Below, piece after piece: positions 1 to 64,000 of a stretch of 64,000 nucleotides of DNA; positions within the stretch are counted from its first letter, which is position 1, and each line of letters begins with the position of its first letter. The DNA comes from Plazaster borealis (lineage: Eukaryota > Echinodermata > Asteroidea > Forcipulatida > Labidiasteridae): positions 15,024,135-15,088,134 of the forward strand of contig CM037462.1 of assembly GCA_021014325.1 (NCBI GenBank). Reading direction: 5' to 3'. The position numbers and the translations under genes were made by a program. The notes beneath the pieces were generated by a model. That model saw only the letters and a program-made list of their open reading frames with translations, did no database searches and had not been told where the DNA came from.

Positions 1-2833
1 CGGTTGGTAACCGATGCCGATAGCCTACACGGACGGACGTCCGTAAAAGCTCACGAGGGAACCAGTTATTCCGTCGTGAAATACTCTGACGACTGTTTAA
101 TGTACGGGAAATCCAAACCAAACAAGAATGGCGCCCTCTAACATCACGAGCAAAGAAGAAATTGAAAGGGTTATGTAATGTTTGCTTTTTTCATTTGTGT
201 GCACAAACAGACAAATCGAATTCGAATATTACCGATGATTGAATCATTATTTTTTGAAGAGTTAGAGAAATTAATCCTCTAGTTTTCAATGAACACACTA
301 TACAACACATGTGAAACTTAATGAGGTCCCTTTTTTTTTGTGAAAAACGAAAAACGGTTTTGTTTTGTGCGAGTTCTGGGGGACGCCCCTCCCCCAGGGT
401 ATTGTTTCGACAGGGCAATCGAAATAAGCAATGTAAATTTGTGGTCTTCAAATGCAATTTCGTCATTATTTCATCAGACAAAATTATTCATATTAATGTT
501 TTAATTGGGGGTTTTCTGGGGGGCGGGGGAATTGGTACTGATACGAATTGTGTAATTAGTAAGCTTTCAGTTTGTTTAACCTAATTGTAATACTCCGCTT
601 GTTCAAGTTTAATTATTATTAATCAATCCCTACTTTGTCTTCAGTTAACCTGTAGAGTGCATTCACGAAGTCACACCTAATATGAGAAAAAAATTGATAC
701 TTTATTTCTTTTACGTGAAAGTTTTAATCAACATAAAAATAAAAAAAAGACGGGGCCCAATTTCATAAATCCATTCTGTAAAAAAAATATTGCTCAACGA
801 ATTTATTGGCTTTGCAAGACTTTCATATTATCCCTATTACACTTGACTGCTTTTATGAAATTTGTCCCAGAGCACTCTGCCCAGAAAACACAGAAATAAC
901 TTTTTAAAAAAAACAAGCACACAGGTCAGTTACTTGTCACTTGGAAACGGAGGGGAGGAAAAAGCTCAAGTAGCAAAATCGTTTTTATTGTCATATAATA
1001 ATAATCCGTCTGATGGGCAAACTTATAAATCATTGCAAATGTTATTACACTGTACACAAACAACTGCAAATGCAGTGTCTATTTTTGTCATTTTGAGACC
1101 TTTTTCTCTCGCTCACTCTCTTTTTTTTTAATAGGAAACTGTACAGATTTTGCGCTCACACAACAAATTACCAAAACCCCTCACATATTTGCCAACTTGG
1201 CAACAAATATACACAAGCCAAAATGAAAAAAATGCTATAACCTAACAATGTTGGAAGTGCCCAACAAGATATGTATTGAACAATAAAACCCCCAAATTAA
1301 TTTAAAACAAGAAAACAATCTTGGAGTTAAGTGAAAAATAAAACAACATTTTTTTAAATGTAGTATTGGTTTATATAACAATTTAATTACGGACTTACAT
1401 TTGTTTTATTTTTTTCATCTTCTTTTGGAAGCAAAATTTAAATATTTGTTTGAATACAAAACGATTTTCAGTGGATTTTGTTTGATTTACAACGACAATA
1501 ACAAATAATGTGAGATTAGCAACAACAAAACACTAATGTTAAACACTATTTCTGGGTTCTTCCATTCGAATAAACTAAAATCATCTACCTAGGCGCCTTC
1601 TCTTTTTTTATTTTAATTGGCTGCAAACTTGAATGATAGTCGTCCCAACCCGTGGGACAGTAATGAACGTGAAAGATACCATTTTACAATTCGGCACAAC
1701 TGTTAGGCCCAATCGAAGATTACAGTTGAAGAAAGATTCAACACCGTCTCATTATTCTGCTACCAAGCGATCAGCCACACCCTCAGAACTCCCCAAGTTT
1801 CTAAGATTGACCAGAAGGGGGGACAAACTTTCAAGACAGAATAAAAACAACAACGTACAATTTTAGTCTGTGGAACCTTCATCAAAGATGGATATGTTTT
1901 ATAAAGGTTTTTTTTGTGAAGCGTTGAATGAAAAACATCTTGACTTCAGAGAGGTATATATTTTTAAAGACTAGTTGGGCTACCACTGATTTCACATCAA
2001 GTAGGCTTGCCAATTTTAGTTTGAACATTTTTGTAGCCATGTTGTGTCCTCCCTTGAATAACTAGTTCTAGTTTTATTACTATTTTTCTTCCTTTTCTTC
2101 CTCATCCCTGAAACCACCTAAAGTTTCCTGAGAATTATTGTTATTGTTTTTCCAATTTGATCTCATTTTATGCAAACAGCGAATAATCTGTACACTAAAT
2201 AAATCAATTTGTTTGAAGAGCACACACTAACTTCTGATATGTAGCATCAATGCAAGAAATAAAGAAACGAACAAAATGCAAAAGAAACTATACCAATGAT
2301 ACTTGCTAAAATACTGGCAACTGAGTATGTTATTTTGTTTGTTACACGGAAACATGTGTTATGTTACCAGAGAGTCACCACTTTACAAAAGAGAAATAAA
2401 TTGTCATAAAAAAAACACCTTCCATTTCCAGGAACTCCCAAAAGCATTGCAAGTACAAAATGCTATTGCAAAAGATTAAAAAACGTTTTGACAAATGACA
2501 AAATTATTATTATAGCAATGTGGGGTTTGTTTTATTTTTTTTTGAGGGGGGGGGGGTCTTATCATCTACTTTAAAATAGAAATACTCCCAAACAATCAAA
2601 CAGCAACGGAGGTGATTACAGCACCCTCTTCCATTGTGTTAGTAATTAAAGAATTGTTGTCCATGGCTGGTAGTAAAACCAGGCATTCATTTTCATCATT
2701 TAGGCGCAAAAGCAGATAAAAGGAAAGTTTAGGTACGGCCTCATTTACATGATCTGATCTTCCTGTTAATTTTGTTGCATGCCAGTTCTTGCAAAAAAAC
2801 TCAACACCTTGTGTCACTGTATGAATAAAAAAC
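1..2833. other. Gene-poor AT-rich flank
   Basis: I see no exon with convincing coding character on either strand. The stretch is AT-rich with many A and T runs, a G run near 2548-2560, and a partial copy of the ggcccaatttcata foldback family near 752-790. Part of it (below about 2830) may lie just past the 3' end of the minus-strand vasculin-like gene; the start of the window may belong to an unseen neighbour. Confidence 0.5.
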
Positions 2834-2839
2834 TTTATT
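2834..2839 (-). terminator. Candidate poly(A) signal of the vasculin-like gene
   Basis: Read on the minus strand this is AATAAA, about 540 bases after the TGA stop of the vasculin-like gene, and the first such hexamer downstream that I found. It would give a 3' UTR of roughly 0.55 kb. Other AATAAA matches further down (for example near 2530) make this choice tentative. Confidence 0.25.
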
Positions 2840-3379
2840 TTTGGTCACATTCAGCGTGATGCAGGAAGGGCACTAGTAAAATACCACATAATATGTTGAA
2901 AAGAACACATCGTCGGCTCAGTGCTATAAGGTCATTAATTGCAATTACATATTCGTAATGATCGAAAGGTCATTAAATGAAAAATGCGTAACAATTTGAA
3001 AAAAATATCAAAATCAACAAACAAATGTTTTGCTTATAAAATAAATGTTTCTCTTTGCCAAACAAATACTTTGAAGATCACTCTTGATCAATAAACCCCA
3101 TTTACCAGGAGCTCCAAAATATGCAAAAGCAATTTTATGTAACCCATACAAATCGCACTAATGACCTTATAGTCCTGAGCAGACGACATGTGGAATTCAC
3201 AATAGATGCCAAAATCGACAGGAGAAATCACACAAAAATGAGGCCATCTGTACTGTCGCAAAAAAAACAAATGTCTCTGATAATCGACGTCTCTCAAAAA
3301 TGTTGACAAATTGTACAGATGTCCAGACACCCTCTTTCTTCATAGAGCATCATCCCTCCGGAGAGTTTGCCAACTGGTC

Positions 3380-3532
3380 TCAGCTGTGCGCTTCGTCGTC
3401 ATCATCGGAGGAGTCCGTGTCGCTACTTGTAAAAGTGTCATCCAGACTAACTTGGGTGATAGAACTGATTGGCAGGCTTCCACTGTTCCATGTGGAGGGA
3501 AGGATTCTTGTGGTGAAGCCATTCTTCTTTAA
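3380..3532 (-). CDS. GPBP1: Vasculin-like coding exon 11 with stop
   Basis: 50 residues and TGA. Starts LKKNGF (human LRRNGF) and ends in an acidic SSDTDSSDDDDEAHS tail like the human DSDTETSSSETSDDDAWK end, so the C-terminus is complete. Acceptor ccaccaccag. Confidence 0.92.
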   Translation of the reverse strand, partial: LKKNGFTTRILPSTWNSGSLPISSITQVSLDDTFTSSDTDSSDDDDEAHS

Positions 3533-6500
3533 CTGGTGGTGGGGGAGATAAGGAGAACAAGAAAAGAAATGTTTTGAAAGGTTTGCATATAAAATAAATT
3601 GTCCTAATTATTGACATCTATCATTAACATCTCCTAGAAAAAACATGTCACAGTGTTTTCATACATAGTGACTCCACACTGTGATCACAAGTATTCCATA
3701 GACAACTATGTGTTTCTAGTGTGCTATCATGGTGAGTCTGGAATTAGACCACAGTGTGTCATCTTCTTAGGACAGGTTCTATCAGAATAAGGTAGTCTCC
3801 CGATGTCCCAATCTCTTTTGGGGCAGTAGATATAGCAGGACAGGTTCTTATCAGAATAACATAGTCTCCCGATGTCCCAATCTACTTTGGGGCAGTAGAT
3901 ATAGCAGGACAGGTTCTTATCAGAATAAGATAGTCTCCAAATTTTCTCAATACTACTTTGGGGCAGTAGATATAGCAGGACAGGTTCTTATCAGAATAAG
4001 GTAGTCTCCCGATATTCCTGATCTACTTTGGGGCAGTAAATAAAGAGCAGGATAGGTTCTTGATTAGAACAAGATAGTCTCCCGACTTTCCCGATCTACT
4101 TTGGGGCAGTAGATAAATAGCACAATAGGTTCTTATCACAATAAGGTAGTCTCCCGATTTTCCCGATTCTACTTTGGGGCAGTAAATAAATAGCAGGATA
4201 GGTTCTTGAATACAACAAAATAGTCTCCCGACTTTCCCGATCTACTTTGGAGCATTAGATAAATAGCAGGAAAGGTTCTTATCAGCATAAGGTACTCTCC
4301 TGATTGTCCCGATTCTACTTTGGGGCAGTAGATAAATAGCAGGACAGGTTCTTACAAGAGCAAGTCTATACAATCAGATGAGTGTTACCGCAAACCAAAG
4401 GCATAATGAAAAAACTACCTGTTGAGATTTTCTCTTCTGGAACTCTTTCTTTTCATCCTCGGTCAGTGGTGCGTACCCCTCTTCGTTATCGCTGTGCTCG
4501 TGCCATCCCATCTCTTGCAAAAGCCTGAGGAAGATTTAAAGATTCAATTCAATTGAGTTTTTCTGAATTAAATAAATTTTGGGTTGAACAAAGAAAAATT
4601 GAATGGAGCGGGATTTGAACCTGTGACCTCCGGATTAACGTGCTGGCGCTCTACCAACTGAGCTATCTGGGCACAATTTCATAGAGCTGCTTAACGGCCG
4701 AAATTGTTGTGCTTACTGAGCAAGTTTCCATTTCATAGCGCTGCTAACCGTAAGCACACGAAAAGGCATGCTAACCTACCGGTGCTTACTGTATGAAAAA
4801 GAGTGACGTAACAACGCAAATCCATGGTGAACGCGCAAGATGGCCGCCTAATTTTCTTGCTAACCTGTGAAATACGCTTATGAACAAGCAAATGTTTCTG
4901 CTACAGTTAGCACAAAAATTTGCTTACCGTTAAGCAGCGCTATGAAATTGGGCCCTGGCCCCAACCTGGCGGTCTCCCTATTTTGTCAATATCTTTGTTC
5001 GGGGTTGCCAGTCAGAAGCCGTTCAACCTGAACGTGAAAGTTTATTTTCTACATCTCTATTTAAAATATTTACACAAAGTTAAAATAAAGTTGAAAGCTA
5101 AAATTAAAGTTAAACGCAAATGAAGTAAAATTAGTCAAGTATGACATATATGAGGATGTCAGAATAAGCTAATGAATGAGAACAAACTCAAAATATGGGT
5201 AGAGGCAGTTCAAATCCTATACTTTAGCAGCGGGGACCGCGACAATACTTCGGATTCGAACTGCCTCTAGCTACCGGGTAATCTCGGTGGTCTAGTTGGT
5301 AAGACATCTGCTCTAGAATGGCAAAGGTCGTGGGTTCGAATCCCACCCGAGTAATATGCCTGTGATTTTTTTTTCACAGGACTCGGGAAAGTACTGAGTA
5401 TACAGTGCTTTACATACATCGGTGTACGGGTAAAACCAAATATAATATTCTTTATCCCCGATGCAAATTTAACATCTATTAAAATTGTCGCGGTCCCTGC
5501 TGCTAAAATATAGGATTCGAACTGCCTCTAGCTACCGGGTAATCTCGGTGGTCTAGTTGGTAAGACATCTGCTCTAGAATGGCAAAGGTCGTGGGTTCGA
5601 ATCCCACCCGAGTAATATGCCTGTGATTTTTTTCTTCTTCACAGGACTCAGGAAAGTACTGAGTATACAGTGCTTTACACACATCGGTGTACGGGTAAAA
5701 ACCAAATATAATATTCTTTATCCACGATGCAAATTTAACATCTATTAAAATTGTAATGATGCGACAATATCCCTTGTGTTGTTGCATACTGCAATGGATT
5801 GTAATCCCCTTAAAGGCAAATTATACCTTTTTGGAACAGTTCGGTTTGATTTAATCCTATATAAATGTGTATGTATATACAATAAAACTAACCTGTGAAA
5901 ATTTCATTTCAAAAGGTGGTAGCGTTTTTGAGATATTGCCAAAAATCCGGAGCGGTTATGTCCTCGCAGGATGAATAATCCGTAATTTGAATACACAATC
6001 TGAGAAACGTTTCAGATTGAAATATTTTTTTTATATAATGTACTTCTCTCTAAAAGTAAAACCACATACCTTTGAAGGGAATCATTTCTCAAAATGTTAT
6101 ACATTCTCAACAGCTGCAGTGCTTCTTACCAAGTAATTTGTTATGGTTATTAATTTTTGGAGTAATTACCTAAGCTATACCCTCCCTTTGAAATTTTATA
6201 TATTTAGTCTCACCGCTTCTCTGCCTCTAGACTGCTCGACATGTTCGGCAGGTCTCGGACGGGCGAGAACTCTGGGTAGAAGTTCGGGGTCGTATCTTCC
6301 CTGGTGCCCTTCTCCATCGTTGTCAAGTTGCTGTGAAAGTCAAATCCGTTGGTCTTGCTGTGGGGGTTTTGCTTCTGTAGTATTGTTTTCTAAGAAAGGA
6401 CAAATATATAAAGCAAGCTCTAATTTAGTTTGAATGTATTTAGTCACTTTGTAAAATCTAACTCATAGCACACGAGGCAATTTACAGTGTAAACAGCTCC

Positions 6501-9500
6501 AAGCAATCTCCAAGATGGTTGAAAAAGGAATATTAATCACATGTTGAATTTTCTGTTCAACAAAAAAACACTCCTTAAAGGTATCGTACACGTTTGGTAA
6601 AGACTCAAAACAAATATCAGCATAAAAACTTACTTGGTAACAAGCAACGGAGAGCTGTTGATAGTATAAAACATTGTAGGAAACGACTCCCTCTGAAGTA
6701 ACGTAGTTTTTGAGAAAAGAGGTAATTTCTCACTAAAATAATAAAAACTTCTTGCAAGAAGTTTTTATTCCTATCTGAAAGCACACAAATTTGTACAACA
6801 AGGCTGTTTTTTCTTTCATCATTTTCTTGCAAATTTTCACAGGCTTGTTATTTTATGCATATGTTGGGATACACCAAGTGAGAACACTGGTCTTTTGACA
6901 ATTACCAAACGTGTTCAGTGCCTTTAAGCTCCTGAAGTGTTTATTTTGCATGCATTGCAGTTGGTTGCCACCAAGTTGCCTCAAACAACTGCTCAGTGTA
7001 ACCAAGGCCCTTAGCTCTTTCCCTTCCAAAAATTCTCATGTGTTTTGCATCGCCTGTGGCCAAATATAGTAATTATTAGAATTCTTATTATTTGGTTTTA
7101 CCCGTACACCGATGTGTATAAAGCACTGTATACTCAGTACTTTCCCCCCCGAGTCCTGTGAAAAAAATCACAGGCATATTACTCGGGTGGGATTCGAACC
7201 CACGACCTTTGCCATTCTAGAGCAGATTACCAACTAGACCACCGAGATTGCCCGGTAGCTAGAGGCAGTTCGAGTCCCACCTGAGTAATATGCCTGTGAT
7301 TTTTTTCAAAGGACTCGGGAAAGTACTGAGTAAACAGTGCTTTACACACATCGGTGTACGGGTAAAACCAAATATAATATTCTTCATCCCTGATGCAAAT
7401 TTAACATCTATTAAATTAAAATTTTTCTTTTAATAGTTAAAATTGTGTTGTAAGGAGACAGTTTAGAGATGATAAGGTGACAGTGTCGAGTTGATATATC
7501 AGCTTGTGGGGCAGACTAAAGCCCGGTTCATACTTCCTGCAAATGCTCTGTGCGAAGCGAATTTGACGTCACAGCTCCGTATTCTCTGCGAATATTTCGG
7601 AAGAGTTGAGCAAGCGCAACTCTTCTGAATTGTTAGTTGCAAATTTGTGATGCAAAATTCGCATCACATTCGCATCCGCAGGAAGTATGAACCGGGCTAA
7701 AGAGGGTGCAAAAAGTTAAAAGTTGTAGTCTCAAAGTTTGTGGGAAAAATTTCAGTTTGAAGAAATTTAGAAAAATGTTTTACACGATTGTTGACAAAAT
7801 CCTACAGTCCCCGATTGGAGGGAAGTTGAGGTATAAGTTTTAAGGAAATTTTTTTTCTTCTCCAGCTCACCGATGTTGATGTTGGTCTGCTGTGCTTCTT
7901 GGTCTCACCGACCCCTTTCAAGTTCTCCTCGTTGTTCTGGCTGACCTCTTTGGAAACGTCTCCATTGCTGGAGCGACGGAGCTCGGTCAGGAAGCCGATC
8001 TTGTCGCCTTTCTTGGCCTTGGGTGTGGATGGACTCGGATTGGGGAGTTCAATAGGCGTGGTGCTGAGTGAAATGGGGGAGGGGGGCTACAAGGAAGCAA
8101 TAAGAGAACTTGTGATGTTACAAAAGAAATTATGTAAAAATACTCCCCAACATTATTTTTTGTTAAATTCTAAGTTTGACTTGGCATAAACATGATAGGT
8201 AACATTACTTATCATTTGATCAATAGAACTTTCTAAATCTGAAAGCTTCCTTTTTAGAAAGAAAAAAAAAACAGCAACAAGTGTCCCGAGAAATATTCCG
8301 GTATGAAATACTATGATTTGTGAGAAAGTTTTCCCTCAACTCTCACTTTCTTATTTTGATTTGCAAAATTGCAATAAGGACATTATAAATGTGCACAAAA
8401 TAGCCTGAGAGAAGAAGACCCAAGGAATTGCTTTTCTTGGTTAAGGGCATGCCTCTATGAGGGGATTGAAAAGTGGCACCTGAACAACGCATGGGGCACT
8501 AAGGCAATGACCAGGGGCATTGAAACTATGGCCTCTCTTGCCTCTGTACGAGGCCCGGTCAACAGATAATTTCATGAAAATATGACTACCTAGTTTGCTG
8601 AAGTTCTTCAGGTTGGTTGTAGTGGTTTTTTTAATTTATTTGTTTATGAATGAGAGGAAAGGTAAGAATTCAATTCTTTCAAAACCAATGATGTAGTATA
8701 TCTTTAAAAGTGAGTCAAGCCTACACCAACTCAAAAAATTGTCCCAAAGGCGTTAACTGCGATATTTTGGTTTAGATCCACCTAGAACTCACCCGTTTAT
8801 TAAGTGGCAGCAACGTAGACGACTGTAGTGGAACAACAGTCTTCTCTTTCCTGACATTCATGGAGCCAACAGGTGCTGAGCGGAGACTAACAGACGTTAA
8901 CCCACTGGTGATCACCGGAGATGACGTTATCGGGCGATTGATGATAGCCACTGGGTTATGGCGACTTGTCAAGACGGGCACAGGCCGGGTGAATACAGGT
9001 GCTACTCTGCTGGTAAGGGTCCCAGGTCGATTGGTACCGGCAGAGGATGCAGTCAGACGGTTCGGGGTGGACGTCTGTCTGTTGGTTAGGATCGTGGACA
9101 TGCTGGTGACCATTGTGGGCTTGTTGTTAGTGGGTTGAACCGGCTTGTCTGACGGAGCGACTTTGAATGAAGACACCGTTGTCGTCTTGGTAGTTGTGGA
9201 ACAAACTTTGTTGTGGATGGATACTGTATTCCCGTTGCCAACACCGGCAAATTTGTCAGGAACGGTTTCTGCTTTGCTGGCAGCGACGGGTGAACTTTGC
9301 TTTGGTGTGGGGGTTGCTGGGCTATTGATAGAAATAGGCAAGGACCTGGTTGAAGTGGGTGCGGGGACCTTGATAGCGGGTGAAGATATGGGGTTGCTGG
9401 GTACAGATCTGACAGAGGCAGGCACGGGTGATGGTTTGCTGGGAACAGGCGAAATGCGGCTTGATGAAACGGGTACAGGTGCTGACCGAATCGGTGGCTC

Positions 9501-12500
9501 TTTAGCTCGTGATGAAACCTGCAAAGAAAACAAAAACAGTGTCAGGGCTCGAAATTTGGGGAGAAAATCCACTAGAACGCAGGACTTGTAGCTCAAACTT
9601 TACGATGAACCAACAATTATTTTATAACATCAGAATCAAATTGAGAAAAAAACTATCCACACAGTTTAACACATAACGAGAAGATTTATCTCATTTGTCT
9701 TATTGGTCAGTATACTTTGATACTCAACAGAATTGTAAGATGTTCTACAGTGTTATATCGGTCGAGGTATTTTGGTTACATTGCCATGGTTTCACAAGTA
9801 GTTTTGTATTTAAGTTGGGAAGTTGCTTCCAGATTGAATACAGTATTTCCTCAAGGGGAAAACAAATTAATAAACAAATGACAGGTATTTTAACATCATT
9901 GTTCTTAAAGGTAAATACTACACAGTGAAGTACTATTATTATTCAATTGAAATACAAAAGACTGCCAGACTTGTCCAGTCCAGAGTTTACATGGCCTGAT
10001 GATAAAATCACTGGCCACAGGCCTGTGGTGCAGTGTTAATTTCAAGCCCTGTCGGTATGAACTTTTTTCCCATTCACAGGACTTGGGGGGACAGAACTGA
10101 GTATACAGTGCTTTACACACATCGGTGTAAGGGTCAAACCAAATAATATTCTTAATAACCGATGCAAATTTAACATCTATCAAAACTAGTTTGAGAAAAG
10201 GAGAGGGGAGGGGAGGGGAGGGGAGGGGAGGGGGTTGGGGTTGGAGGAGGGAGGGGTTGGAGGAGGGAGGGGGTAATGACACAGTATCTGTTTCTTGCCA
10301 TGGGAGTAACGGATATCATAGACTTCAACACAACACCCGAGCCAGCGTTAGAGGAGGCTGACCCCTTTGAACTCTGGTTTGATGTCCCAGTCTGAGCAGT
10401 GACCTTTGAACCCAGGGAGGGGTCAACAATCGATGCGGATGACAGGGTCATGGTACGCTGTGCGGATTTGCCTTCCGAGGGGTTAGGAATAGATTTCTTT
10501 ATCAGCTGCAGTTTCCGTCCGCTGATGACTTTGGTTGTTCCAGGGGGTTTTTCTGCAATAAAATCAATTTTATTTTTTGTCCAACATTAATATTTTGAAA
10601 GAAGTGTGCAACCTACCTTTCTCTAGTTCATTCAGACTTAGAAGGATTTGAAACTTTGCATGGTGGGAATACAATCAAGGGAGGTTTTGCGGAGACACTA
10701 TGAAATTAAACTCTCTTTGTGAGCTGAGGGTGGTTATGAGAAGAACTGGTGGGTAACAAATCAACATTCAATCAGTGTGCTCTGATCGTGTTCAGCAGAA
10801 TACAGACTGACCGACTAGTTAGACTTTACCACCAAATGATCAAGGAAATTTTATGAAAAATTATCTGGCAAGATTAATAGGTGGTCATGTTTTCAAGTGA
10901 GAACTCGTTAGTTTTTCCCAGAGGACCAACGGAGTGCAATGTTTGATACGTCCAGATCCATCTACACTAGACAAACAGCATCAGGCATGTCAGGTCGTAA
11001 CCTCAGAAATTCTCAGTGACTAAATATTCCCAAAACCAGAACTTCCAGGTATGAACAGTCATCCATTCCTTGTATGATTAGCCTTTTAAATGCAGCACCC
11101 ACTAATTGTACATAATTCTGTGTTTAGTTCTTATGGTGCCTTATGAAGCACATAGGTCTATGCGTAGTAAGCAAAGAATTTTGCGGTAAACAGAGCCATG
11201 AAATTGAGCCCAGCTTGCAGCAGGGCCCAATTTCATAGAGCTGCTTCAGCAAATATTTCTGCTAACCAGTTTTATGCAAAGCAAAAATTAGCAGGACACC
11301 AGTCAAAGATGGTACGTGGACATGGTATTTTGGCTGGTAAGCTTATTCTGGTAGGCATAATTTTGTTGTGCTTAGCTACTTTTTGTGCCTAAGCAGCTCT
11401 ATGAAATTGGGCCCAGGTAAACCTACTTGGTTTCAACAATTCAAAAACTCATTCATAAAAAACCTCATATAGTTTTAACGAAAGCACCTCACATCCGATT
11501 ACCATTAATGGTGTCATACAAATCCACTTATTAGTATTATTTTCATCTTGAGACTGAGAGAGTTAAGTGTCTTACCCCAGGCGCCTGGCGGAACGCTCGC
11601 CTTGGTTGATATGCTTGGCTTCTTTATGTGTATGTCTCCACCAGACAGGGATGGCTGTTACAAGACCAGAATACAAATTTAACCATTACTCTGATATTTG
11701 GTTGTTGATTGCATGTACCTTTTAGTCATAAATCCATTTGTACATAACTAGGCAAACAATGTAAATTACAGTCAAAATACAACACTCAGTATTCAGCAGA
11801 ACACATAGAGGAAAAGATGGATGTATAGAGACTACACTCAGAGAAGGTATGCTCTGCTTAAAGAGGGGCTCCAAGGTCAAATTCAATTTTATATAATTTT
11901 AAATTTTTCACCAGGGGCATGCTGTCACCTACTCCTGGGGCTGAAACAGGGTTACCCCCTTCACAGTCCATAAGGATGTAGGCATGGGTATCATCCACTA
12001 GGAGCCTGGCTGGTAGAGCAGAATGCACTACCTTCCTAACTTTTTACGAAGCAATTATGATTAAGTGCCTTGCTCAAGGGCAAAAGTGTCACGACCGAGA
12101 TTCGAACCCACACTCTGCTGCTGACCAACACCAGAGCTTGGGTTTGGTGACTTGTCAACCAATGATTCAGGCATTGTGACAGAGTCAAACATCATGCACA
12201 AAGTACTTGGCTTACAGCCACAGGTCTTCACGTATTGAAAGAATGATTCCGACTTACAAAGTCCTGATTAGATAAGGCACTCTTGTCGCTTTCTTTCCCT
12301 GCGTCGTCGGGTCCGTCACCCTGTCCGTCCTCCTTCTTGCTGCTTGTCTCATCGTTGTGATCATCAAGATCTGAGTAGCCAGTCTTGGGTCCTGAATTAT
12401 ATCTGCAGTGAATAACGATCAAAAGAGTCAATGTATTTAGTCAAAAGGTGCTCCTGGGCGTCTCTGATATTGTATGAAAACAAAAAAATCCTTTGGATAA

Positions 12501-15500
12501 CAATTAATAACAATAATGGTCTCCATAATAACTAGTTTTTGTAAAGCGCTTTATCTACGGGGATCTCAAAGTGCTTATCATTATTTATTTCCAGACAGGT
12601 TTTGGAAGTTTTTGAATTTTGAGACCCTTTTATGTTTTATGTAAAACCTTTTACAGGTTTACAAGGTGCTGTCACAGCGCATTCAGCAGCCACACCCAGA
12701 AACACCGGGTCAATCCCTTCTCTTAGTGATAAGTGTAACTGGGTTCTTTTACATGCATTACACAACACACCGTACCAACGGCTTTACGTCCCATCTGAAG
12801 GATGAAGCAATCATGGTTAAGTGTTTTGCTTAAGGAAATAAGTGGACTTGCAGGACTTGCACCCACACTCTGCTGATCAGAAACACCAGAGCTTGAGTCT
12901 AGTGTGCTTAAGTGTGTATTAATCTTAATTGCTAAGCAAAAGTGAGATGCCACACTCTATGACAATACTAGCAACTCATCTTAAGAAGAATCTTGGTGCT
13001 TTGGGAAATCGAGCACCGGATCTCAATAGTGTTAGGTTCTCAAACCCACCCAAGTTCTGAATACCTTTGTCGCCCAGATCCAGCTGGCTTCCCTTGATTA
13101 AACTGTCCCCTGGTGGCAGCGAAGCCGCTGCTGTCAAATCGTCCGTTGTTAGAGTACTGCTGACCGCTCCTTGGGACGGAGTTCCCCCTGCGAGGGTACC
13201 CCATTCCATAGGTGCCGCTGGAGGTACCGTTGAGCTGCGAGTAGTTCCAATTGGTAGTAGGGTCCGGATCCCATGGTAGATCATCGACAGAATGGTGACG
13301 TGAGCTGGCATTGGAAAAGTGTCGACGCTCTGGGGAAAAACAAAATCACAAGCAGATGTTCAAACTGTTTTTCGCAGTAATGCTTTAAGGAGTAACAGGT
13401 AGGGTGGTTTCGTGCGGCTTGACGACTTTAGCAGGGTTCTCCCCATGCACAAGCTAGCGTATCGGGCTAATACGCGCGAATTGCGTGCCAATACAGGCAA
13501 ATTTGGGCCGATACGAAAAAAAGAAAGATTTTTTATTTTATTTTTTTCCACAAAAATCATCAAGAGAAAACCATATAGAATGCTCCAGATTGCACAGTAG
13601 GGCTTTCGAAACCAAAATAAACACCAAGTAGAAAACATTCTGAATACCATGTTTCAATTCAGCCTGCTTCGGCCAAACATCCGAAAGATTTGGGTTCAGA
13701 ATGCCCCCCAGTTTTGAAAAAACACATCGGGAGAGAACCCTGTATAGGTTGAAACTTCTCAGCAGTAAGGCAAGTGGAGACTCACCATCTCTTCCCCGGT
13801 AACCAGGCTGGTCATGTGTCGGTGATCTACCATAGCTGTGCTGTGAGTCAGTAGAGTAATGTCTTGCTCTGTATCTATCCTGCTGGTCGTCTGCAGGTCC
13901 GAGTCTACCACTAGTGGAGCTATGATTTACATGAAGTGGCTTAGATGACCGCTGGAAAAAAACCAACACACACAATTGCATAAATAATAACAAGTTCTTA
14001 TATAGACCCATTGCACAACGCGCAGCGTACTCACATGCGCCTATCCTGGGTGTCATTTTGGGTGTCAAAATCGTATACAAACATGCACAAAAGAGAGTTT
14101 TGACACCCAAAATGACACGCATTGTTCGGAGGTGCGTTCCGGGTCTATAGAAATCAATAGATCCCCTTGCATAACGCGAAACGCTACAGAAACGCTGAGG
14201 TCACGCGCACGTTTTTACGCACAGAGAACAGCTATCGTCCAATGATCTGCCTCCTTTTTGAGAGTGTGAATTCATATGCAATGGGTCTATAGCGCATTTT
14301 ACAATAACAAATCAATGCACTTTACATTAGTGCCCTGGTCATTGGGCCAATAACATTCCTTTAATCTTTCTAAGCTCCCTGGGGAGTGTACAGCCCCGAG
14401 CTGCCGTGGCGCTCCGAAGGCTTTTTCAAACACAATATCAACCTCTACCCTCGCAGGTTACCATTTATACCCCTGGGTGCAAGAAGAAGCATTTATAGTA
14501 AAATATCTTGCTCAAGGATACAAGTGTCATGACCGAACCCACACCCCGATGACTTAACCAACAGAACTTGAATTCAATGCTCTAAACCCCTCGGCCATGA
14601 CACAACAAAGAACTGTTCAACTTGCAAAATGTAAATTTGCCTCCATGCCTGTGGTCACCACCTTTGCATTTCTGGTCCCCGCAAAACAAAATTTAACTTC
14701 GTAAACATTATTATTAATATTATATTATTTTTATATATTTCTGGTAATGAAACCAAGGATTCCTCATAAGAGAACTTAATCACTGCAGCTTGCAAGCCTG
14801 AGGAAACCTGTAAACAAAGGTGCTTGCTATGTGAACCAGAAACACCAGGGTTAAACCCCTACTCTTCCACGATAAGCGTTCTGGGTTCTTTTTACGTGCA
14901 CTACCATACCTAGTACACGGGACCTACGCCTTAATGTCCCATCCAAAGGACAAAGCAATTATGGTATACATGTAAGTATCTTGCTCAAGGATACAAGTGC
15001 CATGACCGGGACTCAAACCCACACTTTGCTGATTAGAAACACAAGAGCTTGAGTCCGAACATAATAGTCTTTTCAATAGAAAGAGACGGTTTCCATTAAA
15101 GGTTTTGTACACGTTTGGTAATGACTCAAAACAAATATTGGCATAAAAACTTACTTGGTAACAAGCAGCGGGGAGCTGTTGATAGTATAAAACATTGTTG
15201 GAAACGGCTCCCTCTGAAGTAACATAGTTTTTGAGAAAGAGGTAATTTCTCACTTAAATAATAAAAACTTCTTGCAAGAAGTTTTTATTCCTATCTGAAA
15301 GCACACAAATTTGTACAGCAAGGGTGTTTTTTCTTTCATCATTTTCTTGCAACTTCGATGCCCAATTGAGCCCAAATTTTCACAGGCTTGTTATTTTATG
15401 CATATGTTGGGATACACCAAGTGAGAACACTGGTCTTTGACAATTACCAAAAGTGTTCAGTGCCTTTAAGAATGACACTCAGATACTTGAGAGGTTTCAC

Positions 15501-15597
15501 AAGTTATACATGTATATCTCACCTGTTCTGAGGGAATCTTGAGCCAAGCGGGAGCGAAGTCATGCTCAGGAGGGTTGGCCATGTCAGCCAATACCAT
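3380..15597 (-). CDS. GPBP1: Vasculin-like protein (GPBP1/GPBP1L1 family), 11 coding exons
   Basis: Vasculin is a nuclear GC-rich-promoter-binding protein, reported as a transcription regulator in vertebrates. I recognise it from three blocks: an N-terminal HDFAPAWLKIP motif (human HDFVPAWLNF), a central DFPSL followed about 20 residues on by PPGAW (human DFPSL, PSGVW), and a C-terminal LLQEMGWHEHSDNEEGYAPL with TEDEKKEF, then KKNGF and an acidic DTDSSDDDDEAHS end. Coding exons, high to low coordinate: 15597-15523, 13951-13786, 13329-13065, 12402-12258, 11654-11576, 10552-~10281, 9518-8793, 8063-7871, 6389-6214, 4524-4419, 3532-3380. Phases agree at every junction except exon 7 to 8, which is off by two bases, and the exon 6 donor is weak. 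The product would be about 785 residues against roughly 470 for vertebrate vasculin; the excess is mainly the Ser/Thr/Pro-rich exon 7. No 5' UTR exon or promoter was identified; the acceptor at 15610 implies one upstream. Confidence 0.9.
3768..4355 (+). repeat. Tandem repeat, ~70-bp unit, about 8 copies, in the last vasculin-like intron
   Basis: Each unit carries aggacaggttctta, a tagtctcccgat core and ctttggggcagtagata. Units diverge by point changes and by a few inserted bases; later ones have gcaggatagg variants. The array lies wholly in the intron between exons 10 and 11. Confidence 0.9.
4419..4524 (-). CDS. GPBP1: Vasculin-like coding exon 10
   Basis: Carries the most conserved vasculin block: LLQEMGWHEHSDNEEGYAPL followed directly by TEDEKKEFQKR. 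Acceptor tcctcag, donor CAACAG/gtagtt, phase 0 out. Confidence 0.93.
4605..4672 (-). repeat. tRNA-Asn-like sequence heading a foldback repeat
   Basis: On the minus strand a tRNA-like fold is readable: TAGCTCAGTTGGTAGAGCG (D arm/A box), an anticodon region with GTT, and GGTTCAAATCC (T arm/B box). Close relatives occur at 59122-59189 (minus) and 59270-59333 (plus), in all cases embedded in a repeat whose other parts also match (tttgggttgaacaaagaaa; gggagaccgcca). I read it as a tRNA-derived repeat, not a functional tRNA gene; the loop base before the anticodon in the 59-kb copy is C where tRNAs have U. Confidence 0.6.
4671..4957. repeat. Foldback element, ggcccaatttcata family
   Basis: Starts with aatttcatagagctgctta and ends with the complement form (taagcagcgctatgaaattgggccc), with scattered internal gctaac/gcttac motifs. 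Other family members: 11222-11414, 22905-23068, 32400-33120 (cluster), 49872-50052, 56958-57137, and degenerate copies near 17500, 53800-53980 and 54170-54325. Confidence 0.8.
5266..5485 (+). repeat. tRNA-derived SINE copy 1
   Basis: The head (tctcggtggtctagttggtaa ... gtgggttcgaatcccaccc) has an A box and a B box with a perfect 5-bp T-arm. The unrelated tail runs cagtgctttacatacatcgg to a terminal atctattaaaattg. Head plus tail is a classic SINE layout. Confidence 0.8.
5527..5756 (+). repeat. tRNA-derived SINE copy 2
   Basis: Near-identical to the copy 260 bases upstream. Both follow a tagaggcagttcgaa-type flank, so this looks like a duplication of flank plus SINE or insertion at like targets. 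The minus-strand ORF across it is SINE-derived. Confidence 0.8.
5811..6190. repeat. TIR element, ggtggtagcg-type interior
   Basis: Shares ttcatttcaaaaggtggtag and gatattgccaaaaa blocks with 41805-42128 (a complete copy with acgtttggtaat-type ends) and with the right part of the 61083-62191 composite. The ends resemble those of the ~370-bp TTAA family, suggesting one mobilising source with different interiors. Confidence 0.6.
6214..6389 (-). CDS. GPBP1: Vasculin-like coding exon 9
   Basis: Ends MSSSLEAEK plus two bases, which with exon 10 gives SLEAEKRLLQEMGW; human has SLEAEHRLLKAMGW. The upstream part (KTILQKQNPHSKTNGFDF) is variable. Acceptor tttcttag, donor AAGCG/gtgag, phase 2. Confidence 0.9.
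6575..6927 (-). mobile_element. ~370-bp TTAA-flanked MITE family A, copy 1
   Basis: Family definition: TTAA, then an imperfect terminal inverted repeat (aaggcactgtacacgtttgg), an interior with ttcttgcaagaagttttta as a small palindrome, and the inverted end running into TTAA. No transposase is encoded. TTAA targets suggest piggyBac-type mobilisation, by inference only. This copy is inserted inside an older cgaggcaattt element (about 6465-7020) within a vasculin-like intron. Confidence 0.85.
7088..7262 (-). repeat. tRNA-derived SINE copy 3, inverted
   Basis: Complement-oriented SINE of the 5.3-kb family with intact B box; abuts a headless plus-strand tail (7263-7420), so the two stand head to head around an aggcagttcga remnant. 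Confidence 0.75.
7520..7698. mobile_element. Short MITE with 20-bp inverted ends
   Basis: Ends are gcccggttcatacttcctgc and its perfect complement, about 180 bp in all, with taa-type bases duplicated outside. It lies in the intron between vasculin-like exons 8 and 9. No coding capacity. Confidence 0.85.
7871..8063 (-). CDS. GPBP1: Vasculin-like coding exon 8
   Basis: Begins TTPIELPNP and contains KIGFLTELRRSSNGD; human vasculin has TTPPIEI and then SEFLKTLKDDRNGD in the same order, so this is the conserved core. It needs two bases from the preceding exon, but exon 7 ends in phase 0. A short exon of length 2 modulo 3 may be missing from the model; an 8-base candidate with ag/.../gt borders lies at 8590-8597 but is untested. 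Donor TCG/gtgag, phase 0. Confidence 0.88.
8793..9518 (-). CDS. GPBP1: Vasculin-like coding exon 7, Ser/Thr/Pro-rich
   Basis: 242 codons with no counterpart of this length that I recall in vertebrate vasculin. Composition is dominated by Ser, Thr, Pro, Val and Ala with short echoes such as RSAPVPVSSSRISPVPSKPS and TRPVPVLTSR. Likely disordered. Acceptor tttgcag, strong donor CGG/gtgagt, phase 0 both sides. The long ORF on the opposite strand (9145-9591) is a shadow. Confidence 0.85.
10197..10275 (+). repeat. G-rich tract next to vasculin-like exon 6 donor
   Basis: About 75 bases of repeated GGGGA / GGAGG units on the plus strand, with many G runs of 3-5 and short loops, so it fits the pattern of a G-quadruplex former on the template strand. 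On the sense (minus) strand of the gene it is C-rich and begins a few bases inside the intron after exon 6. Confidence 0.8.
10281..10552 (-). CDS. GPBP1: Vasculin-like coding exon 6 (3' end uncertain)
   Basis: Begins EKPPGTTKVISGRKLQLIKK, matching the position of the vasculin LVIKK block after the PSGVW motif, then runs Ser-rich to VTPMARNRYC. The acceptor ttattgcag is clear. The donor is not: the phase-0 site TGT/gtcatt near 10281 is weak and sits against a C-rich (minus strand) run, so the true exon end could differ by tens of bases. Confidence 0.7.
11222..11414. repeat. Foldback element, ggcccaatttcata family
   Basis: About 190 bp with ends ggcccaatttcatagagctg and cagctctatgaaattgggcc; lies in the intron between vasculin-like exons 5 and 6. 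Confidence 0.85.
11576..11654 (-). CDS. GPBP1: Vasculin-like coding exon 5
   Basis: Short exon beginning PSL and ending PPGAW with one base over. Vertebrate vasculin has PSLNPE at the first position and PSGVWENP at the second, so this short exon is anchored at both ends by conserved residues. Acceptor tgtaacag, donor TGGG/gtaag, phase 1. Confidence 0.87.
12258..12402 (-). CDS. GPBP1: Vasculin-like coding exon 4
   Basis: Acidic and lysine-rich (DLDDHNDETSSKKEDGQGDG) and ends in NQDF at the donor TTT/gtaagt. With the next exon this restores the vasculin DFPSL motif across the junction, which supports both splice sites. Acceptor actgcag, phase 2 in, phase 0 out. Confidence 0.87.
12655..12905 (-). 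repeat. tRNA-Leu/Ser-like SINE, decayed copy
   Basis: Same family as 24246-24520, complement orientation: ccacactctgctgatcag, a gtcccat...gaaggatgaag block and a cccttctcttag tail. Other minus-oriented copies: 11920-12150, 14375-14600, 14735-15060, 46240-46590, 51770-51900, 54770-55095, 58500-58810. Confidence 0.75.
13065..13329 (-). CDS. GPBP1: Vasculin-like coding exon 3
   Basis: Reads ERRHFSNASSRHHSVDDLPW and on through Gly/Asn/Ser-rich sequence (GMGYPRRGNSVPRSG, NNGRFDSSGFAATRG). Entered in phase 1, left in phase 2 at CAAAG/gtatt. The open frame of the longest overlapping ORF here (13311-12976) is a different frame and is a shadow. Confidence 0.85.
13786..13951 (-). CDS. GPBP1: Vasculin-like coding exon 2
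   Basis: 55 codons plus one base, polar and rich in Ser, Arg, His and Tyr (for example RYRARHYSTDSQHSYGR), as in the low-complexity region after the vasculin N-terminus. Acceptor ttttccag, donor GATG/gtgag, phase 1, joining as a Glu codon to exon 3. Confidence 0.85.
15096..15469 (-). mobile_element. MITE family A, copy 2
   Basis: Full length with TTAA at both borders, inserted beside a decayed tRNA-Leu-like SINE, in the intron between vasculin-like exons 1 and 2. Confidence 0.85.
15523..15597 (-). CDS. GPBP1: Vasculin-like coding exon 1
   Basis: Encodes 25 residues from the first in-frame Met, including EHDFAPAWLKIPSEQ, the family's N-terminal signature. The exon itself begins at 15609 after a tgtcag acceptor, so the 12 bases before the Met are 5' UTR and an upstream exon must exist. 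A second in-frame Met at residue 6 gives MANPPEHDF, closer in length to vertebrate MAQHDF, and may be the true start. Donor CAG/gtgag, phase 0. Confidence 0.88.
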
Positions 15598-15609
15598 ATC
15601 ATACTGCCC

Positions 15610-17892
15610 CTGACAAAAAAAAGTAAAAACAATAAATGCGTTAAAAAAATGTGTGATCTACACTACAATATGAGAGCAAAACTAAACTATGTTATTTTGT
15701 AAACCTATACACCAAACAAAAAATGCAATGAAAACATGACTCACACTATTAAACCTTTAAAAAGTCAAACCTTTACTCAAAGGTCACTACGACAGCTCAA
15801 AGCTCAATTTTGAAAGTTTTTGAAAATGTTTTTTTTTTTTGGGGGGGGGGGGGAATCCCAAAAGCTCAAAAATGTTTACTGGACCTGTTTTTTTACAGGA
15901 CCTGAATTGAAATGAGAAAAACAAATACCTGCGCAAATACCTCTTTCAATTTGAACTTAAGCACTATAAAGAGAAGATTTATCTCATTTGTATCATGGGT
16001 TAACTATTCTCCAATGATCAACAGAATTGAAAGATATTTGTCTGACTCAAAGTCAACATTTGAACAAAAGCTGCAAGAGCCTCGGTCCAGTCATGAGTTT
16101 ACTGGCCCGTTGCTAAAATCAATGGCCTCGGGCCTGCAGTCAAGTATCAAATTTCGAGCCCTGCAGATCCAATCCCAGTACCCGATGAGGCTATGGAGGC
16201 AATTGCCTCCATGCCCAACATCAATGCCTTGGTGCCCCTTGAAATGTTCCAGTTGAAATCTCCATCAAGTTGCCCTTCACATGTGTGAAAGAGGAGCATT
16301 AAAAAAAACCACAAAAAAAAACAAACAAACAACTATATCGCTTCATGAGATCATGAAAGCAGAGCTTGCGTCGAGGATCCAATTATGGCATGATCTCTTC
16401 TAAAATATTTGTATCGATTTTCGGGGGCTAAATTCGTGCAGAAAACAGGCCAATTTTACACTGCAAGGAAAGTCTTCCTTGGTGAAAAACCTTCACCATT
16501 GGACAAACTTCCATGCCCAAGTGCAACAACGAAGTACCAGGCCCGCTAACAATGAAATCACTCTCATTGTGTTTCTGTCTGTGCTGTGGAAGACAAGGTA
16601 TTAACATGCCCAAAGGACTTCTCTTAAAAAAAAAATTGTTTGTTTGTCCTTGTACGACCGACAATCATTTGCGTCGCGACCAATTATTATTGTTTTAATT
16701 TTTTTAATTAAAATTCTCAAATAAATTGGTCAAAAAATGTTGAAACAGGAAGAAACTATTTGAATATACAGCAGTTTACCAACCCACAGTGTTTATATAT
16801 TCCTGACTTTTTATTCTGGTGAATTTTCAGTACTGCAGAAGTGCTATATGCACTCATCAGCTGGTAGCTCCGGTAAAGCATTCATCTCAACATCAACAGC
16901 ATAAAATCTTGTTAGTTGAACAGTATTAAATACTATTCAAAGACATTTAATAAAATAGTTAAATACAGTGAAAGTGTTGTGTTTTGTGTTTGGACTTAAT
17001 AATTTAATACCAAAGAGTTTATAAAAAAGAAATAATGATCGACTGACCGACCTAAGGACAAAACTATTTTTGTTTGTGGCCTAATTTCGGTCAAATGGTG
17101 GAAGGATGGAAGATTAGGGGTCACCCTTGACACAAGCCCAGTGTACATTGCCTCGTAAAACTGCTATGGGCTAATAAACACCACTTCTCAACTTGCCCTG
17201 TGGGCTACTAAAAACTGTGCAACCTACTTGTTTAAAATGCTCCAACATGTCTTCCTCTTTCAGATGTAAATCATCAATTTTTTAAATGTGTTAACTAATT
17301 TTTTATGTGTGAATGTAACTTCATTTGACCAATAAACTGTTTGAAATTGCTACATGTACCATTAATACATCAGAAAGATACATTCATATAAAAAAAAATA
17401 CATGTTAAAAATATGGGCTACTAAAACTTCCTGGGGGCAAGTAAAATGCACAGTCAGTGGACTACTTTACAAAAAGCTTAAGCGCCAAGACCTGGAACCA
17501 ATTTCATAGAGCTGCTTTAAAGAGTAAATAAAACGGATATTTCAATCGTCCAAACACTATTCTGCACTTCTTTAGGGCATATACCTATTGTTTAATGAGT
17601 TTTTCCATCAATTGTGGTTTACAGTTTTTTCGAAAATGTGAAATGAAAAAAAAAGGTACTTTGTGGATTTTCCGAAAATTTACGTATATTTCGCCGCTGA
17701 GGGCGCGCTCGGACGCAAGGCGTTTTTGATTGGTTGAACAATTTCATGACGACACACTGTGCATTCAGAGTCAGGATAATGACGTCATCTTTGTTTACAT
17801 TCACCCGCACTGTGCGTTCTGATATGATCTTCATGACTGGGATAGTCATTCTTCAGCTAAATCAGTGACTGATCTTAGGTTTTTGTTGTGAG
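15610..17892. other. Intron/intergenic, dispersed repeats
   Basis: No exon seen. Contains a dispersed repeat with gaagatttatctcatttgt (15970-16165; relatives at 9678-10060 and, inverted, 33245-33390), a T/G homopolymer near 15831-15854, and AT-rich sequence. It probably includes the first intron of the vasculin-like gene, whose 5' UTR exon I could not place. Confidence 0.4.
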
Positions 17893-19173
17893 ATGCCTAA
17901 ATCGTGCACAGTTGGAGGTTGCATCCGGAACAGTGACAAATATTCTTCTGTTAGATTTTGTCAATTTCCCAGTGAGCCAAACGTTTGTCGAGAATGGTTG
18001 AGATTCGTAAACACAACTCGATCAAACTTTCCAGTTGGGAAGTGGTCGAGTGGTCGCACATTTGTATTGTAGTGCCCACTTCTCGGACGACTGCCAGGAA
18101 ACATCGTCTAAGTTGATGGCCTGCTTTGGGATACCGTCCAAGTTCAGACTAAAAGGGGGATCGGTTCCTACACGGAAGTCACCTAACATAGTCTAGAGAC
18201 AACCAGATGAAGGAAAAGGAGCGGAGACCGGTAAGTGTAACCAGAATGCCACCAGAATTATGGTCAGTCTGAGAATAGCTATACAAGAATAACCCGTCCG
18301 TCCGTGAATCGCCTTCCGAAAAATCTTATCGTGAAGAAAGTACTCAAATAGAAAGTTACAAATCAGTCATGAAAGTGCTCTCTGAACTTTTTCCTTTTCA
18401 TAAGGATTTGTGTTGGAATTCACCGTGTGTTTTGAAAGTCCAAATCAATATTTTGTAACAAAGTGTACGTACGGTACGAGTCGACATGAAAATGATGTCC
18501 GGAAATTGGGCATACGTCAGTAATGATTGCACACATGAACCCACTGAAAATGATACGGGTTTTCAAGACTGGTGAACCTGAAGTTGTCATGATGAAATAG
18601 AACCCTTGATATGCAAATGAAAATAGGATATTGTTCCACTGGGGGATATAAGACTTGGGCTGGGTAATGTTTTTATAATTTTAATTTTTTGTGCACAACG
18701 TCCTTGTACAATTTTGCATTTAATTTGTTTTAGGTAATCGAACAAAGCCTCATCAAGGAAAGCACTTCTACTACTAGTACTAACAGCCATGGCGAACAGG
18801 CTGGCACATCAAGTGTAGCTGTCTTCCACAGTGTGTCGTCAGAAGAGGTTTGTAATGGATTGGAATTGTTTACCAAATCCAAAAAAATAAAAACACATGT
18901 TTGTTTCTCATTAACCAAAGATTGTTGTATGAATTTTGTTTTGGTAGATACAAACAATGATTTGCATTGACATGATCCCAACCTGTCCAAACCCCTGCAG
19001 TCCCTAATTATTATTCTGTTGTGTTTGTTATCGCTCAGTTATTGGTTTCTCATCAGGTATGGGAACAAGCTACGCAAACTGTTCAAAGATGGAGATGCAC
19101 CAAAACCAAGCTACGGGAGAGAACATCTGACCCACAACTTCACCCAAGACAACCTATATCAGGTCCAAGATAA
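17893..19173 (+). pseudogene. THAP-domain gene relic, three exons
   Basis: THAP domains are C2CH zinc-dependent DNA-binding modules of transcription regulators and P-element-like transposases. From ATG at 17893 the frame reads MPKSCTVGGCIRNSDKYSS, then RFCQFP, REWLRF and GKWSSGRTFVL, then a stop at 18070. A two-base loss there explains it: from 18077 another frame reads HFSDDC, then MACFGIPSKFRLKGGSVPT, the usual THAP end. A second break lies between about 18165 and 18192. Later exons fit in phase 0: 18734-18847 (VIEQSLIKES...VSSEE) and 19057-19173 (VWEQATQTVQRW..., TAA stop), with gt/ag borders and exon 1 donor CCG/gtaagt at 18230. At least two frame breaks argue for a pseudogene; assembly indels are the alternative. 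The third exon's stop lies inside the left arm of the foldback at 19161. Confidence 0.7.
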
Positions 19174-19494
19174 CCCAAACTGAAAACAAAATGTTCAACC
19201 CAGTGAACAAAGGTAACATTTAATAACAACATTCAAATTTGATATTGTTATCCTTTTGTAGGTTTCAGTTTTCTGTACAGCTTGTGGGCATTCTCACTGT
19301 CACAGAATTTGATTTAGATATAATAACATCTGATAAATCAAATTATGTGACAGTGAGAATGCCCACAAGCTGTACAGAAAACCGAAACCTACATAATGAT
19401 AACATTTGTTATCAAATTTAAAAGGTTGTTAATAAATGTTACCTTTGTTCACTGGGTTGAAAATTTTTATTTCAGTTTGGGTTCTCTTGGACCT
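19161..19494. repeat. Foldback palindrome, 334 bp
   Basis: Left arm aggtccaagataacccaaac and right arm gtttgggttctcttggacct pair, as do tttctgtacagcttgtggg and cccacaagctgtacagaaa nearer the centre. Arms are about 150 bp with small mismatches around a ~40-bp loop. It overlaps the end of the THAP relic. Confidence 0.9.
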
Positions 19495-19709
19495 GCAGGA
19501 TGACATTGACATGATATGAACAAAAACAAACGCTGTATGTTTAAAGTTGTTAAAAACAAAAACATTTGCTCAAATGTCACTTTAATTCAGGATTAGGTTA
19601 TACATATTTGTACAATATCGCACTACATCATAAAACCCTACTTGATGACATGGCAAATGTGCATTCCATTACCTTTGTTCACGTTCATGTCATACATGTA
19701 CAAGGATTT

Positions 19710-19972
19710 GGCCAGAAATGTTTTAATGACAAGCCAGCAGGAACAGTTACAGGGAGGGTATATCTTTGGTAATTACTCAATGAAGTACTTCAATGGGGGT
19801 CGTTTCTAACGGTGGAGACCTGTTGATATTGTAAAGCATCTTTAGAAACGACCACCGCTCTTAACCAAGTACGTTTTTATGGTAATTAATTTTTGGAGTA
19901 ATTACCAAAGATATACCCTCCCTGTAACTGTTCCTGCTGGCTTGTCATTAAAACATTTCTGGCTGTAACGTA
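19710..19972. repeat. Foldback palindrome with ggagggtatatctttgg arms
   Basis: ggccagaaatgttttaatga ... ggagggtatatctttggtaa on the left is matched in complement by ttaccaaagatataccctcc ... tcattaaaacatttctggc on the right, with a ~110-bp loop containing a second short hairpin around tcgtttcta/tagaaacga. Confidence 0.85.
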
Positions 19973-20883
19973 GTTTTAGAGAAAAAGGTAATTTTTCACC
20001 CCAATATTCGAATCGGAGAAAGGCTTCAGGCATCTGAAAGAACACTTTTCTATGCAACAAGGGTGTTTGTTTTGTTCATTATTTTCTTGAAACTTTGATG
20101 ACCTGAGCCCAAATTTTCACAGATTTGTTATTTCACTGGTGCACATTTCATATCAAATAGGGATTTTTAACACTGAACTAGCCAGCTGAACCACTTGCAG
20201 TGAATTTTGACTGGTCCTCGGGTGTTTTAACTGGCATTTGGCCAGCAGACCACTGTTAAAGGGAGAACCCTGTGTACTTGATGAATACAAGATGAAAGTT
20301 TGCACAAAAAATATGAACAAAAGATGCACTCTGTATGTACGATTTAACTACTTCAGCAGTTCAGTAATGTAAACCTACAATGCATGTATTAAATTGTAAA
20401 ACCCTGCTGGATTACATGGCAAATTAGGTGCCAAAGTTTTGCTTAAAGTCATGTTAAAAAATCAAAGATCTTGACAAAAATACCTTGTGTACAGTAAAAT
20501 CATAGAACCAGTTGTTTAGTGGTCACAATGCAATAAGCAATCTATTAGCAGCACTGATTATGTTTACTTCTAAGAAAGTTGCAACTCCTTCCATGGTCCT
20601 CCCTCTATGGTGTAATGTATTAATTTTATTCATGCCATGTGAATTGTCCTAAAAGAATGCTCAGACAAAGAGTACATGATGAGACAATTGTGTTAATAAA
20701 AGCCAAGTGGTCTTTCCTACACACTTCTGCTGGAGTCTGTTACTTATGAAATGAAAAGAGTACTTTCCATAATTACATGTGTTTTGTTTCAGCTTCAGAA
20801 TTTATATTTGACTGCGATATGTAGTAAATAATTAATTTCAAGCATACAAAACAGCTGAATGACCTAACAAAACATGAAACCCT

Positions 20884-22515
20884 TTAAAAATGTTGCTGCG
20901 TGTCCAACAAGAAATTGATCCAAATCGGGATATTTAAAGCCCTTTTATTATACTCGCCCTCAGGATTAGGGTATGTTGTTCTAATAATTTCCATAACACA
21001 TGATGGTAGTGGAACACGATTAAATCGGCCCAAATATCCCAAGCACCATCTCACGACCTGGCGATACGCAACATGACGAAACTTCCTAGGAAGGATATAG
21101 AAAAATAAACCATGTCAATTTTAATCTATCAACATATAAAAAAACATAAAAAAACAACAACACAGATTACATGTATCAACACTGTCAGGCCTTGAACTTC
21201 GCTCTTGAAGGGGCATTAATTTTCCTCTGGCATTGTCTGGTAAGGGCACTTCAATGAGGAAAATGTAAATTTGTATTGAAACCTTGCAAAGGGCACCGCA
21301 GCAAAAGCACAGGGCACCACGGCAATTGCTGTGGGTGCCGTGGGTTAATTCGAGGCCTGAACACTTGGTAAACATTTGTATTATGTTTACAGTGAAACAA
21401 TAGGCATATTCAACCATGGCCTCATTTTGCACGGATACCTGTTGGTCTTTTCAAAACCACACTAGAGTTAAATAGCAATAAAAAAAATGGAATAACTCTT
21501 TTAGCAATAATAACTGACTTACTGGTCAATTGTCCCCTGAACTGTGCGTCTCCCATACTGCGTTTGGTACTGCATTTATGCAGTGTGAAGAACCGCCGGG
21601 TGTAAACAACACGCCTGAAACCAGTTGTGCTGGGTTAAACATTGCTCGTGATCATCAATGTTTATTTGAAGCTCTAACATCTTGTTTGAGATGGCGTCGA
21701 CCTCCTTACACTTACAGCACTTGAAGTTCTCTAATGGTCTAGACAACACACTTCCCACAGGTGCACCTGTCAAAAAAGAAGAAGATTAAAACATAAATAA
21801 GTTGCCAGTGAATGATTTTGCAAACACATTTACAGCTTAAACACTAACAATTGCAGTAATTAACCGAGGGGTCATCATGGTCATTTATTGCCATTCATTG
21901 CAAAACATGTGTATTCTTGCCCAATTTCCATAATTAAAACCTTGTTTATCATTTTATTTGCAGTAGATTGTTTTGCATTATAAAAACAAGCCACATTTTA
22001 AACGTGGACAACTTTACAATTACTAGCATCATGATCTAACCAACTCACATTGAACTGGAAAGGATATGAATATGTTTACCGCACATACCAACAGGAAAAA
22101 CCAAACCATGTCAAACCATGGAGGAAGGAAGAAACAAGTGGTGGCTACCTCCATGGTATTACATACTCGGAGCGAGACACGATATTAAAAAAAAAGATCA
22201 AATCGAGACACACTACTGCCGGTCTACATTCAATCACAGTCCCGATCACGAAGACATTTACCCCCACTTGCCACTGCTAATGTACTAATTATACAATGTG
22301 TTTTGCGTTATAAAACTCACCAGTCGGTATTTACGATACGGTTCAGCCCCACGCACGTCCTGGTCGGGTTGATCCTCTCGATCCTGCTGATGGTCGTCAT
22401 CTTCGGGAGAGCTGAAATCGCTCGAATCGCTGTCTGAATTAGCTCCACTGTCAGTAGATGGGGCCATTATCTCCTCAGGAATGCTGTGTGCTTCACAAGA
22501 GCTGTCGCAATCCAT
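20884..22515 (-). pseudogene. P2X7 intracellular-domain (P2RX7_C) gene relic, three exons
   Basis: P2RX7_C is the cysteine-rich ballast domain of P2X7 that is common as stand-alone genes in invertebrates. Exon 1 (22515-22321) starts MDCDSSCEAHSIPEE, then is Ser/Asp/Glu-rich; near its end a shifted frame gives RIVNTDW, and the split Trp codon joins exon 2 (21766-21523) as WCTCGKC, the family's zinc-binding start. That frame meets TAG, then another frame carries FKCCKCKEVDAI and CLTQHNWFQACCLHPAVLHT, a TAA, and MQYQTQYGRRTVQGTIDQ. Exon 3 (21085-20884) joins in frame as KFRHVAYRQVVRWCLGYLGR and then LPSCVMEIIRTTYPNPEGEY, the canonical end. Splice sites are intact (CTG/gtgag, gacag, CCA/gtaag, cctag), but there are about four lesions: two shifts and two stops. 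I infer a recently decayed copy; sequencing error cannot be excluded. Confidence 0.75.
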
Positions 22516-23145
22516 TATTTTTACAGTTTTGGAGTATTATTTGCAAGAGTAAGCGAAGAGACTAAACGCAGACCTTTTCCTTCCTCCATGCATTAACGTG
22601 TGTATATAATGCTCAGGTCAACGAGGTCACGTATAGACCTCGATGTGTGTATGCACGGTGTGACGTCACGCGCTTGGTCTTGCATTTATAATGAGCATGC
22701 TGACGACTCCATTCACTACAGAAATTTTTCCGAATTCACCGTGCAGACGCCCGTGAACACAGCGCAGAAAATTCGCTTTTAGGAGTGAATCGAAAGACCG
22801 TTCAGTATTAAACTGAGTTGATGTCACAATGGACAATGACTGAGTATATTTCCAAAGTATAAAGCAGATTCCTACTACTCGTTTTATTTACTCTTTAAAG
22901 CAGAAAATATTGCTTACAAAGATTCTGCTAAGCAAAAATTAGCAGGATACCAGTCACAGATTGTACTATGAGAAATGGCATTTTGGCTTTTAACCATATT
23001 TTGGTAAGCATAATTTTGTTGTGCTTAGCTACTTTTTGCGCTTAAGCAGCTCTTTAAAATTGGGCCCAGGGGTGGATTGCACTAAGTGGTCTTAAACCGG
23101 TCTATGTGCTTTAGCCGGCTAACTTGAGACGTGCTTAGACAGTCT
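22516..23145. other. Upstream of P2RX7_C relic, with foldback copy
   Basis: CpG-containing sequence with two TGACGTCA-like stretches (near 22660) might be the old promoter of the relic. 22905-23068 is a foldback copy (attctgctaagcaaaaatta ... gctctttaaaattgggccc). At 23074 the outer left arm of a ggtggattgcacta element begins; its right arm ends near 24006. Confidence 0.4.
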
Positions 23146-24006
23146 TTAAAGGCACTGAACACGTTTGGTAATTGTCAAAGACCAGTGTTCTCACTTGGTG
23201 TATCCCAACATATGCATTTAAAATAACAAGCTTGTGAAAATTTGGGCTCAATTGGTCATTGAAGTTGCAAGAAAATGATGAAAGAAAAAACACCCTTGTT
23301 GTACAAATTTGTGTGCTTTCAGAAAGGAATAAAAGGCTTCTTGCAAGAAGTTTTTATTATTTTAGTGAGAAATGACTACTTTCTCAAAAACTACGTTACT
23401 TCAGAGGGAGTCGTTTCCTACAATGTTTTATACTATCAACAGCTCTCCGTTGCTTGTTACCAAGTAACTTTTAATGCTAATATATATTTTGAGTAATTGC
23501 CAAACGTGTACAGTGCCTTTAATTATAGACTGATTGCAATACTACGGTCTATATTTTAAGCCAGTCTTAAATCTTAAGCCTGTGCTGAGCTGGCTATGAT
23601 CGATCTTTGTTTTGTTTTTAAACATGGGCAATCTGTTAGTTGTTGATGATTTCATGCAAAGAGCCCTATGATGAGACCGTTTATTGATAGCGTTTACTCG
23701 GTCTGTAATTTTGTCCCAGGCTTTTTTTGTTTTCCCTCCATTGTTGCCTAATGTTTGATCTTTGTTTACCTTTTAAAGCCATTGTCACTGTCTCAGTGTG
23801 CTATGGATAATGGCGGCCATCGTAACTAACCAAGCTTAGGAATGCTTGTTTGTACATGTACATGTATTTCACTACTGCTCACTGACTTATCTAAGACCGG
23901 CTTATTGCAACAGGCTTAACGAATGACTAAGCTAAGACTGTCCAAGGCAGATAGCTGGCTATAACTGACTGGTCTTAGACTGCCGGATTATTGCAATCCA
24001 CCCCTG
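23074..24006. mobile_element. ggtggattgca-ended element carrying a nested MITE A
   Basis: Outer ends ggggtggattgcactaag and ggattattgcaatccacccc are inverted, with internal actggtcttag/ctaagaccgg motifs. A full MITE A copy (23146-23522) sits inside the left part, and the interior 23523-23840 is repeated at 55529-56055. Confidence 0.75.
23146..23522 (+). mobile_element. MITE family A, copy 3 (nested)
   Basis: TTAA-bordered, full length, nested in the ggtggattgca element. Confidence 0.85.
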
Positions 24007-24245
24007 GTGACGTACAAATGTACATGTAGGCTACACTCACTTCACACAAACCGGCTCCAATTGTCACCAATTTGATTGATGTATTCATTAACAAAAAATT
24101 CAATTTCCTTGCACATACTGTATGCTTTCAATCGGGTTTAATTATCAGTGTCTGCCAATGGAAATAATTTTGAATGATAAAACTAGTGATTTTTTGTAAA
24201 ATTACACATGTGCCAGCTTTGGAAAAAACCTTGCATGTATTTCTG

Positions 24246-24520
24246 GCGTGCCGTGGCCGAGCGGTTCAGAACACCGAACTCCAGCTCTGGTGTTTCTGAT
24301 CAGCAGAGTGTGGGGTCGAGTCCCGGTCGTGACACTTGAGTCCTTAAGCAAGATACTTAACAATTATTGCTTTGTCCTTCGGATGGGACGTAAAGCTGTA
24401 GGTCCCGTGTGTTGCTATAAAAACTATCAATGCATGTAAAAGACCCCAGTACACACTTAACGCTAAGAGAAGGGGTTCACCCCGGTGTGTCTGGCAGTGC
24501 GTTCTTCAATCATGAAGGCT
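24246..24520 (+). repeat. tRNA-Leu/Ser-like SINE, best copy
   Basis: Head gtgccgtggccgagcggttc (A box) with a long variable arm around gtttctgatcagcagagtg and a B-box-like gtcgagtccc. The body continues with the ccttcggatgggacgtaaag block and a cttaacgctaagagaagggg tail. The long variable arm points to a class II tRNA (Leu or Ser) ancestor. Confidence 0.75.
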
Positions 24521-26627
24521 GCACTCAAAAGGAAGAAGAAGACGCATGCATGGGTGAAGCAGGCCTTGAATTTCATCTTTGAGAGGGCAAGGCCATTTTC
24601 ATTTTGCAAAGGGCACTTCCATTAGAAAATCTTAAAGTCTATGGGAAACTTTTGAAGGGGCACTAAGGCCAAGACCAGGAGCAACGGAGGCCATGGCCTC
24701 CGTGGCCTTTGTGTAATTCCAGGCCTGGTGACTAAATGACTTACAAGCAGGATGTATCACCATTTATAAGTAAGGCCGCATCTGAATTGGCGACTACAGC
24801 TACGGCTATGGCTGTTGCTAAGGGTGTTGCTAAGGACGTCCTATTCTTTAACACATAATGACGCGGAAATCTAGCACTAGCCGTAGTTGTAGACCCTGCC
24901 AATTCGCACACAGCCTTACTACAGGATTAACAATTAGATTATTGAAAGCAGATTGAAGCAGAGTCCAACTTACCTCCTGAAGTGGGCAGACAATGAAGGC
25001 TTATCGCATTCACCGTCTTCAGGCACTTGTTGTGTCTTCACTACGTCTCACGTCTTGCATACAACACAAGTCTTTTTCAAGTTTTTGTTCACTTTTATTC
25101 TGCCCAACAAGTCGGCGTTTAGCTTGGGCTACCTGGCCATTTTAGTTTAGTTGGCTGTTTCCTGTGGCTGCAAGGTGGGGTGATGCTTTCACTGCAGCCA
25201 AGATGTCTTGAAGTTTTTCCGACTCGCAGAGGATGTTTCTTGGGCAAAAAGCCCAAACCACGTTGAGTAAAGGCACTTTGATTTGTTTAATTTTACTTCT
25301 CTATCTAAAATATTGGGACCACTGTTATAACAGCCAGTTAGTCATTGTACTTTGCTTTATTTTGTGGTTTTTGTACAGATATGTTTTAGCTACCATGCAG
25401 TTTCGTCTACATCACAAAACTTGGTCTGGCTCTTTTCAGCTGAAACAAGTGGCCCTCGCCAACACAACGACTAAGGTTCTACTATTAAACCATTTTTGCA
25501 AACATCTGAGTCTTGCTCATCGAAATTGCCATCATATGTTTAATTTTTGGGTTTTTTAGTGTTTTTCTGAAATGCTTAAATTTTTGCTTAAAAAAAACCC
25601 CCACAAAGAAAGACTGCAAAAACTTTGAAATATATACAACAGAACCGAAAACAAAAACACAAAAATTTAAAACAAAACAAACTTTTTGGAAGCACTGATA
25701 AGTAAATTTTTGGTTGGAAGACAACAATATCCGTCACATTGTGTTACTTATTATTACAAACTCAACTTCTGGTTGTTTCCAAAGAATTGATATTTTATGG
25801 CTCCTTGTGTTAACTTCAACAGCGTTTTTGGGTCACTTTCAACTTGTGTCACGACATTGCACATCTGATGATCATGCTTGTAGAGAAAATATCACAACTG
25901 ATGAATCAGTGCAGGCATGCAGTGGGTTCCAGAGTGTTTTGAAGCTCTCGCACGAAAATAGATACGTATCCGATACTTTATTCATACGTCATACTGGACA
26001 TTGGAGAGCAGACATCCTGTAAAATTGAAGAAAAAAATAAAAATCTGAAATGGATTTCGTGTTTATAACAGATGTGACAACATAAATTGGTCATTAATTG
26101 TTGTTTCCTTTCCATTCATACACAACTACCTGTAGCGTATCGGGCAATTAAGCAAACATTAGGGGCTACTAATGAACACAAAATAAACCAATAAATGAAT
26201 TTATAAATGAATTTATAAATGAATTTATAGTAATTTTTTATTTATTTTTTTGGGTGTGAATTCAACAAATTATGTATATATACTTTTTAATTCACCAAAT
26301 CATTTAAAAAAATCATTTAACTCTTTTAGTGCCAAGGTCGTACATGTACATGTACGATCTATTTTAAGTCCTCAAAAAGTGTCATCAATCGTACATGTAC
26401 GACCCATAATATAAATGTTATCACAAAAGCGCATTATCACTGTACATGTATGTATAGCGAGAACTACTATTATTGACTTTGGAATGTACCAAGGCAACAC
26501 AAATCAGATCTCGCCAAAATTAGGCACGTGTCACTCTATTGAGGGTAATAGAGGGACAGGGTAATGGAGACGATAGCGGAATGAACCTCATAGTTCTAGG
26601 AGTAGATTTTTTACAACCATAAAGTAA
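24521..26627. other. Repeat-rich, no gene supported
   Basis: Includes a short inverted-end element 24771-24919 (taaggccgcatctgaattgg / ccaattcgcacacagcctta). A minus-strand stretch near 25150-24960 reads LLGRIKVNKNLKKTCVVCKT, a stop, then QQVPEDGECDKPSLSAHFRR ahead of a gtaag donor; this may be a worn transposon or gene fragment I cannot identify. Around 26195-26230 a 14-bp unit (aatgaatttataa) repeats three times, and 26335-26405 holds repeated tcgtacatgtac palindromes. Confidence 0.4.
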
Positions 26628-27105
26628 GGCCAACTAAAATAAGAAATGAGTTTCTCGTCCGGACTTTTTAAAAAAAGGAGGAGGCAGGGCACTACTATTT
26701 ACTATTTTTCAATTTTTAGCTACTTTTTCCATGCTAAATATGGTTGGCCAAGGTATATTTATTCACAGATATTGTGCTATTTGAGTAAACTGATGCAATT
26801 TATGACACAACAAATGATTTGTAAGACCCTTCAATGCAGAATCGCAGCACCATCACTTTCGACAACAGTTCTCCGATCTGAAAAGAACGCCCAGCTGGGT
26901 TTGGTGCCAAGACATTGATGATATTTAAGTCAGGAGAATCACCCTTTTAGCTCTCAACTAGCTTGATTTCAGCTTTAAATCTTTAATTTTTTTTAATTAT
27001 TATTATTATTTTTTTTTTCCAAATAGTAAATAGATAAAAAAAGGAGGCGGCGGCCAAAAAGGAGGCGGGCGGGGACGAGAAACTCGTTTCTTATTTTACT
27101 TGGCC
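26628..27105. mobile_element. 478-bp element with ~33-bp inverted ends
   Basis: Left end ggccaactaaaataagaaat...tttctcgtcc; right end ggacgagaaactcgtttctt...acttggcc, with aaaaaggaggaggc / aggaggcgggc purine motifs just inside each end. The interior shows no transposase. Confidence 0.8.
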
Positions 27106-28500
27106 TAAAAGTATTTCCCAGGACCTTGTTTTAAAGTTAAACAGAACAATTTTAAACTAAGACGTGTCACTCTCTCTCTCCACACAGACGTTGCGACAGA
27201 CAGACTGTGAATTCCATCCATCTCAAAGTTTTGCAATTTCTGTGTGCATACAACGGTGGTATTTTCCTTCTTTAAACAATAATTATTCCGTCTAAATAAT
27301 CACTGCAACAATCCTTAATACAGCCTCCAAAAAAATTAGAAATACGCATGAGGTATTGACTATTGTTATCATGGAAAAAATGTTTCACGTTCTATTGACT
27401 TCTGAGTTTCGATTCGGTAAGAGATGAGCTAATTTAGATTAGCAGAATTTATTTTATTAGCATGATTAGTATTACAATGTCAAACAAGAAAAACAACATT
27501 ACAGAAGTATGATTATGCAAAGACCTGACAACAACTCACTATTTTGATGACTTCCAATATCTATCCCACCTTCTCAAATGAATTTTACTCATGTTCAATT
27601 AAATTCTAAGCTTGACAGAAATGCCACTATTTGTCACTACTGTGACTGTGAATCTGTGACTTGATCTTGAGAGTGTGATTGGAACCAGTAAATTGATTTT
27701 CAGAACAGCCATTCAATTCGATCATCATGTTGATAATTTATATAATTCGTTTTATTTAAACTTTCATTTTCAATCATTTAATAAACTCTACCCTAACTCT
27801 GTAGAAATCTCTAAACATGCTAAACTCGTTGAGCTTATACTGTAGTAGGCCTATGTCATGTATGTATTGCACATGACATCAACTGACATCCAGAAGTTTG
27901 CATTTTGTACCATACATAGACCATGGTGTGTGTGTGTTTGTTTCTTTCATCACAAACCACACGGGGTGGCAAGGTGGTAGAATCGAATTCAGAAACATGG
28001 TCGGAGACTTGACTCCCCGCGAAGCGGAGTACAAATTTACATGATTCCAATGGAATTTTGACTAAAAGGGAGAACTTAAACCACACTAAAGATACCAAAA
28101 ATAGACACTATCAAATACTTACACATAACTACCCATCAGAAAGTGACAGCTTCAACTGATCGAAAAAGTTTGACGAGGAATCTAACTCAAAATTGTCAAC
28201 AAGTTTCAGAAGTTTGTAAATTCAACATGGAGTCTGCTCTCTCTCCTCGTAAATTCTCGTTAATTCTCGAGAGAAAAAGTGGGAATAAAAATAATAATAA
28301 AACCCATTTTTTACGAAGCCATCACCGGATATTTCAATTAAAAATTTATGTTTTACACTGAGTATGTATTTCAACTTTTTCCTGAACGAAAACTATCACA
28401 ATAATATACAGTTTTATTTAATTATCAAATCATTCGCGAACAGTTAGGTCAAAGGTCAAGCAGCCCATTCACCACACTGCCGCCGCCGCCGGATCGCTAG
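27106..28500. other. No feature identified
   Basis: AT-rich sequence without a convincing exon on either strand and without a repeat family seen elsewhere in the window. Confidence 0.4.
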
Positions 28501-28745
28501 TCTTGATTGGCGACATTGTTTTTTGTATTAGTCACCGGTAGAGGGCGCAAGGTGACTGCTTATATCTCTTCCCCAGTAATTTGTGTTGCGGACAGTGTAG
28601 TAATTCGTTGCGATCTATGTTAACAAAATGAACGTCGGCAATCAAGACTACCATTATAGCATCCACATCTACGACACGCTCTATTGAACATCCCCCTGCA
28701 CACACACACAATACAATAACAAATCACAACAAACATCAAACAGAG
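28501..28745 (+). promoter_or_regulatory. TMEM69: Candidate promoter and 5' UTR exon of TMEM69
   Basis: A CpG-bearing block (tgccgccgccgccgg just upstream, then a gattggcg CCAAT-like box) is followed by a stretch ending at CAGAG/gtacgg (28745), a possible donor. The coding exon of TMEM69 is preceded by its own acceptor at 29817, so a 5' UTR exon is required; this is the best candidate I see but it is not proven. Confidence 0.3.
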
Positions 28746-29115
28746 GTACGGTCAACAATTATCTGGATTCTAGCTGTACAACTCAGGTAAACAATTGGTC
28801 AAGTCGCAGTAGTGCGTATTAATATTATCTCATGTGTTCTTATATACAGCTCTGAAGTGGCCCTGCATTCTATAGTTGAGCTATCTTCTTCAGTCATTTG
28901 AAGGCTGCACTCAAAGGAAGAAGAAGAAGAACTAAAATTTCAGGTTGCTACTACCGCTACTCTAATTTACGAATGAGTCAGCAAGGGGTCTTACCCACCC
29001 TCCATGGTTCAATCATGGGGTTCAGAGATAGGGCCCACTCTCTGTTGAACACGAAGTAGAAGTCTACATATACTGTAGAATAGAACTATCGTTCCTGAAT
29101 AGCACACACATTATC

Positions 29116-29233
29116 TAGCCCACCTTGTTGAGCTGTAATGGCTCTCTTTTAACATCGGTCTTTAACACTCACAATGGTGAGTGTTAAAGACCGATGTTAA
29201 AAGAGAGCCATTACAGCTCAACAAGGTGGGCTA
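29116..29233. repeat. Perfect hairpin, 57-bp stem, 4-base loop
   Basis: The left arm (tagcccaccttgttgagctg ... taacactcac) and right arm (gtgagtgtta ... cagctcaacaaggtgggcta) are exact complements as far as I can read, around aatg. It would lie in the TMEM69 5' UTR intron if the promoter call is right. Confidence 0.95.
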
Positions 29234-29852
29234 ACACATTATCATACTAACTTATGATAGCAGAACAGAACTCAGTCGTAATCATATGTTGGGGCGATGT
29301 GCATGTGATGTCAAACTTCAGGGATTTTGTGTGCATACTATTAAACTGTCTAGATAAGATAGAGTAAACAGTATTTTTGTAGTATTTTATTGTACGTCTG
29401 TTTACAAATTACATGTACAGCATCAGTTACGATCAAATTCCAAGTAACAAACAAAAACAAAATCATCGACATCACAAATTTGCTCGAAATTCATATTTTG
29501 TATTGGTATTTATTTTATAAAAAAATAAAACGCTACTCCCTAGTGAGTGTGGTACTACAGAAATGTAACCCAAGTCTGAACTGAATGGTTGCAATAATCG
29601 CAACTAACTACCCCTAAAACTTGGTAGGCCTAATGTACGCTGTTAGTGTTACCCTCTACCAAACTCTGTGAATTAATCACCAATGATCAAGAGGTTAATG
29701 GAAACTTAACCAGTTTCAGTTTACACTTACAGGGATGTGTGCTTGCCTTTTGTAATATTCTAAACAATATCATGTTTATATACTTCCAGTGATTATTATA
29801 TTATTTTCAATTTTCAGGCCTGCTAGAGTACTAGGTATCATCATTTTTCACT

Positions 29853-30704
29853 ATGACGTCAGTACTTCTAAAAACTCTCCAATGTGCGAGAAGAGCAAAG
29901 CCTCTCACACAGTCCAAACTTTATCAAAGTGATGCGTTGAGATCAAGATCCGGGAGTTACTTAGCCTCAATGGTCTTATCTAAACATGATTTAGAATCAA
30001 CAGGTTTTTCGACAGGCTCTGAGAGGATGAGAAAGCACATCAAAAGTTTGTCATGTTTGTCAAGACGAACTGGACAAATAAACTGTGTTCCTGGACTCGT
30101 ACCGTGTACTTCTGCCCTCTTGCAAACTGTAAACGCTTCAAGTTTCCATACTTCTTCAAGTAGTCTAAATGGCTTCTTTAGCAGATACAGGCAAGGGTTC
30201 CAGGAGGTGCCACGGCCAGCCTTAGTGCTGGGCATCTGTGGGTTGGTCCCGTTTGTTGTTCCAGCCGTGTACACTGCTGCTACTTCCACAATTGGGCTCG
30301 GCATTCTGTGGGCTCAGGTGGCTTACGGCGCTTCAATCTTATCTTTTCTCGGCGGTGTAAGGTGGGGGTTTGCTTTGACCGAGGGGCAAGGGGGCGGGCC
30401 TACGTGGTCTACGCTAGGCTACAGTGTTGTACCCTCGCTTATTGCCTGGTTGGGACTGCTAATGCCCTTGCAGTCCAGTCAGTTGTGTGTTATGACTGGT
30501 CTGCTCATGGCTTGGGCAGTAGATGCAAACACAAAGGTATATCCAGCATGGTATAAGTCACTTCGACTTCTTTTATCACTTGGTGCATTGACTTCCCTCG
30601 GGGTTGCCTTTGGGTATTCTCTTGTATTTGAGCCCATCACCGAGGAGCATGGATCTAATTTCGTAAAACTTGTCAAAATTGTCAAAATTATCTTAGAGGA
30701 GTGA
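29853..30704 (+). CDS. TMEM69: TMEM69 (DUF3429) multi-pass membrane protein
   Basis: 283 residues in one coding exon. The N-terminal ~115 residues are Ser/Arg/Lys-rich with few acids, compatible with a mitochondrial presequence. From about residue 121 the DUF3429 region runs: RPALVLGICGLVPFVVPAVY (span ~123-143), ILWAQVAYGASILSFLGGVRWGFA (~151-174, with the hallmark F-LGG-RWG), SVVPSLIAWLGLLMPL (~190-206), LCVMTGLLMAW (~211-222) and YPAWYKSLRLLLSLGALTSL (~230-256). The spacing and GGxRWG and P-WY-LR motifs match TMEM69. Function is poorly known. The acceptor ttttcag at 29817 precedes the ATG by 35 bases, so the start is on the second exon. A short Lys/Ile-rich tail ends at LEE. Confidence 0.88.
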   Translation: MTSVLLKTLQCARRAKPLTQSKLYQSDALRSRSGSYLASMVLSKHDLESTGFSTGSERMRKHIKSLSCLSRRTGQINCVPGLVPCTSALLQTVNASSFHTSSSSLNGFFSRYRQGFQEVPRPALVLGICGLVPFVVPAVYTAATSTIGLGILWAQVAYGASILSFLGGVRWGFALTEGQGGGPTWSTLGYSVVPSLIAWLGLLMPLQSSQLCVMTGLLMAWAVDANTKVYPAWYKSLRLLLSLGALTSLGVAFGYSLVFEPITEEHGSNFVKLVKIVKIILEE

Positions 30705-31007
30705 TACTATGTATGGTGTCTTTGTGTTTTGTTTGATACAAACAAAATGGTAAGACACATGATTTGGGGTGCTTATGGAAGTTAATTTTTCAAGTGCAAA
30801 GGATTGTGGGTGAAATCCGAGTCCAAGTAACACCGGCAACCCACGCTGATTTTGAAGCAATGTGGTACACAAGTTTTAGCAATTGTAAATTTGTATGGTA
30901 CTTAAGTGAGAGTGCAGGTGTCATCCTGGTCATGCCAATCAAAATTGAATTGAATAATCATGTCTTGGGGGGCAATGACAATATGGTTTCTCCATATTTT
31001 ATTCATC

Positions 31008-31377
31008 TTAAAGGCATCGTACACGTTTGGTAATTGTCAAAGGCCAGTGTTCTCACTTGGTGTATCCCAACATATGCATAAAAGAACAAGCCTGTGAAAA
31101 TTTGGGCTCAATTGGTCATCGAAGTTGCAAGAAAATGAAAGAAAAAACACCTTTTTGTACAAATTTGTGTGCTTTCAGATAGGAATAAAAACTTCTTGCA
31201 AGAAGTTTTTTATTATTTTAGTGAGAAATTACCTCTTTCTCAAAACTACATTACTTCAGAGGGAGTCGTTTCTCACAATGTTTTATACTATCAACAGCTC
31301 TCCGTTGCTCGTTACCAAGTCAGTTTTTATGTTAATATATATTTTTAGTAATTACCAAACGTGTACCATGCCTTTAA
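31008..31377 (+). mobile_element. MITE family A, copy 4
   Basis: TTAA-bordered full-length copy; may lie in the TMEM69 3' UTR. Confidence 0.85.
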
Positions 31378-32399
31378 TTTGCTTAAAGTTAGCTGATAAC
31401 AAAATCATTCAGCAGTTAATTTTTTTGAAGGTGTTATCATGCATCAATTTCAGAAGCTGCTTTTGAATTCTCGCCATTTAAAAACAAAAACATTGATGTT
31501 GCCCAGTAAGCATGCTGCCACCTTTGTGCAATGGTAGCATCTTAAAAGTCTTCATTAGTTTTGGTACATTTTGAGACTTTTTATGATTGAAGATTGAAGG
31601 AAAGTCTAATAATAAATAAACCCACTTGTAAAGATTGCTCGTTATAAATCCCTTGTATGATGACATCAAAAGCTCAAACAGCGCCCTCACTGAGGTCAAT
31701 GGAAGACCTATGCTTGACCTTGCATGTTGTCAGTGATAGGGGGCTATGCAAGAGGTCTATAGAACTTTCATGCTGCCACCATCTTGGTCATGTTCCTTGT
31801 ATCCAACACCAGCAATGAATAATAACATTCGTTGTACAAAAAGGAACAAGACTGATTCTCCTTCCAGCCTCGGTTTGGTTACATTGATTTGAATGGGAGA
31901 AAATCAAGATCGCCACACCATGAAAAAGGTCTATTGTAAACGGCTTGTAATCTTAAAACACTGTTTTTACAAAATAAATGCTTGGAAATGTTGCCTTGCG
32001 ATGTAAATTTATTGCAGTTGCTGCATACATGTGTTACATTATGATGCCAATGTAAGGGTTTGTTTTAATACTGAAGTAATAAAGTTCAAGGAAAATTATC
32101 TCAATTACTTTGCTGTAGTTTATTGAAAGTTTTCATTGTCTTGTGCAAAATTTAAGGGTGGAATCAAAGACATTCAGCTCTATGTAGAAAGCTACTTTTG
32201 AGTCGGTCAGGTTTAGAAGATGAATACACTGATGCAAGTCTCTTACATTCAAACATTTTGGGAAACTTGAGTTTTCACAAACATTGCTTCAAGGTGTGAA
32301 GGAAACAAAGTTGTGAACATTGTGTCCCAATGTTTGATGCGCAAGGTTTGAACTAGATTCAGCAAGTTTCAAATCAATGCATGGGGCTCAACATTCACT

Positions 32400-33120
32400 T
32401 AATGACCTTTCACTAAGATCTGGGCCCAATTTCACGGAGCTGCTTAAACAAAAAATACTGCTTAAAAATTGTTTGCTCAGCAGAAGTGAGCAGAATACCA
32501 GTCATGCTTACCAGAATAAGGTTACCAACCACACTACCATGTCACATGTGCAGTTTGTGACTGGTATTCTGCTCAGCAGAAGTGAGCAGAAACCAGTCAC
32601 AAATTGTACATGTGACCTGGGCCCAATTTCATAGATTTGTTAGCATGAAATTTCTTCCTTGATAAAAACAGGATTACCAACCAATTTCCACATGATTTTC
32701 AGGATAAGCAAACAACAGCTGAATACCAGTAACAAGCAATATGCAACACATGGAAATTTGGTTGGTAATCCTGTTTTTATCAAGGAAGAAATTTTATGCT
32801 AAGCAAATTGTTGTGCTTAGCAGCTCTATGAAATTGAGCCCTGGTAGTGTGGTTGGTAACCTTATTCTGGTAAGCATACTTTTTGTGCCTTAGCAGCTCT
32901 ATGAAATTGGGCTCCAGGCCTGATTTCATAGAGCTGCTTAAGCACAAAAAGTAGCTAAGCGTGGAATAATTTTGCTTACCAGAATAAGGTATACGTATAC
33001 CAGCCTAAATAACTTTCCGCAAGTACCATTGTATGATTGGTTTCCTGAAAAGTTAGCACAGCAGAAACTTTTAAAGCAAAATTGCTTAAGCAGCTCTATG
33101 GAATTGGTCCCTGGGCCTAA
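32400..33120. repeat. Cluster of ggcccaatttcata foldbacks
   Basis: At least three units are fused: 32423-32635, 32620-32850 (long arms with cttccttgataaaaacagga / tcctgtttttatcaaggaag) and 32915-33115. Adjacent units share end sequences, so outer ends of one serve as inner ends of the next. Confidence 0.75.
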
Positions 33121-33396
33121 CAGAGTCTGCCTAAGATCACACAACTTATTTGCTTACTAGAAAATTGTTGTCAAAATACAATTTTATGCATACTTTTTGA
33201 CTCGGATTTGTTTTAACTTAAAGACACGTTTCAAGTACACAGCTTGCCACATAAGACAAATGAGATAAATCTTCTCTTGGTGCTTGTTCAACTCACTTTG
33301 ATTCTGGTCTTGTGAAATGAACTCTGGTCCAGTAAAACTTTTTTACAAGCCCTGCAGTCTTGCGGATTTTCCCCCGAATTCGAGCCCTTGATACGA

Positions 33397-34719
33397 TTAC
33401 ATTATTGCACTAAAATCATCCATCATTGTCACAACTTCCACCTCACTGACGAGTAGTGTTAAATTTTCAGTATATGTGATTTCATCTCCCATGGTAACTG
33501 GCTCATTCCCCATGGTAACCACCTCATCTCTCATGACAACAGCTCCGTCCCCCATCCCCATTGTTTGTACTCCATCAATATCCATGGTAACTCCGTCCCC
33601 AAGAGCAACAGCCCCATCTGCCAAAGACATGGCTTCACCCCCCAAGACGTGGTTGTTATGACCAATAGCGACAACCTCATCCCCCATGACAACACAATCT
33701 GCCATTGTTACTGTCAGTAATTGGCTACTTTTACTAATCCCAGCTCCGTCACTCTCCGAAATATCGTCATCATTTTCAGTTCTGCTGAAATCCTTATTAT
33801 CAGTTTCCTCGTGCCTGGCTGCTGTTCTTGCGCCAGTGCTTGTTTTTTTATGAACTTTCATATGCTTCATGTACCCACTACGTCTTGGGAACCCTTTTCC
33901 ACAATACTGGCACGAGAAGACCTTGTCATCCATGCTTGCCACGTGTCGATCTTCGTGTTCGTTAAGATATCTCAGTTGTTTGAATCCTTTCCCGCAGATT
34001 CTACAAATAAATTCATCCTCCATGGCGTGAATTCTCTTGTGCCTGTTGTAGCTACTCCGCTGTGAAAACGTCCGACCACAAATGTCACACTCCACTCTGT
34101 CTGCTCCTTGATGAATCTTCTCGTGTCGGACGAGAATTCTCCTTTGCGAGAAGCATTTCCCACAGACGGAACACGTGAATATTTTTTCATCGGAGTGTAT
34201 CTTTTGATGCATTGATTTGTTACTGCTGTGTGTAAAACCCTTCCCACAGACCTGACACTTGAAACGTTTTTCATCAGAGTTGGCATCGGAGTCGATTTTA
34301 GAACCCTTTCGCTGTCTCTTTTGTGAAGTGTTTCTCGAAACGCCCTCAACTTTGTCCTGCATGAATCCGCTGGCGGTTTTGTTTGCATGAGTTACATGTT
34401 TTTGTACAACGCTGTTCCCTTCCTCTGCGGCCGTATCACAATCCAAGTTATTTTTCTCTAAAATGTGCTTTCTTTCATGACGATCAAACACAAATTTCTT
34501 GTAAAACATTCGACCACAAATTGGACACAAGAACGTTGACTGAAATCTCTTCTTACTCTCCTTAAGTGCCTTTGAACATGACAGAGTTTCACCGCTGGAT
34601 ATTCCTGTACACGTTCCGAGCAAGAAACTCTCATCTTCTGCTCGAGCAGAAAGATCGAGTCTTGGACATCTGTCAGTAGTATCGCCAGTTAATACTTCCC
34701 TAGGTCCATCACTCAACAT
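33397..34719 (-). CDS. C2H2 zinc-finger protein, six fingers, acidic repetitive C-tail
   Basis: 440 residues, single coding exon. Six C2H2 fingers: residues 65-85 (FLCPICGRMF...HERKH), then after a 69-residue linker 155-175, 183-203, 211-231, 239-259 and 270-290. Fingers 2-6 are spaced like a tandem array, but linkers are not the TGEKP type (HSDEKIF, HQGADRVE, HAMEDEF), so DNA affinity may be modest. The linker between fingers 1 and 2 has a basic stretch (SQKRQRKGSKID), a possible nuclear signal. Residues ~345-415 are a degenerate repeat of MGDE/VTMG units, ending in a hydrophobic-acidic tail. No KRAB, BTB or ZAD domain. The start is the first Met of the frame; a spliced upstream exon is possible. 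The two other long ORFs here on the plus strand are shadows. I cannot name an orthologue. Confidence 0.88.
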   Translation of the reverse strand: MLSDGPREVLTGDTTDRCPRLDLSARAEDESFLLGTCTGISSGETLSCSKALKESKKRFQSTFLCPICGRMFYKKFVFDRHERKHILEKNNLDCDTAAEEGNSVVQKHVTHANKTASGFMQDKVEGVSRNTSQKRQRKGSKIDSDANSDEKRFKCQVCGKGFTHSSNKSMHQKIHSDEKIFTCSVCGKCFSQRRILVRHEKIHQGADRVECDICGRTFSQRSSYNRHKRIHAMEDEFICRICGKGFKQLRYLNEHEDRHVASMDDKVFSCQYCGKGFPRRSGYMKHMKVHKKTSTGARTAARHEETDNKDFSRTENDDDISESDGAGISKSSQLLTVTMADCVVMGDEVVAIGHNNHVLGGEAMSLADGAVALGDGVTMDIDGVQTMGMGDGAVVMRDEVVTMGNEPVTMGDEITYTENLTLLVSEVEVVTMMDDFSAIM

Positions 34720-35834
34720 AGTGTCATAACAAGGGATGATCGAGATCAGTGACGAATGTGGTCATTCCTGAAAAATGGCTTGCAGGCCCAAGTTCTCTTT
34801 TACTCTAGACCCAGAACCTCCCAGATTCAGGAGGTTTACAGACTCATGTGCTTCACAGAAATACAAAACTACAGGTTTGGACACAATGTGGACTATTTCT
34901 TTCTCCCTTTGGTGATTGCTTTACTTCTTTTCAAAAATAATTTAAAGGCTCAAGGAGATTTTGAAAAATGCTGAAATCAGGAAAAATCCTTAGAAATCAC
35001 CTTTCTGCATACTGTTTTTTCCCTTTATAATCTGATGATACTTGAAAGTTTGCTGATCCACATCAAAGTTCACTGGTAAATAATGCTGACTGTGCATTCA
35101 ATTTATTCACACATGAATCTTTCCAGAGTTTAGTAGAGTCAATAGGGCCTACTATCTATTCCGCACTGGTGCGATGGTAGGCCCTCCTGCCTGGCTGAAA
35201 TATAGCCCTCTGTAACTTAAGTGTAAGGCCTAAAAGGTAAGGGGATAAATAAGAGAGTGGATTGGCATCAAGCTGAAATCCGATCATCAGTAAGTCGCAG
35301 AGCATTCATCATCATAGATCTAGATTATCATTATCATCTCAGATGATGTTGATGATCTCATCCCCAATCCTGTGTACCCGCTGACGCTGTCTTGGCTAGC
35401 TAGCTACGGAGGAAGTCCAGTGCACTAGCATTAGGGCCTAGCAAGCATTCACGTGTCGTTCTGTCGTCTGCTAAAATAAACCAAACAACTTTATTAACTA
35501 ACTTATCGATTGACTTTTGACACAAATGTTGCCCCAATAATGAATACGTCGAAAACAAGATTGGTTTAATGGAACAATAAATCAATTAATATAAACAGTG
35601 TATCCATAAACTTACATAAAAGCCGGCGCTTATTCACTGCCACATGATGTGATAAAACGTTCTTTGCAGTTTTTGGGACGACTAGCTATATGTTCTCCGC
35701 CGTATACCCGCCGCATGATATTCGGTCACTTCGGCACCTATATCAAACTCGGCATCTGCTGCGATCATTGCAAACTCAGCACTCACAAACTCGACACCCA
35801 CAAACTCGGCACCTGGCAAACTCGACATTAAACA
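34720..35834. other. Upstream of zinc-finger gene
   Basis: No exon recognised. Should contain the 5' UTR and promoter of the minus-strand zinc-finger gene. At 35740-35830 a plus-strand run of caaactcg / actcggcacct units repeats about every 15 bases. Confidence 0.4.
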
Positions 35835-36810
35835 AACCTGGGTATTTTCGAAACGGCGCACTGGAATTACCAAGCTTCCAGTTGTTTTCCGAGCCTGAAA
35901 ACCTGTGTTTCGCAAAGATCCTTATTTCTGTCAGTAGGAAAAACCTGAGTATTTTCGAAACGGCGCACTGGAATTACCAATCTTCCAGTTGTTTTCCGAG
36001 CCTGAAAATCTGTGTTTCGCAAAGATCCTTATTTCTGTCAGTAGGAAAAACCTTTGTAATTTCGAAACGGCGCACTGGAATTACCAAGCTTCCAGTTGTT
36101 TTTCGAGCCTGAAAACATGTGTTTTGCAAAGATCCTTATATTTCTGTATTATGATAGGAAAAACCTGTGTATTTTCTAAACGGCGTAGGCCTACTGGAAT
36201 TACCAAGCTTCCAGTTTTTTACGGGCCTGAAAATCTGCAGTTTCGCAAGAAATATTTAAAGGTATCGTACACGTTTGGTAATGACTCAAAACAAATAATT
36301 ATTAGCATAAAAACTTACTTGGTAAACAAGCAACGGAGAGCTGTTGATAGTATAAAACATTGTAGGAAACGACTCCCTCTGATAAGTAACGTAGTTTTTG
36401 AGAAAGAGGTAATTTCTCACTAAAATAATAAAAACTTCTTGCAAGAAGTTTTTATTCCTATCTGAAAGCACACAAATTTTTACAACAAGGGTGTTTTTTC
36501 TTTCATCATTTTCTTTTGCAACTTCGATGACCAATTGAACCCAAATTTTCACAGGCTTGTTATTTTATGCATAATGTTGGGATACACCAAGTGAGAACAC
36601 TGGTCTTTGACAATTTCCAAACGTGTTCAGTGCCTTTAAAGATTCCTAAAGGGAAAACCTCAGGGTATTTTCGAAACGACGACGCACCCAGCTTCAAGTC
36701 TTAATCAGATCGTGAAAGGACTGCGTGTCGCAGGTGCAGCACCTTGAAAGTTTGTTCTAAAGAAAATACAGGTGTATTTTCGAAACGGCACACCGAGAGT
36801 TAGAAGATTT
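35835..36810 (+). repeat. ~106-bp tandem repeat interrupted by MITE A
   Basis: Units starting near 35835, 35942, 36048 and 36160 share tattttcgaaacggcgcact, ggaattaccaagcttccag and tttcgcaaagatccttat. After the MITE at 36256-36639, diverged units resume near 36655 and 36775 (gggtattttcgaaacg). Two overlapping plus-strand ORFs here are the repeat read in frame, not a gene. Confidence 0.85.
36256..36639 (-). mobile_element. MITE family A, copy 5
   Basis: TTAA-bordered copy inserted into the ~106-bp tandem array. Confidence 0.85.
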
Positions 36811-37191
36811 GCAAGATTTTACATTTCGTGGACTGGCTAGTTTACTATTGTCTAATAAGAAGATAGGAAGTCTTATATATTAGGGCCTGTCCGAAACCTA
36901 TCAAGAAGATGTAGGCCATACTAAATACGTTTATTTTGCTAAACAATGAATTGCTGATTTTATATTATCCAGTTCCACTATAATCGCGATGGGAAAAGTG
37001 GCCTAAGCGCTGCCGTTAAAACAATGTTAGCCTCTCCCGTGAACTACGGTACTCTAATTACATTCACTTATAAGTACAGACACTATTAGTTGTGCACTAG
37101 GCAGACGCACATATGCGTCAAAACCACCACTCCCGCGCAAAAAGCGTGATTTGTTCTCTCATGTTGCCGCCCACCAGTAGCGTTATTAGGG

Positions 37192-37402
37192 CCATGTCAC
37201 ACGAGGCAATTTACAGGCGACCGGTTCTTGGCAATCGCCAAGAAGAAAAAAACATTTTCTACCACATAATTTTCTTAGGACAGTTTAGACTAAGATAGTG
37301 TTCGAAAAATGTATGTTGTATATAGTGTTCCTTTTTGCATGCAGTGTTGGTGGTTGCCTCCAAGTTGCCTGTAGAAATTGCCCTGTGTGACCGATGGCCT
37401 TT
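37192..37402. mobile_element. cgaggcaattt-type MITE
   Basis: Ends ggccatgtcacacgaggcaa and tgccctgtgtgaccgatggcc are imperfect inverted repeats; internal aattgcc/ggcaatt motifs. Relatives at 6465-7020 (split by MITE A), 40525-40730 and a fragment near 54590. Just upstream, 37055-37185 matches 60855-61000 (gttgtgcactaggcagacgc). Confidence 0.75.
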
Positions 37403-37728
37403 AGGACGCACGTGCAATGTTCAATTTGCATATTCATAGGGCCGCTGTCAGGCTTCCCAACCCCTTTTCTTTTTTCTGCGATTTGAATTTGAATTAGCAG
37501 AGTTGTGTTCAAATTATTAAGTTAATGGATGGTGCCATGTTTGGTAAACACAAAGTTGAACATTAGCCAAAAATCAAAGTAGTAAGGTTCAAAGCTCACA
37601 CTTTTGTTTCCCTGCTGAAAACTGTAAACACAATGGAATTATCGATGGGCGTGTGAACATGCATAACAATACAGCTAGAATGTAACAAATTGGATGTTGT
37701 ACCGGCCGTTCCTGCAAAGACGGCTAGA

Positions 37729-37795
37729 ATGGGCGTTCTAATTCTATGTCCTCTCCTGGCCATTGTATTCACAGGTTGGATTGACCCAAGCTCAG
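37729..37795 (+). CDS. Receptor exon 1, signal peptide
   Basis: MGVLILCPLLAIVFTGWIDP then SS plus one base, donor TCAG/gtgag (phase 1). A hydrophobic core of about 14 residues makes a standard secretory signal. A TAG lies just before the ATG, so no longer start is open. It joins the next exon, 3 kb away, in phase. Confidence 0.75.
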
Positions 37796-40700
37796 GTGAG
37801 ATCTCGTTATATATATAAGGAACAGACATTTTGCCTGTTGCACGGACGGAACTAAAGGATAGACAATCATGATTAATCGCACACAGGCATTTCGAGCAGC
37901 TGGATGCCCCATACTAAACGACTCTCTAAAAGTATAGTTCTTACAAGTTAAGCAATGTTTCCCCTTAAAGGCATCGCACACGTTTGGTAATTATCAAAGA
38001 CCAGTGTTCTCATTTGGTGTATCCCAACATATGCATAAAACAACAAGCCTGTGAAAATTTGGGCTCATTGGTCATCGGAGTTGCAAGAAAATGATGAAAG
38101 AAAAAACACACTTGTTGTACAAATTTGTGTGCTTTCAGATAGGAATAAAAGGCTTCTTGCAAGAAGTCTTTTATTATTTTAGTGAGAAATTACCTCTTTC
38201 TCAAAAACTACGTTACTTCAGAGGGAGTCGTTTCTCACAATATTTTATACTATCAACAGATCTCTGTTGCTCGTTACCAAGTCAGTTTTTATGCTAATAT
38301 ATATTTTGAGTAAATACCAAACGTGTACGATACCTTTAAGTTAACAGAACACTTCAAGGCGATGCTCTCATGTATACTTTAGTACAGTTAAATTTAAGTG
38401 CACGAAGATCTAAAGACCATACCCTATAGTCTTAATCAACTGTTTTGTGTTCCTTGCATTTTAACGCTCGTCGTTTTATAATATATTATGGAGATTATGA
38501 GGAAAAGTGTTCAAGTTGGGAGGTTTTTAATGAGGGATTTTTATTATAAAATTTACAAACTCAACGGCTTTTCACAGCAATCAAGCACATTTTGTAGATA
38601 GAGATCTTAGTTTCCTGATGGGGGAAAATGAGCTGGAAATAAACGACAATGCTCTTCGATCATCGTTTGCTTTTATGCACATCAGGTAAAGGAATACACA
38701 AAACAACACTGTAAACATAAATTTGAACATTACAGGCATATTACAGGCCTATTAATGTTTTAATAAGTGACTAGTTTTGATTATCCTTTATCGAATGACT
38801 GATAAAGACATTTGTTACGACAATTCTAAATGAACGTCCCCCCCCCCCCCAACCATTTGGTTTTAGTTTGTTAGGCAATTTGGTAAAGGTCTTTGCATGG
38901 TTACAACTGTGATGTTCCGACTATTATGTTGCGTTGACGGTTGCAAATGGACTTATTATACGGCCCATGTTATCGAACAGATAGTTTTGAACTTTGTCTC
39001 GTGTGTTTGAAGATAAATTCAATAGACGATAAGTCAAATGTCGGCATTCAAGTGCAAATGTCATCTATGGTGGCCCTGAAGGGACATCGAACATTAATAT
39101 TAACGTCAATAATCATGACAAAATCCACGACTTTTGCCCGAAGTCATGAATATTGAGGACAATAATATTCATGACAAAATGTGATGTTTTTTTCAGCAAC
39201 TTAGGTCTATACGTGGTCGTTGCCAAATATGAAGATTAGCATTATGCGTGTAGCGGGAAGTATATACGTGCATTTTTATAATAATAATTATAGGCAGCAC
39301 CTATATAGGTTGCTGAAAAACATCACACTCACGCCTCGTTTAGTTTTAAGTCTTTGGCCCAAGTGGTCATGAATATTGGTGTCAATGTGTACGACTTGCG
39401 CCCAAGTCGTCAAATTTGTCATTAATTAATTTGGGCCACCATATAGTGTTAAATCGCCATGTTTTGTTTCCATTTGTAATCATTGGCAGATGAAAAACAA
39501 ACAAACAAACAAACAAACAAAGGTAGCATTTTATGATAAACAAATAAACAAACAAACAACAAAAAGTGATTAAATCCCAGTAAAGGTTTCCAAGATTTGC
39601 TTTTGTGGTATTAGCCTATTGTTAACAACATACCACAATTACAATAAAACTAATTGTTCGAAATGTCATGAGTTTAATAGATTTTTGTTTAGGGGATCCT
39701 TTGTTTTCAAGGTCAAAATGTAATTTCTCTTGTATAGAAACATTATTATTTTGTTCAGAAAAGGTGATTGTATGAACTAACGGCTCAACTGGTGTTGTGC
39801 AGAGGGGCCGATTTTACAAAGAGTTAAGATAGATATTAACTGTGGATCAATCTTAATTGCTAAGCAAAGTGTGATGTCACAATGAAAGTTACTTCAGCAA
39901 TACTGACAGCACATCTGACAAAAATATAAAAATGGGGGGGGGGGTGGGAAATAAGTCTAACACCCATTAAGCCCCACTTGGACATCCATGTAACATAAAT
40001 AGCGCACTCTGTCATCATACATTTTCACTTTTGCAGCATTAGCCTTAAAGGGACACGTTGCCTTGGATCTGACGAGTTGGTCTAAAAAAGCGTTTGTAAC
40101 CGTTTGTTATAAAATGCATATTGGCTAGAAAGACGTTATAAAAGTAGAATGCAATGATCCACACAAATTGCCTCGAAATTGCGTGGTTTTCCTTTTACTT
40201 TGCGAAATAACACGGTCGGCCATTTTGTGGCCGAGTCAAAAAGTTGACTCCACAAAATGGCCGACCGTGTTTGTTCACGATGTAAAAGGAAAACCACGCA
40301 ATTTCGAGACATTTTTGTGTGGATCATTGTATTCTACTTTTAAAACATCTTTCTATTATAACAAACGGTTACAAATGCGTTTTATAGACCAACTCGCCCG
40401 ATCCAAGGCAACGTGTCCCTTTAACCCTTTGCTTAATCTCCTCTATTTTACAACACTCACCCCCTTATTATTATTTTTAAAAAGCCTTGGGCTTCCCAGG
40501 GATTCTTGGTGAAATTGAGCCTCCAGATCACTACACGAGGCAATTTTGACGGATAAATTGGATGTAACCAACTAGACTGCATACAAAAATAATAAGTACT
40601 TCGGTAACACAAGCAGAAAGTATGAAGAAAATTACAAGAAATCTGATATCTGAATGGGTTTTTCTTCCTGGATATTTCCCGGAACTGGTTGCCTATAGAT

Positions 40701-43700
40701 TATTGCCTAGTAAGTGTGACGTGGCCCTTCATTTACAAATTCTAATTGTTGGTATACCTTGAACCTTTATACCCTGATGTTATGGTTTTTTAATCAGCAC
40801 GGGTTTGAATGTTTCGCAAAAACTATTTACCGGAATTGGATTATACTTTGTTCCATGTAGCCCTCAAGCCTCCACAAAATGTGATCAAAGACTTGCTCAA
40901 TCTGGATTTGTCTTTGTATTGGGAACCACCGGATGATGCATCCAATATAACTACATATACAGTGGCGTTCCGCGAGAAGAAAACGTAAGTTTGGTTGTTT
41001 TGTATACACTACTTTGTTGTACGTATATCAAATGCTAAATCAACTGACAGAGGAATTTTTTCACAGAGTAGAGTGGCTGTATTTTGTATTATTTTGTGTT
41101 TACCTCCATAGGGTTTTTTATTTTGAGAAGAAGTCTAATCTTCTTAATTGTTTTGCGTTGTGCATGTTTAAATGACTCGATACAAATTTAGACGCAATTC
41201 AATCTGCTGATTGTGATGTGTTTTAATATTTAATATAAATAAACCATTTACCATCATTTATCATTATCATTTAGGCTAACCATTTTTACCGACAAGTTCG
41301 TATTAAGGGCATCGTGCACGTTTGGTAATTGTCAAAGACCAGTGTTCTCATTCGGTGTATCCCAACATAATTTATGCATAAAATAACAAGGGTGAACATT
41401 TGGGCTCAATTGGTCATCGAAGTTGCAAGAAAATGATGAAAGAAAAAACACCCTTGTTGTACAAATTTGTGTGCTTTCAGATGTAGGAATAAAAACTTCT
41501 TGCAAGACGTTTTTATTATTTTAGCAAGAAATTACCTCTTCCTCAAAAACTACGTTACTTCAGAGGGAGTCGTTTCTTACAATGTTTTATACTATCAACA
41601 GCTCTCTGTTGCTCGTTACCAAGTCAGTTTTTATGCTAATATATATTTTGAGTAATTACCAAACATGTACGATACCTTTAAGGCGTACCGGTACATTTTG
41701 TAGCAATCCACTCTGATTTGATCAACCCCTCCCAAAACCACCACCAACACTGGCATCTTTTCACCTGTCACGAAAAGGCAAAAACTTCCTTAAAACCCTT
41801 AAAGGCATCGTACACATTTGGTAATAGGAGCCTATTTTTTGTTTCAAACCTATGTAGCTGTAGATTTATACCGTAAAACTAGCCTAAATTTCATTTCAAA
41901 GGTGGTAGCGTTATTGAGATATTGCCGAAAAACTGGAGCGGTTATGTCCACGCAGGAAGAATAACCTGCATTGGAATACACACTCTAAGAAGCGTACACG
42001 TTACCCACAGTACTTCGAAGTGAAAATATTCTTAAAATGCATTACGGTATACTATCCAAAGCTGCTGTACTTCTTACCGATTGCCATTAATTATCAGAGT
42101 CAATACCAAACGTGTACGATGACTTTAAGTGCGGCAAACCCCAGGAATTACGCAAATGCAGGAAGGTTCTACTAGTTACTGGCTCCTCGTAAGCAAAACA
42201 GTTTGATTGGCAGGGGCGGGGGTGTTGGAAACCTCAGAAGAGATGTCTCTATACTTTATCAGAGGTAGAGATATAGGTAGATCTGTATGTCTGTACAATG
42301 GTATGCACGAAGTGTATGGGTGAAAATATTGTTCAGCCCCTCAGAACTAAAACCAACAACACAACTCTGGGACCTGCCCCCCTCTATAGATATGTGGAAT
42401 GGTCCGGTCTGGGAAATCAATGACTTTGACTCCCCCAGGATATTGCACTTTGGAGAAAATGTGCCATGACCAAGTGTTTTTAAAATTATAAGAAGGCCAA
42501 CTAATACATGTTCACAAAATGTCGTGTTGATCCTGTTTATTTTGTTCTCTCTTCTAAGTTGGCGGTCCATTCCGCACTGTACTAACATCACCAAGACTAA
42601 GTGCACGAGTATCACCGGCTTCCTCATCACAGAGTACGGAAAAAGTGACGTCAGGATGTTGTTAACGAAATATTATTATCTCATTACGAGACTGGAACAG
42701 CCGCCATTGATTGAAAATTCATCGTCAGCATCCGTCACTGTTGAAGTGTTTGCATTTAATGACGGTAAATATTAGATTTAAGCTCATAGGTTTTAGTCTT
42801 TTCAGCTATTTTTTTAGTTTGCTTATTTATTGTAATTCTTTTATACACGTGTCCTTTAGGTGGTAAATGTATGAAATTGCATGGATATTCACAAATAACC
42901 TCCTTCCCCACCCTCCCATGGTGAAATGGAAACAAAATAAAGCTAGAAAAAATATAGCCCGAACATCTGACGTCACACTTCGAGGCTCGTGAATAACGCC
43001 AGATAGCGGCCTTGAGCAACTGGCAGGATCCTGGTAGTTGCTGCCATATACATTGTGTATAAACTAAATTACATGCAAACCTGCGCACCTTGTCCAATGA
43101 AATCATTGGACATGTAAAACCAGTCCCTGTGTTATCCTTGCGGATAAAGACAGGGGACCAGTCTAGAAAAAATACACCTATCATATAAATTATTATAATG
43201 AACTAGAGGATATTTTTTGTTACACCCTTCTTTTTCAAATAAATAATTACATTTTTAGGCAAATCGAGGCTGAGAGTAGTAGAGGGTGCGTTCGATTAGC
43301 TTACACGTGTAAGTAAAACTTACACGAGAGCGTTCGATTAGCCATCACATGATACTCGTGTCTGCCCCCGGTGTCAGCCACCACAGCCCCAGCTCGCGAG
43401 CGGGTCTCTGGTGGATGCCCGGTGTAATGACGTAGTTTCCGGCTGCAGGCGTATCATACCAAGATGGCGGGGACAAGTTGAATTCGACCCAAGTACAAAA
43501 ACTACAAATTAATACACAGATTTATCGTCCATGAAACAATAATGCAAATGGAAAGGAAATGTATTTCCTGAAAAACAAACAGTTGGTGAGTGTGTACAAA
43601 TTATGATGTTGTCGTCACGGACATCGACATTTTCCAATTTGAGCAGACGACGGAAATGACGGAGCTGTCTGTTCACACTTTTTTAAGTCGCGCTGCTAGG

Positions 43701-46700
43701 CAACAACCTTTGACCTTAATTTTCCCAGAGTGCCAAGTGAAAACACCGCAGTGTTCGATTAGCCTCGTTTCGTGGCTACCACGAGTGTAAGTCCCCGGTA
43801 CACACAGGGAAGCTAATCGAACGCACACAGTCTGCTCTCTTTTTTAAAGAACATTGGTTGGTACTCAATGTTGTTTCCCCTCGGATAGCAATTTGAAGAT
43901 GGCAGTGTCGTATCAACCTCGTTCCCATGTCTATGTCGCGTCATTTTTCCCTGTGCACCTTCATTTGCTCAATCATTAAAAATGGTCGCGAAACGGGCTG
44001 CCCAATGGCAACGAGCTTGAGATCAAACGAACAGAAACACATCAATAGTAGAGTGTTTTGTATACAAACTTAAATCTTTCTGAAATCATTTATCTTTGTT
44101 TATAAACCTCAATCCTGTACATATCCAGCAACAATTAGCGCACCTGATATCGAAATTCTGGAGCTAACATCCGACTCCATCAAAGTGGCACTACTGGCCC
44201 CGGAGACCCTGTTTTATGACAGCGAGACGCATCAGTTTTTTAGGATGGACGATAACAGAGTCGGTGGTTTCTCTCGGGTGTACTTTAACTACACACTGTG
44301 GAACATATCTGGAGACGGTCAAGATGCGAACAAGGTTAAGAAATGAAGATATAACTTGTTGATCTGTTTATTTTCAAATATAGCGGTGTATTAAAGGCAT
44401 CGTACACGTTTGGAAATTGTCAAAGACCAGTGTTCTCACTTGGTGTATCCCAACATATGCATAAAATAACAAGCCTGTGAAAATTTGGGCTCAATTGGTC
44501 ATCGAAGTTGCAAGAAAATGATGAAAGAAAAAGACACCCTTGTTGTACAAAATTTGTGTGCTTTCAGATAGAATAATAAAAACTTCTTGCAAGACGTTTT
44601 TATTATTTTAGTGAGAAATTACCTCTTTCTCAAAAACTACGTTACTTCAGAGGGAGTCGTTTCTCACAACGTTTTATACTATCAACAGCTCTCTGTTGCT
44701 CGTTACCAAGTCAGTTTTTATGCTAATATATATTTTGAGTAATTACCAAACGTGTACAGTGCCTTTAAGCGTAACACATTGTGCACAAGTACTTTGGTAG
44801 TTTGTAGGCCGGTCACACATTATACTTGTGCACTTTATGGCAGGTTTATCAGGTATCACAGGACGCTTTATCCAAGATAGTGTCGTTCTCCGAACTTACA
44901 CCTTACGCTCTTTACACGTTGGCCGTATCGGCAAGAATAGCCCCGAAGAGATACAGCAAAGATAACTCGACTTTGATCTTCCGGACCAAAGAAGCAGGTA
45001 GGCCTACATGATCAAGAATACGGGTAATTAACAATACTATACGATGGCTAATATTACTCGCCAATTCCTAGAGAACTCATGTTTTAACGGCGTTATATCA
45101 CCGTACTATTGCGATATCGCCTATATTGCGTTTTATCGCCGTACTATTGAATTATGTCGCTGTAATTTATTGCGTTAGGCTACATCGCCTAATTTTATAG
45201 TAATTTATATAGCCGTATTTTTGTTTTGCGTTTGCCGCACGGGGATATAACGCAATAGTACAGCCATCGCCGTTAAAAAAACATATGAGCCACCGTTATA
45301 CACCATGAATTTGTATCTGCAACGTCTGTTTCGTAGTCTTTCGAATCGTCGTTGGCAACTACCGGTGGTTCATACAATCATGGACATACAAATGTCGCGT
45401 TCTTCAAACTAGATACAGGTTGCTTTATTTACAAAATGATATTTGCTTAAAATTATAGTTCACTGTGATGGGTATGCGGGTTCCCGACAGCATTTTTATG
45501 CTAGATTCATGTTTTTTTTCCACTGCATGTGTGCTTTGGCTTGTTACTGCATGTCAACCGCCTACTTTGAAATTGGCTACGGATCTCACTTGAGCAAACG
45601 CTTGGTGGCGCGCTATATCACGAATCCCCCAAATTAATTAACTTTCATCTTTAGAAAATCTTTGTCTGCTGATGCATTAGTGGAAAAAGCAGTTTCCTAT
45701 ATAGCCATGTAATGACCTTGTGATGTTTTCTTTCGAAAAACTCTCGAACAAACATAATTGAAACATTCGGTTGTTTTTGAAGCACATTCGTATATAAATA
45801 AACTATTCTTCTTCCAAGATTTTTAATGTTTTTTTTTCCTTCTTGATTTATGCGACACGATTTCCCCCTGTGGTAGCCCCATCAAGAAGTCCGACACTGC
45901 TGGGTTCCTTTGATGAAGAACTCGACTGTAAAAATCTCAATAGCAGAGATGTTCAGATCAAATGGAAGGTTGGTAAAATCATCACGAGTGTGGTAGATTA
46001 ATAGATTATACTCTTCCAAACAACAATCAAGGTTCTATAACTATTATACGGGCTGATGCACCCTAAAATAAAGCACCATTTGGTGATTAAACAGACAATA
46101 GGGAAGTACGTTCCGTTTATTGCACCACCACTCCGTACAATCAGATCAAATTTAAAAGGATGTCACAGGGATGTCCTTCTTGTTTCTTATAATTATCATT
46201 TGTGTGTCGTTGTTTTTAACACACGGGATATGGAATTTCATGTTTTTATATCATGTATTTCTGGTTATGAAACCAAGGATGCCTCATAAGTGAACTTAAT
46301 CACTGTAGCTAACAAGCCTGAGGAAACCTGTAAACCTGTGATTTCTATAATGTGAACCAGAAACACCGGGGTTAACCCCTACTCTTCCACACTAAGTGTT
46401 CTGGTTTCTTTTACGTACGGTACACTACCAATCCTAGTTCACCTACGGCTTAATGTCCCATCCGAAGGACAAAGCAATTATGGTGAAGCATCTTGCTCAA
46501 GGATACAAGTGTCATGACCGGGACTTGAACCCACACTCTGCTGATCAAAAACACCAGAGTCTGGTGCTCTTAACCGCTCGGCCACGCCAAAGAATGATGA
46601 AGAATAAACAAAAATGAATGAATGATTGAATGAATTTTGTCACGACTAGCTTCTAAAAACCTAAAAACTATACCCTTTTCTCATCAGGCTCCGGCAAAAG

Positions 46701-49700
46701 AATACTGGAACGGCCGAAGCATTCACTATGAAGTTAGACTCGGTGACGGTGACGGAAACGTGACATCAATCGCCGTAATGAATGCGTCGTCGACGTCAAC
46801 GACTGTTCATGATCTCAGCCGATTAGCCGATTACGACATCGTCGTGTATGCGAATACTTCGGGTGGTGGGATACCCAGCTCACACGGTTTTTTACCGGGC
46901 GCAGGCCGTGGTAAGTACACGAGCCAATTGCCCATAAACAAGCTTCCTAAATACGGATGAAGGGGAAAACAATTTTGAATCAAAATCTCTTCCTTAATTC
47001 ACAAAGTACAAATTTCACAAATCTAATTTCATAAACGCACTGTGTGTTTAAACTGGGGTTTTTTGCGAATTTCAAAATGGCCATCGACGCTTGTGTATGA
47101 CCATGGTATGACGACTTCACGGGCTTGTGAACAACAATAGGCCCGCGCGACCAGCTACCCGGTCAATATAAAAAGAGATCAGTGCAATACGTGTGTAAGT
47201 TTTATGTAAAGCATAGAAAAGCATAGACCTCATTACTTGCCTCTGTACCTTCTTACAGACTGACCTATGACAACACACCATTAATTATAGTTCTATTTTC
47301 CCGAGGCGCAGCCGAGGGAAAATGGATTGGTCCGGGGATCTTTCCCGAGGCGCAGCCGAGGGAAAATGGAACGGTCCGGGGATCACCGAGGGAGTCGGAG
47401 TTTTAACCATAGCACGAGTAAAAGCAGTCAGTATTTGTTTTATAACACCCCAACAGACTATTTATCATCCTCGTACACGTAACGTTCGTACGCGCATTTC
47501 AGATACACAGATGCACAACTGATGATTGGGTTCGAGGTGGGTAAAAAAGACGTCTGGGTACCGCGCGCGCCATGTAATAGTCTTTTGACTATTGCATGGC
47601 AAACGACTATCACACGGCCACCGGGTTTCTAGTAAAACTAAGACATATCATGTGACGCGCTCTAAACCAATGAAAAGGCAGAATTTTTGTAAGGGGTGTT
47701 ATAATAATTTATTCGAGGCATTCATTTTGCGCCATCTATCTAGATGCTCTATTCCGAGGCGCATAAGAAAAGAAGAGTTGAAGCACAATACTGCAATACG
47801 AAGCAATACAGTTAACACAGAACTACTGTCGTATATCCCATAGAGAACTTTCTATACGGTGGCCCTGAAGGGAAATCACACGTTATAAATATCTTTCGAA
47901 AACCTTTCTTGCAAACTTATTGTTTGTTATGCCTGATACGCTTTTGGAACAGCACATACTGAAATTACATGTAACAATTTTTATCTTCATGTAGAAAAGG
48001 CAGGCCTTAAACCAGAAGACCTCCACCGTAGAAACTCTTCTAAAATCATCGAATGGAAACCACCCTCTGGTTACGAGGAGTGTGTCTTCGAGTACCGTGT
48101 AATCATCGAATCTGACGGTCAAGCAGTAACGAATACAGACGTCAAGAACGTGACTTTCCTCGATATCTCAGATCTCGAACCCGGAACTTACATTGCTAAA
48201 GTATCTGTGATCACCAAGGGGAGGAACTACTTGTCAGACTATTGTTTACCAGCGAGCCTCAACCTGAACGTTGCACAATCGAGTGAGTCTTTTTTTCGTG
48301 ATACTTCTACGTGGAATTATCCACCTTATTATGCCAAAAAATATATAAAAAACACCTATAGACGAGATGTGACCTTAATTGTTTACATTCAAACTGCCCT
48401 TTGTTAAAAACAAACCTGTCCAAGTCATTTTCCGCCGGGCAAGAAGACGCGTACTCATTGTAAGATTGCGTGTACTTTCTAGCTGGCTGTCAAGTACACA
48501 AAGGTTTTGCCCGGCGACATGCGCGCGCATCATGTTATGGTTTTTAAGTGACGTCAGAGGTCACATCGTCTATAACCATTTCAATTAAGCCCCAGCGAGG
48601 GACATGTTTGGTCCCACCCCATGGTACGTTGCCAGCACATGCTTTTATTGGTATTGGTATTATTCGTGGGCCACTGGCCAAATTGCTATAAATTTTACAA
48701 TAATATAAAAACATTAAAATGGTACAAAAGGTACATGCAAAACACTAAAACAATGCAAACAGTTACTAAATAATGAAGGTAAACAAAGTCATGTTTCTGC
48801 CACAACAAATGACTACAACGGTTAAGAGAGTTTATTTTGCATTTTTGTCAACGATTTATTTATCTGAGTGTGTTGTTTACATGTCCAGGTATTGCCCATG
48901 TTAATTTAAGCTTATTTGTTGCTTATTTCATCAAGTTTTATTTGGTTTCATCTATCATTGACAATAATTGACATACCGATTTTATACACAAAAAGGATGC
49001 TGGCAGAGTTTTGTCCTGCCCCTTCTAATCAACTGACCCCTGCTGATTGACACCTCCTCTAGAACGTGTGGCACGGTACAGCTTAGGCATAGCATATATG
49101 AGCTGAACAGTGTGTACAATGTGGTTAAGACAATGAACATATTACAATTATGTCAGCATGTGCTGACAAGATTAAAGAATAAAAGAATATAAAGTATAAA
49201 GGAATATAAAAAAGTTTTCTCGACCATTTACCAATATTGTATCATACCTTTACAACAATGGCCTGCATTATTCATACATCCATCAATTTAGAGTCATCCT
49301 AAAATAGTTCCATAGTTGTTATAACCCCAAGCATAACATTACAAAAGCACAAATTGAAGTCAGTAATAATGTTGGACTTCATACCACAGAACAGTATTTT
49401 AAATTGTTGCGTTATTGCAATTTTTTTTCAGAAATACTTCAAATGATTATACCTGTGACTGTAGGACTCGTTGCTTTCGTGCTCTTGGTTTTGCCGATCT
49501 ATCTCGTGATCATCAAATGTCTGCATAGCAGCATGACGTTCAGCAGTCTCGATCCATTCCTGGTGGGTAATTACAAAAACTCAACTTCCTCGTATAATGT
49601 GTGTATACAAGTATGATTTCGCGCCACTGTTAATTTAGCCTCTAGTCAAGGCGCTAGGTAGGGCTTCCCGGATGGTATATACAACACAAACAGCGCGACA

Positions 49701-51450
49701 ACTGCTAACACGAAAACAAGACTGGTGCTATCGCAGCTCCGCCACTCACTAGTCTTTTTCGTGTTATTAGCAGTGGTGGCGCTGTTCGTATCCTGGAAGC
49801 CGGGAGCGCCTTGACTAAAGGCTACTGCTCGTTAGTCCCTATTGTTCCTAGAGGTAACGCTCGTGGAGTCCAGGGCCCATTAAGCAGAAAATATTGCTTA
49901 ACAAATTCGGCTAAGCAGCAATTAGCAGGATACCAGTCACATATGCTATATGGGAAATGGCATTAATTTTTGCTGGTAACCTTTTCTGGTAGCATTATTT
50001 TGTTGTGCTTAGCTAGTTTTTGTGTCTAAGCAGCTCTATGAAATTGGGCCCATCAGGACGATACGTTAACTAACTTTGTTGTACCCCAGCGAGAGCAATA
50101 GCCTTTTGTCAAGGCGAGCTTTGCATATATGATGTACTTCAACAACATTTTATTCTATTAAAACTATTTAAAATTTGACAATTTTTCCGGGTGGGGTGGT
50201 GGTTGGATGTTTCCTGCATATTGGATGTAAGCGAAGGTCCTAAACATTTAATTTCACACAAACAAAACCCAATGTTCTTCTTAGTGACGGTACGGGAAAA
50301 GCTCTGCACCGAGTTGTTTCTCACCGCCTGGGCATTTACTCTTGGCGTTCTAGTTACCACTAACAGATCATGTTTTGAAATAATGACAGGGATAAAGACA
50401 GGGGACCAGTCTAATAAGGACCGGTGACTGGGACGACCGCTATCGTCTCAAAAGTCTCCTCCCCTGTCTTTATCCGCAGACACTGGTCTTACAGGCCCAA
50501 TGATTTCATAGGACACAATGATTTCATTGGATAAACGTGCAGTGACGTAGGCTTTACATATCTTTGTTATGATTGGTCCGAGGTGATGTAGTTTGTCAGC
50601 TTGCACTTTCGGTCGTCTGCATGCAGCGTGTGCATAATGTTTGTACATGCATGTAATGTTGTTTTATTCACAATATGTACATGTCGTTTGAATTGACTGC
50701 GAATCTCCATGTGAAATGGATGTGAGATCAACTGGCATGATCCTGCCATGCCAGCCGCTCAAGGCCGGTATCTGGCGTTGTTCAAGAGCCTCGAAGTGTG
50801 ACGTCAGATGTTCAGGCTATCCCATTATAACCGTCTTGGTGTTTTCTTTTTTTGTTTGGATTCAACAGCGTAAAGCATTTTCTCAGACATATAGTTCAAC
50901 GAGGCACCGTGATGTGGAGAAAGAAACGTTTGACACTCTGAGAATCCACCTCAAATTCCAAAACCAAGAAGCAGTGGCTTGTGAAGAGGCAAGTCTCTCA
51001 ACCGACGAGGTGTCCACAGAATCCATCGTTAGCATGCAATACGGCACTGCTGAGTCGCGTGTGCCACACGACGACGACCTGACTGTAGGCTCCAATCAGC
51101 CGCTAAAACAACCACTCCACACCCCGTCAGACGCAGATGACGACACAGATGATGACCAAGACGCGGAACACGATGCATTGATTCAGCAACACATAGAATC
51201 AATCAGATCGGCTAGTGTAGAGACTAAACCCAAATCCACTAGCAGCCGATCACCTGACATAGTCCCGCCCTCAGGCGATGACAATAAACCTCCAAAGCCC
51301 TCATATATCAAACAGTCACAACATGAGTCATTTGAGAAAAGCTTACCTCTCATAAAATTCTCCAAGACGTCATCTGATTCTACTCCTAGCTCCCCCAATG
51401 GTATAGGTCTAGGCTACACCGTCTTAGCCAACTTTTTCCCTCAGAAATAA
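37729..51450 (+). CDS. Class II cytokine receptor-like protein, 10 coding exons, 690 residues
   Basis: A complete single-pass receptor. Exons: 37729-37795, 40861-40984, 42559-42764, 44129-44334, 44844-44997, 45877-45968, 46688-46910, 47995-48282, 49432-49562, 50869-51450; every junction is gt/ag and in phase. Layout: signal peptide 1-~17; fibronectin-III-type D1 24-132 with YWEPP and TTYTVAFRE, then WRSIPHCTNITKTKC (Cys71/Cys79, the 8-residue spacing seen in tissue factor D1); D2 133-252 with ISAPDIEI, VALLAP and a PYALYTLAV motif; third and fourth FN3-like domains 253-357 and 358-453; membrane span ~458-482; tail 498-690. Intron phases 1-2-1-0-1 for signal, D1a, D1b, D2a, D2b, and phase 0 after the membrane exon, are the scheme known for class II cytokine receptors. 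The tail has a YIKQ (YxxQ, STAT3-type) at 643 but no clear JAK Box1. D2 lacks its usual disulfide cysteines. Ligand unknown. The alternative is a generic FN3 receptor. Confidence 0.85.
37965..38339 (+). mobile_element. MITE family A, copy 6
   Basis: TTAA-bordered, just downstream of receptor exon 1. Confidence 0.85.
39060..39445. mobile_element. gtggccctgaaggg-ended element
   Basis: Left arm tatggtggccctga, with gtcatgaatattgag, and right arm gtcatgaatattggtg ... gggccaccata; internal attcatgacaaaatgtgatg / gaaaaacatcaca motifs add symmetry. A (caaa)n run follows at 39495-39565. Confidence 0.6.
40045..40424. mobile_element. TTAA-flanked 380-bp full palindrome
   Basis: TTAA, then aagggacacgttgccttgga ... 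ggtcggccattttgtggc, a tight turn, and the complement back to TTAA. Nearly the whole element is stem. It occupies the receptor intron between exons 1 and 2, about 440 bp before exon 2. Confidence 0.9.
40861..40984 (+). CDS. Receptor exon 2, first half of D1
   Basis: LKPPQNVIKDLLNLDLSLYW then EPPDDASNITTYTVAFREKK. The PQN-V, L-L-W-EPP and TTYTV-F/YRE pattern is typical of the N-terminal domain of class II cytokine receptors and tissue factor. N-glycosylation site NIT at 51. Acceptor catgtag, donor AAAC/gtaag, phase 2. Confidence 0.85.
41303..41681 (+). mobile_element. MITE family A, copy 7
   Basis: In the receptor intron between exons 2 and 3; followed at 41805-42128 by a shorter element with like ends and the ggtggtagcg interior. 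Confidence 0.85.
42559..42764 (+). CDS. Receptor exon 3, second half of D1
   Basis: WRSIPHCTNITKTKCTSITG, then YYYLITRLEQPP and VTVEVFAFND. W-I-C-NIT-T-C is the most family-specific stretch; the usual CDLT that follows the second Cys is CTSI here. Acceptor cttctaag, donor GACG/gtaaa, phase 1. Confidence 0.87.
42955..43165 (-). repeat. Inverted copy of the repeat at 50395-50825
   Basis: In complement it shares ctgtctttatccgc, ccaatgatttcattgga, gctcaaggccg and gcctcgaagtgtgacgtcag, in order, with the copy that abuts receptor exon 10. Internal sequence is about half as long here. Confidence 0.8.
43286..43825. mobile_element. gtgcgttcgattagc-ended element, ~540 bp
   Basis: Inverted ends gtgcgttcgattagctt and aagctaatcgaacgcac, plus inner cgttcgattagcc / gttcgattagcctcg echoes. 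No coding capacity; in the receptor intron between exons 3 and 4. Confidence 0.85.
44129..44334 (+). CDS. Receptor exon 4, first half of D2
   Basis: Starts ATISAPDIEILELTSDSIKV, parallel to the IGPP-I-I / S-I-V opening of class II receptor D2, with a longer than usual loop before YFNYTLWNIS. No cysteine. Acceptor atccag, donor AACAAG/gttaag, phase 0. Confidence 0.85.
44391..44768 (+). mobile_element. MITE family A, copy 8
   Basis: Full length, 57 bp after receptor exon 4 and 75 bp before exon 5, filling most of a 509-bp intron. Confidence 0.88.
44844..44997 (+). CDS. Receptor exon 5, second half of D2
   Basis: VYQVSQDALSKIVSFSELTP then YALYTLAVSARI and FRTKEA. L-PY--YTLAV-A and the closing F-TKEA are FN3 strands F and G. 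Acceptor atggcag, donor GCAG/gtagg, phase 1. Confidence 0.87.
45076..45290. mobile_element. ttttaacggcgtt-ended MITE
   Basis: Ends ctcatgttttaacggcg and cgccgttaaaaaaacatatgag with repeated gtactattgcg / cgcaatagtac motifs; in the receptor intron after exon 5. Confidence 0.75.
45877..45968 (+). CDS. Receptor exon 6, first third of domain 3
   Basis: 30 codons: APSRSPTLLGSFDEELDCKN and then SRDVQIKWK. PS-SP at the start and a DVQIKWK strand are FN3 hallmarks. Acceptor gtggtag, donor AAG/gttgg, phase 0. Confidence 0.8.
46688..46910 (+). CDS. Receptor exon 7, rest of domain 3
   Basis: EYWNGRSIHYEVRLGDGDGN, a loop, then HDLSRLADYDIVVYANTSGG and GIPSS. NG-I-YEV-L, L--YDI-V-A-T-GG-P-S is a textbook FN3 C-terminal half. 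Acceptor tcatcag, donor CGTG/gtaag, phase 1. Confidence 0.88.
47300..47390 (+). repeat. Two direct copies of a ~46-bp GC-rich palindromic unit
   Basis: Each unit has ttcccgaggcgcagccgagg, itself a near palindrome, then gaaaatgga and ggtccggggatc. In the receptor intron between exons 7 and 8. Confidence 0.85.
47995..48282 (+). CDS. Receptor exon 8, domain 4
   Basis: A whole FN3-like domain in one exon: SSKIIEWKPPSGYEECVFEY, VTFLDISDLEPGTYIAKVSV and a closing SLNLNVAQS. Cys387 and Cys441 could pair. Acceptor catgtag, donor CGA/gtgag, phase 1. Confidence 0.87.
49432..49562 (+). CDS. Receptor exon 9, membrane span
   Basis: MIIPVTVGLVAFVLLVLPIY and LVIIK form one strongly hydrophobic helix followed by a Lys stop-transfer, then CLHSSMTFSSLDPFL. 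The SSLDPFL stretch is where JAK Box1 would lie but is not a convincing match. Acceptor tttttcag, donor CTG/gtggg, phase 0. Confidence 0.88.
49636..49824. mobile_element. tagtcaaggcgct-ended MITE
   Basis: Ends tctagtcaaggcgc and gcgccttgacta, inner cgaaaacaagactgg / agtctttttcg arms; about 190 bp, in the intron before the last receptor exon. Confidence 0.8.
49872..50052. repeat. Foldback element, ggcccaatttcata family
   Basis: Starts ggcccattaagcagaaa (an internal loss of the usual end) and finishes cagctctatgaaattgggcc; in the last receptor intron. Confidence 0.8.
50395..50825 (+). repeat. Repeat abutting receptor exon 10
   Basis: Contains an inner inverted pair (gataaagacaggggaccagt / cccctgtctttatccgc) and ends in the gtgacgtcagatgttc block about 45 bp before the exon 10 acceptor. 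Paired with 42955-43165. Confidence 0.8.
50869..51450 (+). CDS. Receptor exon 10, cytoplasmic tail and stop
   Basis: 193 residues, hydrophilic with acidic runs (DADDDTDDDQDAEHD) and Ser/Pro stretches. Tyrosines at 505, 555, 643 (YIKQ) and 680 (YTVL). The open frame extends 51 codons upstream of the acceptor ttcaacag, but that part (through CDVRCSGY) is a repeat also found inverted at 42955-43165, so it is intron. Confidence 0.88.
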   Translation, partial: RKAFSQTYSSTRHRDVEKETFDTLRIHLKFQNQEAVACEEASLSTDEVSTESIVSMQYGTAESRVPHDDDLTVGSNQPLKQPLHTPSDADDDTDDDQDAEHDALIQQHIESIRSASVETKPKSTSSRSPDIVPPSGDDNKPPKPSYIKQSQHESFEKSLPLIKFSKTSSDSTPSSPNGIGLGYTVLANFFPQK

Positions 51451-51514
51451 CAAAAGCCGACAGTATTGTACAGGTACGTTATTTTTCTCAATAAGCCAAG
51501 AAATATAAAAATCA

Positions 51515-51520
51515 AATAAA
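51515..51520 (+). terminator. Poly(A) signal of the receptor gene
   Basis: AATAAA 65 bases after the TAA stop of the receptor, giving a short 3' UTR. Confidence 0.6.
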
Positions 51521-52825
51521 CTCAAAGGTGAAGGTGACTATATCCAAGATAATGCGTCACCAACAATCGGTCGGATCCTCGTCAAAAAAAAACCAAGTCA
51601 TAATATCATTATAAAATTCAACCGTAATAACGTAATAATACCGAAGTTTTATACAGCGCACGTATGTAGGGCAAGGTGCCGGTACTCAAGGTGCTTGAAC
51701 AAGGAGAACGATTTTTAAAAAAGGTTTTTGAATGTATTTTTAAACTATGAGACCAATTTATGTAGCACCTTGTAAGGGTTTACAAGGTGGTGATGTGTCA
51801 CACTCATCAGCCACTTCCAGAAACGCCGGAGCAAACTCTCTTAGCACTTAGTCACAACTGGGTATCTTGTATACGTAGATTACACAACGCACGGAACCCC
51901 AGCAACCCTGCGTGACACCACCAAAAAGAAATCACACTCGGACACCCTCCTTTCCATATTGAGTAACAGTTTGATATTAGCGTGTAATACATTTTTGTGG
52001 AGAACTAAATCACTTTTAAATTGCCCAACGCATTAGATATATAGACCCTTCTGACAAAATAAAACAAATTCAAGCGAAAATAAGTTTTAGATGACCCCAC
52101 ATTTGTACTTTGTAGACTTTATACAACTTTACTTCAAACCATAAAAAATATGCACACGCTTACACTATTATGACAGTTTTCAATAGTCTGACTTTTCATG
52201 GTCTGACTTATCCTTGCAACACCAACTCAATCAATTCATCAAACTAAACAACCGGGTCACTGCTCACAGCCATTGTACAAGCATACAGAAGAAGCCATCT
52301 GGACACCTTATGGTTCATTTCACCCAGCAGTGGTGGTATAAGACTTGTATATCACTTTTGTTATAGTCACGGGCAGACTTGCCTCAAGTCCCTCAAGTGG
52401 TTTGTATCGCTGTTAAGTTTTTCTTTACTTTTCTTTGTGTCTTTCTTTATTTGAGTTTAGTATATATAAAGTGATCAGAGAAAAGGCCGGAACTGTGCCA
52501 ATTCGTATTTTAGGGCCTGATTTCAAATCGAATGGCGGCAGCATACAATACCAAGTGTTTCTTTACAATATAGTATAGTTCCTCAATATTTCTTTGTATA
52601 GAGGTTGTTCATTTCAGGATAAGTTTGCTTTCCACTTTACTTTTATCTTTTGTTTTATTTGATGTGTCCTTTTAGTATCAAAATAATAGAGATCAACAAT
52701 GGAGTGTTATACTTTCTTAAGCCCTTTAATCTCTTGAACCTTTACGTTTAGTTTATGTTGATCATGAAGGGACACACACTTTTACAGTAATAACTGTGAT
52801 TGTTTTTGGTTAAATGTTTGTTTCT

Positions 52826-53192
52826 TTAAAGGCACTGAACACGTTTGGAAAGTGTCAAAGACCAGTGTTCTCACTTGGTGTATCCCATATGCATAAAATA
52901 CAAGCCTGTGAAAATTTGGGCTCAATTGGTCATCGAAGTTGCAAGAAAATGATGAAAGAAAAAACACCCTTGTTGTACAAATATGTGTGCTTTCAGATAG
53001 GAATCAAAACTTCTTGCAAGACGTTTTTATTATTTTAGTGAGAAATTACCTCTTTCTCAAAAACTACGTTACTTCAGAGCGAGTCGTTTCCTATGTTTTA
53101 TACTATCAACAGCTCTCCGTTGCTTGTTACCAAGTAAGTTTTTATGCTAATATTTGTTTTGAGTCATTACCAAACGTGTACGATACCTTTAA
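52826..53192 (+). mobile_element. MITE family A, copy 9
   Basis: TTAA-bordered full-length copy in the intergenic region. Confidence 0.85.
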
Positions 53193-55189
53193 TGGAAGTG
53201 GTGTTATATCCCATCAACTCAAACCGCTGTTTCAAAAATTCCCTCTCTTTTCCAGCTAGAACAAAGATTCAATCAAAGTCGCACCCCATTACATAGGCCT
53301 AAGTATTTCTATAAGAAGGATTGCTGCAGAGAGCGAACCATGCAGGTCAAATAACAAAGTTTTAGCTTTTTGGAAAAAACAAAAAAAACAAAACAAAAAC
53401 AACACCCCCAAACCCCCCAAAACACACACCCAAAAACATCCGAAACAAACAAACAAACAAACAAACAAACAAACAAAAAAATAAACAACCCCAATAAACC
53501 AACAAACAAAAAAACAAAACAGAAAAACAAAAACGATCGAGAAATGTAAAGTTTTTAAATTGCCCCCCCCCCGGTAGACTATACATAAAATTACGTTTAA
53601 CGTCATCTTCTCAGCCCAGCAAAGTTGCAAACTTTACAAAACAACCGATTAAGAACGTCAGCATAAACCGTTCCAAGAATATTGAGTAGTATAATGTCAT
53701 TACATTGTAGAAATTATTGCGTGTCGCAATAATGAGGTGTAGTCATGCTTCAACAAAGAAGTACGATGAACTAAGTCGGCCAGTGAGTACATCAACAGAG
53801 CTGCTCTAAGAACAAAACAAAGCAGCTTAGCACAAAACAATTATGCTTTATACCAGATTAATGTTACCAGCTAAAATACCATGCCACATACCATCTGTGA
53901 CTGGTATCCTGCTCAATTTTTGCTGAGCAGGAAATTGTTAAGCGACGTTTTCTTCTTTAGCAGCTCTGCGAGATTTGCGTTGGTGTCAATGGTATATGAA
54001 TTACAATGGTAATGAAGCACGACCGGCATTTTATTAAAAAATAGATCCAACTGTGCATACAGGTTCTTAAACGTAAGACAGCAAATGCCCAAATAATGAG
54101 AATTGCAGGCTAACACGCATAGCAAATGTTGTTCAATTAATGAAACAATCTGATCCCTATAAAAACAATCTTCATTATGCTAAGCAAATATCAACACACA
54201 TTATTTCGCGGAACCATTTTATGAGCAATCGCAATGCAAGGTGTTTGTTTTAGCTGGTAACCTGCTTCTGCTCAGTATTTTTTTTCTGGCTTAGCGAGTT
54301 TGCTTGCTTGACAGCTTCGTGAAAATGTCACAAGATGACGACAGTCATGACTTGTGGGAACACGCCACATGGAAACTTGTGGCACATTATTGCAAGAGTT
54401 GTTCGTGGCGAATCAGTAGGCCCTATTGGATCTTGAGTCTGAAGTGGTGCCGATATGGTTTGTTATTTCATTGCAGTGTTTACTGTTCTAGCTTCTGTTC
54501 GTGAAGCTCATGAAATGAAAATACAAAATCTATAAATATATGATTTCAACCAGCGAGTGCAAAGTCCTTTCTCTGAAGGACTTCTGACACGAGGCAATTT
54601 TTACCATGTAGGCCCTATCTCTGAGGAAAGCCACAGCACTGCATAATATACAAGAAAACACCAGGGACATTTTTGCCAATAAATGTTTTACGTTTCTTAA
54701 AAATTGAAATGCAATTTTCTTTTCCTTTTTCTTTTTGGAAACTGCTGATAAAATTGACTGCTGTTATTATTATACATTTCTGGTAAAGAAACTAAGATGC
54801 CTCATTTAAGTGAACCTAATCACTGTAGCTCGCAAGCCTAAGGAAACCTGACATGGGTGCTTGCTATGTGAACCACACCTGGGTTAACCCCTACTCTTCC
54901 GCGACAAGTGTTTTTTGTTTTTTTTACGTATACACTACCAACCCTATAGTACACGGGACCTAGGGCTTAATGCCCCATCCGAAGGACAAAGTAACTATGG
55001 TAAAGTATCTTGCTGAAGGATACAAGTGAAACGACCGGGACTCGAGCCCACACTAGCAGAGCTCGAGTCCGGTGATAACGCGGCCACGGCACGCCACATA
55101 TGACGTGGCCATTGGACTATTTTGTAATAGGCAATAATTTGTTCATCTTCAAAGCAAATTCCATCATTTTTTTGTCAATTTTCTGATTG

Positions 55190-56055
55190 TCCAGTATTCT
55201 CACTTGGTGTATCCCAACACATGCATACAATAACAAGCCTGTGAAAATTTGGGCTCAATTGGTCATCGAAGTTGCAAGAAAATGATGGAAAAAACACCCT
55301 TGTTGTACAAATTTGTGTGCTTTCAGATAGGAATTAAAGGCTTCAGGCCTGAAGTCTTTTATTATTTTAGTGAGAAATTACCTCTTTCTCAAAAAACTAC
55401 GTTACTTCAGAGGGAGTCTTTTCCTACAATGTTTTATACTATCAACAGCTCTCTGTTGCTTGTTACCAAGTAAGTTTTTATGCTAATATATATTTTGAGT
55501 AATTACCAAACGTGTACAGTGCCTTTAATTATAGACTGATTGCAATACCAGGGGCGGATCCAGGATTTTCCAAACGGGGGGGCGTGATTTTTTTTCAGAA
55601 TGAAAGACCGCGCCATCCCCAGACAGCATTTTATTTTTCTGCACTGCGAAATTGCCAATGCACTAATGAGTATGACTTCTGAAAAAATTTTTTCTCCTTT
55701 TTTTTTTTTTTCCTGGCAAAAGGGGCGTGCGCCCCACGCCCCCTGGATCCGCGCCTGAATACCACGGTCTATACTTTAAGCCAGTCTTAAATCTTAAGCC
55801 TGTGCTGAGCTGGCTATGATCGATCTTTGTTTTGTTTTTAAACATGGGCAATCTGTTAGTTGTTGATGATTTCATGCAAAGAGCCCTATGATGAGACCGT
55901 TTATTGATAGCGTTTACTCGGTCTGTAATTTTGTCCTAGGCTTTTTGTTTCCCCTCCATTGTCGCCTAATGTTTGATCTTTGTTTACCTTCCAAAGCCAT
56001 TGTCACTGTCTGAGTGTGCTATGGATAATGGCGGCCAACGTAGCTAACCAAGCTT
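55190..56055 (+). repeat. Second copy of the 23.2-23.8 kb segment, with nested insertion
   Basis: Begins with a left-truncated MITE A (to TTAA at 55528) and continues ttatagactgattgcaatac ... atggataatggcggcca ... ccaagctta exactly in the order of 23519-23840. A foreign 209-bp element interrupts it at 55549-55757. Confidence 0.85.
55549..55757. mobile_element. ggggcggatcc-ended insertion with 5-bp target duplication
   Basis: Ends caggggcggatccagga and its imperfect complement cctggatccgcgcctg, flanked by AATAC on both sides. The unfilled relative at 23 kb reads gcaatactacgg across the same point, so both borders are fixed by comparison. Confidence 0.88.
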
Positions 56056-56352
56056 AAACAAGCCTGTGAAAATTTGGGCTCAATTGGTCATCGAAGTTGC
56101 AAGAAAATGGTGGGAAAAACACCCTTGTTGTACAAATTTGTGTGCTTTCAGATAGGAATTAAAGGCTTCAGGCCTGAAGTCTTTTATTATTTTAGTGAGA
56201 AATTACCTCTTTCTCAAAAACTACGTTGCTTCAGAGGGAGTCGTTCCTCACAATGTTTTATACTATCAACAGCTCCCCGTTGCTCGTTACCAAGTAAGTT
56301 TTCATGCCAATATATATTTTGAGTAATTACCAAAAGTGTACAGTGCCTTTAA
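56056..56352 (+). mobile_element. MITE family A, copy 11, left-truncated
   Basis: Starts within the family at aacaagcctgtgaaaa, directly fused to the end of the duplicated segment; right TTAA intact. The truncated copy at 55190-55528 counts as copy 10. Confidence 0.8.
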
Positions 56353-59099
56353 TACCGATGTTTTGACGGGGATTCTGGGCGCATCAATAGATACTTGAGG
56401 CAACTTTTTATTTTGTTGTTCTTTGTAGACTTTTTAAAAACATTTATAGATTATTAAACTTAATATATATATAATATCTACCCTGTATTAAACAAAAGTT
56501 AACGTATACATTTGATTTACTATACAATTTTAAAATAAATTTGATTAATTGTGTTGTATACCACAATCTGCATTACATCAGATTGAATCTGAATAACACC
56601 AAATAAAATCAATGTTTTTTGTATACAAAACAGTGATTTACTTTAAAACGAACATGAAGCGAATTAAGTGTCGGACCAATTCGTGTCTGATTGCTACATG
56701 ATAGTATGACCACGATGCGTACATCAGTGCCACGTATACAATGTCAGGTGATTGCCATTCATCCAGAATTATCAAAATGTAAATAACACATTAGTGTGTA
56801 TTATTTTAACGATAAATATGAGGGCTTATTTGCTGGTTCCAATTTTATGGTTTGGTCCGAGTCGAGGTCTGGATCAAAATAAAACGGACCATTGGATCAT
56901 ACCTATGACGTCACTTATTTTTAGACGTCACAATCTTTACGACAGAGCCACCAAGCCAAGGCCCAATTTCATAGAGCTGCTTAAGCAGAAAATACTGCTT
57001 AACAATTTCCTGCTAGCAGAAATGAGGAAACCGGTCACAAATGGTACATGTGACATAGTGTTTGGCTGGTAACCTCATTCTGGTAAGTGTAATTTTGTTG
57101 TGCTTTTTGCCTAAGCAGCTCTATGAAATTGGGACCTGGATTCCCTGTGCAGGCATAACTTGTAAACGGATGAGCGGAAGACAAGCATAAAAATCTGACA
57201 TTAGGGTCAGTTGATCCGGATCCGGGTCCCGTGGGGACTGACCGATTTCAGGGTCAGCTTATGACATGTGTCAAAATGACCCAGAAATGGGTAGAAATGA
57301 CGCAGAATCCAAGTTAAAATCCCATTTTTAACCTCTTTCCGGGTCAGCGGTTTAGGTCCCTCTGCATGGGACCCGGAATCCGGGTCGATTCTGACCCGGG
57401 AGTTTTAAGAGTGTGTACCGTACGATTTTATATCAATTTTGATATGAAGATTGGGGGTGCATTTGAAAACTTGGTCAGCTTGGTTGAACAAAATTGGGTT
57501 TGCCCAAAAATTCTGCACGCTGTTTCAAGGGCAGGATGCTTTTAGTACAGGCCTACAATGTGTGAAGTTCGCACGCGCACGGGCGAGGGTTATTCTTGTG
57601 AAATTTTCTGCTACGAAGCACGACCATGCAATTGGACCTGCCTGCCAGGAAATACCATGGAATTCACAAGGTGAACAAGATGACGTCACAATATTATTTT
57701 GCAAATCGTAGCCCGCGCAAAAATAGGATTGTTCTATATAGGCTTGCGCCGCGGACACTTTTGAATTTCAGACAGAGTGTGTATTCAACAAAAATCTAGA
57801 TTGTTCTACAATGAAGAAATTCGGTATCGCCATAGAACTTGTTCAGTGTGCGGCCATTTTGTTTTCCCACTCGCATCAGTGTATGACCAAACTGAGGCTG
57901 GAAGGACAAAGTATAGTCTGATCCTTGTTTTGACATAATGAGAATCAGTATTCTCTAATGCTATTGCACACAGGGCACAGGACAAATTTGTTTATAAGTT
58001 TGAAGAGCGCCTCTGATCAAACGCAACATCTGGCCGTATGCTTGACTGCAATTGAGAGTGATGTCTGCAAAGGCAATTATACAGCCCCCCCCCCCAGATC
58101 AATTAACTGAAATTAATTGTATCTTTTGTTTTCCCCTGGTGGAATTAGCAGAGCAGCTGGCATTGGTCAAGCTGACACGCTCAATTGTAAATAGTTTCTT
58201 AAGTCAAACGAGAACCTCTCATCGTGGGTCTGTTGTAAAATCATCACAAATAATAAATCATTAAAAAAGCTCTTCTCACAATTGCTACACATCAATCTGA
58301 TAGTGTTTAAGGTAAATCATAATGGTATATGTTTATGTGTAATTGCGAAGAACATTAAGTGATTGGCAAAAAACCCTCACAGTTACGTATTAAAGTGGAA
58401 ATAAAGCATCACCCAACTTAATGAATCATGAGGCAGGTGCGGAATAATAATAATAGTGGCTTCTTATAATACTATAACATTTAAATTTGTCACCTAGTGA
58501 CGCTCATGGCGCTCCAACGTTATTACCCCTGGTCACTGGGCCATTTATTTCATTCCTTAAACCATCTCAGCTCCTTTGGGAGTATACAGCCTGTGCTGCC
58601 AAGTAGCGCGCCAGGCTAAATCAATCACAAGAACCATCTCTACCCTCACAGGTACCCATTTACCCCCTGGGTGATGAGAAGCAATTATAGTTAAGTGTCT
58701 TGCTCAAGGACAGAGGTGTCATGACTGGGATTCGAACCCACCTCCCGATGGACTTATTTTATCCACTAGAACTTGAGTCCGATGCACCAAACAGCTCGGC
58801 CACGACACATCGCGAAGCCACAAATTATTCGGACATTTCTTCTCCTTTGTTCGTTGGTTTATTAATTTTGTTCGTGGTGTTTTTTTTCTTTTTCTTCTTA
58901 TTTGCATTCCCTTTTTCGGGGGAGTAAGTGATAAGCTTGTGGATGAATTCAAAAGGTGCCGTGCGCATGCGCTTCTTTAGCATCAAGTCATCGGAGAACA
59001 TCACACCTTGGATGGGTTGTGTGATTTTACTTCATGACCGATGAATCAAAATGTTTGTAGGGGGCTTACTAAAATATTACAAGTAACTTTGGGTTGAAC

Positions 59100-59345
59100 A
59101 AAGAAAATTTGACTATAGAGCAGGACTTGAACCTGCGACCTCAGGATTAATATGCCAGCGCTCTACCAACTGAGATATACGGCAGTTACAGGTTGAATGG
59201 CCTCTGACGGCCACCCCCGAACAAAAATATTGACAAAACAGGGAGACCGCCAACATTGGGGCTAGTTACCTCAGTTGGTAGAGCGCCGGACCGTTAATCC
59301 GGAGGTCGCAGGTTCAAGTCCCGCTCTGATCAATTTCTCTTCGTT
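59100..59345. repeat. Two tRNA-like sequences in inverted arrangement
   Basis: 59122-59189 on the minus strand and 59270-59333 on the plus strand are both tRNA-Asn-like (GTT in the plus copy) and face away from a shared centre with gggagaccgcca. The 4605-4672 region plus 4957-5030 shows the same parts. Anticodon loop and acceptor stem do not meet tRNA rules well, so I call a tRNA-derived repeat. Confidence 0.6.
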
Positions 59346-59838
59346 CAACCTCAAAATATTTAAAAAATATGTATACCCAGTCAGTTTCCCTTATGGTTTA
59401 TTTACTTGAAAAGAATAAAAGGTGGACAGCTCCAGTAATTTCCTGCCATCAGTAAATTCACCACGACTCCATTCCAATACAATCAGACAATACTTAATTT
59501 TTTCTTCCGTTTGGAAAGTATGTGGGCAGATGTAGTGATAATACCGTCACGGTGTACCGACTTGCTCTGCTAAAATCGCCGTGATGTCACCCAAAAGTGC
59601 CCTCGACACGCGCCTGCTGCCTCTCCCCGAATATTTTTTGTTTTAATAGTTTCTCTGAAAAATAAACGATACATCAAAATAAGTCACTAATTAAAATTCC
59701 CCCATTAGACGTGCCAAAGGTTGATGGGCCCCGGTGATGACAGATTACACACCGTTACTGATCTCAAGTAGAGTCTCTTGTGGATAAACAGCGGCCCCCC
59801 TTTCATCGTGTCAAACCACGCGAGACATTGCGTGATTA

Positions 59839-59846
59839 TATATAAG
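59839..59846 (+). promoter_or_regulatory. TATA box of the secreted-peptide gene
   Basis: TATATAAG, followed about 34 bases on by an initiator-like TCATTC (A at 59873). Sharp TATA promoters of this kind suit strongly or tissue-specifically expressed secretory genes. The first donor downstream is at 59982. Confidence 0.65.
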
Positions 59847-59872
59847 AGGGTGCCTTACCCTTCATTTGGCTC

Positions 59873-59982
59873 ATTCTTTGATTGGGTGCGTGCGATCTAA
59901 GGTTGGAAGAAGCTTCACTGTTGTTTTCGAGACGTAAGAAGGAGTTCATCTGGTGATATTACAAGCTACTCTGGATTCAAAA
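59873..59982 (+). other. 5' UTR exon 1 of the secreted-peptide gene
   Basis: From the inferred start site to CAAAA/gtgagt. It has no useful ORF. The next acceptor on this strand with a coding start is at 63342, giving a 3.36-kb first intron, an arrangement common in neuropeptide and antimicrobial peptide genes. Confidence 0.5.
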
Positions 59983-60144
59983 GTGAGTCTTTGACTATAG
60001 GATATAGATTAGTTTTCATAATTTGGTCATAAACGGGTGTAATTCACAAAAGTTACATTTTGACTACTTTTGGTAATAGGGCCTACATCAAAACTTTGAT
60101 TTTCTACGAAAGCATATTAGCACCCAAAAAACCAAAAACATTTC

Positions 60145-60645
60145 GAATCCGTTATTAGAATCCGTTATCAGATTCAGAATCCGTTATTAGGAATGCACAA
60201 TTGTGAACTAATAACGGACCGAAAATAACGGATTGTGAATCAGTGATTTTGAATCCGTGATTTTGAATCCGTAATAACGGATTTGAATCCGAAATAAAGG
60301 ATTTTGAATCCGTATTAACGGATTATAAATCCGTAATAACGGATTTTGAATCCATAGTAACGGATTTTGAATCCGTAATAACGGATTTTGAATTCCGAGC
60401 GGATTTTAAATCTGTAATAACTGATTAACGGATTGTAAATCCATAATAACGGATTTTGAATCCGTAATAAAAGAATTTTGAATCTGTAATAGGCCTAACG
60501 GATTTTGAATCCCGAACGGATTTTTAATCTGTAATAACGGATACTGAATCTGTAATAACGGATTTTGAATCCGTAATAACGGGTCGTGAATCCGCTGAAC
60601 GGGTCGTGAATCCGTAATAACGGATTGTGAATCCGTAATAACGAA
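60145..60645 (+). repeat. Minisatellite, ~20-bp unit
   Basis: More than 20 units of aataacggattttgaatccg with variants (tgtgaatcc, gggtcgtgaatccg). Each unit contains an internal inverted pair (cggatt / aatccg). In the first intron of the secreted-peptide gene. Irregular spacers and variation exclude a CRISPR array. Confidence 0.9.
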
Positions 60646-61082
60646 TTGGAAATTTAAAAAAAATGGTGCAAAATGGGCTTTTGTAGTTTTCTAAATGAAT
60701 TGTTTTGGGTTTTTCTTTTCTGAATCGACGTGTTAAAATTTACCCGATATGAAAAAGATTATTGAATGTGGTGTCGGCCTCCATTGTATCGGTTTGAAAC
60801 ACTTGTAAGGAAATGTTGACTGCATGTCATTACTAGCTTTTCCACTGAAATATGCTAATTACATTCACGCATGCGTACAGCCACTATTGGTTGACAAACG
60901 CCATACAGTTGTGCACTAGGCAGACGCAAAAACGCGTATGCGTCACGCTACCATCAGCCCGTACAAAAAACTTGACGTTCCCTCATGCCCACCAGTCATG
61001 TGCAATTTACATTATTTTATGGTAACTTTCCATTATAGGCCTACACCAAAATGCGTGTGGTGGGTCATAATTTTTAAAAACC

Positions 61083-62191
61083 TTAAAGGGTCTGTATACG
61101 TTTGGTTATGACTCTGAAAATGAATGGCAGTAAAAACTTACTTGGGAAGAAGCACAGCAGTTTTGGATAGAATAATGCATTTTGAGAAACTTTTCACTTT
61201 TTCGAAGAACTGCAGTTGGGGAAAAATATATCACTTTTTATCCCAAACAATTTGAATCTGGGAAGCGTTACTGCAGTAACGTTTCTCAGATTGTGTATTC
61301 CAATAGACTGTGCAAGTCTCGCTCGTATCGGAACGAGAAAACACGTCAAACGAAGAACATTGTTTTCTCTGAAATCAAATCCTTGTTTAAAATTATATCT
61401 AATGACAAAATTTGAACAACAAAAATACTCATTGATGTTTATAAAATCAGTTTTAGTTTTTATTATAAATACACAAATAATGTGTTAATTATTATTGAAT
61501 CAAAATTAAAACTCTGGGACAAGGATGCTTATTTGATCTTAACTTTTCAGAAACCACTTACGTGGATTCGCGATGGTCACACGGGCGGTAAATTAACGCT
61601 TGGCGCAGTTTATAAAGGACGCTGACGCCTCAACAACCATAGACTGCAATGAAAAGGCTTCGCGATGCAATTAAAGCATCTAGCGATTTTCATCGCGCAT
61701 CCAAAACAAGCGTTTACATAAGTTTTGTGATCGGAGGTGAGCACAAAATTCTTAAACTTTTTGCAGCAACCGGAAGCTGAGGTCAAGTTAAATTCTCGGG
61801 TTTTCTTCGTTATATTATTGTATTATTGATTTTACTTTCATAGTTTGTATCACTAGTATTACATTCCCAACAACATATGTACTTTTCATGGTCATAAACC
61901 ACGTTAAACTTAAAATAATTGACAAAACAAAATCTTGCCCACGTAAATCTCCATAATGGTTGGGACCACAATGGTCCCGGAAATTCAAATACGCGCGAGA
62001 CTTGCACAGATTATTCTTCCTGTGAGAATATATATAAACGCTCCACATTTTCGGCAATAGGCCTATCTTAAAAACACTACCACCTTTTGAAATGAAATTT
62101 TCACAGGTCAGTTTTATGGTATATAATCAACAACTAAATAGGATTGAAATAATCATTGAGTTCCAATTACCAAAAGTCTACAATCCCTTTA
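61083..62191. mobile_element. Composite TIR element, ~1.1 kb
   Basis: Left end aagggtctgtatacgtttgg and right end ccaattaccaaaagtctaca...ccctttaa resemble the MITE A ends; inner parts include gtttctcagattgtgtattcc and ggtggtag-type blocks of the 5811-6190 family. The middle (about 61390-61900) is unlike the other copies and may be a later insertion. Confidence 0.5.
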
Positions 62192-62370
62192 ACGGCGACG
62201 CTTTGGGAACAGATCCTAAAATAGTCACATTAACCCATAACAACGATTACGAGTCAGAACTTTTACCATGGCGTGTAATTCTAGCATATTGTAGGAGTTC
62301 TGTCTGATCAATTTCATTCATTCAATCATTCATTCAGTAAAATTTATTTCAATGCTGTCATTCATTACAA

Positions 62371-62958
62371 CACTGTTAAAAATGTCCGTAAATTTACGGA
62401 CTTCGTAAAGTGAAATATTCCGTATTTTCGCCGTAATTTTACGGACTTTCCGTAAATGTAAATATTAATTATGCCAATAAGCGTAATTACAATCAACCAC
62501 ATTTGCCCAAACACCTACACATAATATAGTACATGTAAGTACATATTGTTATTTCACCCACAACCGTGTACACATGTACAAACTCATGTTAAGGGTTTTT
62601 TATTTTACGGAATTAAAAAACTTTTCCGGTAATAGAGCTGCCAGAAAAAAAATAGCGTTCCGTATTCCTGCAGCAATATTTTTTCTGGCAGCTCTATTAC
62701 CGGAAAAGTTTTTTAATTCCGTAAAATAAAAAACCCTTAACATGGGTTTGTACATGTGTACACGGTTGTGGGTGAAATAACAATATGTACTTACATGTAC
62801 TATATTATGTGTAGGTGTTTGGGCAAATGTGGTTGATTGTAATTACGCTTATTAGCATAATTAATATTTACATTTACGGAAAGTCCGTAAAATTACGGCA
62901 AAAATACGGAATATTTCACTTTACGGAGTCCGTAAATTTACGGACATTTTTAACAGTG
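62371..62958. mobile_element. 588-bp near-perfect foldback element
   Basis: Ends cactgttaaaaatgtccgta and its exact complement; arms of about 280 bp match almost base for base to a centre near 62665. The ends are built of ccgtaaatttacgg-type small palindromes. No coding capacity. In the first intron of the secreted-peptide gene. Confidence 0.95.
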
Positions 62959-63355
62959 AATAATTCAAAATCATGTAAAAATTATACAAGTAATACATTA
63001 GAATGAGATTTGATATATACTAAGTACACACAGTAATTCAATAATAAGCAGCAAATTAATGACAACATTGTTTAAGGTACAGCGAGACGCTTTTATTCCC
63101 TTATCTATGGACAGACAAACATAAAACCAAACTACCGTAAAACATGGACGCAGGACAAATGAAGCAGACAAGAAAAGTGTGAGACAAAGCCAACATAGCT
63201 TACAAATTACACCTTATATTATAGTTTATGAATATGAGTCAAGGAACCGTGCTCTTAAGTTTTTAACTCCCCCTACGGTGTCCCTGAAATAACATGGTTT
63301 ATTATTGTGTCTTTATTACTTCCTCCCTTTTCTTAATCTAAGCCATCAATCCAAA

Positions 63356-63497
63356 ATGAAGTCAATTGTGGTGCTGTTTTTGGTAATGACGACTATTCTA
63401 GTCTCCATTGAAGCCGCTCCCTTCCCAAACGACTGGGAGGTAGATGCGTACATCGACACTTATCATCCGGTGGAGAAACGAGGGGTTGTGGTTTCAA
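63356..63497 (+). CDS. Cysteine-rich secreted peptide precursor, exon 2 (signal and propeptide)
   Basis: 47 codons plus one base, from an ATG 13 bases after an acceptor (ttaatctaag at 63342). Residues 1-20 (MKSIVVLFLVMTTILVSIEA) are a clear signal peptide with likely cleavage after SIEA. An acidic propeptide (PFPNDWEVDAYIDTYHPVE) leads to KR at 41-42, a prohormone-convertase site; the released peptide starts GVVVS. Donor TCAA/gtaag, phase 1. An upstream in-frame Met at 63305 lies before the acceptor and is not used in this model. Confidence 0.8.
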
Positions 63498-63914
63498 GTA
63501 AGTGCCTTGAATCAAGTCTATACCTTTAAATGTTGAAAAAACTTCGTGAAAAGAGGAGCTAAATTTGGTTTGTCCGTCAACAAAATTAATTTTACATTGT
63601 GATACAAACAAGCACAAATAGAAGATGAAGCATTTTCATTGTTCAGACTCTGAGTTTTAGCCTTAAAAATGGTTGATTTAATCAAATTTTAATTTTAATT
63701 TTAATTTTAATAACATTCCATAAACAAACATTTTTGAATGCATCTGGTTTCACGTAGTATAATTTTTAAAAAAAAATCTAAAAAAACACCTTAAGCCTTT
63801 CTTTTAAAGTGTTCCCTCCTCACCCTACAACCCAATCGCCACCCACCCTTCCTGGCCCCGAACAAAGACTACTGTTCACAACAAAATCCCATAATTAATT
63901 CCCTTTTTAAATAG

Positions 63915-64000
63915 CTTGTCGCAAGGAGGGGACCACGCAGCAGTGTTTTTGCCTTTATGACCGGGAGGGGAAAATCGTCAAGCAATTTAAATGCAGCTTA
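63915..64000 (+). CDS. Cysteine-rich secreted peptide precursor, exon 3 (mature peptide, cut by window edge)
   Basis: Joins in phase after ttaaatag. Continues T then CRKEGTTQQCFCLYDREGK and IVKQFKCSL, giving cysteines at 49, 58, 60 and 74 (C-X8-C-X-C-X13-C) and a basic tail, with no stop before the window ends. The layout (signal, acidic pro-region, dibasic site, basic Cys-rich product) fits an antimicrobial peptide or peptide hormone. I do not recognise the cysteine pattern as a named family and propose no activity. Confidence 0.72.

Follow-up and report, generated by a model that had tools for sequence, protein, structure and literature searches.

The window, a stretch of 64,000 nucleotides of Plazaster borealis DNA, carries a receptor-like gene on its plus strand (+), to which all coordinates below refer. 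When ten exons within 37729-51450 were spliced, they yielded 690 codons and a stop codon with no internal stop, and GT-AG borders were found at all nine introns. The ten-exon chain and uninterrupted 690-residue receptor proposed in a preliminary description of this DNA are thereby upheld. Exon 1 (37729..37795, ending in phase 1) contains the start codon and a signal-peptide-like segment, MGVLILCPLLAIVFTGWIDPSS, with 19-residue hydropathy windows from residues 1-3 scoring above 1.6. The first extracellular domain, D1, is divided between exon 2 (40861..40984, phase 2; LKPPQNV...WEPP...TYTVAFREKK), which matches Pfam Tissue_fac, and exon 3 (42559..42764, phase 1; WRSIPHCTNITKTKC...), which contributes Cys71 and Cys79. 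The second, D2, is split in the same way between exon 4 (44129..44334, phase 0; TISAPDIEI...YFNYTLWN) and exon 5 (44844..44997, phase 1; ELTPYALYTLAVSARI...), the latter without a cysteine. Exons 6 (45877..45968, phase 0) and 7 (46688..46910, phase 1) encode the first and second parts of D3, which is matched by Pfam fn3 and, at exon 7, by Dscam, RPTP and contactin in the PDB, and exon 8 (47995..48282, phase 1) encodes D4.

The membrane helix (residues ~455-482) and a juxtamembrane segment, SSMTFSSLDPFL, come from exon 9 (49432..49562, phase 0), and exon 10 (50869..51450) supplies the cytoplasmic tail with a conserved RKAFSQTYS, the C-terminal TPSSPNGIGLGYTVLAN and the stop codon. A candidate polyadenylation signal, AATAAA, follows 65 bases past the stop (51515..51520). 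Apart from the signal-peptide-like N terminus, the segment at ~455-482 is the single long hydrophobic one, in agreement with the one membrane helix described earlier, and the predicted product is a type I membrane protein.

The starfish Asterias rubens encodes a counterpart, the uncharacterized LOC117297722 (P0001, a predicted NCBI model), with an exon chain that is identical from exon 2 onward. The two proteins share 75% identity in the alignment over exons 2-10, and 72% across 96% of the query by BLASTP; given this protein alignment, the predicted gene model is far beyond chance. The alignment is gap-free at seven of the eight testable exon junctions. The gap at the eighth closes if an AG lying 9 bases further downstream is used, from which exon 8 would begin at 48004 and the protein would have 687 residues; the 687-residue form may therefore be the main product. 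P0001 likewise has Tissue_fac plus fn3 domains in the same exon order from exon 2, and the protein, its D1 truncated, scores 34.5 bits with Tissue_fac. It differs in that the NCBI model omits the signal-peptide exon and the first D1 residues, and it bears no functional name. Exon 1, having no counterpart there, is drawn from the Plazaster borealis window alone. Protein searches that scored at least 8000 (E<=0.001), 3403 (E<=10) and 86 candidates (E<=10) found no other homologue; their method needs shared 5-residue words, and the empty result does not equal absence elsewhere. The closest relative among the matches listed is thus from an echinoderm, which fits the earlier placement of the gene in an invertebrate.

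Comparison of the two starfish also brings out two blocks of strong conservation in the cytoplasmic tail, which is about 200 residues long. Of the identical stretches shared by the proteins, the second and the fourth in length lie there, at residues 486-506 and 669-685. In the predicted sequences, strong conservation is evident for both the 21-residue juxtamembrane block and the C-terminal tyrosine block (LGYTVL).

The first domain and the intron phases

When the whole protein was scanned with Pfam, Tissue_fac matched at 47.5 bits (cut-off 27). D1 alone scored 42.0 bits with Tissue_fac versus 19.8 with fn3, and the D1 core fragment 43.3 versus 21.3. Two control fragments of IFNAR1 scored 36.9 and 44.3 bits with Tissue_fac and had no fn3 match listed, whereas the preference was reversed in two fragments of titin and one of Dscam (fn3 40.7, 39.9 and 51.0 bits; no Tissue_fac match listed at E<=10). 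By these scores, D1 is about as good a match to the interferon/IL-10 receptor family as IFNAR1 itself. For this domain, then, the profile comparison suggested in the preliminary description comes out for class II over fn3. A PDB search with D1 returned 27 matches at E<=1, of which 13 are class II receptors and the top four are IFNAR1 (best whole-chain E 4.3e-6, best single stretch 0.0014), the likeness to IFNAR1 including the W..i..C.nit.tkC stretch. IL20RA, IFNLR1, IL10RB and other two-domain class II receptors match at E 0.0072-0.21. Another 12 of the 27 are titin, myosin-binding protein C, RPTP or designed FN3, with titin at a whole-chain E of 2.3e-4 and a single-stretch E of 1.4, and two are IL5RA chains (E 0.47 and 0.97).

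The D1 motifs previously pointed out, with their 8-residue cysteine spacing, are all present in the spliced protein, as W43-E-P-P, Y55-T-V-A-F-R-E and W65-R-S-I-P-H-C71-T-N-I-T-K-T-K-C79. C71 and C79 are the sole cysteines of D1, and they form a putative disulfide with a spacing equal to that of Cys86-Cys94 in IFNGR2, a bond assigned by mass spectrometry in one passage of PMC5013595 (another passage prints Cys86/Cys96). In the alignment with IFNAR1, W43 and W65 fall on the tryptophans that represent the conserved class II D1 tryptophans, which in IFNGR2 are Trp49 and Trp74 of the stacked motif (passages of PMC5013595; IFNGR2 assignment by eye). An R-L/V-R-A strand and an (X)WRWR(X) stack are also reported for class II D1 in these passages; neither was found in the starfish D1, where ITRLEQ occupies the place of the strand (by eye) and no tryptophan follows W65. 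At the level of sequence, we assign D1 to this family, as a homologue of the D1 of class II cytokine receptors.

The phases over the nine introns read 1-2-1-0-1-0-1-1-0. Phase-1 introns commonly border FN3 modules, and the phase plan is therefore modest evidence, in which only the phase 2 within D1, the phase 0 within D2 and the phase 0 after the membrane exon are informative. Passages of PMC8863823 give the class II receptor plan as 1-2-1-0-1-0, and in a comparison of the phases alone the starfish series equals this plan once a phase 1-1 cassette is added, 1-2-1-0-1-[0-1-1]-0. Exons 6-8 together measure 603 nt and are in frame, and a form that skipped them would show the canonical class II plan. 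This agrees with the 1-2-1-0-1 then 0 read previously. The two-domain class II receptors therefore have the same phases, insertion aside, and differ from the starfish protein in its extra D3-D4 cassette and in its D2 without a disulfide.

As far as searched, the receptor gene is single copy. A search of the 560.6-Mb genome turned up no second copy, and the D1-D2 matches below E 1.13 were solely four exons of the gene itself. A Tissue_fac scan of the whole genome scored seven candidates and gave five exon-level matches, none over the cut-off, with control genomes positive in 0 of 14. One of the five is the receptor gene's own exon 2 (20.9 bits), and since this exon itself did not reach the cut-off, the scan could have overlooked split paralogues. 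Candidates for a second class II gene were set aside by eye: the best (24.0 bits) looks like titin-type FN3, one near TONSL-like exons lies in apparent non-coding DNA, and two form a pair of identical repeats. By eye, the weak matches to D1/D2 at 55277-55470 were likewise recognised as an interspersed repeat.

The second domain and the stalk

D2 is the weak point of the class II assignment. Alone, it had no Pfam match at E<=10, and in the whole-protein scan the only match in its second half, to a Dscam-type FN3, stayed under the threshold (17.0 bits, cut-off 39, E 0.0076). A profile built from the D2 of both species found no class II chain, its two matches at E<=10 being unrelated. Nor did the starfish D2 match Interfer-bind, the class II D2 model, unlike the Dscam control, which matched it weakly (16.0 bits, cut-off 21). 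The failure of D2 to match class II is weak evidence. As class II D2 features, passages of PMC5013595 list the IFNGR2 disulfide Cys209-Cys234, a proline pair and a YNVAXW strand. A corresponding disulfide was not found, there being no cysteine between residues 79 and 270. By eye, TISAP holds one of the two prolines of the pair, and FNYTLW has the same residues as YNVAXW at positions 2 and 6, with an aromatic residue at position 1. Structure predictions were too low for a reading of the fold (mean pLDDT 31.9 for A. rubens P0001 alone; an unusable 32.8 for P0001 residues 1-222 with window exons 2-5). The D2-like second domain of the preliminary description is thus not supported, D2 being unrecognised as class II and without a cysteine.

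The two remaining extracellular domains are of a different kind. D3 scored 39.4 bits with Pfam fn3 and D4 alone 20.2, below the cut-off of 25, and neither matched Tissue_fac at E<=10. None of the 53 PDB matches of D3-D4 at E<=1 is a class II receptor, and with a profile of the whole protein, Dscam and contactin lead in the PDB, owing to D3. D3 is of generic FN3 nature by its sequence and belongs with the FN3 modules of Dscam, RPTP-delta/LAR, contactin and fibronectin, a class in which the D1 scores speak against membership for D1. We take D3-D4 to be ordinary FN3 modules, with the fn3 score of D4 falling short of the cut-off.

IFNAR1 has four extracellular FN3-fold domains, and the extra pair in the starfish had been likened to this layout. 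Since D3-D4 match only generic FN3, a difference from IFNAR1, the shared four-domain layout looks convergent. The likeness is further weakened by the phases of the inserted part, 1-0-1-1, which do not repeat those of class II. IFNAR1 chains also contain a second, weak D1-motif match further along (between positions ~204 and 292, depending on the chain).

Family membership, rival readings and origin

We favour, with moderate confidence, a starfish type I receptor made up of a class II-homologous D1, a diverged D2 partner and a two-FN3 stalk. The class II membership claimed earlier stands as regards the D1 profile and the phase plan, but not as regards D2 and the IFNAR1-type extra pair. D2 would be the fast-diverged partner of D1 in a class II two-domain unit, and this unit would sit on a pair of generic FN3 modules that entered the gene ahead of the membrane exon as a phase 1-1 cassette. 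The protein is probably a cytokine receptor, for which we infer both ligand and signalling: D1-D2 would bind a secreted ligand, probably a helical cytokine, the juxtamembrane block SSMTFSSLDPFLRKAF may dock a JAK, and phosphorylated Y680 could recruit a genome-encoded STAT, or serve as an endocytosis or SH2 site. Judging by domain matches, the genome holds a STAT gene, on a contig other than the receptor's. A genome search for STAT gave no match at E<=0.001 and two collinear exons at E<=10; exon pieces near these scored 64.0 and 32.0 bits with STAT_alpha, and 20 and 24 bits with STAT_bind, both under the cut-off of 27.

Alternatively, the protein could belong to the class II structural family without being a JAK-STAT receptor; as in tissue factor or a decoy, D1-D2 would then bind a protease, a lectin or some other ligand, and the tail would serve trafficking or adhesion. 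The JAK-binding motif in the tail is putative, and LGYTVL also fits the endocytic signal pattern, Y-x-x-hydrophobic. The Pfam family that D1 matches takes its name from tissue factor, which, according to passages of PMC1963337, shares class II receptor origins and took another function. However, a tail of this length with two strongly conserved blocks suggests intracellular partners, and the best PDB matches of D1 are IFNAR1, with no tissue factor chain among the 27 listed (E<=1). We consider this alternative unlikely. Less likely still is a receptor of the usual FN3 adhesion or guidance type in which convergence has made the first FN3 domain similar to a class II D1. Such a protein would account for D3-D4 being Dscam/RPTP/fibronectin-like, for a D2 unrecognised save by the Dscam-type match, and for the D1 matches to titin and myosin-binding protein C, but it is hard to square with the 22-bit Tissue_fac margin over fn3 in D1, with the titin and Dscam controls reversed, with the cysteine pair at class II spacing, or with the phase plan.

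Tall class I receptors have the general layout of a cytokine-binding pair on an FN3 stalk, which the starfish protein shares, and D1 matches the two IL5RA chains. A class I (gp130/Domeless-like) receptor with membrane-proximal FN3 modules is nevertheless highly improbable, as neither the first-domain cysteine motif CX9-10CXW... (passages of PMC1963337) nor the second-domain WSXWS was found in the spliced sequence, in which D1 has cysteines 71 and 79 only.

To return to the class II-related receptor that we favour, the literature, in the passages available, places the class II cytokine receptor system in vertebrates, with IL20RA first appearing in lampreys and further chains of the IL-10 receptors in ray-finned fish (PMC8226699). 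For the sea urchin, excerpts of PMC3296744 describe no apparent cytokine receptor signalling system, and excerpts of PMC13203501 report an IL6R-like class I receptor. Among the matches listed from the open-licence literature, there was no report of an echinoderm class II receptor; an excerpt of PMC8218723 describes the oyster CgIFNR-3 as an invertebrate interferon-receptor-like protein, a likeness by description. A class II-type D1 in starfish hints that the receptor type may predate vertebrates. We give about even chances to the stronger proposition that a true class II receptor was present in the echinoderm-chordate ancestor, before vertebrates, and that starfish keep it as a single copy with D1-D2 on a two-FN3 stalk. 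If so, the combination of an IFNAR1-grade D1 with the class II intron plan in a starfish receptor would set the family's origin in early deuterostomes. Receptors of the interferon/IL-10 type would then be older than the families of ligands described in vertebrates, and the starfish would use as ligand a helical cytokine yet to be discovered; class II cytokine genes have a five-exon, phase-0 plan according to PMC8863823. The locus offers one concrete gene, in a STAT-holding genome, with which to seek that ancestral ligand.

Gene model and the Asterias rubens relative

Splicing the ten exons of the receptor gene (37729-51450, plus strand) from the window gives 690 codons and a stop, with no internal stops, just as the preliminary description had proposed. 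All nine introns have GT-AG splice sites, the intron phases run 1-2-1-0-1-0-1-1-0, and an AATAAA lies 65 bases 3' of the stop codon. The protein begins with a hydrophobic stretch and has one membrane segment (residues about 455-482), eleven N-glycosylation sequons, all N-terminal to that segment, and cysteines at positions 7, 71, 79, 270, 387, 441, 483 and 535.

Across protein searches, the sole match to the receptor was uncharacterized LOC117297722 (P0001, 648 aa) from Asterias rubens, a forcipulatid asteroid. The two are 75% identical in alignment (BLASTP, 72% over 96% of the query). P0001, whose NCBI gene model is itself a prediction, shares this chain over exons 2-10; 7 of the 8 testable exon junctions are gap-free against it, and moving the start of exon 8 from 47995 to 48004, for a protein of 687 residues, removes the gap at the remaining one. 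Exon 1 was modelled from the window sequence alone, and the NCBI model lacks it. Since NCBI already lists this Asterias rubens protein as an unnamed entry with precomputed Pfam domains, what is new here is the recognition of the receptor, its intact gene plan and its FN3-stalk architecture.

Relationship of the extracellular domains to class II receptors

We asked whether the first domain (D1, exons 2-3) is better described by class II receptors or by ordinary FN3 domains, as the preliminary description had suggested. Tissue_fac, the Pfam class II/tissue factor D1 profile, scored 47.5 bits on the whole receptor (cut-off 27) and 34.5 bits on P0001, in which D1 is truncated. For D1 alone the scores were 42.0 bits, versus 19.8 for the generic fn3 profile. 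In a control set of fragments scored against Pfam profiles, the starfish D1 again favored Tissue_fac (43.3 versus 21.3 bits), and two IFNAR1 fragments gave 36.9 and 44.3 bits with no fn3 match listed. Two titin fragments and one Dscam fragment matched fn3 (40.7, 39.9 and 51.0 bits, respectively), and at E<=10 no Tissue_fac match was listed for any of them. The Dscam fragment also weakly matched Interfer-bind, the class II D2 model (16.0 bits, cut-off 21).

Searching D1 against PDB sequences gave 27 matches at E<=1, of which 13 were class II receptors (IFNAR1, 4; IL20RA, 1; IFNLR1, 3; IL10RB, 5) and two were IL5RA. The other 12 were titin, myosin-binding protein C, RPTP or designed FN3, with best E values of 2.3e-4 (whole chain) and 1.4 (single stretch), versus 4.3e-6 and 0.0014 for IFNAR1, which occupied the top four places. 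A D1-D2 profile of the two starfish sequences gave 12 matches at E<=10, five of them class II (four IFNAR1, best 6.4e-4, and one IL20RA). With a whole-protein profile, Dscam and contactin came first via D3, followed by IFNAR1 via D1 (E 0.0014). The IFNAR1 matches span only residues 24 to about 80-87, with modest pairwise scores, and D1 lacks the RLRA and WRWR features ascribed to class II in PMC5013595. On the Pfam scores, fragment controls and PDB matches, we prefer the class II assignment for D1, which is very probably homologous to class II D1.

D2 (exons 4-5) is unproven as a class II domain. Scanned alone, it had no Pfam match at E<=10, and scanning the whole protein yielded for it a Dscam-type FN3 match below threshold, at residues 198-232 (17.0 bits, cut-off 39). 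The two-species D2 profile matched no class II chain in PDB, its two matches both being unrelated. D2 contains no cysteine, and therefore lacks the D2 disulfide that class II receptors have (PMC5013595). As a lead, TISAPDI and YFNYTLW occupy, by eye, the positions of the class II D2 proline linker and YNVAXW strand.

The fn3 profile scored 39.4 bits on D3 alone (exons 6-7) and 20.2 bits on D4 alone (exon 8), the latter below the cut-off of 25. Neither domain matched Tissue_fac at E<=10, and none of the 53 PDB matches to D3-D4 at E<=1 was a class II receptor; the best were RPTP-delta, Dscam and fibronectin. Judged by sequence, D3-D4 are ordinary FN3. Their exons 6-8 form a 603-nt phase 1-1 cassette, and the phases without it are exactly 1-2-1-0-1-0, the intron plan given for IFN receptor genes in PMC8863823. 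An IFNAR1-like layout had been proposed: the likeness of D1 to IFNAR1 is real, and D3-D4 gave no class II matches at the thresholds above that would support a second class II pair. Since D3-D4 are ordinary FN3 in a phase 1-1 cassette, the four-domain layout is most likely convergent.

Cytoplasmic tail and signalling context

Over its full length, exon 9 shows just 59% identity between the two starfish. Their second longest identical run, SSMTFSSLDPFLRKAFSQTYS (residues 486-506), lies just inside the membrane and spans the exon 9/10 junction; a JAK may dock at this block. The fourth longest, tied with two D1 runs, is TPSSPNGIGLGYTVLAN (residues 669-685). LGYTVL in the tail fits an ITIM-like as well as a Y-x-x-hydrophobic pattern.

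STAT gene exons, by eye likest STAT5/6, were found on the minus strand at G000:C9:6977000-6986900 (L016; STAT_alpha, 64.0 bits). The window itself is G000:C8:15024135-15088134 of the 560.6-Mb assembly, in which D1-D2 had eight matches: four fall on exons of the receptor gene, and the remaining four reach no better than E>=1.13. A genome scan, in which the receptor's own exon scored below cut-off, gave no further convincing Tissue_fac exon.

In the literature, JAK and STAT are reported back to sponges, and IL6R-like class I receptors in sea urchin and acorn worm (PMC13203501); sea urchin is described as lacking an apparent cytokine receptor signalling system (PMC3296744); and tunicates and amphioxus are said to show no IFN-mediated response, with an IFN receptor-like protein mentioned in oyster (PMC8218723). 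Among the matches listed from the open-licence literature, no echinoderm class II receptor is reported. We consider it reasonably likely that the whole protein is a class II-derived receptor working as a cytokine receptor.

Other features of the window

A single open frame of 289 codons (29835-30704, plus strand) matches DUF3429 (120.7 bits, Pfam) and is apparently a TMEM69-like gene. On the minus strand are a 454-codon frame with six C2H2 zinc-finger stretches (33397-34761) and a 275-codon Ser/Pro/Thr-rich frame (8772-9599) with no Pfam match at E<=0.1. ARAGORN found three tRNA-Ser(AGA) genes (5281-5354, 5542-5615 and 7179-7248), the first two lying 261 bases apart, and one tRNA-Asn(GTT) (59260-59332); Rfam agrees at 5281, 5542 and 59260 and adds a weaker tRNA match (59119-59178, minus strand). 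Receptor introns 1, 2 and 4 each contain a copy of a roughly 380-base interspersed repeat (37965-38340, 41303-41682 and 44391-44769), joined from three adjoining families, and by eye another copy lies near 55200-55520. Also by eye, a short sequence in 42900-43045 (intron 3) seems to recur, inverted, at 50700-50820, just 5' of exon 10.
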